64,000 nucleotides of DNA, from NCBI RefSeq assembly GCF_024323335.1, contig NC_066583.1:367595877-367659876 (forward strand), written 5' to 3'. Each line of letters begins with the position of its first letter. The stretch's first letter is position 1. Shown here one piece after another: positions 1 to 64,000 of this stretch. Origin of the DNA: Lathyrus oleraceus (taxonomy: Eukaryota; Streptophyta; Magnoliopsida; Fabales; Fabaceae). The notes under the pieces were generated by a model that searched no databases, was not told the DNA's origin, and saw only the letters and a list, made by a program, of their open reading frames with translations. The translations under genes and the position numbers were made by a program.

Positions 1-432
1 ATTAGTCCTGCAGTAGTGTCAATGAAAAAAAAGTACTTGAAACATAAATCGCAAGTTCAAAAAATAATATAATACAATACAACATCCTTTTTCACCTTGG
101 TTAAATAGTTGCTTCATCTGGTAACCAGTACTTTACTTTTCTAAGCAACTCTACCAAGACAACAATCCAATTGTCTTTGACCGGTGAATGGATCGTCTAA
201 CTTTGACGTGGGAACTGCACCCTAACTTTGGCTTATTATTAACCGTCTGATACATCTGTTCTCACTGCCACTCTACAATAAACTTAACTTACAGTAATTC
301 AAACAAATGCTCTCTCTTTTATAACAAATAAGCTTCAGTAATACTTACAAAACATATATAATTCTTAAATTTTGTACCCTTCTTTCAAACTTATAACTTC
401 TAGTCTATTTAATATCTGTCCAGTTTCAGCTC
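1..432. other. 3' flank of the ABCC gene
   Basis: AT-rich sequence downstream of the stop codon of the minus-strand transporter gene. It should hold the 3' UTR and polyadenylation region of that gene. I see no second gene and no recognisable repeat. Confidence 0.5.
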
Positions 433-6586
<6,154 letters not shown>

Positions 6587-7386
6587 ATTGTTAACAGAAC
6601 TTCCAATATAACAAAGAAAGAAACCTGTAATATAGGAATCAAGCAAACTGTTTTGACTATACTGACATGTTATAGAGCAAGCAATATGTTATTGTGTACA
6701 TCAAAACATGCTATTCATAATTAATGGATTACAAAGCCAGAAACAAAATGACAAGCATAGACCAATTATCAAATTTTAAAGCAACATGGGAAACTCAGTT
6801 CAGTTGGCCTCTGAAACATTTCAGTAAACACATCGAAAGCAACAAATTTAGTAGTAAAATACAAAAATTGAGTGGGAAAGATTCACCTGTGTTCAAACAA
6901 CACTAAGCCATGAACATGTGAAAATGGAGAAAAGCATGTTCCAAAGTGAATGAATGAATGAATGATAGAAGAGTAAGAGTAAAGGTTAAAAACGAAACGA
7001 GTTGGAGAGTAATGGTTGACTTGTTGACTTTACTCTACACCGAGAGTTTTGGTTCAATGCGTCACATCGTTAATGATGTTGATTTCAACGCTGTACTTTT
7101 GTCACATAGTTCATGTGCGTCACATCTTACTTACACTATAAGTAGTTTTTAATTTTTGTTTAAGTGTAGAATTTTTTTATAGTTTTTAATTTTCCTTCTG
7201 TCCCACGCAATACTTCTAAGATGGACACATGTAGAAAAGTTAGTTCTAAAAATGTGACTTTTAATTTTTAATTCTCACCCAGTCACACAATACCACTGTT
7301 CAAATTTTTTCTATTCTTATAATAAGTGGGAATACTTTTTATGGTGTCTCCCACTACTTTGAAAATTCAAAAATATCATTAAATGT
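6587..7386 (-). promoter_or_regulatory. Upstream region of the ABCC gene
   Basis: No coding segment resembling TMD0 is visible on the minus strand here. A splice-acceptor-like CAG sits at 6625-6627, so part of this stretch may be an intron whose first exon is missing or a 5' UTR intron. The rest is AT-rich and could hold the promoter. No TATA box can be chosen with confidence. Confidence 0.3.
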
Positions 7387-8131
7387 TAGGAGTGACAATT
7401 GGATCCATTATAACAAAATCCATCCAATCCATCCATCAAAAAATTCATCCAATCCATCATCTACATAAAAATTAAGTTAATGGATTGAATTAAATCCATT
7501 CATTTATAAACATGGATTATCCAATCCATCCAACCCATTTTAATGATCCAATGAATTTTTTTATCTAATTTTAAAAAAATAAATTTTTTTAAATATCAAT
7601 TTTTTTTTTGAAAAATAAAAAATAAAATTTCTTTTTTCGAAAAAAAACAATTTTTTTCAAAAATTAATTTTTTTTAAAAAAAAAATTACCAAAATTTGAT
7701 TTTATTTTTGAATTTTTTTTTACGAATATAAAAAAATTAATTTTTTCCAAAAATAAAAAAAAGATTTTTAAATTATTTTTTTCGAAAATACAAAAATTTA
7801 TTTATTTATTTTTAAAAAATGATTTTTCTCGAAAAAAAATGATATTGTTTTATTAAAAATAAATAAAAAACTTAAAAAAATAAATAAATTTCAAAAAAAA
7901 ATTTTTTTAAAAAAATAAGTGATTTTTTTATAAAAAAATGGATGGATGAATATCCATCCACTAAAAATATGATAATGGATGGATTGGATGGATTTTATTC
8001 TTAATGGATGGATTGGATTAGATATTTTTAAAAAACTTTTAGTGGATTGTCAATGGACTAATGAATTGTTTTGATCCATCCATTAACGATTCAATCCATA
8101 TCCATCCAATCCATCCATTTTGCCACCCCTA
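7387..8131. mobile_element. Non-autonomous hAT-like element with 8-bp target duplication
   Basis: The left end TAGGAGTGACAA and the inverted right end TAGGGGTGGCAA form degenerate terminal inverted repeats. They are flanked by TTAAATGT (7379-7386) and TTAAACGT (8132-8139), an 8-bp duplication with one mismatch, the length typical of hAT transposons. Subterminal blocks are dense in ATCCATCCA on one side and TGGATGGAT on the other. The middle (about 7550-7930) is almost pure A/T. There is no coding capacity, so it would need a transposase in trans. Confidence 0.65.
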
Positions 8132-8263
8132 TTAAACGTTTAGAGATGCATCTTCGGACACATCAAAAATCACATTTATTTTTGTATTTTTTTGTAAAAT
8201 CTTTATTGTTCTATAATTTTAATAAATAGAGTCTCTCATTCTATTTTCTTTACACAAACTAGA

Positions 8264-8409
8264 ATGACTACATATCCTCATATTGTATTTGTGTATTTCA
8301 ATAGCGCAAAATCCCACTTCAATTTCGGATCTACGAGGACATACTTCTCATTGATCTGAAAACCAAACGAAATACTCTTCTGCGATATATAGATTGGAGA
8401 GTTGTCAAA
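8264..8409 (+). pseudogene. 5' half of an ORF split by the Athila insertion
   Basis: An ATG at 8264 opens a reading frame that, after an apparent frameshift near 8320-8335, continues as a frame reading LRYIDWRVVK up to the insertion point. If the Athila element and one TCAAA copy are removed, this frame joins without a break to the reading frame at 22104-22319. The domain resembles N-terminal regions of legume Mutator-like (MULE) proteins, but that family call is weak. The frameshift suggests it was decaying before or after the insertion. Confidence 0.45.
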
Positions 8410-10172
8410 TGATCGCTCGACTGGGTGAGTCGAGAATGGGATACAAACTGCAAGTGCACAGTTCTATCGCGTAGTTTTAAAAGATATCGATCCCACAGGG
8501 ACTTATGAATCGATATACCGTTATCTAAAGTTACTACGTAAATCTAAGGTGAAGATGTTTGATTGTTTGGGGAAAAACTAAGAGCTAAACTAATGTCTAG
8601 ATTAAATATTAATAAAACGGATATCGGTATGTAATTCGTCAAAACTAGGGAATCAAGTCTTTGTCGGTTTCTTGGTTTTAAAATGAATCGTTTCGGTTAA
8701 CTTTATTGGTTAAAGGTTCTATCTCAAACTCTCGCTCTGTTGAATAAACCATGATTTTATATTAATGTTGCTGTCACTTATAATTAAGTCAAAAACCATA
8801 TTTTGAAAACAATAAAGTTGCAGAAACTCTTTTTAAGAAAATACTGACCGTTTTAAACACCCTTATCTCAAACTCTCGCTCTGTTGACTTAGGTTATATA
8901 ATTAAATCCAAATGCTTAACTCTCGTCCTCACATTCAATCTTTAAAAATACTTTTTGGAAAAGGTCAGAATTTAATTAACTCTAAAACTTGCTCTCGCCC
9001 TGATCTAGAATTAATGCCTAACTTACACTGTCCAGTTAAAATCTCAAACTCTCGCTCTATTGATTTTAACTTCTTTATGTCTTTTACTTTTGTAAAAAAT
9101 CTTGTTATTAAACCTGTAAGTTGAGACCATAAAAAGATTGATTTTGATTTTAAGTTTAGATAGACCGACTCAGTCTCGATCCCTTATTCTGCTTACTTTA
9201 CATACCGATACCTAGGCAAATTAGCCAGACATGCTAAATAAACAAGAATTTATATCATGCATAAACAGACTCATTCCAGGCAGGCAATATGAATAAACAA
9301 TAGAATAAAACATTAAAAATTAAATAACAATTAAAGAACCTGAATGCGTAATACAATGGTCTTGAACACTCCACCACAAGCCGGTAGGATTTGTTCTTCG
9401 ATTCTTCAATTAAGCAGTAAAATAAATCAAGGAAATAAAACTCGAATATAACGTAAGGTTAAATCCGGTATAAAGTTGCACAGTAGTTTCCGGTGTAGAA
9501 ACTATTACGCGAAAAATATCTAAAAGCTAAAAACGGGAAAGATAAATTGCAAGGGAAAAGAGAAAGTAAAGCTTGCAAAAGAAATAAATAAAATGAACAA
9601 TGCTGGAAAGGAAGAAAAATAAGCAAAGGCGTGAAAGGAAAATTTGGCAGAGCTTCCGCAAAACTGAGCGTGCAAAAACTCTCCTTACGGCAAAGAGAGG
9701 AGATGGCTATTTATAATAGCCTTGGTAACTGCATTCCGTTCCCTACGAGTCTTCAGCATGGCTAAATACACGGCTTGGGAATAGGACACGAAGTCCTCAA
9801 CGTTACTTCCATTCTTCTGAGAGCGTAACTTGCGCCAAAAAGCTAGTGGACTGGTGTGACGCTCGTCACACCATGTGTGACGTCCGTCACAAGGCTACTT
9901 CGCGTGACGCTCGTCACAACCCTTGTGACGCCCGTCACAGGGGCAACGTGCGCTTTCTTTTGGGCTGGGCTTGGTCTTGGTTATTTGTTTCCTTTTTATT
10001 GCTTTTTACACCTCCTTTTCTTCCCTTTTTCACTTTTGCTTCAAAATGGGTACCTGATGTAAATAGAAAAGAAATACTGCATAATATCTGATAAAATGGG
10101 ATAAATTAAAGTAAATGATAATATAATCTAATTAAATTAAGTCTTAAAATGTGATATAATTTCATGTTATCA
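8410..10172 (-). repeat. 3' LTR of the Athila element
   Basis: In element orientation it begins TGATAACATG and ends GCGATCA. It contains a TATA box (TATAAATA, 9708-9715) and the palindrome cluster at 9856-9938. The stretch 8690-9060 repeats the words CTCAAACTCTCGCTCT, which also occur in the related LTR at 32255. Confidence 0.95.
9708..9938 (-). promoter_or_regulatory. LTR promoter: TATA box with four GTGACG palindromes (3' LTR copy)
   Basis: TATAAATA lies at 9708-9715 on the minus strand. Upstream, four 14-bp palindromes of the form GTGACG-NN-CGTCAC lie at 9856-9869, 9877-9890, 9904-9917 and 9925-9938, starting 141 bp from the TATA box. Each contains two inverted TGACG words, the core of as-1-type sites bound by plant TGA bZIP factors. 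The promoter role is inferred from this arrangement. Confidence 0.6.
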
Positions 10173-11070
10173 AACTCCCCCATACTTAAATCTTTGCTTG
10201 TCCTCAAGCAAAATTCAGTATAGAACTTGTTAAAAGTTTTAGCCAGATGAAATTTCAAAGCACACATCAATTCGTACTAGGTTGCGAATGGATTTTTGTT
10301 TAGGAGGACTTGAGTTTAATCTTGACATCAACAACCACCGTTACAACTTAGATAACCCTATTTTTATGCCAATCAGTTTCAAGTACCCTATGATAGCTAT
10401 CCTGGTTCCTTTAGTCTTATTTTACCCGTTTTCATTCTAGCGAAATCACATTAAGCCCTTTATCTTTTCGCGCACATAGTGGAGTAACCGGTTAGTGATT
10501 ATGATCCGCTTTTAGCTAGAAGTTCTGGTATATAAGTCGGATAACTTCATTATTCAGTCCATTGCAAATTGCGGGGGATCGAACCGTAGTCCGCCCTACC
10601 AAGTTCAGTACCAGATTCCTACTGAACCAACTCATAATGGATCTTTCGTATTGTGCTTTTGCATGATCTGCAACCTTTAGATTAAATGATCTGGTAAGGA
10701 TCACCTAATTTAATTAGTGCATTTCTTGATATATTTATATATTTTAGGTTACTTTGGGGATCATTCACTTATATTCATCGGCTCTCCACGTAGTTTGCTA
10801 TTAAGATGGTGCTGACTTCTGTATAAACTACTTGGGGTTGCCATAGAACTAAAAGTTCAAGGAATTGGTATAATAGGTACTTTATCCTGATCTAACATAT
10901 TGAGGTTCTCAGAGCGTTGTTATGGTAATAATTTTGTTTTGATCTCACTCAAGTTTTATAAAGTAAGCAACCTTTATACTTATTGGGTGTGTTAAAATTT
11001 TTGTTATGGCTCAGGAAATTGAGGGGAATAGATAATAGAAAATTTTCACACTTAGGAACTTAACTTAAAA

Positions 11071-11086
11071 TAATATATATATATAT

Positions 11087-11141
<55 letters not shown>

Positions 11142-11149
11142 TATATATA
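11071..11149. repeat. (TA)n microsatellite
   Basis: An almost uninterrupted TA dinucleotide run in the Athila 3' non-coding region, with a few single-base breaks. Confidence 0.9.
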
Positions 11150-11224
11150 GGGAAAAAAAAAAGGGAAATAACAATGAAAGGGAGAGTACATATTTGAAAA
11201 ATGAGAATGGAAAGGATATTGTTT

Positions 11225-11259
11225 CCCCCCCATACTTAAACTAAACATTGTCCTCAATG
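11225..11259 (-). promoter_or_regulatory. Second polypurine-like tract with adjacent hairpin
   Basis: On the minus strand the hairpin CATTG-AGGA-CAATG (11246-11259) is followed by TTTAAGTAT and a run of seven Gs. It duplicates the layout at the true polypurine tract (10177-10209) with the same spacing and the same AGGA loop but different stem bases. It might serve as an internal polypurine tract; that role is not shown. Confidence 0.5.
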
Positions 11260-11306
11260 TTTTAAGGAAATGAAATACAAGATGGAAAGGAAAAAGAAAA
11301 TAACAA

Positions 11307-12607
11307 CTAAGGCTGCCTTCCGCCTCTGGTTCTTGGACCTGGTGATCTTTGACGTATGTCTAAGTTGTTGAACCTGCTAAACAACTCAGTAAATCGCTGG
11401 TCGGTTATGGCATTCCGAGCATCCTGTTGCTGTTGCATTTGACGCATCATCTGCATCATCTCTGTATTCTGTGCCTGCATTCCATCGATAGCATCCATAA
11501 TGTCATCGTTGGTCGCAGGCCTTCTTCGTCGACGACGTTGGGAGGATGGGCCGGCTGCATTACTGGAAGGGTTTAGCGGGACTGATTGTTGTGTTGGCGG
11601 ATGATCACCTTGTTCCATTTCTTCAAACTCATCTGTTTGCTGGTTTGTTTGTGAAGGCTCGGTGGTTTCAGGAGCGCTAAGATCGTAGAGGTGGCGGTCG
11701 GGGTTTGTGACATCAGTTAGGGTGGTATTGGGTAGCACAACACTCGGGACTGCTTGGTTGTTCACCATAAGATAATAGCCTCCGCCTACTCTGTTTTTAA
11801 TCAGGCGGCTGGAGCGGCAATAGCTGATATCCATAGACAGGGGAGGTAGGGATTCTAAAGTTTGGAGTTTATCCCCTAGGTTCAGGCCAAGTGCTATGGA
11901 GGTTATTAATCCACCAACTATAAAGGGTTGCCGGCCTCTAGCACATAAGGTGCGGATATGATGAAAGAGAAAAGAGGCGGCGTTTACCTGAGCATCCGAT
12001 TCGAAAACGCACTGGAGGAAAAATAACTCCTTTGAGTTGACCTTACTGTTGTTTGGTCTTCCAAAAAGTGTGTTTTGCAGGATACGGAGAAAATAACGGA
12101 TGGTGGGGTTATGGATGTGGGAGAGAAGGAGTTCTTCCCAGTTGTAGGTATTTATACCGGAAATTTTCTTAAAAAGATCGAAAACTAGAACTGTGTTCCA
12201 GTTTGAGGTTGGAGGGATTCTGGCATGCAGCAGACCTTCTGTGGGAAATTGTAGCATGGCACTCAATTGGCGTTGGGTTAGAGAGTACTCGGTGTTAAAC
12301 ATACGGAAGGTTGCGGTACCGGTCAGAAATTCACCTTCACCGGCGGGAGTGGTGTAGTCGTAAGAACTTAGGAATTCTAAGGTTAGGGAAGGGTAGGTGG
12401 GTTGGTTATGGGTGCAAAGGAAGGTTAAATCGGCTTTACGGAGCATCCACTCGATACCTTGGAGTAAGCCCAATTGTTGTAAACAAGTTAAATCGGGGTA
12501 CCTGGTGGAAGCGAGCCTCGCTGTTGGAAGCGCTCGAATTGCTCTTGCTGATAGTTGTCATCTCCGGATCGGAAGATGATATTTCCGAAATTTTGATTTC
12601 CCGCCAT
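11307..12607 (-). pseudogene. Second Athila post-pol ORF (frameshifted near its start)
   Basis: A downstream Athila ORF of the kind described as env-like or ORF-1-like. A main open frame of about 388 codons ends at 11307. An ATG at 12605-12607 starts a short frame (MAGNQNFGN…) that stops after about 39 codons. The main frame continues the same region in another frame, so one small indel near 12490-12530 probably breaks the gene. It shares FRMFN-EY, IHNP--RYF--IL--TLFG and GGLIT with the ORF at 13256-14560, so the two are paralogues. A run of six arginines near residue 305 could act as a nuclear localisation signal. The C-terminus is rich in Met and Gln and probably forms a coiled coil. No signal peptide or clear membrane segment is visible. 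It has its own upstream promoter-like region (12703-12931). Confidence 0.65.
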
Positions 12608-12702
12608 TGTGATGAATTTTTGAAGGGATGATTTGGAAAGGAAAAGAAGTGTATTTGATATGAGAGAATTGTTTTGTGGTGAATGAAGGAAGTTTTGGTA
12701 GG

Positions 12703-12931
12703 TATTTATAGGAGAAGGATTGGAAGGTAGAAAGAAAAAGTGGTTGAAAAGTAATTAAGTGTGGTAAATGAAAAATGAATGGGGAATGTAAAAAAATTAA
12801 AGTGTAACGTTCGTCTCCAACGGCTCCTTAACGTTCACTTGTCTGAAGGGCGTTACGCTCGTCACAGGGGTGTGACGTTCGTAACAGGCGTTTTGCGTGT
12901 CGTTCGTCATGGAGTGTGTGACGCTCGTCAC
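12703..12931 (-). promoter_or_regulatory. Internal promoter-like module upstream of the second post-pol ORF
   Basis: TATAAATA lies at 12703-12710 (minus), about 96 bp upstream of the ATG at 12607. Four 14-bp palindromes related to GTGACG-NN-CGTCAC lie at 12852-12865, 12872-12885, 12897-12910 and 12918-12931. They start 142 bp from the TATA box, which is the spacing seen in the LTR promoter (141 bp). I infer a second promoter for the downstream ORF. Confidence 0.55.
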
Positions 12932-13255
12932 ACCTCCTTTTTGGCAAGGCTTCAGTGGCGCTTCACAGAATTACTTTGGTAGCGTATTTTAATGTTTCAT
13001 TTTGCTTATGATCATTTTTAGTATGCAATTTTAATGCATTGTGCACGCTTACTTGCTTTGTATAATAATAATAGGTAACAACAGTAGAGCATAATAGCCA
13101 TTGCATAATAAAATTAATTAAACAGCTTCAATAAAAATGATCATAATGTATTACAGGGAAGGAAAATAATGAAATGAAATAGAAATAAACATGAATTCAA
13201 ACAACATTAATGAAAAAATCTAGCCTAAAACTAAATAACTTAGAAAGAAATATAA

Positions 13256-14560
13256 CTAAATTCCATCTATCTTCGGATCTCTGGCCGGAGGAGTAAAAGA
13301 GTTAACATGATGCCGTAACATACGTAACTGACTTGCCGTGCTGCTCATGTATTCTAGGATTTCAAGTCTCAAGTTATGGAAATCTTCCCTGAGGGCGTCT
13401 TGCTCTGACATCAAGGCTTCAATGACTGTTTTAATATCTGTTCCTGGCATATGATGTCGGAGATCAGGCATGACTGATTCTTCGGTCAGGACAGGCTGAG
13501 GAGGAGGATCAATATCATAGTAGCCGGAAGGTGTCTGAGGGTCAGATTCAGCAAGAGAGATATGGTCAACATAGTGCTCATAGTCGTCACAAATCTCATA
13601 ATCCTGGATGGATTCAGTGGATCCAGCCGGAGTTGGGGTTTCATTCAGGTTATAGAGCCAGTTCCTTTGATTATGAACACTAGTTCTAGGATCGGGCATG
13701 GTGAATAGGCAGAGAACCTGGTTATCAATAATAAGCTCGAACTCATCAGACCCTATGTTTGCTATAAACATAGTGTTGAAGAGGAAGGGTATACTCATAG
13801 TAGTAATGCCACAAAAAGGGTTAAGGTCAAGCATAGGCTGACGTAGTCCAATAGCATTACCTATCATAGTGATCAAACCGCCTATTCTAATGGGTGCTCG
13901 CTCATCCTGGATAAGGTGGTCCAAATTAGCTAACATAAAAGTAGCACCGTTTACTGGACGGTTCTGGGAAGCACAAAATATGATGAAGAGTTCATCACGT
14001 GAAACTGAAGTACTATTTGGCTTCTTCCCAAATAAAGTGTGGGTCAGGATCTTATGGAAATAGCGAAAAGCCGGGTTATGTATGTTTCCAGAGAGAAACT
14101 CATGTTCTTCGGGCTCATCATTTCCAGTCAGCTTACCCCAAAAGTGTTCAAGCTCTCTATATTCAAAAAGTTCTTCCTGGCTTACAGTGAATGTATCAAA
14201 GGAGGTAGGAAAACCCAAAAGGTTGGTGAAGTCTCTAATATTAAATTGGTACTCCATATTGAACATTCTGAACTGGATAAAACCTCTGCTAATTCCTTTT
14301 CCATGGCTAGGTAGATAGATTAATGAACTAAGGAATTCTAGTGTGAGTCTCCGGTAGGTGGTGAAATGTCTCAGGATAGGGGAGGTCTCCCATCCTATCT
14401 GATTCAGCAAAAACAGGACACTCTGTCTCAGTCCAAGGGCAGTCATAGCCCAATCATCAGCATATAAACTAGGTAGCATCTCTCTAGCGGCTAGTTCTTC
14501 AAACTTTCGTTTCTGAGCCATTCCTCTGAACTTGATACCCATACGATCAAAATGTCCCAT
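13256..14560 (-). CDS. First Athila post-pol ORF (434 residues)
   Basis: An intact ORF downstream of gag-pol, opened by ATG at 14560; later in-frame Mets at codons 7 and 14 are alternative starts. It belongs to the plant-specific protein family encoded after or beside pol in Athila elements (ORF-1 or env-like). The biochemical role is not established. The N-terminal 300 residues form a conserved domain containing LTLEFLSS, FRMFNMEY, IHNPAFRYF and GGLIT. The C-terminal part has an acidic, proline-rich linker and a likely coiled coil (about residues 375-425). No convincing transmembrane helix is visible, so an envelope function is doubtful. It is paralogous to the ORF at 11307-12607. Expression may depend on a spliced or subgenomic message. 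Confidence 0.7.
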   Translation of the reverse strand: MGHFDRMGIKFRGMAQKRKFEELAAREMLPSLYADDWAMTALGLRQSVLFLLNQIGWETSPILRHFTTYRRLTLEFLSSLIYLPSHGKGISRGFIQFRMFNMEYQFNIRDFTNLLGFPTSFDTFTVSQEELFEYRELEHFWGKLTGNDEPEEHEFLSGNIHNPAFRYFHKILTHTLFGKKPNSTSVSRDELFIIFCASQNRPVNGATFMLANLDHLIQDERAPIRIGGLITMIGNAIGLRQPMLDLNPFCGITTMSIPFLFNTMFIANIGSDEFELIIDNQVLCLFTMPDPRTSVHNQRNWLYNLNETPTPAGSTESIQDYEICDDYEHYVDHISLAESDPQTPSGYYDIDPPPQPVLTEESVMPDLRHHMPGTDIKTVIEALMSEQDALREDFHNLRLEILEYMSSTASQLRMLRHHVNSFTPPARDPKIDGI

Positions 14561-14831
14561 CTGGTTAGTGTTAACTAGAGAAAAGAAACATGAGTTTAAG
14601 TCAGGATTTGGCCAAATGCCGAAAGAAGAAAAGAATTATTATTATTATATATATATTTTTTTTTCTTTTTGAATAAATCAATAATGAATACTAAATAGAA
14701 ATTAAAAGAAATAATTAAGAGAAAAATAGGGAAATGATAATAATAATAGAATAATAAAATAACAGATTAATTTGTGGGTTGTCTCCCACTAAGCGCTTTG
14801 TTTAAATGTCGCAAGCTCGACAAAGAAACTG

Positions 14832-17800
14832 TTAAATATAGTCTATGAGTCCTGGGGGCGTTTCGTCTAAGTGTAGAATTTGCGAATCCTCGTTGGTTTC
14901 CGCATAGTGATAATGTTTCAGACGTTGCCCGTTTACGGTGAACGGTTCTGTAGATTGTCCTTTTATTTCTACCGCTCCACTGGGAAAGATTTTAGTGATA
15001 TGAAAAGGTCCTGACCATCTGGATCGTAGTTTTCCCGGGAATAACTTTAGTCTAGAGTTAAATAAAAGTACTGCGTCGCCTTGCTTGAAGACTTTCCTTG
15101 ATATACGCTTGTCATGCCATTGTTTTGTTCTTTCTTTATAGATTTTGGCATTTTCATAGGCGTCTCTTCTGAGTTCCTCTAATTCGTTTATGTCAAGGAT
15201 TCTCTTTTCACCGGCGGCTTTATAATTCAAATTTAAATTTCTAATAGCCCAATAGGCTTTATGTTCTAATTCTACCGGGAGGTGACAGGATTTTCCATAA
15301 ATGAGCTTAAATGGGGTCGTCCCTATGGGAGTTTTATAAGCAGTTCGGTATGCCCATAAAGCTTCTGGTAATTTCAATGACCAATCTTTCCTTGAAGTGG
15401 CGACCGTTTTTTCTAGTATTTGCTTGATTTCTCTGTTAGATACTTCCACTTGTCCACTGGTTTGAGGGTGGTAAGGTGTTGCTATCCTATGTCTCACTCC
15501 ATATTTAAGTAGTAGTTTTTCGAGTACCTTGGATATAAAGTGTGATCCACCATCACTGACTACTATTCTTGGGATGCCAAATCTCGGAAATATTATATTT
15601 TTAAAGAGTCTAGTTACTACTCGGGTGTCATTTGTTGGAGAAGCTATGGCTTCGATCCATTTTGATACGTTGTCAACTGCCACGAGTATGTATTTGTTAC
15701 CGAAAGAGGATGGAAAGGGTCCCATGAAGTCTATCCCCCACACGTCAAAAATCTCTACTTCCAAAATACCTTTTTGTGGCATCTCGTCACGTCTAGATAT
15801 GTTTCCCGTGCGTTGACATCTGTCACACTCCTTAATAGCCGCATGTACGTCCTTCCATATAGTTGGCCAATAAAAGCCAGCTTGTAGGATTTTAGAGCAG
15901 GTCTTGGATGTACTTGTGTGACCACCATAAGGCGCAGAGTGACAGTGTTGGATTATATTTTCTACCTCTTCTTCGGGTATACATCGACGGAAAATACCAT
16001 CTGGGCCTCTTTTGAAAAGTAAGGGATCATCCCAGTAATAGTGTTTTATGTCGTGGAAGAATCGTTTCTTCTGCTGGTAAGATAAAGTAGGTGGAACTAT
16101 TCCGGCAGCTAAATAATTGACTAGATCAGCGTACCATGGTATGACAGATATAGCTAAGGTGGTTTCTACTTGCATGTCGGAGTTGTTCTCTTCCAAAGTA
16201 GCTATGAGTTTATCATACGAGAAATCATCATTAATGGATGTTCTTTCTGGTTCAAGGTTCTCGAGTCTAGAGAGGTGGTCTGCTACTACGTTTTCAGTTC
16301 CTTTCTTGTCCTTGATTTCTAAGTCGAATTCTTGTAGTAACAAGATCCATCTTAGGAGTCTAGGTTTAGCATCCTTTTTTGTTAAAAGGTACCTGATAGC
16401 AGCGTGATCAGTGTAAACTATTATTTTGGCTCCTACCAGGTAAGAACGAAATTTATCTAGCGCAAATACCACTGCTAGGAGTTCTTTCTCGGTTGTGGCA
16501 TAATTCATCTGCGCTTCATCCAGGGTTCTGCTAGCGTAATATATAACGTGAAGCTTTTTATCCTTTCTTTGTCCTAAAACAGCACCTACAGCCTAATCAC
16601 TGGCATCGCACATTATTTCGAATGGTTCATTCCAGTCTGGTGTCTGCATAATGGGTGCGGAGATCAATGCTTGTTTAAGAGTTTGAAATGCTTTTAAACA
16701 GTTATCGTCGAATATGAATTCAGCATCTTTCATCAACAGTCCGGTTAAGGGTTTAGTTATCTTAGAGAAGTCTTTGATGAATCGTCGGTAAAAACCAGCG
16801 TGTCCTAAAAAGCTTCGTACTTCTCTCACGGTTCTTGGGGGTTGAAGATTTTCGATTACCTCTATTTTGGCTTTGTCTACTTCAATTCCTCTGTTCGAGA
16901 TGATGTGTCCTAAAACAATTCCTTCTTGTACCATAAAGTGGCACTTTTCCCAATTAAGTACTAAGTTTACTTTTACACATCGCTCCAGAACTCTTTCCAG
17001 GTTTTCAAGGCATTCTTCGAAACTTTGTCCGTATACAGAAAAGTCATCCATGAATACTTCCATGATGTTTTCGAGAAAGTCGGCGAATATTGCCATCATG
17101 CATCTTTGAAAAGTTGCAGGGGCATTACACAGACCAAACGGCATTCGTCTATACGCGAAGGTACCAAAAGGGCATGTGAATGTTGTCTTTTCTTGGTCAT
17201 CAGGGTGAATTGGTATTTGAAAGAAGCCTGAATAACCGTCTAAATAACAGAAATGTGAATGTTTAGCTAATCGTTCTAACATTTGGTCAATGAATGGTAA
17301 AGGGAAATGATCTTTTCGGGTTGCTTTGTTTAGTTTCCTATAATCAATGCACATTCTCCATCCCGATTCGATTCGTTTAGTTATAGTTTCTCCTTTTTCG
17401 TTTTCAATAACGATTATGCCTCCTTTCTTGGGTACAACGTGTACAGGACTAACCCATTTGCTGTCAGATATAGGATATATAATACCTGCTTCTAATAACT
17501 TGGTTATTTCTTTCTTTACTACCTCACTTAGGATCGGATTTAGTCTTCTCTGGTGTTCCCTAGAGGTTTTACAGTCTTCTTCTAACATGATGCGGTGCAT
17601 ACAAATAGAAGGGCTTATTCCTTTAAGATCGGTGATGTGGTATCCTAGTGCAGTTGGATATTTTCTTAAGATATGTAGGAGTTTTTCTGTTTCGAGTCTT
17701 CCTAGATCTGCATTAACTATCACAGGTCGTTCAAGTTCTAAGTCTAGGAATTCATATCTCAGATTTTTGGGAAGTGTTTTCAAATCAGGGGTTGGTTTGT

Positions 17801-20222
17801 TAAGACACTGCGTAGGATCTGGTGTTATTGCTAGGCATTGTTTAGATTTGTCCTCTAAAAGATAGTCTGATGGTTTGTCTTCTCCTGACTCTGCTTCTTT
17901 TATGCATTCATCGATGATATCCATGAAGTAACATGTATCTTCTATTGCAGGTGCTTTCAAGAATTGGGAAAGAATGAATTCAATTTTTTCTTCACCTACT
18001 TCGAAGGTGAGTCGTCCTCGTTTTACGTCTATGATTGCACCGGCAGTTGCTAAGAATGGTCTTCCTAGTATAATAGGTGTCGTATCATCTTCTCTAATGT
18101 CCATAATTGTGAAGTCAGTGGGAATGTAAAACTGACCTATGCGTACGGGAACGTTTTCAAGGATTCCTACAGGATATTTGATGGAACGATCTGCTAATTG
18201 CACAGACATTTTGGTCGGTCTTAATTCTCCCATCTCTAGTTTCTTACATATGGATAAGGGCATAACGCTAATTCCGGCTCCTAAATCGCATAAGGCTTTG
18301 TCGATGACAAATTTTCCTATGTGACAGGGTATAGAGAAGCTACCCGGATCCTTGAGTTTAGGGGGCATGTTTTGGATTATAGCGCTACATTCGGCAGGGA
18401 GTGTAACGGTTTCGCTATCCTCAAGTTTCCTCTTATTAGAAAGAATTTCTTTTAAGAATTTAGCATATGAGGGCATCTGCGTAATAGCTTCGGTAAACGG
18501 AATTGTAACGTTTAATTGTTTAAGGAGATCAACAAATTTTCTAAATTGGCCTACATCTTTGGTTTTAACAAGCCTTTGAGGGTAAGGTATAGGTGGTTTG
18601 TAAGGTGGTGGAGGTACATAAGGTTCCTTCTTTTCTAGGGTTTCCTTATTACTCTCTTCCTTTTCCTTAGGTTCACTTTCCTCAGTGGATTTCTCAGGGT
18701 TTTGGTTTTCTATCCTTGGGTCAGACGGTCCTTCCACTTCCGTTCCACTTCTCAATATAATTGCATGAGCTTGGCTTCTCGGATTGGGTTGGGGCTGTCC
18801 AGGGAATGTACCAGTTGGTGCAGCGGTAGGTGCTTGTTGTTGAGCTACTTGAGATATTTGCGTTTCCAGCATTTTGTTATGGGTAGCCAAGGCATCTACT
18901 TTGCTTGCTAGTTGTTTAAGTTGTTCGCCAGTGTGTATGTTCTGGTTTAAGAAATCTTTATTGGTTTGTTGTTGGGAAGCTATAAAGTTTTCCATCATGA
19001 TTTCCAAGTTGGATTTTCTAGGGGTATTATTGTTAGGATTCGGTTTCTGATATCCTGGAGGTATAGATGGGGCTTGATTTGGAGACTGTCCAGGTGCGTA
19101 TAAAGCATTATTACTCTTATATGAGAAGTTTGGATGGTTCTTCCAATTTGGGTTATAGGTATTCGAATAGGGGCTTCCTTGAGCATAGTTTACTTGCTCT
19201 GTTTGGATTCCAGTCAAGAGTTGACATTCCGCAGGAGTGTGGCCTTGGATTCCACAGACCTCGCAATTCTGAGTTATAGCAACCACGGCTGCTGGAGGTG
19301 ATACGTTTAAACTTTCAATCTTCTGGACCAAAGCATCCACTTTTGCATTGACGTGATCAAGGTTACTTATCTCGTACATGCCAGTTTTCGGTTGAGGTTT
19401 TTCCACTGTTGTTCGTTCGGTTCCCCACTGATAGTGGTTTTGGGCCATGCTCTCGATAAGCTGGTAAGCATCAGCATAAGGTTTGTTCATTAGTGCACCA
19501 CCTGCAGCGGCGTCTATTGTTAACCTTGTGTTGTATAAGAGACCATTATAAAATGTGTGAATTACTAACCAGTCTTCCAAACCATGGTGTGGGCAAAGTC
19601 TCATCATGTCTTTGTATCTTTCCCATGCTTCGAAAAGAGACTCGTTGTCTTTCTGTTTAAATCCGTTTATCTGGGCTCTTAACATAGCTGTTTTGCTTGG
19701 TGGAAAATATCGGGCAAGAAAAACTTTCTTCAACTCGTTCCATGTGGTGACTGAGTTGGAAGGAAGAGATTGAAGCCATCTTCTAGCGCTATCTCTTAAT
19801 GAGAAAGGAAAAAGACGAAGTCGAATTGCCTCTGAAGTGACACCATTAGCTTTAACAGTATCAGCGTATTGGACAAATACGGATAAATGAAGGTTTGGAT
19901 CTTCGGTAAGATTTCCAGAGAATTGGTTCTGTTGCACAGCCTGCAACAACGAAGGTTTAAGTTCAAAGTTGTTTGCTTCGATTGCGGGCGGAGCAATACT
20001 TGAATGCGGTTCATCTTGCGATGGAGCGGCGTAATCTCTAAGAGCACGAGCTGGTTCTGCCATCTCGGTTAAAGAAGGAAAATCTTTGAGATCAGGAAGG
20101 TCTATAGGAGGGAGATTGTTTTCAGCACGATATTCCCGAATTCGTCGTAAGACTCGGAGATATAGTTCGATATCGTTGATTCGTAAATAGAGCGGTTCGC
20201 CTTGAGAGCGAGTGCGTGGCAT
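14832..20222 (-). pseudogene. Athila gag-pol polyprotein with one in-frame stop
   Basis: One reading frame of about 1796 codons from ATG at 20222 (MPRTRSQGEP), interrupted only by TAG at 16593-16595. In order: gag domain (about residues 100-230, around RRWLQSLPSNSVTTWNELKK); zinc knuckle CEVCGIQGHTPAEC (about 325); protease with DLGAGISVMP (about 655); reverse transcriptase with MCIDYRKLNKATR and the active site FMDD (about 1055); RNase H; and integrase with an HHCC zinc finger (HSAPYGGH…CDRC) and DDE residues in WGIDFMG, SDGGSHF and VEVSNRE. The stop falls in RNase H directly after CDASD, where relatives usually have tyrosine. Without it the enzyme set would be complete. The product would replicate the element through virus-like particles. 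Confidence 0.9.
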
Positions 20223-20311
20223 ACAAATCAACGAAAGAAAGAAAATAGAAGAAAAAGAAACCTTAGTCTCTACAGCGTAACGGAAGAGTTACGATATCGA
20301 TTGAATAAAAC

Positions 20312-20329
20312 TCCCCGGCAACGGCGCCA
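20312..20329 (-). other. Athila primer-binding site (tRNA-Asp)
   Basis: Minus-strand TGGCGCCGTTGCCGGGGA is complementary to the 3' end of plant tRNA-Asp including CCA. It lies 6 nt inside the 5' LTR, which confirms that the right-hand LTR is the 5' one. Confidence 0.9.
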
Positions 20330-20335
20330 AAAACT

Positions 20336-22098
20336 TGATCGCTCGACTGGGTGAGTCGAGAATGGGATACAAACTGCAAGTGCACAGTTCTATCGCGTAG
20401 TTTTAAAAGATATCGATCCCACAGGGACTTATGAATCGATATACCGTTATCTAAAGTTACTACGTAAATCTAAGGTGAAGATGTTTGATTGTTTGGGGAA
20501 AAACTAAGAGCTAAACTAATGTCTAGATTAAATATTAATAAAACGGATATCGGTATGTAATTCGTCAAAACTAGGGAATCAAGTCTTTGTCGGTTTCTTG
20601 GTTTTAAAATGAATCGTTTCGGTTAACTTTATTGGTTAAAGGTTCTATCTCAAACTCTCGCTCTGTTGAATAAACCATGATTTTATATTAATGTTGCTGT
20701 CACTTATAATTAAGTCAAAAACCATATTTTGAAAACAATAAAGTTGCAGAAACTCTTTTTAAGAAAATACTGACCGTTTTAAACACCCTTATCTCAAACT
20801 CTCGCTCTGTTGACTTAGGTTATATAATTAAATCCAAATGCTTAACTCTCGTCCTCACATTCAATCTTTAAAAATACTTTTTGGAAAAGGTCAGAATTTA
20901 ATTAACTCTAAAACTTGCTCTCGCCCTGATCTAGAATTAATGCCTAACTTACACTGTCCAGTTAAAATCTCAAACTCTCGCTCTATTGATTTTAACTTCT
21001 TTATGTCTTTTACTTTTGTAAAAAATCTTGTTATTAAACCTATAAGTTGAGACCATAAAAAGATTGATTTTGATTTTAAGTTTAGATAGACCGACTCAGT
21101 CTCGATCCCTTATTCTGCTTACTTTACATACCGATACCTAGGCAAATTAGCCAGACATGCTAAATAAACAAGAATTTATATCATGCATAAACAGACTCAT
21201 TCCAGGCAGGCAATATGAATAAACAATAGAATAAAACATTAAAAATTAAATAACAATTAAAGAACCTGAATGCGTAATACAATGGTCTTGAACACTCCAC
21301 CACAAGCCGGTAGGATTTGTTCTTCGATTCTTCAATTAAGCAGTAAAATAAATCAAGGAAATAAAACTCGAATATAACGTAAGGTTAAATCCGGTATAAA
21401 GTTGCACAGTAGTTTCCGGTGTAGAAACTATTACGCGAAAAATATCTAAAAGCTAAAAACGGGAAAGATAAATTGCAAGGGAAAAGAGAAAGTAAAGCTT
21501 GCAAAAGAAATAAATAAAATGAACAATGCTGGAAAGGAAGAAAAATAAGCAAAGGCGTGAAAGGAAAATTTGGCAGAGCTTCCGCAAAACTGAGCGTGCA
21601 AAAACTCTCCTTACGGCAAAGAGAGGAGATGGCTATTTATAATAGCCTTGGTAACTGCATTCCGTTCCCTACGAGTCTTCAGCATGGCTAAATACACGGC
21701 TTGGGAATAGGACACGAAGTCCTCAACGTTACTTCCATTCTTCTGAGAGCGTAACTTGCGCCAAAAAGCTAGTGGACTGGTGTGACGCTCGTCACACCAT
21801 GTGTGACGTCCGTCACAAGGCTACTTCGCGTGACGCTCGTCACAACCCTTGTGACGCCCGTCACAGGGGCAACGTGCGCTTTCTTTTGGGCTGGGCTTGG
21901 TCTTGGTTATTTGTTTCCTTTTTATTGCTTTTTACACCTCCTTTTCTTCCCTTTTTCACTTTTGCTTCAAAATGGGTACCTGATGTAAATAGAAAAGAAA
22001 TACTGCATAATATCTGATAAAATGGGATAAATTAAAGTAAATGATAATATAATCTAATTAAATTAAGTCTTAAAATGTGATATAATTTCATGTTATCA
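20336..22098 (-). repeat. 5' LTR of the Athila element
   Basis: Same length as the left LTR. Its TATA box (21634-21641) and four GTGACG palindromes (21782-21795, 21803-21816, 21830-21843, 21851-21864) would form the active promoter, with transcription running leftward from about 21605. Confidence 0.95.
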
Positions 22099-22103
22099 TC
22101 AAA

Positions 22104-22319
22104 CTCGAGTACCGTTCATCCTTGATAGACAACGAAGGGAAGATATGGTTCACCATGCTTGAATTCAAGACAAATGATGATTTAAAGGTGATGTGGAGTA
22201 CCTTTTACTGTTACTCAACAAAGGATCCGATTGAAGTGGATGTGACGATTCAAAGATCATCCAAAGATATTATAAGAATGTTGCAACGTTCCGAATCACC
22301 CATTTTTAATAACATGTAA
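22104..22319 (+). pseudogene. 3' half of the ORF split by Athila
   Basis: The frame continues directly from 8409 when the element and one TCAAA are removed. It reads LEYRSSLIDNEGKIWFTM… and ends with a TAA after RSESPIFNNM at 22317-22319. The mix of aromatic and acidic residues looks like the N-terminal module found in legume Mutator-like proteins, but I cannot confirm the family. Confidence 0.45.
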
Positions 22320-22389
22320 TGTTAAATTTATGTAATGCTTATCTATGTAATGTTTATTTTGGAATCCTTGCCACAATAGCAATTCTCCT

Positions 22390-23219
22390 CAATGTCTTCT
22401 GGTTCTAAAATCTATGATCATCAACATTCTTGCCACAATTTGGTTTGCTCGGAACCATGCCCGGTTTCGAAACAAGCGTATCTCTTGGAAGGCGACCATC
22501 CCTATGATAATGTCCGCAATTTCTATTGCCGGTAATCACACTAATTTGAAGTCTTTTGGCTCTATAATGGACTTCGCCCTTCTTAAGAAGTTTAATATTT
22601 CTTTGCATCCTCCTAATGCTCCCTCCATCAAAGAGGTCATTTGGCATCCTCCCCTTTTTAATTGGACTAAGTGCAACATTGATGGTTCAGCGACTCATAT
22701 TATGGCTGCTTGTGGGGGTGTTTTTCGCAACAATGACACTGATTTTGTTAGTGCTTTCGCAGAGCCAATGGGGTTACAAATGCTTTTTTTGTAGAATTAT
22801 TTGGAGCCTTCCGGGAAATTGAGTTAGTTCATCATTTAAATATCGCTAATTTGTGGATTGAGACTGATTCTACTCTTGTTGTTAGAGCTTTCCAAAAGAG
22901 AGTTTGCATCCCTTGGAGCTTAAGGAATCGTTAGTTTAATTGTCTTGGTTTTTCTTATAATATGAACCTTGTAGTCACTCATATCTTTAGAGAGGTTAAT
23001 GTATGCGCTGATTCTTTGACCAATAGAGGTCTTAATCTTGACTGTCTCCATTTTTGGTTCATCATGCTGCATTTTATTCAGGGCAATACTATTATGGACA
23101 AACTAGGTCTTCCTAGTTTTCATTTTGTTGTGCCTTGGAGGGTTTGGTCCCCCCCTCTTTTTGTAGTTCTCTTTTTTCTTTTATTCATTTTGGGTGGTGC
23201 TTGTTGGCTCGCTTGCTAA
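22390..23219 (+). pseudogene. LINE-type RNase H remnant
   Basis: The 3' end of a decayed non-LTR retrotransposon ORF. The first open piece (ending at 22794) contains LATIWFARNHARF and KCNIDGSATH, and the frame then shifts. The next piece carries FVELFGAF and WIETDSTLVV, and a TAG interrupts it near 22933. The last piece has FREVNVCADSLTNRG. NIDG, VELFGA, ETDS and NVCAD match the D-E-D-D pattern of plant LINE-associated RNase H (RVT_3 type). Several frame breaks make it non-functional. No reverse transcriptase portion is present. Confidence 0.75.
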
Positions 23220-24036
23220 AACAAATTTATTTTATGGTTAGTTTATGTTGATTTTCTATTCTGCAATTGTTTCTGCCTGTTTCTGCTTTGATCTAACAGA
23301 GCATATTTTGAAGATACATCTCTGAATATCTCACTGACTAATGAACTAAGGGGGTTACATAGATGCACCTCTGAATCTACCTTTTGTGCTATTTGCTACT
23401 ACTAATAGAAGGGTGAATTCATATGTGCATTTTCGTAATAATTTCTAGACTCATTTTGAATTCATGGTAGTGTGTTTATTTCATAACTCATGGAATAACT
23501 CAAAAGTATACTTCCGAACTAACCCTTATGCCTAAGTTTTTATATAAATTTGACGATTTTTTAAAAACCTTATAATTTAGGCCATTCAACTATGCATCAT
23601 TGTTATTCAACTGAACCATACACTGATATAATTCAATTAAAATGTATAATTAAACATCATTGTTGACAAATTAGAAACTATAATATAAATATTATCAAAA
23701 TACAAGTAAAAGTGAACTATTGGGTATATCTGACCCTCCAGTTCATTCTCTGCCTCATGTATTGTAATAAATTATGTGCCTCAACTAGCATGGCCTATAC
23801 ATTGACTGTCCCAATAATGCCTTATGGAAAGTCTTCTCTATCTATACTCGCTTACCCAATAGCCATAATACATTGACATGCAAGTAACACATTAACAACA
23901 TGATATGCCCTAGCTTACTCCTCCTCTAATATCTCCTGATGAGTTAGTCTAAGTGGCTCTCCCTTAGCATCTAATATCATGTAAGGATATGACACTCTAA
24001 AATACCACTAGATGTAGCCGAATGCACTACTTCATG
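23220..24036. other. AT-rich spacer without recognisable genes
   Basis: No supported coding region. At 23305-23325 the sequence (minus strand AGAGATGTATCTTCAAA) resembles AGAGATGCATCTTCGGA at 8143-8159 in inverted orientation, possibly the ends of an old Mutator-like element; see findings. Confidence 0.4.
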
Positions 24037-25644
24037 CTAAAGAGCTGACACACTTCTTGATTTATCGAATATTATATGATTGTAGAAATAATCAAATATC
24101 ACATCAATATCTCTACGGATGACAGTGGGAAGAACAAATACGATTGGGTCTTTTGGTATACCCCGTAGGAACCCGAACTGGCACACGACTCGCTTAGGAA
24201 AATGCGAATAAGTCGGGTGTGACCCACAAGCCAACCATTTGGATTAGAAGGTTATGTCATCCAAGATATGCGTCTAATAGTGATCATCGTACAATGTGTG
24301 GCGTATATCATATGCCCTGATACGATCAAGAAACACTCGAAACAACTTGATCGCCTAATTCCATCTGAGCGGGATGAAGAAGTAAGCATGTGGCCAAGCC
24401 TCATTGTATCTATCCTCGTATGACCAGCCAGAGATGCATGGAAAATGATTGAGAACCCATGCCTAAAAATGGTTCAGATAAAATATTAGCAATTGTGTAA
24501 CACAAATGTTATGAAATATTAGTAATAGTAAAGGTGAAAATATACTACCGTAAATAGCGTGTTGCTTGTTGTCGTCTGTCTAGTCTTCCAAAAACAAGTT
24601 TCACCTAACTTCAAGTAAAAGTAAACCAAACAAGCATCCACCACTTGTATTCATGAATTCACTTGAAGTCAATGAAGTATCTAAGGTGACAACAACGAGA
24701 TAATAAGCACTTTTTTCCACAAATATGGACGTGCCAACCAAATGCATGACATATGACCTCAATGCACATGATTTATGATGAAAAACTTGTATATCATCAC
24801 CATCGGCCCCCACTTCCGCAACCAATTAGTATTTATACAACTCCTCCAGAAATGCAAATCTAGCATGACACCCTCTGGTGCCATCCATCTCCTTTGGGAA
24901 TCACCTAAGCCAACTCCTAAGTATTGCACCATCATGTCCAGTGTATTAGGTCTAGATATTATGAAATGGTTTAATAATCTTCCCCTGATTGGTATATGTA
25001 ATAGGGATGACACATCATCAAGTGTGATGGATATCTCACTATCGAAAGATGACGTCTCTGAGTGTCATCTCTCCATAAAAGCTAACGCCTTACCATGGTT
25101 AACAACATTATAACCAGTCATGCATAAATCTTGCAGTCCATAATGTTTCATGACATCATAAAACACTTGTTATTCCTGTTGCTTCAACTTCACAATCTTC
25201 CTATCGTGGTTGATGCATTTTAAAGTCTCACGGTACTGTAAAAAGAGTCATCGTTAGAAACACATATGTTTAAAATAATAAATACATATTTATTTTACCT
25301 CTCCATCCTACACATGCCTAGCAGCATGGCTTGCATACAGATGAAGTAGTGAATTGTCATAAAGGCCTTCTCCAAAAACCTCAAGAACGATAACATCAAT
25401 AGCAGGCTGATCAAAATGGATTGGTGGCGCTTCTAGGGTAGCAACAGGTGACTCGTGCCTCTAGGAAAACGAAGCCGAAGACACCTGAGCTCCAAAAGAC
25501 AACATTTCTGCATCAAATGAACTAGGACCAACTGGTGGTCATGAGGGTATAGTTTCTCCCTGCGAACAGATGCATGCTTGGACACTCTACAGACTGTTTC
25601 GTTCGAGGACCAGAAATGGAAGCTCTAGCTCTCGAAGGAACCAT
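24037..25644 (-). pseudogene. Plant mobile domain protein (PP7 long-form/MAIN-like) pseudogene
   Basis: A degenerate copy of the plant mobile domain family, whose members include MAIN and the long-form PP7 homologues and which also occurs inside transposons. Recognisable blocks on the minus strand, in order: a basic start MVPSRARAS near 25644; ITLDDVSSLLHIPIRGRLL around 25000; FVEKSAYYL around 24700; and MACGSHPTYSHFPKR followed by QFGF at 24234-24150. Stops and frameshifts separate the blocks and some linking sequence is unrecognisable. It could be a retired host gene or transposon cargo. Confidence 0.7.
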
Positions 25645-25987
25645 AAATGATTAGAGTTTGACGATAATGATCTTGAATGATGGCTCTTATATTCTTTATG
25701 ATGGCGCGGGGTGGACCTTCATGGTTAGCACTCCAACCAAGTCAGTTCAATGTTCAAGAAGTGAAATTGGAGATTAGAGATTGTGTACCTTCTCATAATA
25801 TGTGAATATGTTGGGTCGAGTAGAGTGGGCTTCAAACAGATTGGGCCTTAGTTGCTTAGGCCTTTAGTTGGTCTAGAACAGTTGCCCCCAAGGCTTGGCC
25901 GAGCAATGAGAGGGTCGGGGTAAGCGTTAAATATCATTGACTGGCCTCTATGTATTAGTCTGTCACAATGTAGAACTAAATCACTTA
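25645..25987. other. Spacer without recognisable features
   Basis: Low-complexity AT-rich sequence with no supported ORF, RNA gene or repeat. Confidence 0.4.
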
Positions 25988-26265
25988 GGCTATGTTTGGA
26001 TTGATGGAACATAACAGAGCAGAACGGAATGGAGCAGAATGAAATATAGATCATACTCCATTGTTTGGTTATTTTATTAAAAATGTCTCATTCCATCACA
26101 TACAACCCAAATTGGATGGAACAAAAAATAGAGATTTGGATGGAATGGATTCCATCATGTTCCATTCAATTCCATCCATTATTTGTAAATTCAAACAATG
26201 GAATCTCATTAGTTATCACTCTACTCCATTCCATTCCATCCCATACCACCAATTCAAACATACCC
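25988..26265. mobile_element. Tourist-like MITE (PIF/Harbinger type)
   Basis: A 278-bp element with inverted ends (GGCTATGTTTGGATTGATGG, and on the other strand GGGTATGTTTGAATTGGTGG) flanked by TTA at 25985-25987 and 26266-26268. TTA is the typical 3-bp duplication of PIF/Harbinger elements. The interior is rich in ATTCCATTCC and its complement. It has no coding capacity. Confidence 0.75.
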
Positions 26266-26468
26266 TTAGGATCATTTTGAAAAGTGATGGGGAACAAGTG
26301 CATTTAATGCGTTTTCATCATTTAGATGCTTCATCAGCCATTCCTGATACGTGCAATTACGTGACCACCTAGGGTGAAGCTTAGTTCATATCGTGCTTAA
26401 GTACACTCGAGTTTGGCGTGTTTCCATGGGTGGAGTTATGGAAGTTGAAGATTTTGGACAAGATTGTG

Positions 26469-26680
26469 CAATTTGGATCCGATCGAGTGAAGGTTTTGAA
26501 GAACGAAAGGTTCTTGAAAAGGAGTAGCATGAGACAGTGAATCATATTGGTAAATCTTGGGTTACAACAATTCACAATTTGGATCCGATCGAGTGAATGC
26601 TTTGAAGAATGGGAGGTTCTTGCAAAGGGGTAGCATGGGACGGTGAATCAAATTGGCATTGTTGGGTTACTTGATTAAGT
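26469..26680. repeat. Tandem duplication with a 106-bp period
   Basis: Two diverged copies starting at CAATTTGGATCC (26469 and 26575), each running through the word GGTTCTTG and ending near GGGTTAC. No coding function is visible. Confidence 0.75.
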
Positions 26681-26699
26681 TTTGATCAAGGGAAAAGAA

Positions 26700-26869
26700 A
26701 ATGTCAGAATCAACATCAAACTTAGGGTTTGTAGTGTTGGATTTATACATTTCTCTTATATACATACCTTTGAAAAGTAAGGTTAATTTAACTATCTCAA
26801 TTCAAGTTTGAATTGAGGACAGACGTATACATAAAGAGGTCGATTGAAGAACTGTCTAAAAAATCCTTG

Positions 26870-26906
<37 letters not shown>

Positions 26907-27580
26907 TCTCTTTTACGTTTCAATTGCAAATTGTTGAATTCATCGATTGTGTGATCATTATGTTTGGCCAATATTTTTTTGTTACCTTTTGAAAGAGGTT
27001 ATGTTGAGTTGATCATAATCCTTTAGATTGTGATTAGATTTGAAGATCAACAAAACCATACAAATTTCCAAACAAAATTGATTGCATACAAGGTGTTCAA
27101 TAATTTGTCTCAATAGTATTTTTATGTGATTAATCATTGGAAATAGTCTCTATTTTTAGCATTGCATTCAATTTTTTGTGGTTGATAGATTTTTGATCTA
27201 ACTTATGTTCATTATCATACCTTGAGTGCATTTACACATATCTGGGCTTTCCGATAGAGGTTCGGTTAGACGATTCAATCTGGGTTACTTCCGTGCCTCT
27301 AGATCTAAATTTTTCAAAATAGTTTTTGTTAAACTTGTTTAACTAGTGATCTATTCACCCCCTCTAGATCGATGCCTATCGTCTAACAAGTGGTATCATG
27401 AGCACTGGTTAATTATGTGCTTAAATATTTTCTTATTAGAAAATGGCTACCGATCCTAAAGGGGCGTACAATAAAGCACCAATTTTCACAGGTAAAAATC
27501 ATGGCTCTTAGAAAGCTTGTATATGTATCCATATCAACTCGGTTAATAAGGTTGTATGGGACATCATCATTGAAGCTATG
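26700..27580 (+). mobile_element. Truncated Ty1/copia element: LTR end, primer site, start of gag
   Basis: The LTR end …CTAACA (27388) is followed by AGTGGTATCA-T-GAGC, a tRNA-Met primer site with one inserted base. An ATG at 27443 opens a copia gag start (MATDPKGAYNKAPIFTGKN), broken by TAG at 27509 and continuing to about 27575, where Tat/Ogre LTR sequence takes over. A (CT)15 run lies inside the LTR. The left end of the LTR could not be fixed. Confidence 0.65.
26874..26903. repeat. (CT)15 microsatellite
   Basis: Fifteen uninterrupted CT units. Confidence 0.98.
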
Positions 27581-30500
27581 TGAAAAATACCCGAGCGCAT
27601 TGCATGCTCAAAGATATAAAAGAGTGGCCATCGAACTGTTTTTATTCCCAAAGAAAAGGGAAAATATCGATAAAACTCAAGGGAAAAGAAACAGGTAAGG
27701 AAGTCGATTATGCAAGGGTAGGTATTAACATCCCTCACATCTGTTGTACTCAATGGGAACCATTTTTCTTGTTCTTTACTATGGGTGTTACAATATAAAT
27801 ATTACTCGCAAAAGGATAAAGGGAAACGAAGAAGAATAAACAAAGTGCTTGGTTAGGATTAGGGCCCTCATGCCTACGTATCCTTATAGTGCAATAAGGA
27901 ATTCAGAGCTACGTAGTTCATAGAACTAATGGTGAGAGATGAAAGAAGAGTGATATAGGCATGGTTTGAACCAAAGGATAATGTTGTTTGAACCCATAAG
28001 ATAGGTATATCTGAACCAATGAGAAAACTCACATCAAGCCAAAAAGCAAGGGTATTGCCTATATGAGGTTGTAAAGTAAGTAAGGAGATGTTTGTCTGAG
28101 CAACGAGAGGACTAACAAGACAAACAAAAAGACTTTTGGTTCATAGGAAGACATTGGTTATTGGGCCAAAGGTATATATGGAATCCTAAGAAAGGTTGCA
28201 TTTGGTTCAAAGAGAAAGTATATCATTGGGATGAATGATTGAAGTTATAGAATGATGAATGATAAAAGATATGGATGGTGCCCTAAGGCAGAAGAAGAAA
28301 TAATAATAAATATGCTCGCCAAGGATTTGAACCCTTGTGTCTATGTATTCTCATCGTGTAATGAGAAAGTAAGAGCTCCGTAGTTCGGGAAAATAATACG
28401 GAACAAAGAAAGAAAGAGTTGACTGGGTTGCCAAAAGGCAAAGAAAATTGCTTGAATAGCAGGAGTGTGGTATTAACCAGTAAATGGTGACTAGTCAAAG
28501 TGAAAAATGAGAGATGATTGGTCTAAACACGAGAGGGTTTATAAGTCAAACAAGCTCAAAGGGGTTTGTCTAAGCACTCAAGGTCTTATAAGGCAAAGAA
28601 TGAATAAGAGATGATTTGCCAACACACAAGAGGATTGTCAAGGCAAAAGAGCTCGAAGGTGTTTGTCTATGCACAAGAGGACTGATAATACAAACAATGA
28701 ATGAGAGAGTTGGCCTAAGCACAAGAGGATCTATAAGGCTCACAATGAATGAATAGGGTTTGCCTAAGCACATGAAGATTGATAAGGCAACCAATGAATG
28801 ATAGATTGATTAGGATTCAAATATGGGTATAAATATCAAGGAGAGTATGATTGTTGATCCAAATATGAAAATGTGATAAGTGATGTAATGGTATTGAAAT
28901 GTTATGGGAGTAGACCTGAGAATCATTTGATTCAAACTGTACTAAAGTCTATGAATAAAGGTGAATACTCTAAGCAATTGGATCATTCGTATTGTACCCA
29001 AAGATATTCAGAATGAAGATAGGAATGCTCCCTCTAATCCATTCTCTATTATTTAAGGCTCATGGAACACAACTTGAATCATGATTAACAAGTGTTGATC
29101 ACCTTTGTTGTGCTTAAATAGTAGCCCGTTGTCCAGTCTGCCTACAATGCTTGACTTGTACTGACTTAAAGTCTTGAACTTGCCCTTGAGTCTTGAGCTT
29201 ATGAGATCTAGTACAACTTTAACACAAGGGACTTGCCATATCAAGTGATCAAGGATCTTTTGATAACTTGAACAGGCTTGGGGAATTAACACAGTTCGAA
29301 GGATTTGGTTTATCAAAGTACACTTTAATCAACTTAATCAGGGGGAATACAAGATCAATTGAATTATGGACAACAAACTCTAATGAATTAATCAGTCAAT
29401 GCTAATTGATTCTAAACAAACCCTAGAACTAAGAGAGCATGTGAGTTGCATAAGATTTCCAAAACCTAAGGGTAAAAATGTCAATACTTCAATGGATTAA
29501 TCAACTAGGAATTAGTTTCTAAATCAAAACCTAATTAAATCCTAATTAAATTATAATTAAGTTCTAATTACCTGATTATTTACATGATTAAAAATATTAA
29601 AACCAAACTATGAAAGTATTTAATTCTACAAATTTAATTTTCATGAAAAAAAATGTAAAAACAAAAATTAAATCAAATTACAATTAATTAAGAATCAATT
29701 AAAATAATAAAAGAAAAATGAAATTAAAAGGAAATAGTAAACAAGGGGTAAATGGTGGACTTAGGGGTGCCAGAAGTAGAAAATAGACCCAATGTACTGC
29801 ACAAGCCCAATCTGGAGTGAAGGTTGAAGGAAAAATTGGACTCAGATTGGAAAACACCATGTGCAAAACCTGTTGCACGTTTTAAACATGCTTTCTAATT
29901 CAACGTTCTTCATCTCCCTCCTTCTCCCTCCACCGCACCGTAGTTCACCACCGGCGGCGATGAAGTAACATCTCACTAAATCATTTACGCAGAAACATTC
30001 CAAATCTCACGCTTAATCCAAATCCAAACTCCAATTCTTCTGAAAACTCATGAAATCTCCAGATCGAAGAAAAATGTTCAAGAACCCTAGCTCTAAGAAC
30101 AAAAATTAAATTATGGGTATCTGGAATCAAAACCCTAGAGATTAGGGCTTTGATTCATCTCAACAAGCTCTACATACTAGTAACTTTTTTTAATCAAAAT
30201 GATGGAGGTAGAGGAAAGCACTCATTGGAGCAGGCGCCAGAATTCCAGGTAAACTCTTTTGAGCTTCTCAAAATCTCCTATTCTTAAATCTTCTTCTCTT
30301 CTTCTTTTATGAATCTTCTTCTGAATCTCGGAGATGAATATGTATGGATGAAATGCGAATTTGAGAGAGGAAACTCTGAGTTCTAAGTGAGAGAATGAGA
30401 GTGAAGAATCGAGTTGAATCGAAAATGATTGAGGATGCTTTGAATGAGTGAATGTGAAGGAATTTATAGGCAATGAGTTAACTGCTGAATATCTACTTCT

Positions 30501-32254
30501 GTTATCTCTGTTAGTTTGTTGAAGTAGAAATCAGTTAAAGGTTAGACACAATGTCAATTAGTTAGTTAGATTAGTTAAATTTGACTCAGTTAGTTGAAAT
30601 GTTAACTTAAACTGAGTGAAATGTGGTTAACTTAATTTTGTTGTTAAAATTAACTGGTTTCAAGTTAGTGTAAGTTCAATTTTCTGTTAGTGTGGAATAT
30701 TCAGTTAAGTGACTGTTAGTTGATGTGGACTAGTGCAGATTAATTGTGTTAGTGAAAGTGAAGTCCAGTTCAATTAATTAATGGTTTGCTCGATTTTGAA
30801 ATTGGTCTGCCATGGTTTTCTGAATGTGAATGTTCTGCAGTTGCAATGCCATGATTGTGTGGATGTGATGTTGTATGCAATGATGAATTATCTGATGCTA
30901 TATTGATGTGTTGCTACAGGGTGGTTTTGTGGTATGATGCAGGTGATTGATGATGATGAACCAAAGGCTGCAGCAGGTTCAGGGTATTGTGAGGTTGAAT
31001 CAGGTTTTCCCCAAGGTCATTCTTGGACTGCAGGGCAAGGCAACTTCAAGGTCAAGGCTTGTGTGTGCAGGCTTATGTGATACAGAATGTGTGCTTGCTA
31101 TGTTATTTTGTTGCTCATGCCATGGTAAGTCTTCCATGATGCAAATGTTGTCAATTGTTGTATTGCTTGGTTGTATGTTTGAATGGCTGTTAATTTGAGT
31201 GCAGGGCTGTTGGTGGCAATGTGTTAGTCTTGTGGTTTGTAGCAAGGCAAGGCAAAATGACCAAGGCATGACCAACTTGCACAACAAAAGGGATTTCTTG
31301 CTCATGAAGGAAGTGTGATAATGGAGCATCAAGAAATCAATGCAAGGATGAAAATGTGATTAGTATTAGGTTTAGGGATGAAAAATGTAATAGTTTACTT
31401 TTGTTAACTGGTTGACCAAAAAGTCAACCAGTTGACCGAAAGTCAACTTTTGTAAAAATGCAATTTTTGATATTTTCTTTTGTAATGAACATTTTATAAA
31501 CTAATGAGTGAATGAAATGCATTTTTTTAATGAAATGACCATTGTGATTGATTGTAAACAACTTGATTCAAAAATAAAGTTTTGCTTAAAAACTAAGTTT
31601 TAAACCATGATTAGAAGTAAATGAATCAATCACCTTTAAAACATTTGAATCATAAAGATCATGGATGAATGAGTTAATTGGACTAAAACAAGTGATGAAT
31701 CAAGAATTAATGGCCCACAATGCACTCTTAAGCACAATGGAACAAATGAAAAACAATGGACCAAAAGATTGAGAATCAATGCATTGAATGCATGAATAGA
31801 CCAAAGTCAATGGCCTATAAGGCAACATGGATCAAATGAACCAATAATACCATGGAGTATGAAATAATGCATGACTCAAAGACTTAACTTAATGCACTTG
31901 GATACTTGAATGAAAACACCCCCCTTAGAATGAGGAATTTGAATGAATGGTGAACCATGAACTAACGACCATGGACCTATGAACTTGAAAGTACCCAAGT
32001 TTATAACCAATGGATTAGGAATGGACAAGTAGAATGCACATGTATGGATGCTTGAACAAGGTCTTGAATCAGATGAATCCTCAAGCATGTAGATATGTAG
32101 GTCAAATGAATGGTTTCGATGATCAATTAGCTCTTTTGATGATTGGTGATGCATGATATGATGATCAAGAACCTCCCCCAATGAATTAGGGTTTAAGTAA
32201 ACCACAAGACTAAAAGTCAAACCAACATGGCACAACGGGACCAGGGTATCCTTG
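27580..32254 (-). mobile_element. Tat/Ogre-type LTR fragment
   Basis: The left end matches the end of the Ogre A LTR at 38086 onward in order and wording (TTATTCCCAAAG…, GCAAGGGTAGGTATTA, CATCCCTCACATC, then ATGCCTACGTATC), in minus orientation. A TATA-like TATAAATTCC lies on the minus strand near 30460, with U3-like sequence to its right. The right end lacks a terminal TGT…/…ACA and stops where the next LTR begins at 32255, so it is truncated. It contains the hairpin array 28089-28792. ORFs in this stretch do not resemble proteins. Confidence 0.6.
28089..28792. repeat. Array of hairpins with conserved 21-22-nt loops
   Basis: At least six units share a loop like TAAGCACAAGAGG…TGATAA while the flanking arms change together: TGTTTGTC/GACAAACA (28089-28126), TTTGTC/GGCAAA (28565-28597), TTTGCC/GGCAAA (28615-28647), GTTTGT/ACAAAC (28661-28695), GGCC/GGCT (28712-28740) and TTGCC/GGCAA (28760-28790). 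Confidence 0.6.
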
Positions 32255-33782
32255 TGATCGCGACTTAGTAAGTTTATGGGAATCGTGACTGCAAGTGCAC
32301 AGTCCTATCGCGTAGTTGTAAAGATTATCGAACCCACAAGGACTAATAATCAAACGTAATGTTATCTAATATTACTATGTAAATCTAAGGCTGGTGATCA
32401 TTCTAAGATTGGAGGGATGAAGAGAAATAGCTAAAACGTAAATAGAATATTAATAAAGATATGAGATAGAGGGAATATCGGTATGTAACGCATCAACCTT
32501 CGGGGATCCGATAGATAGTTGGTGTAATCTTATTGGTCAAAATATTCTTTAGTAGAAGTTATTTATAGAAAGGACTTAGTCTCACACTCTCGTTTTTATT
32601 GACTCTGACCATACTCCAAAACCAGAATGCTTGGCTCTCGCGGTCTCATTTTGAATTTAAAAGTAATTTTGGAATATGAATAAAGTCTAATTAATCCTAA
32701 AGCGCTCTCGTTGTGTTTAGGATTAATGCCTTGTTTCAGCTATCTGGTTAAAATCTCAAACTCTCGTTCTTGTTGACCGTAACCTTACTTTGTTTTGTAC
32801 TCTCGTACGAAAAACAGTTTGATTAAAACAAGAAACTAAAAACCGGAAAAATAAGTTTTATAAAAACTAACACCAATTTTCTACAAATCCCATCATTTCG
32901 ACGGTCTTTACATACCGATACCTAAGGGTTTAGCCGAACATGGATCCGGTAACAGACATGGTATTTGGAAAATCAAACATACAATAAGGCATAAATAAAT
33001 AAAATAGCAATAAAAATAAAACCTGGATTACGAATTGAGAACTGGAACTGAATCTTGATTCTTCAATTAAAATAATGTCGCCAGGCTTTGGCAATGAGTA
33101 ACCGTTACAATTGAATTCAAATGCGTAAATAATAAATCACAATAGCCCCAGATGTGGAGAAACCATCACTGTTACAAAGTAGGAAAAACTGCCTAGGAAA
33201 CTAAAAGAAAATAATTCTGACTAAAAATAATTCGTAGATTGAAAACTGGAAGAAGAGAGAGAGCTGGCGTGTAGAAACTTCCCTCCTTATATATTTTCCA
33301 CACCCCTAAATTGTAGCTAAAGGTGAGTGGATTCGTGGCTAAAAACTTGGAGAAATAATAGGGAAGACCAGGTTGTGGCGGTTGCCACAACACTAGTCTT
33401 TGACTCTGTGGTGAGTGCCACCAATATAGGGTTGAGCGCCACAATTCCATGCTTGGTGGCGGGCGCTACCACCTCCTTTGGTCCATGTGGCGGGCGCCAC
33501 ACCTCTAGGTGATAGGCTCCACAAACCCATTTGGTGTGGTGGCCCATTACCTCTATTTTTTTTCTCCATTGTCTTCTCTTTTTCTTTTCTTTTTGCTATT
33601 TTCCACTTTCCTTGCTGTACACCTTTTATTCGGTAAATGCCTGCAATAAACATAAAATACTGCATAATAATAAGTGTTAATCAAGTAAAAAGAAATGCAT
33701 ATGGAGCCAAAAATACGATACGGTTTCGCGTTACACCTTTGTTTGTCTTCAAGCAAATTCCGCGTATATGAAAACTTTGCTG
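32255..33782 (-). mobile_element. LTR and short internal piece of a second Athila family
   Basis: It begins TGATCGCGAC and follows the same order of blocks as the Athila LTR at 8410 (AACTGCAAGTGCACAG, TATCGCGTAG, CTCGCTCT-type words, CATACCGATACCTA). The LTR ends near 33735. About 45 bp of internal sequence (TTTGTTTGTCTTCAAGC) matches the region beside the Athila polypurine tract. A copia LTR then cuts it off at 33783. TATATAAG lies on the minus strand near 33288. It is a truncated element in minus orientation. Confidence 0.75.
33375..33547 (-). promoter_or_regulatory. Cluster of GTGGCG-type palindromes in the second Athila LTR
   Basis: Six or seven 14-bp imperfect palindromes: 33375-33388, 33408-33421, 33429-33442, 33456-33469, 33487-33500 (GTGGCG-GG-CGCCAC, perfect), 33509-33522 and a weak one at 33534-33547. 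They lie about 80-250 bp upstream of the TATA-like box near 33288. This is the layout of the other Athila LTR with the A/T pair of each arm replaced by G/C. Confidence 0.6.
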
Positions 33783-35054
33783 TGAAGACATGGCTTCTCG
33801 AGTATTTTGATGAAGACAACGATGCACGTACAGGGTCAATCATCAAAGAATGGATCAAGATTTCAATAGATAAAATTCACACAAAGTTTCAATCATACAT
33901 AACTCAAAGTCGCTCGAGAAATTGACCACAAAGGTATTGGAATTTAATCTTAGTTAATGTTTATATATAAAGTGTTCAATTGATGGTTGCATGCATAATA
34001 TGATATGGACACTTAGAATTTATTTCAAAATGGTTACAGCTTTTAAAAGTTCTCAATTTTTCCTTTTTTTAATAGTGGTAACCGATTAACACTTTTGGGG
34101 TAACCGGTTAACCCGAAACAAAGTTCAATTTCTGGGCAGATTTTGTTAGCATGTAACCGGTTAACACTTTCATGGTAACCGGTTACACAGTTTAAAATTT
34201 AAAATTTTCTTAACGTTACAATTAATGTAACCGGTTAACACAATTTGGGTAACCGGTTACTACTGGGAATTTTTATAGAAAAATTGCAACTTTTCATATT
34301 TTCAATTCATGCTTCTTCTCTATGAACCATGGCATCCATTGGTTGTTTGCACCTGTTTAAAGAGGGTCATAGAAGGATATTTAAACTAAAATTTTTCAGA
34401 TTGCAAATCACCTCCTTAAAAATTAATTTTCACAATCTTTCTTTGTTTACTATTTTCAAAGATAAGTGTCCAAAATTCATATGCATCATTTGAACACTTC
34501 TATAAACATTGTGAGATTGATTATTCCAAAAGGAGAAGATCAATCCTTTGATTGATGTGCAGATATTTCCAGATTATTCAAACTTCCATTTAAATTATAC
34601 ACTTGTTGTTCTTCACATCTTAATTTTTCCAGCATTAGTGGAATTAAGATAGTGAGTGTTTTATCCTTACTTGTTTGATAGTAAGAGGTGCATAGGAGAG
34701 GATTGTTCTCTTATCACTAAGAAGGTTTCCTTGTTGTTTAGAAACAAGAGAGTCACTTTGAGAGGATTGTTCTCATAAGTGGACTTTGTTGGAAATCCAA
34801 GAGTTTGTTCTTGGTGGTCTTTGTTGGTCATTGTACAAGTCCAAACAAATAGTGGAAATCTCTTTCTTGTTGGAAAGGGGACTGGATGTACCTTCGGATT
34901 GTGAAGGGAACCAGGATAAATCTCCGTGTCATTATTTTTCTGCACTTTACCACTTTCCTAAACACCATTATAAACCAGAAAAATAATCCTTACAACAAGA
35001 AAATTTCAAGGTTTCTAATTCACCCCCCCCTCTTAGACTGATTTCAGACTTACA
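33783..35054 (+). repeat. Copia LTR, left arm of an inverted pair
   Basis: It starts TGAAGACATGG and ends ACTTACA (1272 bp), followed by ATTGGCATCAGAGC, a tRNA-Met-type primer site (35055-35068). It is nearly identical to the LTR at 35714-36971 in opposite orientation. It contains three pairs of AACCGGTT palindromes. Confidence 0.85.
34079..34260. repeat. Three palindrome pairs TAACCGGTTA, 22 bp apart
   Basis: Pairs start at 34079/34101, 34154/34176 and 34228/34250. The distance inside each pair is exactly 22 bp and the pairs recur every 74-75 bp. The spacer sequences differ. Confidence 0.9.
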
Positions 35055-35102
35055 ATTGGCATCAGAGCAGGTTATAGGTAACTTATTCCTAGACTATCCG
35101 AA

Positions 35103-35460
35103 ATGGCTTCCGCAAATAATAATCTAGTCTTCAGAGATGGTGGTAGCAATAACAAGCCTCCACTATTCTGTGGTGAATACTTTGACTTCTGGAAAATTCA
35201 GATGAAGGCTCATTTAGAAGCACAAGGAGAAGAAATATGGGATGCTGCCCAAAATGGTCCTTTTGTTCCTACAACGGTTGTTAACGGCGTTGGTTCATCA
35301 AACCCTAAAACTTCATGGGATGATGATGATAAGAAGAAGGTCCTCTATGATAAAAAGGCAATAAATCTTCTTCAAAGTGCACTCAGCATGGATGAATTCT
35401 TTCGCATTTCGGCATGCACAACGACAAAACAAATATGGGATACCTTGGTAGAAACTCATG
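35103..35460 (+). pseudogene. Copia gag, N-terminal fragment
   Basis: An ATG at 35103 opens a Ty1/copia gag (UBN2-type) start: MASANNNLVFRDGG, PPLFCGEYFDFWKIQMKAHL, then KQIWDTLVETH. The frame is clean for about 119 codons, then hits a junction at about 35460 with reverse-transcriptase sequence in the opposite orientation. The capsid core is therefore incomplete. Confidence 0.75.
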
Positions 35461-35690
35461 TAAGCCGAGAAAATAATTCATTTTATCCATCATGGACATC
35501 TCGAATTCTCCTTGCATCATTGAGGAGAATTCTTCACACATATATTTGTTTGTTGATCCGAATATGATATCATCAACGTATACTTGTACCAACAATGTGT
35601 TGTTCTTGATTCTTTTGATGAAGAGAGTTTTGTCAACCTTGCCTTTTTCAAATATGCTACCACCATCTCTGAAGACTAGGAACATGTTAC
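35461..35690 (-). pseudogene. Copia reverse transcriptase fragment fused to gag start
   Basis: Read on the minus strand from the LTR at 35714: primer site, a gag start missing its ATG (35 bp deleted between two CTAG words), then a direct jump from VFRDGGS to the RT core with LVQVYVDDIIFGSTN (YVDD active site) and FEMSMM, ending at MNYFLG. All of gag, protease and integrase is missing between them. It meets the plus-strand gag fragment head-on at about 35460. Confidence 0.75.
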
Positions 35691-35713
35691 CTATAACCTG
35701 CTCTGATGCCAAT

Positions 35714-36971
35714 TGTAAGTCTGAAATTAGTCTAAGAGGGGGGTGAATTAGAAACCTTGAAATTTTCTTGTTGTAAGGATTATTTTTCTGGTTTATAATG
35801 GTGTTTAGGAAAATGGTAAAGTGCAGAAAAATAATGACACGGAGATTTATCCTGGTTCCCTTCACAATCCGAAGGTACATCCAGTCCCCTTTCCAACAAG
35901 AAAGAGATTTCCACTATTTGTTTGGACTTGTACAATGATCAACAAAGACCACCAAGAACAAACTCTTGGATTTCCAACAAAGTCCACTTATGAGAACAAT
36001 TCTCTCAAAGTGACTCTCTTGTTTCTAAACAACAAGGAAACCTTCTTAGTGATAAGAGAACAATCCTCTCCTATGCACCTCTTACTATCAAACAAGTAAG
36101 GATAAAACACTCACTATCTTAATTCCACTAATGCTGGAAAAATTAAGATATAAAGAACAACAAGTGTATAATTTAAATGGAAGTTTGAATAATCTGGAAA
36201 TATCTGCACATCAATCAAAGGATTGATCTTCTCCTTTTGGAATAATCAATCTCACAATGTTTATAGAAGTGTTCAAATGATGCATATGAATTTTGGACAC
36301 TTATCTTTGAAAATAGTAAACAAAGAAAGATTGTGAAAATTAATTTTTAAGGAGGTGATTTGCAATCTGAAAAATTTTAGTTTAAATATCCTTCTATGAA
36401 CCTCTTTAAACAAGTGCAAACAACCAATGGGTGCCATGGTTCATAGAGAAGATGCATGAATTAAAAATATGAAAAGTTGCAATTTTTCTACCAAAATTCC
36501 CAGTAGTAACCGGTTACCCAAATTGTGTTAACCGGTTACATTAATTGTAACATTAAGAAAAATTTAAATTTTAAACTATGTAACCGGTTACCGTGAAAGT
36601 GTTAACCGATTACATGCTAACAAAATCTTCCCAGAAATTGAATTTTGTTTCGGGTTAACCGGTTACCCCAAAAGTGTTAACCGGTTACCACTATTAAAAA
36701 AAGGAAAAATTGAGAACTTTTAAAAGTTGTAACCATTTTGAAATAAATTCTAAGTTTCCATATCATATTATGCATGCAACAATCAATTGAACACTTTATA
36801 TATAAACATTAACTAAGATTAAATTCCAATACCTTTGTGATCAATTTCTCGAGCGACTTTGAGCTAACTTTGTGTGAATTTGCTCTATTGAAGTCTTGAT
36901 CCATTCTTTGATGATTGACCCTGTACGTGCATCGTTGTCTTCATCAAAATACTCGAGAAGCCATGTCTTCA
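35714..36971 (-). repeat. Copia LTR, right arm of the inverted pair
   Basis: 1258 bp, inverted relative to 33783-35054. On its right it is preceded (in minus orientation) by the purine tract GGGGGAGAATG. On its left it is followed by a primer site. It therefore has both a polypurine tract and a primer site, unlike a normal terminal LTR. It carries the same AACCGGTT palindromes. Confidence 0.85.
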
Positions 36972-37645
36972 CATTCTCCCCCTTTTTGATGATGATAACC
37001 CGATTCAAAAGGCGATTCTTGAAAGAGTCATCGGACTTGATGTTCTAACACGTTTGCTCCCCCTATGATAATGCTCCCCCTAAATTCTTGATTTATTTGG
37101 AGACTTTGAAATTTTGAGTTCCTGCAAGTTTGTTAGATACATACAATATATGCTAGAGAATCTCTTCTCCCCTTTTGTCATTATCGAAAAGGATGGGACA
37201 AGACATATTAACAGTTTGGAGATCATGCATATAAAAAGCATACAAAACATCATATAATTAAGAGTCATAATATTTAAAAGATATGAATTAAAAAAATGAA
37301 ATTTATTTTTCAAAAAAAAAACAGAACAGCAGTGAGGTAACCGGTTACAGGAAATGTGGTAACCGGTTACGTTAAAGAAAAGTAACACAGAAGTCAAAAA
37401 CGCTACTGGTTAACCGGTTAACAGAAATGTGGTAATCGGTTACCTGATAAAAAAAAATGCCCCAGAATTCAAATTTGCTACTGGTTAACCGGTTAACAAG
37501 GATGTGGTAACCGGTTACTTATTGAAAATTTTGTAAAAAAGTAGCAATTAAGAGCTCAAAACACCATTTTTTCTATTCTTTGGTAAGATAATAATGTTTT
37601 TGCGTACCTTTTCCCTGGTTCATCATAAGACATGTTATGACGAGT
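36972..37645 (-). other. Copia 3' non-coding region
   Basis: The stretch between the RNase H stop and the polypurine tract. It holds a further three AACCGGTT pairs (37338/37360, 37411/37433, 37486/37508) with the same 22-bp and 73-75-bp spacing as in the LTR. No ORF resembles a protein. Confidence 0.75.
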
Positions 37646-38085
37646 TTATATGCCACCTTCATCCAATATTCCAAGCTCTCTTCGAATTTTGTAAAACGAT
37701 TCCTTTACGAGAGGCTTGGTGAAAATGTCGGCCAGTTGGTTATGAGTATCCACAAATGTAACTTCAACATCCCCTTTTAGCACGTGGTCATGAAGGAAGT
37801 GATGACGAATGTCGATATGCTTCGTTCTTGAGTGCATGACTGGATTTTTCGTAATGTTGATGGCACTTGTGTTGTCACATCTTAGCGGAATACATCCGAG
37901 ATCTATTCCGAAATCTCGAAGTTGTTGCTTTAGCCAGAGTATCTGAGCACAAGAGTTGTCTGCTGCTATATATTTTGCTTTGGCTGTACTCAGAGCAACA
38001 CACGCTTGTTTCTTGCATGCCCATGAAACTAGTGCATTTCCGAGAATGTGACATGTTCCACTCGTGCTTTTCCTATCTGTCTTAC
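37646..38085 (-). pseudogene. Copia RNase H C-terminal domain, cut by Ogre A
   Basis: About 146 codons of the C-terminal RNase H of a Ty1/copia polyprotein: DRKSTSGTCH, VALSTAKAKYIA, CDNTSAINITKNPV, RTKHIDIRHHF and LADIFTKPL, ending GILDEGGI and stop. The frame enters Ogre LTR sequence at 38086, so the rest of the polyprotein should lie beyond the right edge of the window. CTTAC at 38081-38085 is the candidate target duplication of Ogre A; its partner is outside. Confidence 0.85.
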
Positions 38086-38590
38086 TGTCGCATCCGCGAA
38101 AAAACAACCGGCGAGCTAAAAATAAAACACACAACACAGAGCCGCCACTGCGCGTTATTTATCCCAAGATAGGGAAAGGAAACGCTCAGAGAAACCTGGA
38201 AAGGAAATGGTCTTGCGACCAAAGAGACAGGGTAAGGGAGTCGGTTACGCAAGGGGAAGGTATTAGCACCCCTCACGTCCGTCGTACTCGACGGGATCCA
38301 CGTCCTAGAATAAAGAATAGGTTGCTAAACATCACACACACACAGGGAACGCAGGTGGGGTTAAGAGAAGGGAGCTCGATAAGGTATCGCACCTTATGCC
38401 TACATATCTTGTCTGGAACAAGAATCAGAGCCACTGTAGTTCGGCTTACACACGCCAAACAACACAAAACATACAAACAAGCAAGGGTGGCAAACATGGA
38501 GCCCGACAACCAATTGATGGAATTACGTCGGCATCCGAACCAAAACATACTCAAAAGGGCAAACGTGGAGCCCGACTGCCAATCACTGGG
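38086..38590 (-). repeat. Ogre A 3' LTR, left part (R-U5 end)
   Basis: In element orientation this is the LTR end: GGTGCTAATACCTTCCCC, GCGTAACCGACTCCC, GTGGCGGCTCTGTG, terminating GATGCGACA at 38086. It is cut at 38590 by element B. Its C/T-rich complement explains the spurious ORFs here. Confidence 0.85.
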
Positions 38591-40606
38591 TGTCATACCC
38601 CAAAAATTACCCATCATTTTTCCTAAAAAAAAAAAAAAAAAAAAACGAAAAAAAAAACGAAAAAAAAAAAACAAAAAAAAAAAAAAGGAAAAAAAAAAAA
38701 AAAAAAAAGGAAAAAAAAAAAGAAAAAAAAAAAATTTAATTAATTAATTAATTAATTAATTAAATAATTAAAATAAATATATAAATAAAATATAACAAAT
38801 TATTTTGGACTTGGGTCTCCCTCATTTCAAGCCCATTACCCACGAAATTAGTCTATAAATACTGAAGTTTCAGAGGGGGAGTTAGACTTGGAGTTTACAC
38901 TGGGAGATTCACTGGAGAAAGAAGGAAGAGAAGCAAAACACTCTGAGGTTTCCTTGGAACAAAACCTTGAGGAAAAAGAAAGAGAGAGAACAGAGAAGGA
39001 CGGATAGAAACTTTGGCATAGGAACCCTGCCTACCCGGAGAATTCAGAGTAAAGAAACCCTGAAGGCAGCCCATCTGCACCGAAGCCATCGCCGTCCAAT
39101 TCCCGCTGCCTAACTTATTCCGATACTACAAGTGGTCAATCCCTTCAACCTTGAATTGGCAAACAGGTTTGCGTATCTCTATTGTTTATACTTTCAATTG
39201 GCCATATCTACATATATAATGCATCATGATTAAAGGTTGATATATAATTTGCTTTCGTATGGGAATTTAAATATGCCTGAATACCCTGAATGTTTGACCA
39301 TGTTATTCCTGTGATAAAATGCCATAAAATTCAAAGTTCCTAACATGGAGCTGTTTTCAAATTCAAAATCCGTGGCCTTCGCTAGGCGAGGCAGAGGCGA
39401 ACGAGACAGTACCTGATTCTTCTAGTCTGTTTTTTTTATGTTTTTATCATAGCCATGCATTATTCATCCTATCCTATTTATTGTTGTGATATTTCTCCGG
39501 TGTAATCTTCGATTGCACCCTGATTTGGTGTTCTGACATGTTTCTTTTTTTGAGTTTCGTAAAGGTTCACATATCCCAGGAAAAGGTTATTGGCTAGGTA
39601 TTCCACTTTATTTGTGGGATACCCTTGTGGAGTTTCACCCTAAATTAATTTTTTAATGTATTAATTTCTAATGTATTAATTTTTTAATATATTATTTTTA
39701 ATAATTTTAATGTGGAGTTTCATCCTAATTATATAATTAATTGTAAAACTTTGCCTTTGAATAAGTGATCTTGGACCTCTCTTTGTTGCCTTACGATTAC
39801 GATATTACGGTCATGTCCCGCGAACGTGGGGATACCCTTAGCAAAGACCCTTCGGTTAAATCATCATAAAATAAATTATAGTCCCTCGGATGTTGCCTTC
39901 GAATATACAACTTTGTCCCTCGATGACCCTCCGATGTTGCCTACGGTTAAAAGATGATAGTCCCTTCGAATGCTAAGATATCCTCGCAACTGTTGCCTTC
40001 AATGACCTATCGATGACCCTACGATGACCCTTAAACATCCAAAGGATAAAACTACTTATTTCTCAATAATAAGGACAGTTTTACCCTCATAAGGATAGGA
40101 AATACTCATAAAGACCTTGGGTCGGTATAACTCTTAATTGCTGGCTCACAACCTAAAACATTTTTTCACACCTCACACCTTTCAAAATACCTTCAGAAAA
40201 TCACCACTTGGTATACATTCATACTAGAATCATTACCGAGTTATATTTTTCTAAACAATTTTCAAAACTAAACGAGATAATCACTTTGTATACATTCATA
40301 CAAGAATCATTACAAAGTTAAATTCTCTTTTCAAAACAATTTTTCTAAACAATTCACAAACACTTTTTTTTTTCAGACAAAAATAATATAAGTGATCGAG
40401 CAATTAAGAGCCCATGGATAACCATGGATACAAAGGGTGCTAACACCTTCCCTTTGTATAATGTACCTCCCGAACCCAAAATCTAAATTAAGGTCTTTCC
40501 TGTTCTTTTCCACCTTTCCTTATTGGATAAAAGAAAAGTCGGTGGCGACTCTTGCTAACCGCGACATTGCGATTAAAACCACAAAAAGTCCAGTTCACCG
40601 TATGAC
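38591..40606 (+). repeat. 5' LTR of element B
   Basis: It starts TGTCATACCCC and ends CGTATGACA. A ~105-bp A-rich tract with scattered C/G (38625-38735) is followed by a (TTAA)n run. TATAAAT at 38854-38860 is the likely core promoter. R/U5 carries GATAACCATGGATACAAAGG near 40420. Confidence 0.92.
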
Positions 40607-40610
40607 AGAA

Positions 40611-40628
40611 CTGGCGACTCTGCTGGGG
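40611..40628 (+). other. Element B primer-binding site (tRNA-Arg)
   Basis: TGGCGACTCTGCTGGGGA starts 4 nt after the 5' LTR and matches the tRNA-Arg-type primer site known for Ogre elements. Confidence 0.8.
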
Positions 40629-41554
40629 AGTCGGAATATTTAAAAAGAGAGGTTACCTTAAAAACAAGATCACTTATTCAATTTGTCTGATTTATTTTTA
40701 AGGGATTTCTTGGGTATGTTATGCTTGAGTGAAAGATCCTACACCCGGATCTAGTGTACCTTAGGTAAGTAGCAAGAGATCATCGCGACTGTCCGGCGTA
40801 TACTGGAATGGTCAAAATGATGGCTACGGTTAATGTGGCACTTTGGATGTCCTGATGTTCCTCATGTTAGTTGAGGAAATATTTGGCATTCGCGTGGTGT
40901 CATAAAAGCATTAACCAGACCTTTAGAACCCTAATTGACTCATCCTGGCCATTAGAAAGTAGTGAGATAACTGGCTTCGGTTCCGACTGGAGTTGGTTGA
41001 GACTCGATACTACACTCTTTGAGATTGGACTTTAGGGAAGCTTCGGTCAACCACTTGGTGTTGCACTGAAGTGGACTTAAGGAAAGGTCAATGATTTGAG
41101 ATCCTTCTAGAACCCGGTTACTATTCTAAGACAGGTTGAACCAACCAAACTTCAGTGGGGAGGGTATTTACCTATGGAACTCACGCAAGCCTTAAAACCT
41201 AGGAATGATTGTTGTGTGACTTGCTTGTGCTTGTTATTTATCTAACAACATGACATCATAACAACATAACATCATAACAACATAACATCATAACATCATG
41301 GCATTGTACTAACCATTTCAAGGATTTAGGGATTTAACTCTGCTAAAAAAAAAAAACAGAAAAAACAAAAACAAAAGCAAAAACAAAAGAGAAAAAAAAA
41401 AGCTCTTTTTGTTAGTTTATGCAAAGTTAAATCCCGAAAGTCCTTGAAAACATTTCATACATTGCATTGCATCGCATAACAGGTATTCTAAAGGATCAGT
41501 GTTCTCACGATTTTCCTATCAAACAGATTCCAGCAGATTCAAACAGATTGAACA
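40629..41554 (+). other. Element B leader
   Basis: The non-coding stretch between primer site and gag. It holds short ACATCATAAC repeats (41240-41300) and an A-rich tract (41345-41402). The extra ORF that classical Ogre elements carry before gag is not present. Confidence 0.6.
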
Positions 41555-44500
41555 ATGGCTCTCGAACAAACTGTCAAAGATCTCCAGGCCCAGAATGCTC
41601 AATTCCAGGAAATGATGCTGAGCTTATCTAAGGGGCAGGAAGAACTGAAAGCTCTTTTGATGGAGAAGAAGAAGGACCAGAAACCTGTGGGTTACATCAA
41701 CCCGGGGAGAAGGCTTAAGGGACAGGTTACAGGAGTCAAGATTAGAATTCCGAAGGATTCAGAAGAAGAGACCGAGAATGATTCGGAAGATGAGAATCCT
41801 AATCTCGTCAATTCTGAGGACGACGATGAAGATTATGAACATGAACAGTACTCTCCGAAGGATGATAAGTACAAGTTGCTGGAAGAACGTATGCTAGCTA
41901 TGGAGGGGCAGAAAGTGCCCGGTCTGGATTTCGAAAACTTGGGTCTGGTCTCTGATGTGGTCATTCCCCGCAAATTCAAGGTTCCCATTTTCACTAAGTA
42001 TGATGGTGCCTCTTGTCCTCAGATGCATCTAAGGGCTTATGTGAGAAAGATTCAGCCGCACACTACTGATAAGAAACTGTGGATCCATTTCTTCCAAGAG
42101 AGTCTGTCTGGCACACAGTTAGAGTGGTATTATCAGCTTGAGAGCTCTAACATCCGCACATGGACTGATTTAGCAACAGCTTTCTACAAGCACTACCAGT
42201 ATAATTCTGAGTTAGCGCCTACTCGGCTACAGCTACAAAATATGACTATGGGCTCTAAAGAAAGTTTCAAAGAATATGCTCAAAAGTGGAGAGATTTGGC
42301 TGGCAGAGTCAAACCCCCTATGACTGATCGAGAGTTAGTGGACATGTTCATGGGTACACTGACTGGCCCATTCTACAGCCATCTACTGGGAAGTTCCTCG
42401 TCAGGTTTCACTGAACTTATCTTGACAGGTGAACGGGTTGAAAGTGGCATTCGAAGTGGAAAGATACAGGCAGCTACTTCTGCAAGCACCAAAAAGTCCT
42501 ATCAGGGAAAGAATGAATCAAATGCTGTGTACAGTGAGAGGAAGCATAACAAGAAGAATCGTGACCATACTGTTGGGGCAGTTACAATTGCCGCACCGCC
42601 ATCTCAGAACTTCCAACACAGACAAGACAGGTCGAGAAGACAGTTTACCAAGATCAATATGACTTTAACCCAAGCACTGCAGAGTATGTTAAAGGCCAAT
42701 TTGATTACCCTCAGAGGCCCTCCTGCAAATCCCAACACTACTTCTCCTCGTTATAATCCCAACGCCAGGTGTGCCTATCACTCCGATAGCCCCGGGCATG
42801 ATACGAATGATTGCTGGTTGTTGAAGAACAAGATTCAGGATATGATCGACGCTGGAGAAATTGAATTTGATCCTCCGGCGACCCCCAATGTCATCACAGC
42901 ACCTATGCCTAATCATGACCAGAATGTTAATGTTGTGGACGACAATTCTCACGTTACTGACGTTGCTGATTTAGCATCTCCTCTCCTGATCGTTAAGAAG
43001 AATTTATTGCAAGCTGGTTTATTTCCAGGTTGTGCTGAAGATTGCGATCTCTGTGTACTCCGACCCAATGATTGTTTGAAGTTGAAGAACGGCATTCAAC
43101 GGCTGATGGATGATCGTACAATTCTATTTGGAAGGGTTCCTAAGGTGGACAACTCTATTGAAGAGATATCTGTGATTGCTAGGTCCAAAGCTCCAGTGAA
43201 GATTACCGCTACTAGAGTGCCTGTGAAGATTACCGCTGAGCCCAAAGTGGCTCCCCTGATTATTACCGCACCTGGCCCCGTGCCATATTCCTCCAGCAAA
43301 GCTATTCCGTGGAACTATGGAGGCGACGTTTACATCCATGGCATAAAGCAAGTTGGTAGTTCTGCTAATCCTAATGATATTGTGGGGACTAGTAAAATTA
43401 CTCGAAGTGGAAGGATCTTCTCTCCAGAAATCTCACCTCCCGCTCCCGAAATTCGAGGAAAAAGACCAGTCAATCCTCCTCAGTCAGAGACATCGGTCGA
43501 AGTTACTTCTGAAGATGTTGCCAAACAGGAAATGGAAGAGATGCTGAAAATCATCCGTAAGAGCGATTTTGATGTAGTGGAACAATTGGGGCATACTCCG
43601 TCTAAAATCTCAATGTTGTTATCCTCTGAATCACATGCCAATGCATTGATGAAATTCTTGAAGACCGCTCATGTGCCTCAAGAAACATCCGTCGATCAAT
43701 TCGAACATTATGTTGCTAATTTGACTGTTGACAATGGCCTAGGCTTTTCCGATGCTGACCTGACGCCAGCAGGAAAGAATCACAATAAAGCTCTGCATAT
43801 CTCCATCGAGTGTGAGGGAATCACCCTGGCTCACGTGTTGATCGACAACGGCTCTTCCTTGAATGTGCTCCCGAAAGCTGTACTCGATAAATTTGACTAC
43901 AAAGGCATTGAACTGAAACCTAGTGATGTTGTGGTGCGTGCTTACGATGGTGCGAAGAGTGTTGTCTATGGTGAAGTGGTTCTCCCTATCAAGATAGGAC
44001 CTCAAGTCTTCAACACTACCTTTCATGTGATGGACATTCGTCCCGCCTACTCCTGCTTGTTGGGGCGCCCTTGGATCCATGGGGCAGGTGCGGTAGCTTC
44101 GTCGCTTCATCAAAAGCTGAAGTATCCAATAGCAGGCATGGTTGTCACTGTATGTGGAGAAGAAGAGTATATTGTCAGTAGTGTGCAAGCCTTCAAATAC
44201 GTCGAGATGGATGGTGAATTCTTTGAGACTCCTTCTCAGTCATTTGAAGTGGTTCCTCCACCCAGTCCTGTCCTTAAGCCAACTCCCCTTGTGCCCAAGG
44301 TTGTTCGTGCTCCCCCTGTCATGATCTCTCTGAAAGATGCTCAAGCCGCGATTGAAAGTGGTGATCGTATTGGTTGGGGTCGACTGATTAATGTACCGTA
44401 CAAGTCTGATAAAGCTGGCCTGGGGTTTAACTCTGGAAAGATAGTCAAAAATCAGATTAATGCTATGGAAGATGCTGATAGTGATTGCGACTTGGATAGC

Positions 44501-44581
44501 TGGATTTTCCCAACAATTGGTGACGGACTCGACAATTGGAAGGCTGAAGACACTATCCCGATTTCCTTTAGTCGAGAGTAA
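41555..44581 (+). CDS. Element B Gag-protease (1008 residues, intact)
   Basis: Structural protein and protease of an Ogre-type element. ATG at 41555 opens MALEQTVKDLQAQNAQF, an N-terminal coiled coil (residues 1-45), then an acidic stretch (70-105). The capsid-like region lies around 150-310 (WYYQLESSNIRTWTDLA, FKEYAQKWRDLAGR). A Cys/His cluster CAYHSDSPGHDTNDC (about 405) is the Ogre version of the nucleocapsid finger. The protease active site is VLIDNGSSLNVLPK (about 765), followed by SCLLGRPWIH. The frame ends EGAG-like …FSRE with TAA at 44579. The GA-GTAATTG at the stop resembles the splice donor of the Ogre intron. The uninterrupted ORF contrasts with the ruined pol. Confidence 0.9.
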   Translation: MALEQTVKDLQAQNAQFQEMMLSLSKGQEELKALLMEKKKDQKPVGYINPGRRLKGQVTGVKIRIPKDSEEETENDSEDENPNLVNSEDDDEDYEHEQYSPKDDKYKLLEERMLAMEGQKVPGLDFENLGLVSDVVIPRKFKVPIFTKYDGASCPQMHLRAYVRKIQPHTTDKKLWIHFFQESLSGTQLEWYYQLESSNIRTWTDLATAFYKHYQYNSELAPTRLQLQNMTMGSKESFKEYAQKWRDLAGRVKPPMTDRELVDMFMGTLTGPFYSHLLGSSSSGFTELILTGERVESGIRSGKIQAATSASTKKSYQGKNESNAVYSERKHNKKNRDHTVGAVTIAAPPSQNFQHRQDRSRRQFTKINMTLTQALQSMLKANLITLRGPPANPNTTSPRYNPNARCAYHSDSPGHDTNDCWLLKNKIQDMIDAGEIEFDPPATPNVITAPMPNHDQNVNVVDDNSHVTDVADLASPLLIVKKNLLQAGLFPGCAEDCDLCVLRPNDCLKLKNGIQRLMDDRTILFGRVPKVDNSIEEISVIARSKAPVKITATRVPVKITAEPKVAPLIITAPGPVPYSSSKAIPWNYGGDVYIHGIKQVGSSANPNDIVGTSKITRSGRIFSPEISPPAPEIRGKRPVNPPQSETSVEVTSEDVAKQEMEEMLKIIRKSDFDVVEQLGHTPSKISMLLSSESHANALMKFLKTAHVPQETSVDQFEHYVANLTVDNGLGFSDADLTPAGKNHNKALHISIECEGITLAHVLIDNGSSLNVLPKAVLDKFDYKGIELKPSDVVVRAYDGAKSVVYGEVVLPIKIGPQVFNTTFHVMDIRPAYSCLLGRPWIHGAGAVASSLHQKLKYPIAGMVVTVCGEEEYIVSSVQAFKYVEMDGEFFETPSQSFEVVPPPSPVLKPTPLVPKVVRAPPVMISLKDAQAAIESGDRIGWGRLINVPYKSDKAGLGFNSGKIVKNQINAMEDADSDCDLDSWIFPTIGDGLDNWKAEDTIPISFSRE

Positions 44582-44684
44582 TTGTTATTGCTATATTTCA
44601 AAAGCATTGTGTCTATACCCGGGGCATAATAGCTAATTTTAAGGGTTTGTCATTTTCATAAGCATATTCATATTCAATAAATCA

Positions 44685-46073
44685 ATGGACTTTTTTGCAT
44701 TCAAATATTGCGCTCTTTATCTTTCCTGTCATTTTTCAAACAAGCTATGTTTTCTTGCACACACTCACGTAACAATTTGCCGATCCATATCCACTCTGGA
44801 TCCTATTGGTAATGACTCTGCTACTGCTCATTATGACTTTGAAAATCCGATCTACCAAGCCGAGGATGGAAGTGAGGAAGATTGTGAAGTCCCTGGAGAA
44901 CTTGCCAGACTGGTACTACAAGAAGAAAAGACCATACAGCCGCATGAGGAATCAATTGAAATTGTAAATCTGGGTACTGAAATAGACAAGAAAGAAGTCA
45001 GAGGTTTCTTGGGACACTTGAATTACATTGCCCGATTCATTCCACACTTGACTGCTACCTGCAAACCCATCTTCAAATTACTAAAAAGGAAAAATCAAGA
45101 GATGGCATGGAATGATGAATAACAAAATCAGGAAATATCTCTAAGAACCTCCAATTCTGATGCTACCAGTTGAAGGAAGATCTCTAACTATGTATTTGAC
45201 CGTGTTAGAAAATTCAATAGGGTGTGATGGGGCAACATGACGAGTCTGGTCGAAAAGAGCATGTCATACACTGCCTTAGCAAAAGGTACCGACTGTGAAA
45301 CAAGATACTCTCAGCTCGAGAAAGCTTGCTGCGCTTTGGCTTGGGCTGCTCGCCGACTAAGACAGTATATGTTGAATCATACCACTTTATTGATTTCTAA
45401 GATGGATCTTATCAAATATACATTCGAGAAACCTGCTGTCTCCTGAAAGAGTTATCACTGATAATGGTACTAAACTGAACTCTGCATGCAGTTCAAAATA
45501 AAACACCATAACTCTTCTCCGTACCGGCCAAAGACGAACGGCGCCGTGGAGGCTGCTAACAATATCAAGAATATAACAGTAACATACAAAGACTGGCATG
45601 AGATGTTACCTTTTGCTCTTCGTGGTTACCGCACTTCGACAGGGGCAACCCCTTTCTCTTTAGTCTATGGAATGGAAGCCGTTTTATCAGTGGAAGTTCA
45701 GATTCCCTCTCTAAGAATTGTGAAAGATGCAGGCTTAGATGAGGATGAATGGATTCAAACTCGACTCGATCAGATAAATCTGATTGATGAAAAGAGACTT
45801 GCGGCTGTTTGTCATGGGCAGATATATCAGAAGCGCATGACCCAGGCATTCAACAAAAAGGTCAAGAGACGAGTGTACCAAATCGGCGACTTAGTTATCA
45901 AGCGTATCATTCTACCACAAGGTGATCCCAGGGGCAAATGGACTCCCACATACGAAGGGCCATTTGTAGTTAAGAAGGTATTCTCTGGTGGAGCCATGAT
46001 GCTTGCTACAATGGATGGCGAAGAGTTCCCGCATCCTGTGAACGCTGACATAGTTAAAAAATACTACGCATAA
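44685..46073 (+). pseudogene. Element B pol remnant with two large deletions
   Basis: Pieces of an Ogre pol in order. The first covers the N-terminal linker (TAHYDFENPIYQAEDG…), which jumps from IVNLGTE straight to KEVRGFLGHLNYIARF, losing nearly the whole reverse transcriptase. RNase H follows (DCETRYSQLEKACCALAWAA), ending at FEKPAV. A second jump goes to RVITDNGT in the integrase core, losing the archaeal-type RNase H and the zinc finger. The integrase C-terminal part from 45486 is open to 46073 (PYRPKTNGAVEAA, ATPFSLVYGMEAVL, GKWTPTYEGPFVVKKVF). Compared with the 1160-codon pol of element A, roughly 60% is gone. It is not functional. Confidence 0.88.
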
Positions 46074-47317
46074 AAGAGACCCGCTAGGTCGACGTACCTA
46101 GGCAAAAGTAAGGGCATCCCGGCGAACCAAAAGGGTTCGGGCAAAAATTAGGGATAAACATATAAAGACGTACACCCGGCAAGTCGAAAACCTGAAAAGG
46201 CGGCTTGAGCAAAAAAGGGTATCCCGGTGGACTGAAAACCTGAAAAGGCGGTCCAGGCAAAAATTAGGGATTAAAGCGTATGACTATGCCCCGTTCTCTG
46301 TCTGCTTCAACCAAGTTCAAGGGACTGAACAAGCCAATCACTTCTATCCGACAGCAGGAGATGAGATGCTTGAAGACATAATGACAGTGGTGGAATTGGA
46401 ATCGATAGGACTTTTTCTGCATAGCTTTCTCTTTGTTTGCCTGACAATTTCCTCTTACTAGGATTTCTGTCTCCTTGTACTCAAATTGCCTATTTATAGG
46501 CCCTCTTTCAAAATCAATACAATTTCATTTCCAAAAAGATGCTTTTGTTTTACTTTCTCTGTTTTGTTTGCGTAAACGTCCATTGATTTAACTTGAATTG
46601 ATATATGCATTTGAATATGATCAATGTTTATCAAAATACATGCATAAAATAGCAATGACAATTACTAAAGGACTTCAGGATCGAGGAGAAGGTCTAACCA
46701 TGCTTCCAATGAATCCGCTACCAATTCTATTCCCCCAGCAAGTCTGTTATTCCTCAGAAGAAATTAGCAGTATTCCCCGGCACAGCCAGTTACTCCCCAA
46801 CAGAGGTCGGCATCATCAGACAGATTGATCATCTCATCCATCCTCAGCCAAGATCTGTGGAATATTTCTACCATCAGACAGAATCAAGAACCCCCTGCCG
46901 AGAAAGGGTCATCGTTACAAATATCTCCAATCAGTAGATGGGGATTTATTTTCCCCAGTAGAGTCCCCAAGCAGAACTTCTCATACGCATAACTCATTCA
47001 TTACATCATTTCACAGCATACGCATGCATACAACATTCGCATTTATTTTAGCATAACACGAAACATCTCATACATCATGACATAGCATGAAGCTAACTTT
47101 TCTTTGCAGGTTATTTATCCTCCTGATATAATCAAAATAAAAGGTTCATTCAGACAGACACCTTTATCAATCACATTCAAGATTCAGATACATATTTCAA
47201 ATACAGTTCATGGGAACATTCATTCTGACAACACTTCGATATCCTCCTAACGATGGCATCTTTAAGCCCATCCCAGACATTTATTGCAAGTACAACATAT
47301 ACAGGTTATCAGATACA
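46074..47317 (+). other. Element B 3' region, proximal part with four hairpins
   Basis: Directly after pol there are four hairpins: 46084-46101 (CTAGGT/ACCTAG), 46123-46139 (CGAACC/GGTTCG), 46180-46207 and 46228-46255 (both with loop AAAACCTGAAAAGG). GGCAAAA words separate them. The rest is non-coding, with degenerate CCCCAGC/CAGTAGAG-type repeats around 46730-46980. Confidence 0.7.
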
Positions 47318-48003
47318 GCCTAACGTACGGTTCATTCTGATTCAGCCCAACATATGACTTCTTCAGCAACTCCAATGCGGTCTAACGTACGACCCATTTG
47401 GACCTTCAAATCCTCAGATGCTGCCTAGCGTACGGTACATTCAGGGGTGTAGTCTAGCGTACGACTACTTTCTTCTTCGGATACAGCCTAACGTACGGCT
47501 CATTCTGCAACTCAGGTACGATCTAGCGTACGATCCATTCTGAACTCCAGCAACTCCAACGCGGTCTAACGTACGACCCGTTTGGATCTTACAACCCTCA
47601 GATGCTACCTAACGTACGGTACATTTCTGAAGTGTAGTCTGGCGTACGACTACCGCTTTCATCATCAGATGCGGCCTAACAGACGACTCATTCTGCGACG
47701 GTCTAACGTACGACCCGTTCGGATGTCCATCCCCTCAAATGCTACCTAACATACGGTACATTTCTGAAGTGTAGTCTAACGTACGACTACCCCTTTCGTC
47801 ATCAGATTCAGCCTAACGTACGGCTCATTCTGCAACTCAGATACGATCTAGCGTATGGTCCATTCTGATCCTTTATCCCCAACAGTATATGACACACTCC
47901 GACTCCCCAGCGAAGTCGGCAGCCTAATGGATGACTCATTATTCGGTCTAATGTACGACCCAGTGTGGCACCCATGTCTTCAAATTGGCCTAATGTACGG
48001 CTC
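47318..48003 (+). repeat. Array of about 19 hairpins with constant loop TAACGTAC
   Basis: Units share TA(A/G)CGTAC flanked by arms that change together: AGCC/GGCT, GGTC/GACC, TACC/GGTA, GTAGTC/GACTAC and GATC/GATC. The unit order recurs as a higher-order repeat of about 185 bp (with a shorter 137-bp version). Sixteen of 19 units keep pairing if G-U pairs are allowed. Confidence 0.8.
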
Positions 48004-48192
48004 GATCTGAAGCTTTCGTCATCAAACCTCCCGGATGGCATCTTTAAGCCCATCTCCATCAAGACCAACTGTCGATTCTCAAGTGCAAATTTTTGGGGCA
48101 TTCTAGTGTTCAATAATCTTCCACCTCCAGACCATGAATGGCATACACGCCATCCTAACTCTCTCGGTTCAAGAATATTGAACAGGGGCAGC

Positions 48193-48291
48193 TGTCATAC
48201 CCCAAAAATTACCCATCATTTTTCCTAAAAAAAAAAAAAAAAAAACGAAAAAAAAAAAAAAAAAAAAAAAAAAACGAAAAAAAAAAAAACG

Positions 48292-48357
<66 letters not shown>

Positions 48358-50249
48358 ATTTAATTAATTAATTAATTAATTAATTAATTAATTAATTAAT
48401 TAAATAATTAAAATAAATATATAAATAAAATATAACAAATTATTTTGGACTTGGGTCTCCCTCATTTCAAGCCCATTACCCACGAAATTAGTCTATAAAT
48501 ACTGAAGTTTCAGAGGGGGAGTTAGACTTGGAGTTTACACTGGGAGATTCACTGGAGAAAGAAGGAAGAGAAGCAAAACACTCTGAGGTTTCCTTGGAAC
48601 AAAACCTTGAGGAAAAAGAAAGAGAGAGAACAGAGAAGGACGGATAGAAACTTTGGCATAGGAACCCTGCCTACCCGGAGAATTCAGAGTAAAGAAACCC
48701 TGAAGGCAGCCCATCTGCACCGAAGCCATCGCCGTCCAATTCCCGCTGCCTAACTTATTCCGATACTACAAGTGGTCAATCCCTTCAACCTTGAATTGGC
48801 AAACAGGTTTGCGTATCTCTATTGTTTATACTTTCAATTGGCCATATCTACATATATAATGCATCATGATTAAAGGTTGATATATAATTTGCTTTCGTAT
48901 GGGAATTTGAATATGCCTGAATACCCTGAATGTTTGACCATGTTATTCCTGTGATAAAATGCCATAAAATTCAAAGTTCCTAACATGGGGCTGTTTTCAA
49001 ATTCAAAATCCGTGGCCTTCGCTAGGCGAGGCAGAGGCGAACGAGACAGTACCTGATTCTTCTAGTCTGTTTTTTTTATGTTTTTATCATAGTCATGCAT
49101 TATTCATCCTATCCTATTTATTGTTGTGATATTTCTCCGGTGTAATCTTCGATTGCACCCTGATTTGGTGTTCTGACATGTTTCTTTTTTTGAGTTTCGT
49201 AAAGGTTCACATATCCCAGGAAAAGGTTATTGGCTAGGTATTCCACTTTATTTGTGGGATACCCTTGTGGAGTTTCACCCTAAATTAATTTTTTAATGTA
49301 TTAATTTCTAATGTATTAATTTTTTAATATATTATTTTTAATAATTTTAATGTGGAGTTTCATCCTAATTATATAATTAATTGTAAAACTTTGCCTTTGA
49401 ATAAGTGATCTTGGACCTCTCTTTGTTGCCTTACGATTACGATATTACGGTCATGTCCCGCGAACGTGGGGATACCCTTAGCAAAGACCCTTCGGTTAAA
49501 TCATCATAAAATAAATTATAGTCCCTCAGATGTTGCCTTCGAATATACAACTTTGTCCCTCGATGACCCTCCGATGTTGCCTACGGTTAAAAGATGATAG
49601 TCCCTTCGAATGCTAAGATATCCTCGCAACTGTTGCCTTCAATGACCTATCGATGACCCTACGATGACCCTTAAACATCCAAAGGATAAAACTACTTATT
49701 TCTCAATAATAAGGACAGTTTTACCCTCATAAGGATAGGAAATACTCATAAAGACCTTGGGTCGGTATAACTCTTAATTGCTGGCTCACAACCTAAAACA
49801 TTTTTTCACACCTCACACCTTTCAAAATACCTTCAGAAAATCACCACTTGGTATACATTCATACTAGAATCATTACCGAGTTATATTTTTCTAAACAATT
49901 TTCAAAACTAAACGAGATAATCACTTTGTATACATTCATACAAGAATCATTACAAAGTTAAATTCTCTTTTCAAAACAATTTTTCTAAACAATTCACAAA
50001 CACTTTTTTTTTTTTCAGACAAAAATAATATAAGTGATCGAGCAATTAAGAGCCCATGGATAACCATGGATACAAAGGGTGCTAACACCTTCCCTTTGTA
50101 TAATGTACCTCCCGAACCCAAAATCTAAATTAAGGTCTTTCCTGTTCTTTTCCACCTTTTCTTATTGGATAAAAGAAAAGTCGGTGGCGACTCTTGCTAA
50201 CCGCGACATTGCGATTAAAACCACAAAAAGTCCAGTTCACCGTATGACA
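48193..50249 (+). repeat. 3' LTR of element B
   Basis: Same structure as the 5' LTR, with TATAAAT at 48494-48500 and a longer poly-A tract (48229-48360). Confidence 0.92.
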
Positions 50250-53200
50250 CTGGGCTTACGTCGGCATCCGAACCCAAACATACATAATCAGATAACAAGT
50301 AAACACACGCAAAAAAGAAAAACGTTGCCCGGAGTGGTCTCGCACGACCACCTGCCTACATACCTCGTCTGGAACGAGGATCAGGGCGATGTAGTTCCCC
50401 TGAAAGGGACTGAGTTGCTAGCCAGAAACCAGGGAAAGACACACTACTAGGGAGCTGGACTCGAGCCTAGTGTTGTCATGCATCGTTTACCCTAAGTTCG
50501 GTTTTCTATCCTACTTGCATAAGCAAACTATTCCTATCCAGGAAAGAAGCAAGCACACAAGCATACAAAATGATTCAAGCATACATCAAATGAAAACAAG
50601 CATCTCAAACAGATATCCACACAGCACGCACTATAACCAAACAAGTGGCTCACACAATAGGTTTGACTGCCGAAGCGAGTCGTCTGTACGGGCTGGGTTT
50701 GCTCTTAACCTTGCCATTACGAGGCTAAGGTGAAGCAGATGAAAAGGTGAAGTGAGGATCAGACCTCACAGCTCTTATCCCTAACCAGGGAGAGCTTCTG
50801 ACAAATGAGCATGGGTCCAGAATAGGGGAACCCTTCTATACTCGATGACTCCGACTCGATTGTGCGACAGCACAGATCTTGGGCTTGTGTTCTCAATGCT
50901 ACAACCATGTAATGGGAGCAATGAGAAGACTCACAGAATAGTGGGGGGTAGACTGCATACCCCTACCTTCCACCAATTGCCTTATTTAAAGGACTTTTAC
51001 CTGCTTGGCACGAAAAATAAACAACCACAATCATTGCCTCTTAAGGAGGACTTCAGACATTTGCCCGGCCCGGTAACAGCCGGGTCTCCCAGACTACATG
51101 AAGTCAAGAGGACCTACCTCAAGCGGTTTACACAACCGAGCAGCGGCTACCAAGCAAGTTCTTAAAAGAACTAGAGCGACTAAAGGTACCTGTACAAAAG
51201 CTAACCAGTTAATAACTCAGACAAACAATCAGAAAACAACAAAATTAATCAGTCAAACTATGCAAGCCAAGGCACACAAAGCAAGCTATGAGCTCAAGCT
51301 CAAGCTTCACAACCTACAAAACCAAGTTATGTTAGTGTACAAACATTAAGCAACATCAATTGAATTGATTTGGACCATTCTCCATATACATTGCACCTTT
51401 TTATCCTGAAAAATCAATCAAATGTTAGCAACTAGACCACTAGGCCAAGCCTAGGGTCCAAAGGCAAGAAAAATTCCTAAACAGCAAGGTATCTCTAACC
51501 AAACTCAAATTAATGTCAAACAAAAGCCAACACAATTAATCCCATGTCCATATCATTCATTATATTCATTTCATGCACAAAACAATCCAAATTAGTTCAA
51601 ATGAAGCACCAAACATCCAAACAGAACTATTGCATTCAAATCCATATCAAAACCATTCTAAAAATTCTCAAATAAATTACACCTAAACAGGACCTAACCT
51701 AGGTCTAGCATGTCAAATTTTAGCCTAATTGGACCAAGATAACTATGTCAATGAAAATCAACAAAAACAGACACAATTACATGCCCCAAATCACAACATC
51801 AACATATGCTTCCACTTCAAAAATTCATAACTCAATGAAAACAAAAAAGAAATGGATGAGACCAAAACAGGGATGTCCTATCATGTGTCTATTACAAGCA
51901 TATCAAATTTCATGATCATTCAATACCATATGAGCATTTCACATCAAATCTACCAACCTATGTCACATGAACTTGTAAATTCAACCACCAGAGATGAAAA
52001 ATAGCAATCAATTCGAAAATGCCACATAAAATTCCACAAAAATTCACATAGCATCTTAACATGTTAATCAACCATCATGCAAAATTTCACATCATTTCAC
52101 CAAGTCTAAGTCACTCAAAAAAATCCAGCAAGTTGACATAATGAGGTGTGACACACATTGTCACACCTAAGTTCCAAAATTTGTATCTCAATGACCAGGT
52201 ATCAAAAATTCATAAAATGCACATGTAAATCTCCATTGATGTGTCTAGAATCACCACAAAAATTTTCAGACATTTATTTGTAACTATGAGAATTTCACAT
52301 TGGAATTGGTAGAATGTATCAAAAATGAGTACATGTTAAAGATCCCTAGGTCAAACATTATTCCTACCATGCACAACTTTGACCAATAGGTCAAAAAACA
52401 TCTACAGTCAACAAGGAAGTCAAAGAAAAATTCCTATATTTTTCTGAATTTTCTATGATTTTTTATGAATTTTATAACATGTTAATGATTTTTTTAAGAA
52501 TTATTTGAATTAATTAAATGTACAGTGGCACTATCGTAATTAGTTACAGGCGGGGGCGGTAAACACCGTATTTGAAAATTCAAACGGAATTTCAGATCAA
52601 ATGCTGCTTTGTTCATCGTTTTCGCCCAGATTTTCCAGAAAAAGCAAGAACATGAAGATCCATGAATCTCAACCAAAATGAACAAATGGATAGCCGTTGG
52701 ACTCGTCTAAACATGTAGATCTCAAATATCAACTTAATCTAACCTAAATGTTGCTATATCACACGAATCGATCAACTTAGGGTTTTGGTTCGAAATTTCA
52801 AATCCAGATTTCATGCGCTACAGTTATCTATTTCTAAAACTAATCATATCACTGAACTCTACGTGGAATGAACTTTAAAACGCACATAAGCTTCAAACAA
52901 ATCATGAGATTCGAAAAATTGCAAAACCTGGAACGGCAGTGTCGTGTTGATGTTCTTGACGCGTTTTGGCTTCAAACAGATACGGAACAAGCTTCAAGAA
53001 GTTGAATTCCAGGCTCAGGTTCAATTGATTCCACTCCTAGCGCGCGAAAACTCAACTTGCCATTGATGGAGCTCGTGTGTGCAGTCACGATCCAAGGCCT
53101 TTTCCAATCCAAACTCCACAAACAGTTGATGATGATGATGAAAGGAGATTGATGCAAAAAGAAATTCGAAGATTGACCAAGATTTGGAGAAGTTTGATGA

Positions 53201-54716
53201 ATTTTTAGGTTTTGTGTTCTTGAGGAATTTTGAGAGAATGAAGAGTTTTTGGATCTGATTTGGGAAATGTGCAATTCTGTTATGATTTGGAAGTGATTAG
53301 GAATTTATATGAGTGCTTAATCCAAGCTTAATCACACTCATTAGCCAAATTGAATTGATTAAGTGAAATGGCTAATTTTCAAGTAAGGGCAAAATGGTAC
53401 TTTCCAAAGCCAGCTCATTGCCACCTCATGGACAGCTCATACAACTTCCAAATACCTGTCATGAGCTATTGCAACTTGTTTCACTCTCATTGGATGTGTA
53501 TTTTAGAAAATCACATGTGAATGGTTATGTGTCCATTTTTGCAATTTCATTTTTCAAGCCAATTTCCAAACCACAAGGCCTAGCCATGTTATGATGATTC
53601 CAACAACTTTCAAATACCATTTTTGAGGTGTAGCAAAAATCCCCACTCAAAAATTCCAATTATTTCACAAGTTGGACAATTTTGCCCCTGGTCCATTTAA
53701 CTGTCCAGTTGAAATTTGACTTTTTGCATTGACCACTTTTGAAGAAATCCAATTATGCACCATGAAAGTACATGTCAAATGGAGTTTGTGCGTATAAAGA
53801 ACATCCAATTTGGACAATCCATGTGGAAGTTATGCCCTCCTGATTATGGGCCATTTTTGAAATTCACTGGACCATAATTTTTCAACCATACATGGGATTT
53901 TCAAGTTCTTGGACTTTTTGGAAAGGTGAGAACAAGATCTACAACTTTCATGTTGAACAAATTTTCATTTGAAGCTTCCTTGGACACGTGGTCTTGAGGT
54001 CAAAAACTTTCCATTTTTGGAAACTTCAATTACAAGTCACTTTCTATTTTTGGCAGTTTTTGTCCTGACTTGATTTTCTCCATTCTTAAGCTTTGAGATG
54101 TCATATAACACTTGTTCCAACATGAATGAAGTGTATCCAACTCATTTCCACCTCCAAATCCATCAAATCATGCACATTGACCACAGTTGACTTTTTCAAC
54201 TGATAGATGAATCTGGCAATGCATAGATCAATCTGAGCCCTAATCTTCAACTGAAATGGCTCAAGGGTGAAACCCTAGCCTCAATAAGCACAATATAATC
54301 ATATTATGAACCCCATAACCATCATAGACCCCATCTCCTGATCATGCCCTGATTGGCCCAATGCAACTGATTAGGGTTGACCAGTGGTCAAAACCCTAAT
54401 CTCCAGGAATCTTCTTCAATCTTCTGATGACATCCAACCATGATGATGATGATGTATCATTGCAATCAAGATGAAGACCAACATCCATTGAGAATCACAA
54501 AACCCTAATTCACAGCCCAATCCTCAGATGGCCCATGATCAGTCAATAAACCCTAGGCTTGCACTTAGACTTCTCCATCTTCTGATCAAGACTTGGGAGA
54601 ATGGCTTGCACAGTGTAACCACATGATATGCAATATGCAATGCCTAAAGACCTAAAATGATATGCAATATGTTAAGCTTAGTCCCAAAAGAGGAGGGCAA
54701 ATTTTGAGGTGTTACA
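50250..54716 (-). repeat. Ogre A 3' LTR, right part
   Basis: Continuation of the LTR after the nested element, ending (element start) TGTAACACCTCAAAATTTG at 54716 next to the purine tract AGGGGCAGC. TATAAATT on the minus strand at 53302-53309 marks the likely promoter, leaving a U3 of about 1.4 kb (53310-54716). No ORF in this stretch resembles a protein. Confidence 0.85.
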
Positions 54717-57650
54717 GCTGCCCCTATTCAATCCACTATGAACCTGTCGATACGAATAGCCTCGGCTTTCGGATGATCAGGATGAAGAGTGATTGAATAC
54801 CAAGAACAGACGAACAATTTGCACTCTGATGGGATAATAATTAACGCCTGTCAGCATCGGCGAAGAAACAAACTCGAAACGTCGACCTGGGTACCAAAAT
54901 AAATGGTAACACAGGGATAACCATGGCTTGAACACCACTCATCCGCTCGGGATTATTATTCTCCTTTTTCTTCTTATGCTTTTCTTGAACCCCGAAATTT
55001 TCTCCTTTCTTTTTTTTCATTTTCTTGAACCCCGAAATTTTCTCTGCGCAAACGATCCTCGGATCTCTGCATTTGAACCCCAGAAAATGCCTCAGCATTC
55101 CTTTTTGCCAAAATAATGAACCCCATTCTCCAGTTTGAACCCCAGTCGCCTGACGATAACTCGCTATCGCCAATATGAACCCCGTTCTCCAGAAAATGCC
55201 TCAACATCTCCTTTTCTCCGTTTGAACCCCAGAACATGCCTCAGCATTTCTTTTCTCCATTTGAACCCCAGGACAATGCCTCAGCATATCCTTTTCTCCA
55301 TTCTCCCGTGATAATTCCGTTGGCAACATCGGAAATAACACCAAACCACTTTGAGGGCGACATGTCAGAGTGTATACCTTCACAAAAGGAAGGTAGCATG
55401 TGTATCTCTTCCTCAGAAGACACCTATAACGACCTCCATTGGCCTCAGCCAGAGTCTAAGGTAACACATGAACAGAAGATAATCCTGAGGACCTCATCCC
55501 GGATATAATCTTCAACTCCAATCTCCATTTGAACCCCAGAAAATACCTCAGTATTTCCTTTTCTCCATTTGAACCCCAAAATTGCGCTGATCGCATAACG
55601 TCCTCTGATTTTATTTCCATCTCCGTCCGACGGAAACATTTCCTCCAATATCGCACTACTGGGGAACATTGCTGATCTGACGTCATGATGCTAGACTCCT
55701 CGGAGTAACATCCAACTCCTGTCTCGCACGACAGAAATCTCCTCCAGTATCGCACTACTGGGGAACACCTTTGATCTAATCATGAGGCTAAACTCCTCGG
55801 AGTACCACCTTCACTTTCTGGCAAAACCACTTCTCAAACGGTAACCACGGCTTGAGACTAGCTTATGCTTGCAATGATACATGATCTTTTTCTGCGTAAT
55901 GCTCCATAATTATGGAAATGCTACGCGATTTATTTTTCTATGCAATATGCTATGCTTACGCTACATGATGAATGCATAAAAAGAAATATCCCCCTCAAGG
56001 GACTCTTCTGGGGAATACGAGACACTCTGCTGAGGAACTCGTCCATACTCCAATCTCCACCCCACCGGGGAATAGCACTGCTGCTGGGAATAAGGCAACC
56101 CTTGCTGGGGAAGAACCTCCTTTGCACCCAACCCGCTCGAGAAACTGCTGGGGATAAACACCACCAACACTCTGTGGGGATACAACAGTCTTTGCCTTGC
56201 TGGGGATATCAATCCTGACTCCGCTTCGGGAAAACCCTCACAGATACCTGCTGACTTCACTGGGGAAATGCTCACAGCAATTCCACTGGGGAAATAGCAA
56301 TCTCCAGACTCATCTGGGGATGCATCACTCTATCACCTGCTGGGCAACCATCCTGACCCTGCTAGGGAAACGAACACTACTCCGCTGGGGACAACCCATG
56401 CAACCCATAGGTAGAATCAACTCAGCTGGTGATGCAAAAATCCGTCCGCTACAGGACTTTGTTCAATCCACTGGTAGGATGAACACTGCTGGAGATATAT
56501 TTCATTGAAAACCCGCTCCACTCGGGGAGTAACAACCTTCAGACCTGGCTGCTGAGGAAACATCATCGTAAACCTGCCGGATATCACCATCCTGACTCGG
56601 CTGGGGAATTCACAGACATTGGATCTGCTGGGGGCTAGCCCTCTGATTCTGCTTGGGGACCTAGCTGGGAAACGAGAAAAGTTGGTACAATACCCGTCGA
56701 CTCGTCGAACCACGGTATCCACCTCCCAATCTCGTATCAGCTTTCCACTTTTGAGAACTCCCAGACTCGTCTGGACCTTTTCTGCTCCATCATCTTGTAT
56801 TCCAAATCGCCCCGCGCTCGACGAGAAACGTACTCTTGGGATTTATACAGAAATTTCAACCTTTCGACTTTGAAGAGTCTTCTTGGTTAATTTCAAAGGT
56901 CGTCGGACGTCTCGTCGTCTCTCCGTTCCTTCTTCATGCACTCGTCCCTGACCGGACTCTGCGGGGAATTACATACTCTCCAATTTTCTTATTTTGAAGA
57001 GTCTTCTTGATTATCATCAAGGACCGTCGTACATCTCAACGCCTTCATCATTCTTTCATTCCTTCGTCCCTGAGCGAACTCTCTGGGGATCTGTTACAAA
57101 GCTTCCACATCACAACCTGCAAGTGAGTGAAAATAACTAACAGTACCTGCAAAACAGATCGTCAGATAAAACCGTGCCCCAGGCGTGTCAAGATTTCAAC
57201 ACTTGGGTCACTCAACCTTCCAAATAAGATTTCAAGCTTTCCATCTTATAAACATGCATTGGAAGGAACCTGTATGTATTAAAATGCAACATTCTTTATC
57301 AACAATATCTGGATGTTTTTGCAATCAAAGCGGTAATGAAAAACAAAAACCAAATTATTTGACTGAATATGCATTTTATTGATTGGAAAAGTGTGGCTCA
57401 AATGAGCAATACAAAAGGAAGCAATTCCTGAAAAGAGGTAATTGCACAAAAGGAAAAATCTATCTTAATGGCAATGTGAAACCCGTGATCTCATCGAGTT
57501 CTAACTCGGTTACACCCCATATGTCCTCAGACTCTCCATGCTCTCTGCCTTCTGAACAAGACACTTCTGACTGATCCCTACCGGGTATTATCCATGATGC
57601 TTTAACCAAAGCGCAAACGATCATGCGGGACGCAGTTGTTCGTTTCACTC
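54717..57650 (-). other. Ogre A 3' non-coding region, repeat-rich
   Basis: Non-coding sequence between LTR and pol. It holds CTCA-loop hairpins among TTTGAACCCCAG repeats (55070-55560), a duplicated ~118-bp unit with CTCCTCGGAG hairpins (55620-55830), a run of degenerate 35-45-bp units containing CTGCTGGGGA (56000-56650), and a ~125-bp tandem duplication containing GAAGAGTCTTCTTG (56870-57100). Confidence 0.7.
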
Positions 57651-57857
57651 CCTCTTTTGCCTGGACCGCCCTTTCGGGTTTTCAGTCCACCGGGATACCC
57701 TTTTTTGCCCAAGTCGCCTTTTCAGGTTTTCGACTTGCCGGGTGTACATTTTTCATTTTTATCCCTAATTTTTGCCCGAACCTTTCTTTCTGTTTTTGGT
57801 TCGCCAGGATGCCCATTTTTGCCTGGACTATTTTATTCTTCTCGTCCAGCGGGTCTC
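57651..57857 (-). other. Four hairpins directly downstream of Ogre A pol
   Basis: Stems at 57823-57849 (CTGGAC/GTCCAG), 57777-57803 (CGAACC/GGTTCG), 57710-57737 (CAAGTCG/CGACTTG) and 57662-57689 (TGGACTG/CGGTCCA), in minus-strand order. They correspond one-to-one to the hairpins after element B pol. Confidence 0.7.
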
Positions 57858-60800
57858 TTATACGAAGTATTTTTTAACTGCGTCCGCATTCACAGGGGAT
57901 GGAAAATCCTCGCCATCCATGGTCGTTAACAACAAGGCTCCGCCAGAGAAAACCTTCTTGACCACGAATGGACCTTCATAAATCGGCGTCCATTTGCCCC
58001 TTCGATCGTTTTGAGGAGGAAGGATCCTTTTCAACACCATATCACCTACGTGATATACCCGAGGTCGCACCTTCTTGTCAAAAGCACGCTTCATCCTCTG
58101 CTGATACAACTGCCCATGACAGATGGCTGCCAGCCTCTTTTCCTCAATCAAGCTCAACTCTTCATACCGGGTCCTTACCCATTCAGCCTCTTGCAATTTC
58201 ACGTCCATCAGGACTCTCAAAGAGGGAATCTGAACCTCAACGGGTAATACAGCCTCCATCCCATATACCAACGAGAAAGGAGTTGCCCCAGTAGATGTGC
58301 GTACCGACGTTCGATACCCATGCAATGCAAACGGCAACATCTCATGCCAGTCTTTGTAGGTTACCACCATCTTCTGCACAATCTTCTTTATATTCTTGTT
58401 GGCTGCCTCAACCGCCCCATTCATCTTCGGACGATAGGGAGAAGAATTGTGATGCTCGATCTTGAATTCCCGGCACAACTCTGCCATCATCTTATTGTTC
58501 AAATTAGAACCATTATCAGTAATGATTCTCTCGGGAACTCCATATCGGCAAATGATGTCTCTCTTGAGAAATCGGGCAACGACCTGCTTCGTCACATTCG
58601 TATAAGAGGCTGCTTCTACCCACTTGGTGAAGTAATCAATAGCCACTAATATGAATCTGTGCCCATTCGAAGTTGTGGGCTCTATCTTTCCAATCATATC
58701 AATGCCCCACATAGCGAACGGCCATGGAGACGACATTAAGCTCAACGGATTTGGAGGCACGTGCACCTTATCAGCATAAATCTGGCATTTATGACACTTC
58801 CGCACGAAATTAAAACATTGGGCCTCCATTGTCATCCAATAATAGCCTGCTCTCAGCAGCTTCTTTACCATTGCATTCCCACTGGCATGGGTACCGAACG
58901 ACCCCTCATGAACCTCTTTCATTAATTGGCTTGCTTCTGCATCATCCACACATCTGAGCAAGACCCAATCAAAATTTCTTTTATACAAAACCCCATCCTT
59001 ATTCAGGTAAAACACCATGGCTAACCTCCGCAGAGTCTTTCTATCTTTCTTTGATGCTCCCTCAGGATACTCTTGAGTCTCAAGATAGCGCTTGATATCA
59101 TAATACCACGGCTTCTCATCACCAGGCGCTGTATCAACAGCAAACACATAAGCCGGTCTATCCAGACGACCAACTTCCACACTGTGAAACTGATTCCACC
59201 TCTGCACCTTAATCAAAGCAGCTAGAGTAGCCAAAGCATCTGCCAAAGGATTCTCCTCTCTGGGCACATGATGCAACTTCACCTTGGTGAAAAACGTCAA
59301 CAATCTCCTCGTATAATCTCGATACGGAACCAAATGAGATTGATGTGTATACCATTTTCCGTTAACCTGATTCACAACCAGAGCTGAATCTCCATATATG
59401 ATAAGGTTCTTGATTCTCAAATCAATCGCCTCCTCAATCCCCAATATACAAGCTTCATATTCAGCTACGTTGTTGGTACACTCAAATGTTAGCCGGGCAG
59501 CAAAAGGAATATGGGATCCTTTCGGCGTAACCAAAACAGCACCAACACCGCTCCCATTCACGTTAACGGCCCCATCAAACATCAGAATCCATTCGGATTC
59601 AGGGTCAGGCCCTTCCTCCGGGATTGGTTCCTCGCAATCTTTCGATTTGAGAAACATGATGTCCTCATCAGGGAATTCAAACTTCATCGGTTGATAATCA
59701 TCAATAGGTTGCTGGGCGAGGTAATCAGACAATACACTCCCCTTAATCGCCTTCTGAGAGGTGTACTGAATATCATATTCTGTCAAAATCATTTGCCACC
59801 TCGCAACCCGTCCGGTCAACGCTGGCTTTTCAAAAATGTACTTGATTGGATCCATCTTGGAAATCAATAAAGTGGTATGAACCAACATGTACTGCCTCAG
59901 TCGGCGAGCAGCCCAGACCAAAGCACAGCAAGTTTTCTCGAGCAGTGAATATCTTGTTTCACAGTCGGTAAACTTTTTGCTAAGGTAGTATATGGCATGC
60001 TCTTTTCGACCAGACCCGTCATGCTGCCCCAATACACACCCTATAGACCCCTCGAGGACTGTCAGGTACAGAATTAACGGTCTTCCCTCCACAGGAGGCA
60101 TCAGAATCGGAGGCTCCTGCAAATACTCTTTTATTCTTTCAAATGCCGCTTGGCAATCATCATTCCACCTGACCGTTTGATCTTTTCTTAACAATTTGAA
60201 TATCGGTTCACACGTGGCCGTTAGATGAGATATGAACCGTGAAATGTAGTTCAATCTACCTAAGAAACCACGAACCTCTTTCTCTGTTCTCGGTTCAGGC
60301 ATTTCTTTTATTGCTTTTACTTTTGCAGGATCAACCTCGATTCCTTTCTCACTTACAATGAACCCCAGCAATTTACCGGACCGCACTCCGAATGTGCACT
60401 TGTTCGGATTCAACCTCAGTCTGAACTGTCTCAGCCTATCGAACAACTTGGCCAAATCTACCAAATGCCCCTCTTCTGTTTGGGACTTTGCTATCATGTC
60501 ATCAACATAGCATTCAATTTCATGATGAATCATATCATGAAACAAAGTCACCATGGCCCTCTGATAAGTAGCACCGGCGTTCTTGAGACCGAATGGCATC
60601 ACCTTGTAACAAAAGGTACCCCACGGTGTGATGAACGTTGTTTTCTCCATATCATCTGGCGACATTTTGATTTGATTATAGCCAGAAAAACCATCCATGA
60701 AGGAAAACACCGAGAATTGAGCTGTATTATCTACCAACACGTCAATGTGAGGCAATGGAAAATCATCCTTCGGACTAGCTCTGTTCAGATCTCGGTAGTC

Positions 60801-61338
60801 CACACACATTCTCACCTTCCCATCTTTCTTCGGGACTGGCACAATGTTCGCGACCCATGGCGGATAATTAGTGACAGCAAGGAAACCAGCATCCCACTGC
60901 TTCTGCACTTCTTCTTTAATCTTCATTGCCATGTCAGGTCGAGTCCTGCGCAATTTCTGCTTCACTGGAGGACAATCAGATCTCAACGGTAGCTTGTGCA
61001 CAACAATATCGGTATCCAACCCTGGCATATCTTGATAAGACCAGGCAAAGATGTCGACATACTCTTTCAACAATGCCACCATTCTGCTCTTTACACTTTC
61101 CTCCAAAGCAGCCCCGATTTTCACTTCTTTCTTAACCTCATCGGTACCCAAATTCACCACCTCAATCTGCTCTTCGTGCGGCTGGATCACCTTCTCCTCT
61201 TGTTTCAACAACCTGACTAATTCCCCTGGCAGTTCACAATCTTCTTCGTCTTCTTCTTCAGCAAGATAGATCGGATTGTCGAAGTCATACAAGGGTGTAA
61301 CAGGATTGTTATCTATGAGATCCGGGGAGGAAACGCAT
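57858..61338 (-). CDS. Ogre A Pol: RT, RNase H, archaeal-type RNase H, integrase
   Basis: An intact pol exon of about 1159 codons, starting at a splice acceptor at 61338; the same frame is open upstream to 61358. In order: reverse transcriptase with WVANIVPVPKKDGKVRMCVD and the active site CYVDDMI; the ordinary RNase H (TDCETRYSLLEKTCCALVWA); the extra archaeal-type RNase H starting EWILMFDGAVNVNGSGVGAV, diagnostic of the Tat lineage; and integrase with an HHCC finger (H-EGSFGTH…CHKCQ) and DDE residues in WGIDMIG, ITDNGSN and GAVEAANKN. The C-terminal region keeps GPFVVKKVF. No stop or frameshift is visible. It is joined to gag-pro by splicing rather than by a frameshift, and may supply enzyme activity to relatives. 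Confidence 0.92.
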
Positions 61339-61611
61339 CTGCATGAATGTTGATTCATGCATTGCTTTAGAACCGGTGTGAGAAATCAAAAAGAAAAATG
61401 AAAACATTACCATTTTTATTTGTTTTTTGTTTTTAAACTGCAAAAATAAATGAAAAACAGGGAACACCGCTTTTAATTGAAAAACATCCTTTATTCATGA
61501 TGCAAAAATCTTGCAAATTTAAACATAGGGTGGCCCTTACAATGGACCATTACGTGTCGGGCAACACGTATGGCTTTCATGCATATAAAATGAAAACAAG
61601 AAAAATATTAC
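61339..61611 (-). other. Ogre intron between gag-pro and pol
   Basis: A GTAATA donor overlaps the gag-pro stop codon (61608-61610) and the acceptor CATGCAG ends at 61339. Removing 273 bp joins GA to A, giving GAA, and restores one gag-pro-pol frame. This is the position of the intron described for Ogre elements. Unspliced RNA would give Gag-protease only. Confidence 0.75.
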
Positions 61612-64000
61612 TCTTCGAGGAGAGTGACCCGGATGATCTCTTCGGCCTTCCAGTTCTGGATTTCCATCTCTGGTGTGCACGGCTTTATCCACTGGTCGAT
61701 GTCGCAGTCACTATCAGCATCTTCACTCATCATACAAATGTGATCCGGATCCAGCATTCCGGCACTTGTGAAGGTTACTGACGTACGACGTCCTCTTCCT
61801 TGTCCAGAGCCTCGGCCCGGCCGATATCCAACTCCGAACCTGTCCTTCTTCTCAGGGACCTGCATCATTTTTCCCCAACCAGGAGCTTCTCCACTCTTGA
61901 CCACCTCAGCAGCCTGTTTGTATGAAGTGATGGATGGTTTCTCTTCTTCCTGCTTTGCGAACAGAGCATTCTCCACCTTAACGGTTTCAAATGCCTGGCT
62001 AGGCGTCTCCCAGATTTCTCCATCCATCTCCACATACTTGAATGAAGACAGGTGGCTGACAAAGATGTCCTCCTCTCCGCAGACGGTAACGACCTGACCT
62101 CCCCAGACATATTTCAGTTTCTGGTGCAAAGTCGAAGTAACTGCTCCCGCAGCATGGATCCATGGGCGAACCAACAGGCAACTGTATGCCGGCTGAATGT
62201 CCATAACATAAAAAGTCGACTTGAACACCTCTGGTCCAATCTTTACTGGCAGTTCCACCTCCCCAAACACAGCCCGTTTTGACCCATCAAATGCCCGCAC
62301 AATCAAATCAGTCGGGGTCAAAATCAGCCCGTCACAGTTCAGTTTAGCCAAGGCCTTCTTTGGCAACACATTCAAAGAGGAGCCGGTATCAACCAGCACA
62401 TGCGAAAGCACGGCTCCCTTGCATTCCATTGCTATGTGTAGCGCCCGATTATGATTCCTTCCGTCCACTGTCAGGTCCATATCCGTAAAGCCCAACCCAT
62501 GGCTAGCATGCACATTGGATACGACCGTCTCCAATTGATTGATGGTGATCTCCTGAGGAACATAAGCCTTCTTCAAAATTTTCAATAAGGCCTCCCTATG
62601 CCCCTCTGAGCTCAGCAACAAAGAAAGAATTGAGATCTTAGAAGGAGTCTGCTGCAAATGATCGACCAGTTTATACTCTGACTTTTTGATGATCCTTAAG
62701 AACTCTTCGGCATCATCATCAAATTTATTTTCCGACCCCGCAGGCGCCGGTGTCACCACAGGAGTACTTCCATTCTCAACCACAGCCTTCCCTTTTGCCC
62801 TGGCTAAAGCCTCGGCCTTTTCTTTTTTATCTTTTTCTTCCTCCCCCCTCCTCAGAGTATCCGGAGCAAACAGCCTACCGCTGCGAGTGAAACCGCTGGG
62901 ACCGGCATTATCCACCTTTAGCACGGTGGTTTCACTTGCAGAATGCTCCTCCAACTTCTCCCCATTGCAATATACTTCCCCACCATAATGCCATGGCACG
63001 GCATCATCTTTGTCATAAGGAATCGGCCCAGGTACCGTGATGGTAACCGGAGCCTCTTCAGTAAGGTTCGACAAATCCACCGGATCATAATAAATGGTTA
63101 TGGTAGAGACCTCCTCTTTCCCTTCATCAGTCCTTTCAATCAGAATATTACCACTGTCCATCAGACCCTGGACATGCCTCCTCAGAAGCTCACAACCATT
63201 CACAGAAACTGTGCACTCAGCACACACACGACCGCAGCCCGGATAAACCCCATTCTTTAACAACTGCTTCTTGACCTCAGCCAAAGGCGTCTTCAGCTGA
63301 TCAATATCAGGCAGTCCGATTCTATTCTCCGCAGAAATGGCATTTACTCCCCTCTGACCATGCGCAGGCATGTGGTTTGCATTGACATTGGGAGATGGAG
63401 CAAAATTAATGGCCTTGGAATCCACTAAATCTTGAACTGTGTGCTTAAAAGCTTTACAGTTCTCAATATTATGCCCAGGCGCACCTGAGTGGAATTCACA
63501 CTTCGCGTTCTCGTCATAGCTGGCTGGCCTTTGATCAGGTCTCAAAGGTGCCAGAGTTCTGGTTTGCACTAGGCCCAAATCCTGCAGCTTCTTGAACAAA
63601 AAAGCATAGGTCACCGGAGGCCTATCAAATTGTCTGTCCTGCGCTCTGCCCCGAACTTGATAACCAGCCCTTTGCTGTCTCTACTGAAAGGGTTGTTGTC
63701 TCTGTTGCTGTTGCTGCTGTTGTTGCGGTGCGGATTGCGGCTCAGCAGGGATTGTTACCGCAGCAGTGTGCTGGAAGTAACGGTCCCTACTGGGTCCACG
63801 TTGTGTATACACGGCGCTGGTATCGCCCTCTTTTTTCCTCTGACCCCCATTGTTACCAAACGGTTTCTTTGAACCGGAAGAAGACGCAGAAGCGGTACCC
63901 TGGATCTTACCCAGCTTTAACCAACTTTCAATTCTTTCTCCTGCCACCACAATGTCAGAGAAATTGGTGACAGGACAACCCACCATTCTTTCTGCAAACG
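61612..64000 (-). pseudogene. Ogre A Gag-protease, partial, with one in-frame stop
   Basis: A Gag-protease frame that enters from the right edge. A single TAG at 63681-63683 follows a Gln-rich stretch (QQQQQQQQRQQPFQ), where one base change from CAG would explain it; the frame is open on both sides. Recognisable parts: the Cys/His cluster CEFHSGAPGHNIENC (about 63490), the protease active site VLVDTGSSLNVLPK (about 62370), SCLLVRPWIH, and the C-terminal acidic EDADSDCDIDQWI just before the splice donor at 61611. It is clearly diverged from the Gag of element B, so A and B are different families. Confidence 0.85.

What the first reader, a model, noticed from the sequence alone, without database searches (positions are those of the whole stretch)
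47318..48003. Hairpin array with constant loop TAACGTAC and five interchangeable stems
About 19 units keep TA(A/G)CGTAC while the arms switch among AGCC/GGCT, GGTC/GACC, TACC/GGTA, GTAGTC/GACTAC and GATC/GATC, ordered in a ~185-bp higher-order repeat. A dimeric protein site would conserve the arms and free the spacer; here it is the reverse. The loop contains ACGT and GTAC, which are self-complementary, so identical loops could pair between RNA molecules much like the kissing-loop dimer signals of retroviruses. Several deviations are G-U pairs (TGCC/GGTA, GATC/GGTC, GGCC/GGCT), favouring RNA over DNA structure. I know of no description of such an array in plant retrotransposons.
Basis: partly seen in the sequence, partly recalled or inferred. 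Interest (0 to 1): 0.9.

Follow-up and report, generated by a model that had tools for sequence, protein, structure and literature searches.

The report
Retrotransposon tail with fixed-loop RNA hairpins
The tail region of a legume jumping gene carries a row of small RNA hairpins whose loops stay the same while their stems keep changing in matched pairs, and a related jumping gene next to it carries its own row with a different loop, which suggests these long-unexplained repeats act as an RNA recognition signal.

Summary
In the 3' untranslated region of a Tat/Ogre-type retrotransposon (LTRs 38591-40607 and 48193-50249), 19 units lie at 47317-48003; 16 have a 4-6 bp stem around a TARCGTAC-like loop, and 3 are broken in stem and loop together. 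Five stem types keep pairing (86% of 171 cells, shuffled 68.4%; covariation score 0.624, shuffled 0.276, 0 of 500). New here: a scan of the 64 kb that knew nothing of the loop found one other such place, the 3' region of the neighbouring Ogre on the minus strand (55054-55803). There 11 of 13 YGAG tetraloops sit on stems of 4 or more pairs, with eight different arm sequences (covariation score 0.968, shuffled 0.221). Tat/Ogre 3' tandem repeats are known and called of unknown function; fixed-loop, variable-stem hairpins were not described in the texts I saw. Best reading: a multivalent recognition array in the genomic RNA, read through its loops, perhaps by Gag. Kissing-loop dimerisation is possible but not favoured. 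No copies from other genomes could be examined, and folding energies are only mildly unusual.

The parts
38591..40607 (+). 5' LTR of the array-bearing element (TGTCAT...ATGACA)
   Evidence: 98.65% identical to the 3' LTR over the 1999 columns aligned; ends read; CTGGG at 38586-38590
48193..50249 (+). 3' LTR
   Evidence: CTGGG at 50250-50254
41555..44581 (+). gag-pro reading frame, 1008 aa
   Evidence: Retrotrans_gag E 1.4e-13; Asp_protease_2 E 6.2e-4, below its cut-off; homologues in Lathyrus oleraceus and Vicia villosa
45148..46262 (+). pol remnant and start of the 3' region; most of pol is missing
   Evidence: pieces 74-83% identical to the sister pol region; sequence
46084..46262 (+). post-pol module: four hairpins, each followed by RGCAAAA
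   Evidence: 6 Watson-Crick pairs before all four; alignment with the sister element
47317..48003 (+). hairpin array, 19 units with a common loop
47317..47332 (+). unit 1, type A AGCC/GGTT (one G-U)
47344..47359 (+). unit 2, broken AGCC/GACT, loop CAACATAT
47379..47394 (+). unit 3, type B GGTC/GACC
47422..47437 (+). unit 4, type C TGCC/GGTA (one G-U)
47449..47468 (+). unit 5, type D GTAGTC/GACTAC
47485..47500 (+). unit 6, type A AGCC/GGCT
47520..47535 (+). unit 7, type E GATC/GATC
47563..47578 (+). unit 8, type B
47606..47621 (+). unit 9, type C TACC/GGTA
47634..47653 (+). unit 10, type D
47673..47688 (+). unit 11, broken GGCC/GACT, loop TAACAGAC
47700..47715 (+). unit 12, type B
47743..47758 (+). 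unit 13, type C, loop TAACATAC
47771..47790 (+). unit 14, type D
47810..47825 (+). unit 15, type A
47845..47860 (+). unit 16, type E GATC/GGTC (one G-U)
47921..47936 (+). unit 17, broken AGCC/GACT, loop TAATGGAT
47945..47960 (+). unit 18, type B, loop TAATGTAC
47987..48002 (+). unit 19, type A-like GGCC/GGCT (one G-U)
55054..55803 (-). sister array in the 3' region of the neighbouring Ogre: 11 of 13 YGAG tetraloops on stems of 4 or more pairs
55645..55761 (-). second fixed-loop set in the sister 3' region: GTGCGA on three hairpins (CCAGTA/TACTGG, CCAGTA/TATTGG, and one with CTGTC/GACAG)
57655..57849 (-). post-pol module of the sister element: four hairpins followed by GGCAAAA
57858..61358 (-). 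sister pol: RT, RNase H, second RNase H (RVT_3), integrase

Best explanation
The array is a cis-acting RNA structure of the element's genomic RNA: sixteen intact small hairpins (and three broken ones) in a row, 0.2-0.9 kb upstream of the 3' LTR, each presenting nearly the same apical loop on an interchangeable stem. Shown here by sequence: the stems are kept as pairs while the loop is kept as sequence, and a related element has the same kind of array at a similar place with another loop. Inferred: many copies of one loop make a multivalent docking site for a protein that reads the loop. The most likely reader is the element family's Gag, so that the array marks the genomic RNA for assembly or packaging, and different lineages carry different loops. 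The element here has lost most of pol yet kept the array, as a mobilised non-autonomous element should keep its cis signals. My confidence in the structural part alone is about 0.85; the figure below is for the whole mechanism.
For: Query array: 86.0% of 171 cells paired against 68.4 +- 2.3 shuffled, score 0.624 against 0.276 +- 0.037 (0 of 500), best slid register 0.227; inner stem alone 96.1% and 0.709. One unit per stem type: 20 of 20 inner pairs, reached by 1 of 120 permutations, the true one, so the signal does not rest on copied units alone. Stem and loop fail together: 3 of 3 broken stems have 2-3 loop changes, 0 of 16 intact stems have more than 1. Blind scan: of 254 windows only six, three over each array, reach 3 different stems on one loop; 0 of 400 shuffles do. 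Sister array: 11 of 13 YGAG on stems of 4 or more pairs, against 5 of 294 on the + strand and 5 of 330 on the minus strand below 54716; score 0.968 against 0.221 +- 0.080, 0 of 500. UGAG and CGAG fit the YNMG tetraloop consensus and are named among viral YNHG tetraloops in passages of PMC5633025. Change on both sides between the two elements: first post-pol hairpin CTAGGT/ACCTAG against CTGGAC/GTCCAG. Both arrays precede the 3' LTR by a few hundred bases. For Ty3, both UTRs and POL are said to be needed for packaging (passage of PMC11381356). Both Gag frames share C-x2-H-x5-H-x4-C (visible in the alignment; reading it as a zinc knuckle is my inference).
Against: No protein partner, transcript or packaging data. 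Local folding is only slightly better than shuffled (60-nt windows: mean z -0.48 sense, -0.35 antisense, 2% below -2 on either strand); the whole array gives z -2.60 on only 20 shuffles and the antisense strand -1.94. In the fold some units pair with distant units. The outer stem is not significant across the five type representatives (12 of 120 permutations as good). Packaging and dimer signals of the retroelements in the passages seen are 5'. A strict CCHC pattern was not found in either Gag frame. The 19 units are duplicated copies, so independent events are few. YGAG merges TGAG and CGAG and was named after looking; in a cruder whole-window count without locality, low-complexity loops such as TTTT had more different arms (10) than TAACGTAC (4).
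Confidence: 0.4

Rival explanations
1. Kissing-loop dimer signal: identical loops on two genomic RNAs pair through the self-complementary ACGU/GUAC core and may extend into a duplex.
For: GTAC kept in 14 of 16 intact loops; the RYGU core of 15 of 16 can pair with itself if G-U is allowed, and of 0 of the 3 broken units (counted from rows). The fold pairs some distant units with each other. Nested-only dimer energies are lower than two monomers for two query units and also for one YGAG unit, which any hairpin would show.
Against: The sister array uses YGAG, with no Watson-Crick self-complementarity. ACGT itself is lost in 8 of 16 intact loops. The loop changes in the 16 intact units are all transitions, and half of the possible transitions in the core would keep wobble pairing anyway. 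Dimer sites of Ty1 and Ty3 are 5'.
Confidence: 0.17
2. RNA export, stability or translation element of the 3' UTR (working like a constitutive transport element or a 3' translation enhancer), useful because Ogre-type gag-pol carries an intron and unspliced RNA must leave the nucleus.
For: Position between pol and 3' LTR; the Figure 1 legend of PMC3305785 shows a gag-pol intron in GmOgre; a repeated internal loop plus constant apical loop suits a host RNA-binding protein.
Against: No partner known. No complement of 7 or 8 nt to the loop elsewhere in the element, which argues against loop pairing with the 5' leader. The position of the animal CTE and the absence of its export receptor in plants are recalled, not tested.
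Confidence: 0.17
3. No function: tandem duplication of a few chance hairpins, with arms kept matched by hairpin-templated correction during reverse transcription or replication.
For: Tat/Ogre 3' regions are hypervariable tandem-repeat regions (passages of PMC7004042); types recur in 137- and 185-bp blocks; folding energies are modest.
Against: Does not explain why five stems share one loop, why loop and stem fail together, why G-U pairs persist, or why a second element has the same design with another loop.
Confidence: 0.18
4. DNA-level array: binding sites for a GTAC- or ACGT-reading plant factor, or cruciforms.
For: CGTAC resembles the core of SBP/SPL factors and ACGT that of bZIP factors (both recalled, not tested).
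Against: Such a site does not need compensating arms; the YGAG core of the sister array has neither motif; A-C cells are depleted on the sense strand.
Confidence: 0.05

Closest known systems
Hypervariable 3' UTR tandem repeats of Tat/Ogre elements (Macas et al. 2009, not read; described in passages of PMC7004042)
   Same: Same lineage, same place between pol and 3' LTR, repeats that vary between elements
   Different: Treated as a source of satellites; 0 occurrences of hairpin, palindrom, dyad or secondary structure in PMC7004042
Five interleaved minisatellites A-E of soybean Gmr9/GmOgre (PMC3305785; parts 1 and 2 of 3 of the text read)
   Same: Five repeat types interleaved in higher-order blocks downstream of the coding region of an Ogre; function stated as not known
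   Different: Repeats reported as dissimilar apart from a shared end of B and C; no structure proposed in the parts read. Whether they hide fixed-loop hairpins could not be tested here
Retand pol-to-3'LTR tandem arrays (PMC11963269, passages)
   Same: Another Tat lineage, arrays in the same region, function stated as unknown
   Different: 0 occurrences of hairpin, secondary structure or stem
Ty1 and Ty3 dimerisation and packaging sites (PMC5454406, PMC11381356, passages)
   Same: Stem-loops of LTR-retrotransposon genomic RNA
   Different: 5'-located single hairpins, not arrays of interchangeable stems
3' UTR stem-loop of LINEs recognised by their reverse transcriptase (PMC5135761, title and abstract start in a search listing only)
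   Same: A 3' UTR stem-loop by which a retroelement's own protein recognises its RNA
   Different: Non-LTR elements; not shown to be an array; not examined further
YNMG (UNCG-like) tetraloops (PMC5633025, passages)
   Same: YGAG of the sister array fits the consensus
   Different: There one loop in a viral replication element; here many copies in a row. The 8-nt loop of the query is not a tetraloop

Membership tests
Tat/Ogre lineage (minus-strand sister element) | second RNase H (aRH) between RH and integrase | tested here: met
   RT_RNaseH 426-528, RVT_3 594-712, Integrase_H2C2 804-861 in window:57861-61358:-; definition from passages of PMC6317226. That RVT_3 is the aRH is my reading
Tat/Ogre lineage (array-bearing + element) | aRH in its own pol | not testable with these tools
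   Most of pol is missing; remnants 74-83% identical to the sister pol region, gag-pro 42% identical over 688 columns
Tat/Ogre lineage (array-bearing + element) | primer binding site type | not tested
   sequence after the 5' LTR printed, not compared with tRNAs
LTR retrotransposon | two LTRs with TG...CA ends and a 5-bp target duplication | tested here: met
   TGTCAT...ATGACA and CTGGG on both sides
Tat/Ogre 3' tandem-repeat array | tandem repeats between pol and 3' LTR | tested here: met
   137-bp TRF row 47562-47833 and repeat families D2-D6 and D8
Kissing-loop dimer signal | self-complementary apical loop | tested here: inconclusive
   GTAC in 14 of 16 intact loops, ACGT in 8 of 16 (rows); not self-complementary in the sister array
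Kissing-loop dimer signal | location near the 5' end of the genomic RNA | tested here: not met
   Array ends about 190 bp before the 3' LTR
Kissing-loop dimer signal | loop-dependent dimer in vitro | not testable with these tools
   needs RNA
YNMG tetraloop (sister array only) | Y-N-(A/C)-G loop on a stem | tested here: met
   11 of 13 YGAG in 55040-55810 on stems of 4 or more pairs; three-dimensional fold not testable
Described RNA families | match to an Rfam model | tested here: not met
   46100-48200: one sub-threshold match, mir-297, E 3.8, at 46593-46638, outside the array; the sister 3' region was not searched

The most novel reading that the evidence does not exclude
The unexplained hypervariable 3' repeats of Tat/Ogre elements are lineage-specific RNA barcodes: arrays of hairpins whose fixed loop is the code word and whose stems are free, read by the cognate Gag to choose its own genomic RNA and that of its non-autonomous kin. 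Change of loop between lineages would then separate packaging systems within one genome.
Probability: 0.2. Interest if true: 0.92.

Novelty: new variant of a known kind. Interest (0 to 1): 0.72.

Why it matters
Tat/Ogre elements are abundant in legume genomes (recalled), and their 3' repeat arrays seed satellites (passages of PMC7004042), yet two texts seen call the function of such arrays unknown (PMC3305785; PMC11963269). If the arrays are selected RNA structures, that question becomes directly testable, and plant LTR retrotransposons gain a candidate recognition signal. It also changes how the repeats should be compared: by loop and pairing, not by sequence identity, which would miss related units with different stems.

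Tried and rejected
Rfam search of 46100-48200: nothing relevant. Viral-contig and bacterial-genome pattern scans: 2 and 6 stretches with one 16-mer hit each, each fetched locus with one core only, read as chance. Relatives of gag and of the sister pol in viral contigs: none. The protein search placed gag-pro with legume proteins (only the 7995 candidates sharing most words were scored) but gives no DNA. Long-range partner of the loop: three loop variants tried, 6-nt complements only, none of 7 or 8 nt. Pairing inside the loop (U1-A7, A2-U6 with a bulged C8) is allowed by all 16 intact loops as read by eye, but costs 2.2 kcal/mol against the open loop in the four units tested, so not adopted. 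Local folding z-scores were weak and are reported as such. G-U enrichment as proof of RNA: not upheld; only A-C depletion. The outer stem as independent proof: dropped, 12 of 120 permutations as good. Strict CCHC search of Gag: no match. Row handling: one search left out hairpins whose arm and loop together hold fewer than 3 different letters, and counted stems as different only if they differ at 2 or more places; one search kept only stems with at least 4 Watson-Crick pairs; one search used 5 of the 19 units, one per type; the RGCAAAA module was first noticed by eye. In one search the loop of unit 17 was set one base too far; searches use 47925.

Full report
What is there. The window is a piece of a legume genome with several retrotransposons. 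The gag-pro frame at 41555-44581 matches proteins of Lathyrus oleraceus (pea) and Vicia villosa, and is 96% identical to an ENA protein listed without a name. It belongs to an element with LTRs at 38591-40607 and 48193-50249 that are 98.65% identical over the 1999 columns aligned, have TGTCAT...ATGACA ends and are flanked by CTGGG. Only remnants of pol are left. It appears to sit inside the 3' LTR of a second, minus-strand element whose LTR begins at 54716; the far end of that LTR was not identified. The second element's pol has RT, RNase H, a second RNase H and integrase in that order, the order given for Ogre and Retand in passages of PMC6317226.

The array. CTARCGTACG occurs 11 times in the window, only in the array. 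Nineteen units can be read; 16 have stems of 4-6 pairs and 3 do not. Types B, C and D recur with spacings of 184-185 and then 137 bp (repeat families). Many units have a second, outer stem across a 3x3 internal loop.

Is it structure? On the 19-unit alignment the two-stem model pairs 86.0% of 171 cells (shuffled 68.4 +- 2.3) with a covariation score of 0.624 (0.276 +- 0.037; 0 of 500), and no slid register exceeds 0.227. The inner stem alone gives 96.1% and 0.709, the outer stem alone 77.9% and 0.557; in both, 0 of 500 shuffles reach these two values. For the inner stem the count of further pair types is not unusual (169 of 500 shuffles as high), nor is the number of pairs with a change on both sides (239 of 500). 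Because units are copies, I repeated the test with one unit per type: inner stem 20 of 20 pairs, reached by 1 of 120 permutations, the true one; outer stem 20 of 25, reached by 12 of 120. So the inner stem stands by itself and the outer stem does not. In the three units with a broken stem the loop has 2-3 changes; in the 16 intact ones never more than 1. These three may descend from one broken ancestor.

Strand. Among all 171 cells there are 20 G-U and 9 A-C; shuffling gives 26.6 and 18.4. A-C is depleted and G-U is not enriched, which favours sense RNA only mildly. Folding energies are modest: whole array z -2.60 sense, -1.94 antisense, +1.12 for the neighbouring stretch 46600-47310, each on 20 shuffles; 60-nt windows average -0.48 and -0.35 for this array and -0.71 and -0.60 for the sister array. 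The signal is in the pairing pattern, not in energy.

A second case. A scan that knew nothing of the loop (254 windows of 750 bp, loops of 4-10 nt, stems of 4 pairs with at most one G-U, stems counted as different only if they differ at 2 places) gave a maximum of 3 in six windows, three over this array and three over 54751-56000; 55 windows gave 2 and 193 gave 1; 400 shuffles gave 1 (320) or 2 (80). A cruder count over the whole window without locality had ranked low-complexity loops such as TTTT higher. The second place is the 3' region of the neighbouring Ogre. On its sense strand 11 of 13 YGAG tetramers at 55040-55810 sit on stems of at least 4 pairs, with arms ACUC, AUAC, UGGC, CUUC, AUGC, AUGU, AUAG and GAUC. 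Over the whole 3' region it is 16 of 40; elsewhere on the minus strand 6 of 52 and 5 of 330, on the plus strand 5 of 294. The covariation score is 0.968 against 0.221 +- 0.080. Merging TGAG and CGAG was decided after looking; TGAG alone reached 3 different stems in the blind scan. A GTGCGA loop appears on three hairpins with two kinds of stem. Directly after pol both elements carry four hairpins, each followed by RGCAAAA; all eight have at least 6 Watson-Crick pairs, while 201 of 3000 random positions reach 6. The first of them has changed on both sides between the elements (CTAGGT/ACCTAG, CTGGAC/GTCCAG). Of all RGCAAAA in the window, 4 of 18 on plus and 6 of 18 on minus have such stems, eight of these ten being the post-pol ones.

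How it may work. Constant loop with free stem is what is expected when a partner reads the loop and needs the stem only as a holder. Both arrays lie in the 3' untranslated RNA shortly before the LTR: about 190-875 bp before it in one and about 340-1,090 bp in the other. The two lineages have different loops, and the parts of their gag-pro frames that align are 42% identical, while the aligned pol pieces are 74-83% identical as DNA. The + element lacks most of pol but keeps the array, which fits a cis signal, although the loss may also have followed insertion. Dimerisation, export or stability functions and a neutral origin remain open and are scored as rivals.

Known or new. Tandem repeats in the 3' region of Tat/Ogre elements are known (passages of PMC7004042; PMC3305785 parts 1 and 2 of 3; passages of PMC11963269). 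The last two call the function unknown, and none of the text I saw proposes hairpins. Five searches of the open-access library (listing 20 of 65, 6 of 6, 2 of 2, 12 of 13 and 10 of 59 papers) showed no title or abstract start that describes fixed-loop hairpin arrays in LTR retrotransposons; one (PMC5135761) describes a 3' UTR stem-loop of LINEs and Alu. Subscription papers, including Macas et al. 2009, were not read. I rate it a new variant of a known kind.

Limits. No other genomic copy could be examined: the genome search did not answer 11 times, and I had no plant collection. Everything rests on two elements in one window, on sequence alone.

Noticed in passing
55054-55803 (minus strand): YGAG tetraloop hairpin array with many stems in the 3' region of the neighbouring Ogre element; made part of the argument.
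   Followed up: yes
46084-46262 (+) and 57655-57849 (-): Four hairpins after pol in both elements, each followed by RGCAAAA; arms of the first differ on both sides between the elements.
   Followed up: partly
55645-55761 (minus strand): Loop GTGCGA on three hairpins with two kinds of stem.
   Followed up: partly
8410-22098: Athila-type element on the minus strand with 1763-bp repeats 99.94% identical (ATHILA ORF-1 matches), so probably a young insertion.
   Followed up: no
33781-36973: Inverted copies 33781-35106 and 35663-36973, 96.3% identical, with TAACCGGTTA palindromes at or near them.
   Followed up: no
38523-38551 and 50256-50283: Both flanks of the array-bearing element hold a nearly identical stretch of about 28 bases (TTACGTCGGCATCCGAACC...AAACATAC) beyond the CTGGG duplication (read); not explained.
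   Followed up: no
41555-44581: The gag-pro frame of the array-bearing element is open, but its protease motif reads DNG where the sister frame reads DTG, as might be expected of a non-autonomous copy.
   Followed up: no
28506-28811: Tandem repeat with periods of about 97 and 49 bp.
   Followed up: no
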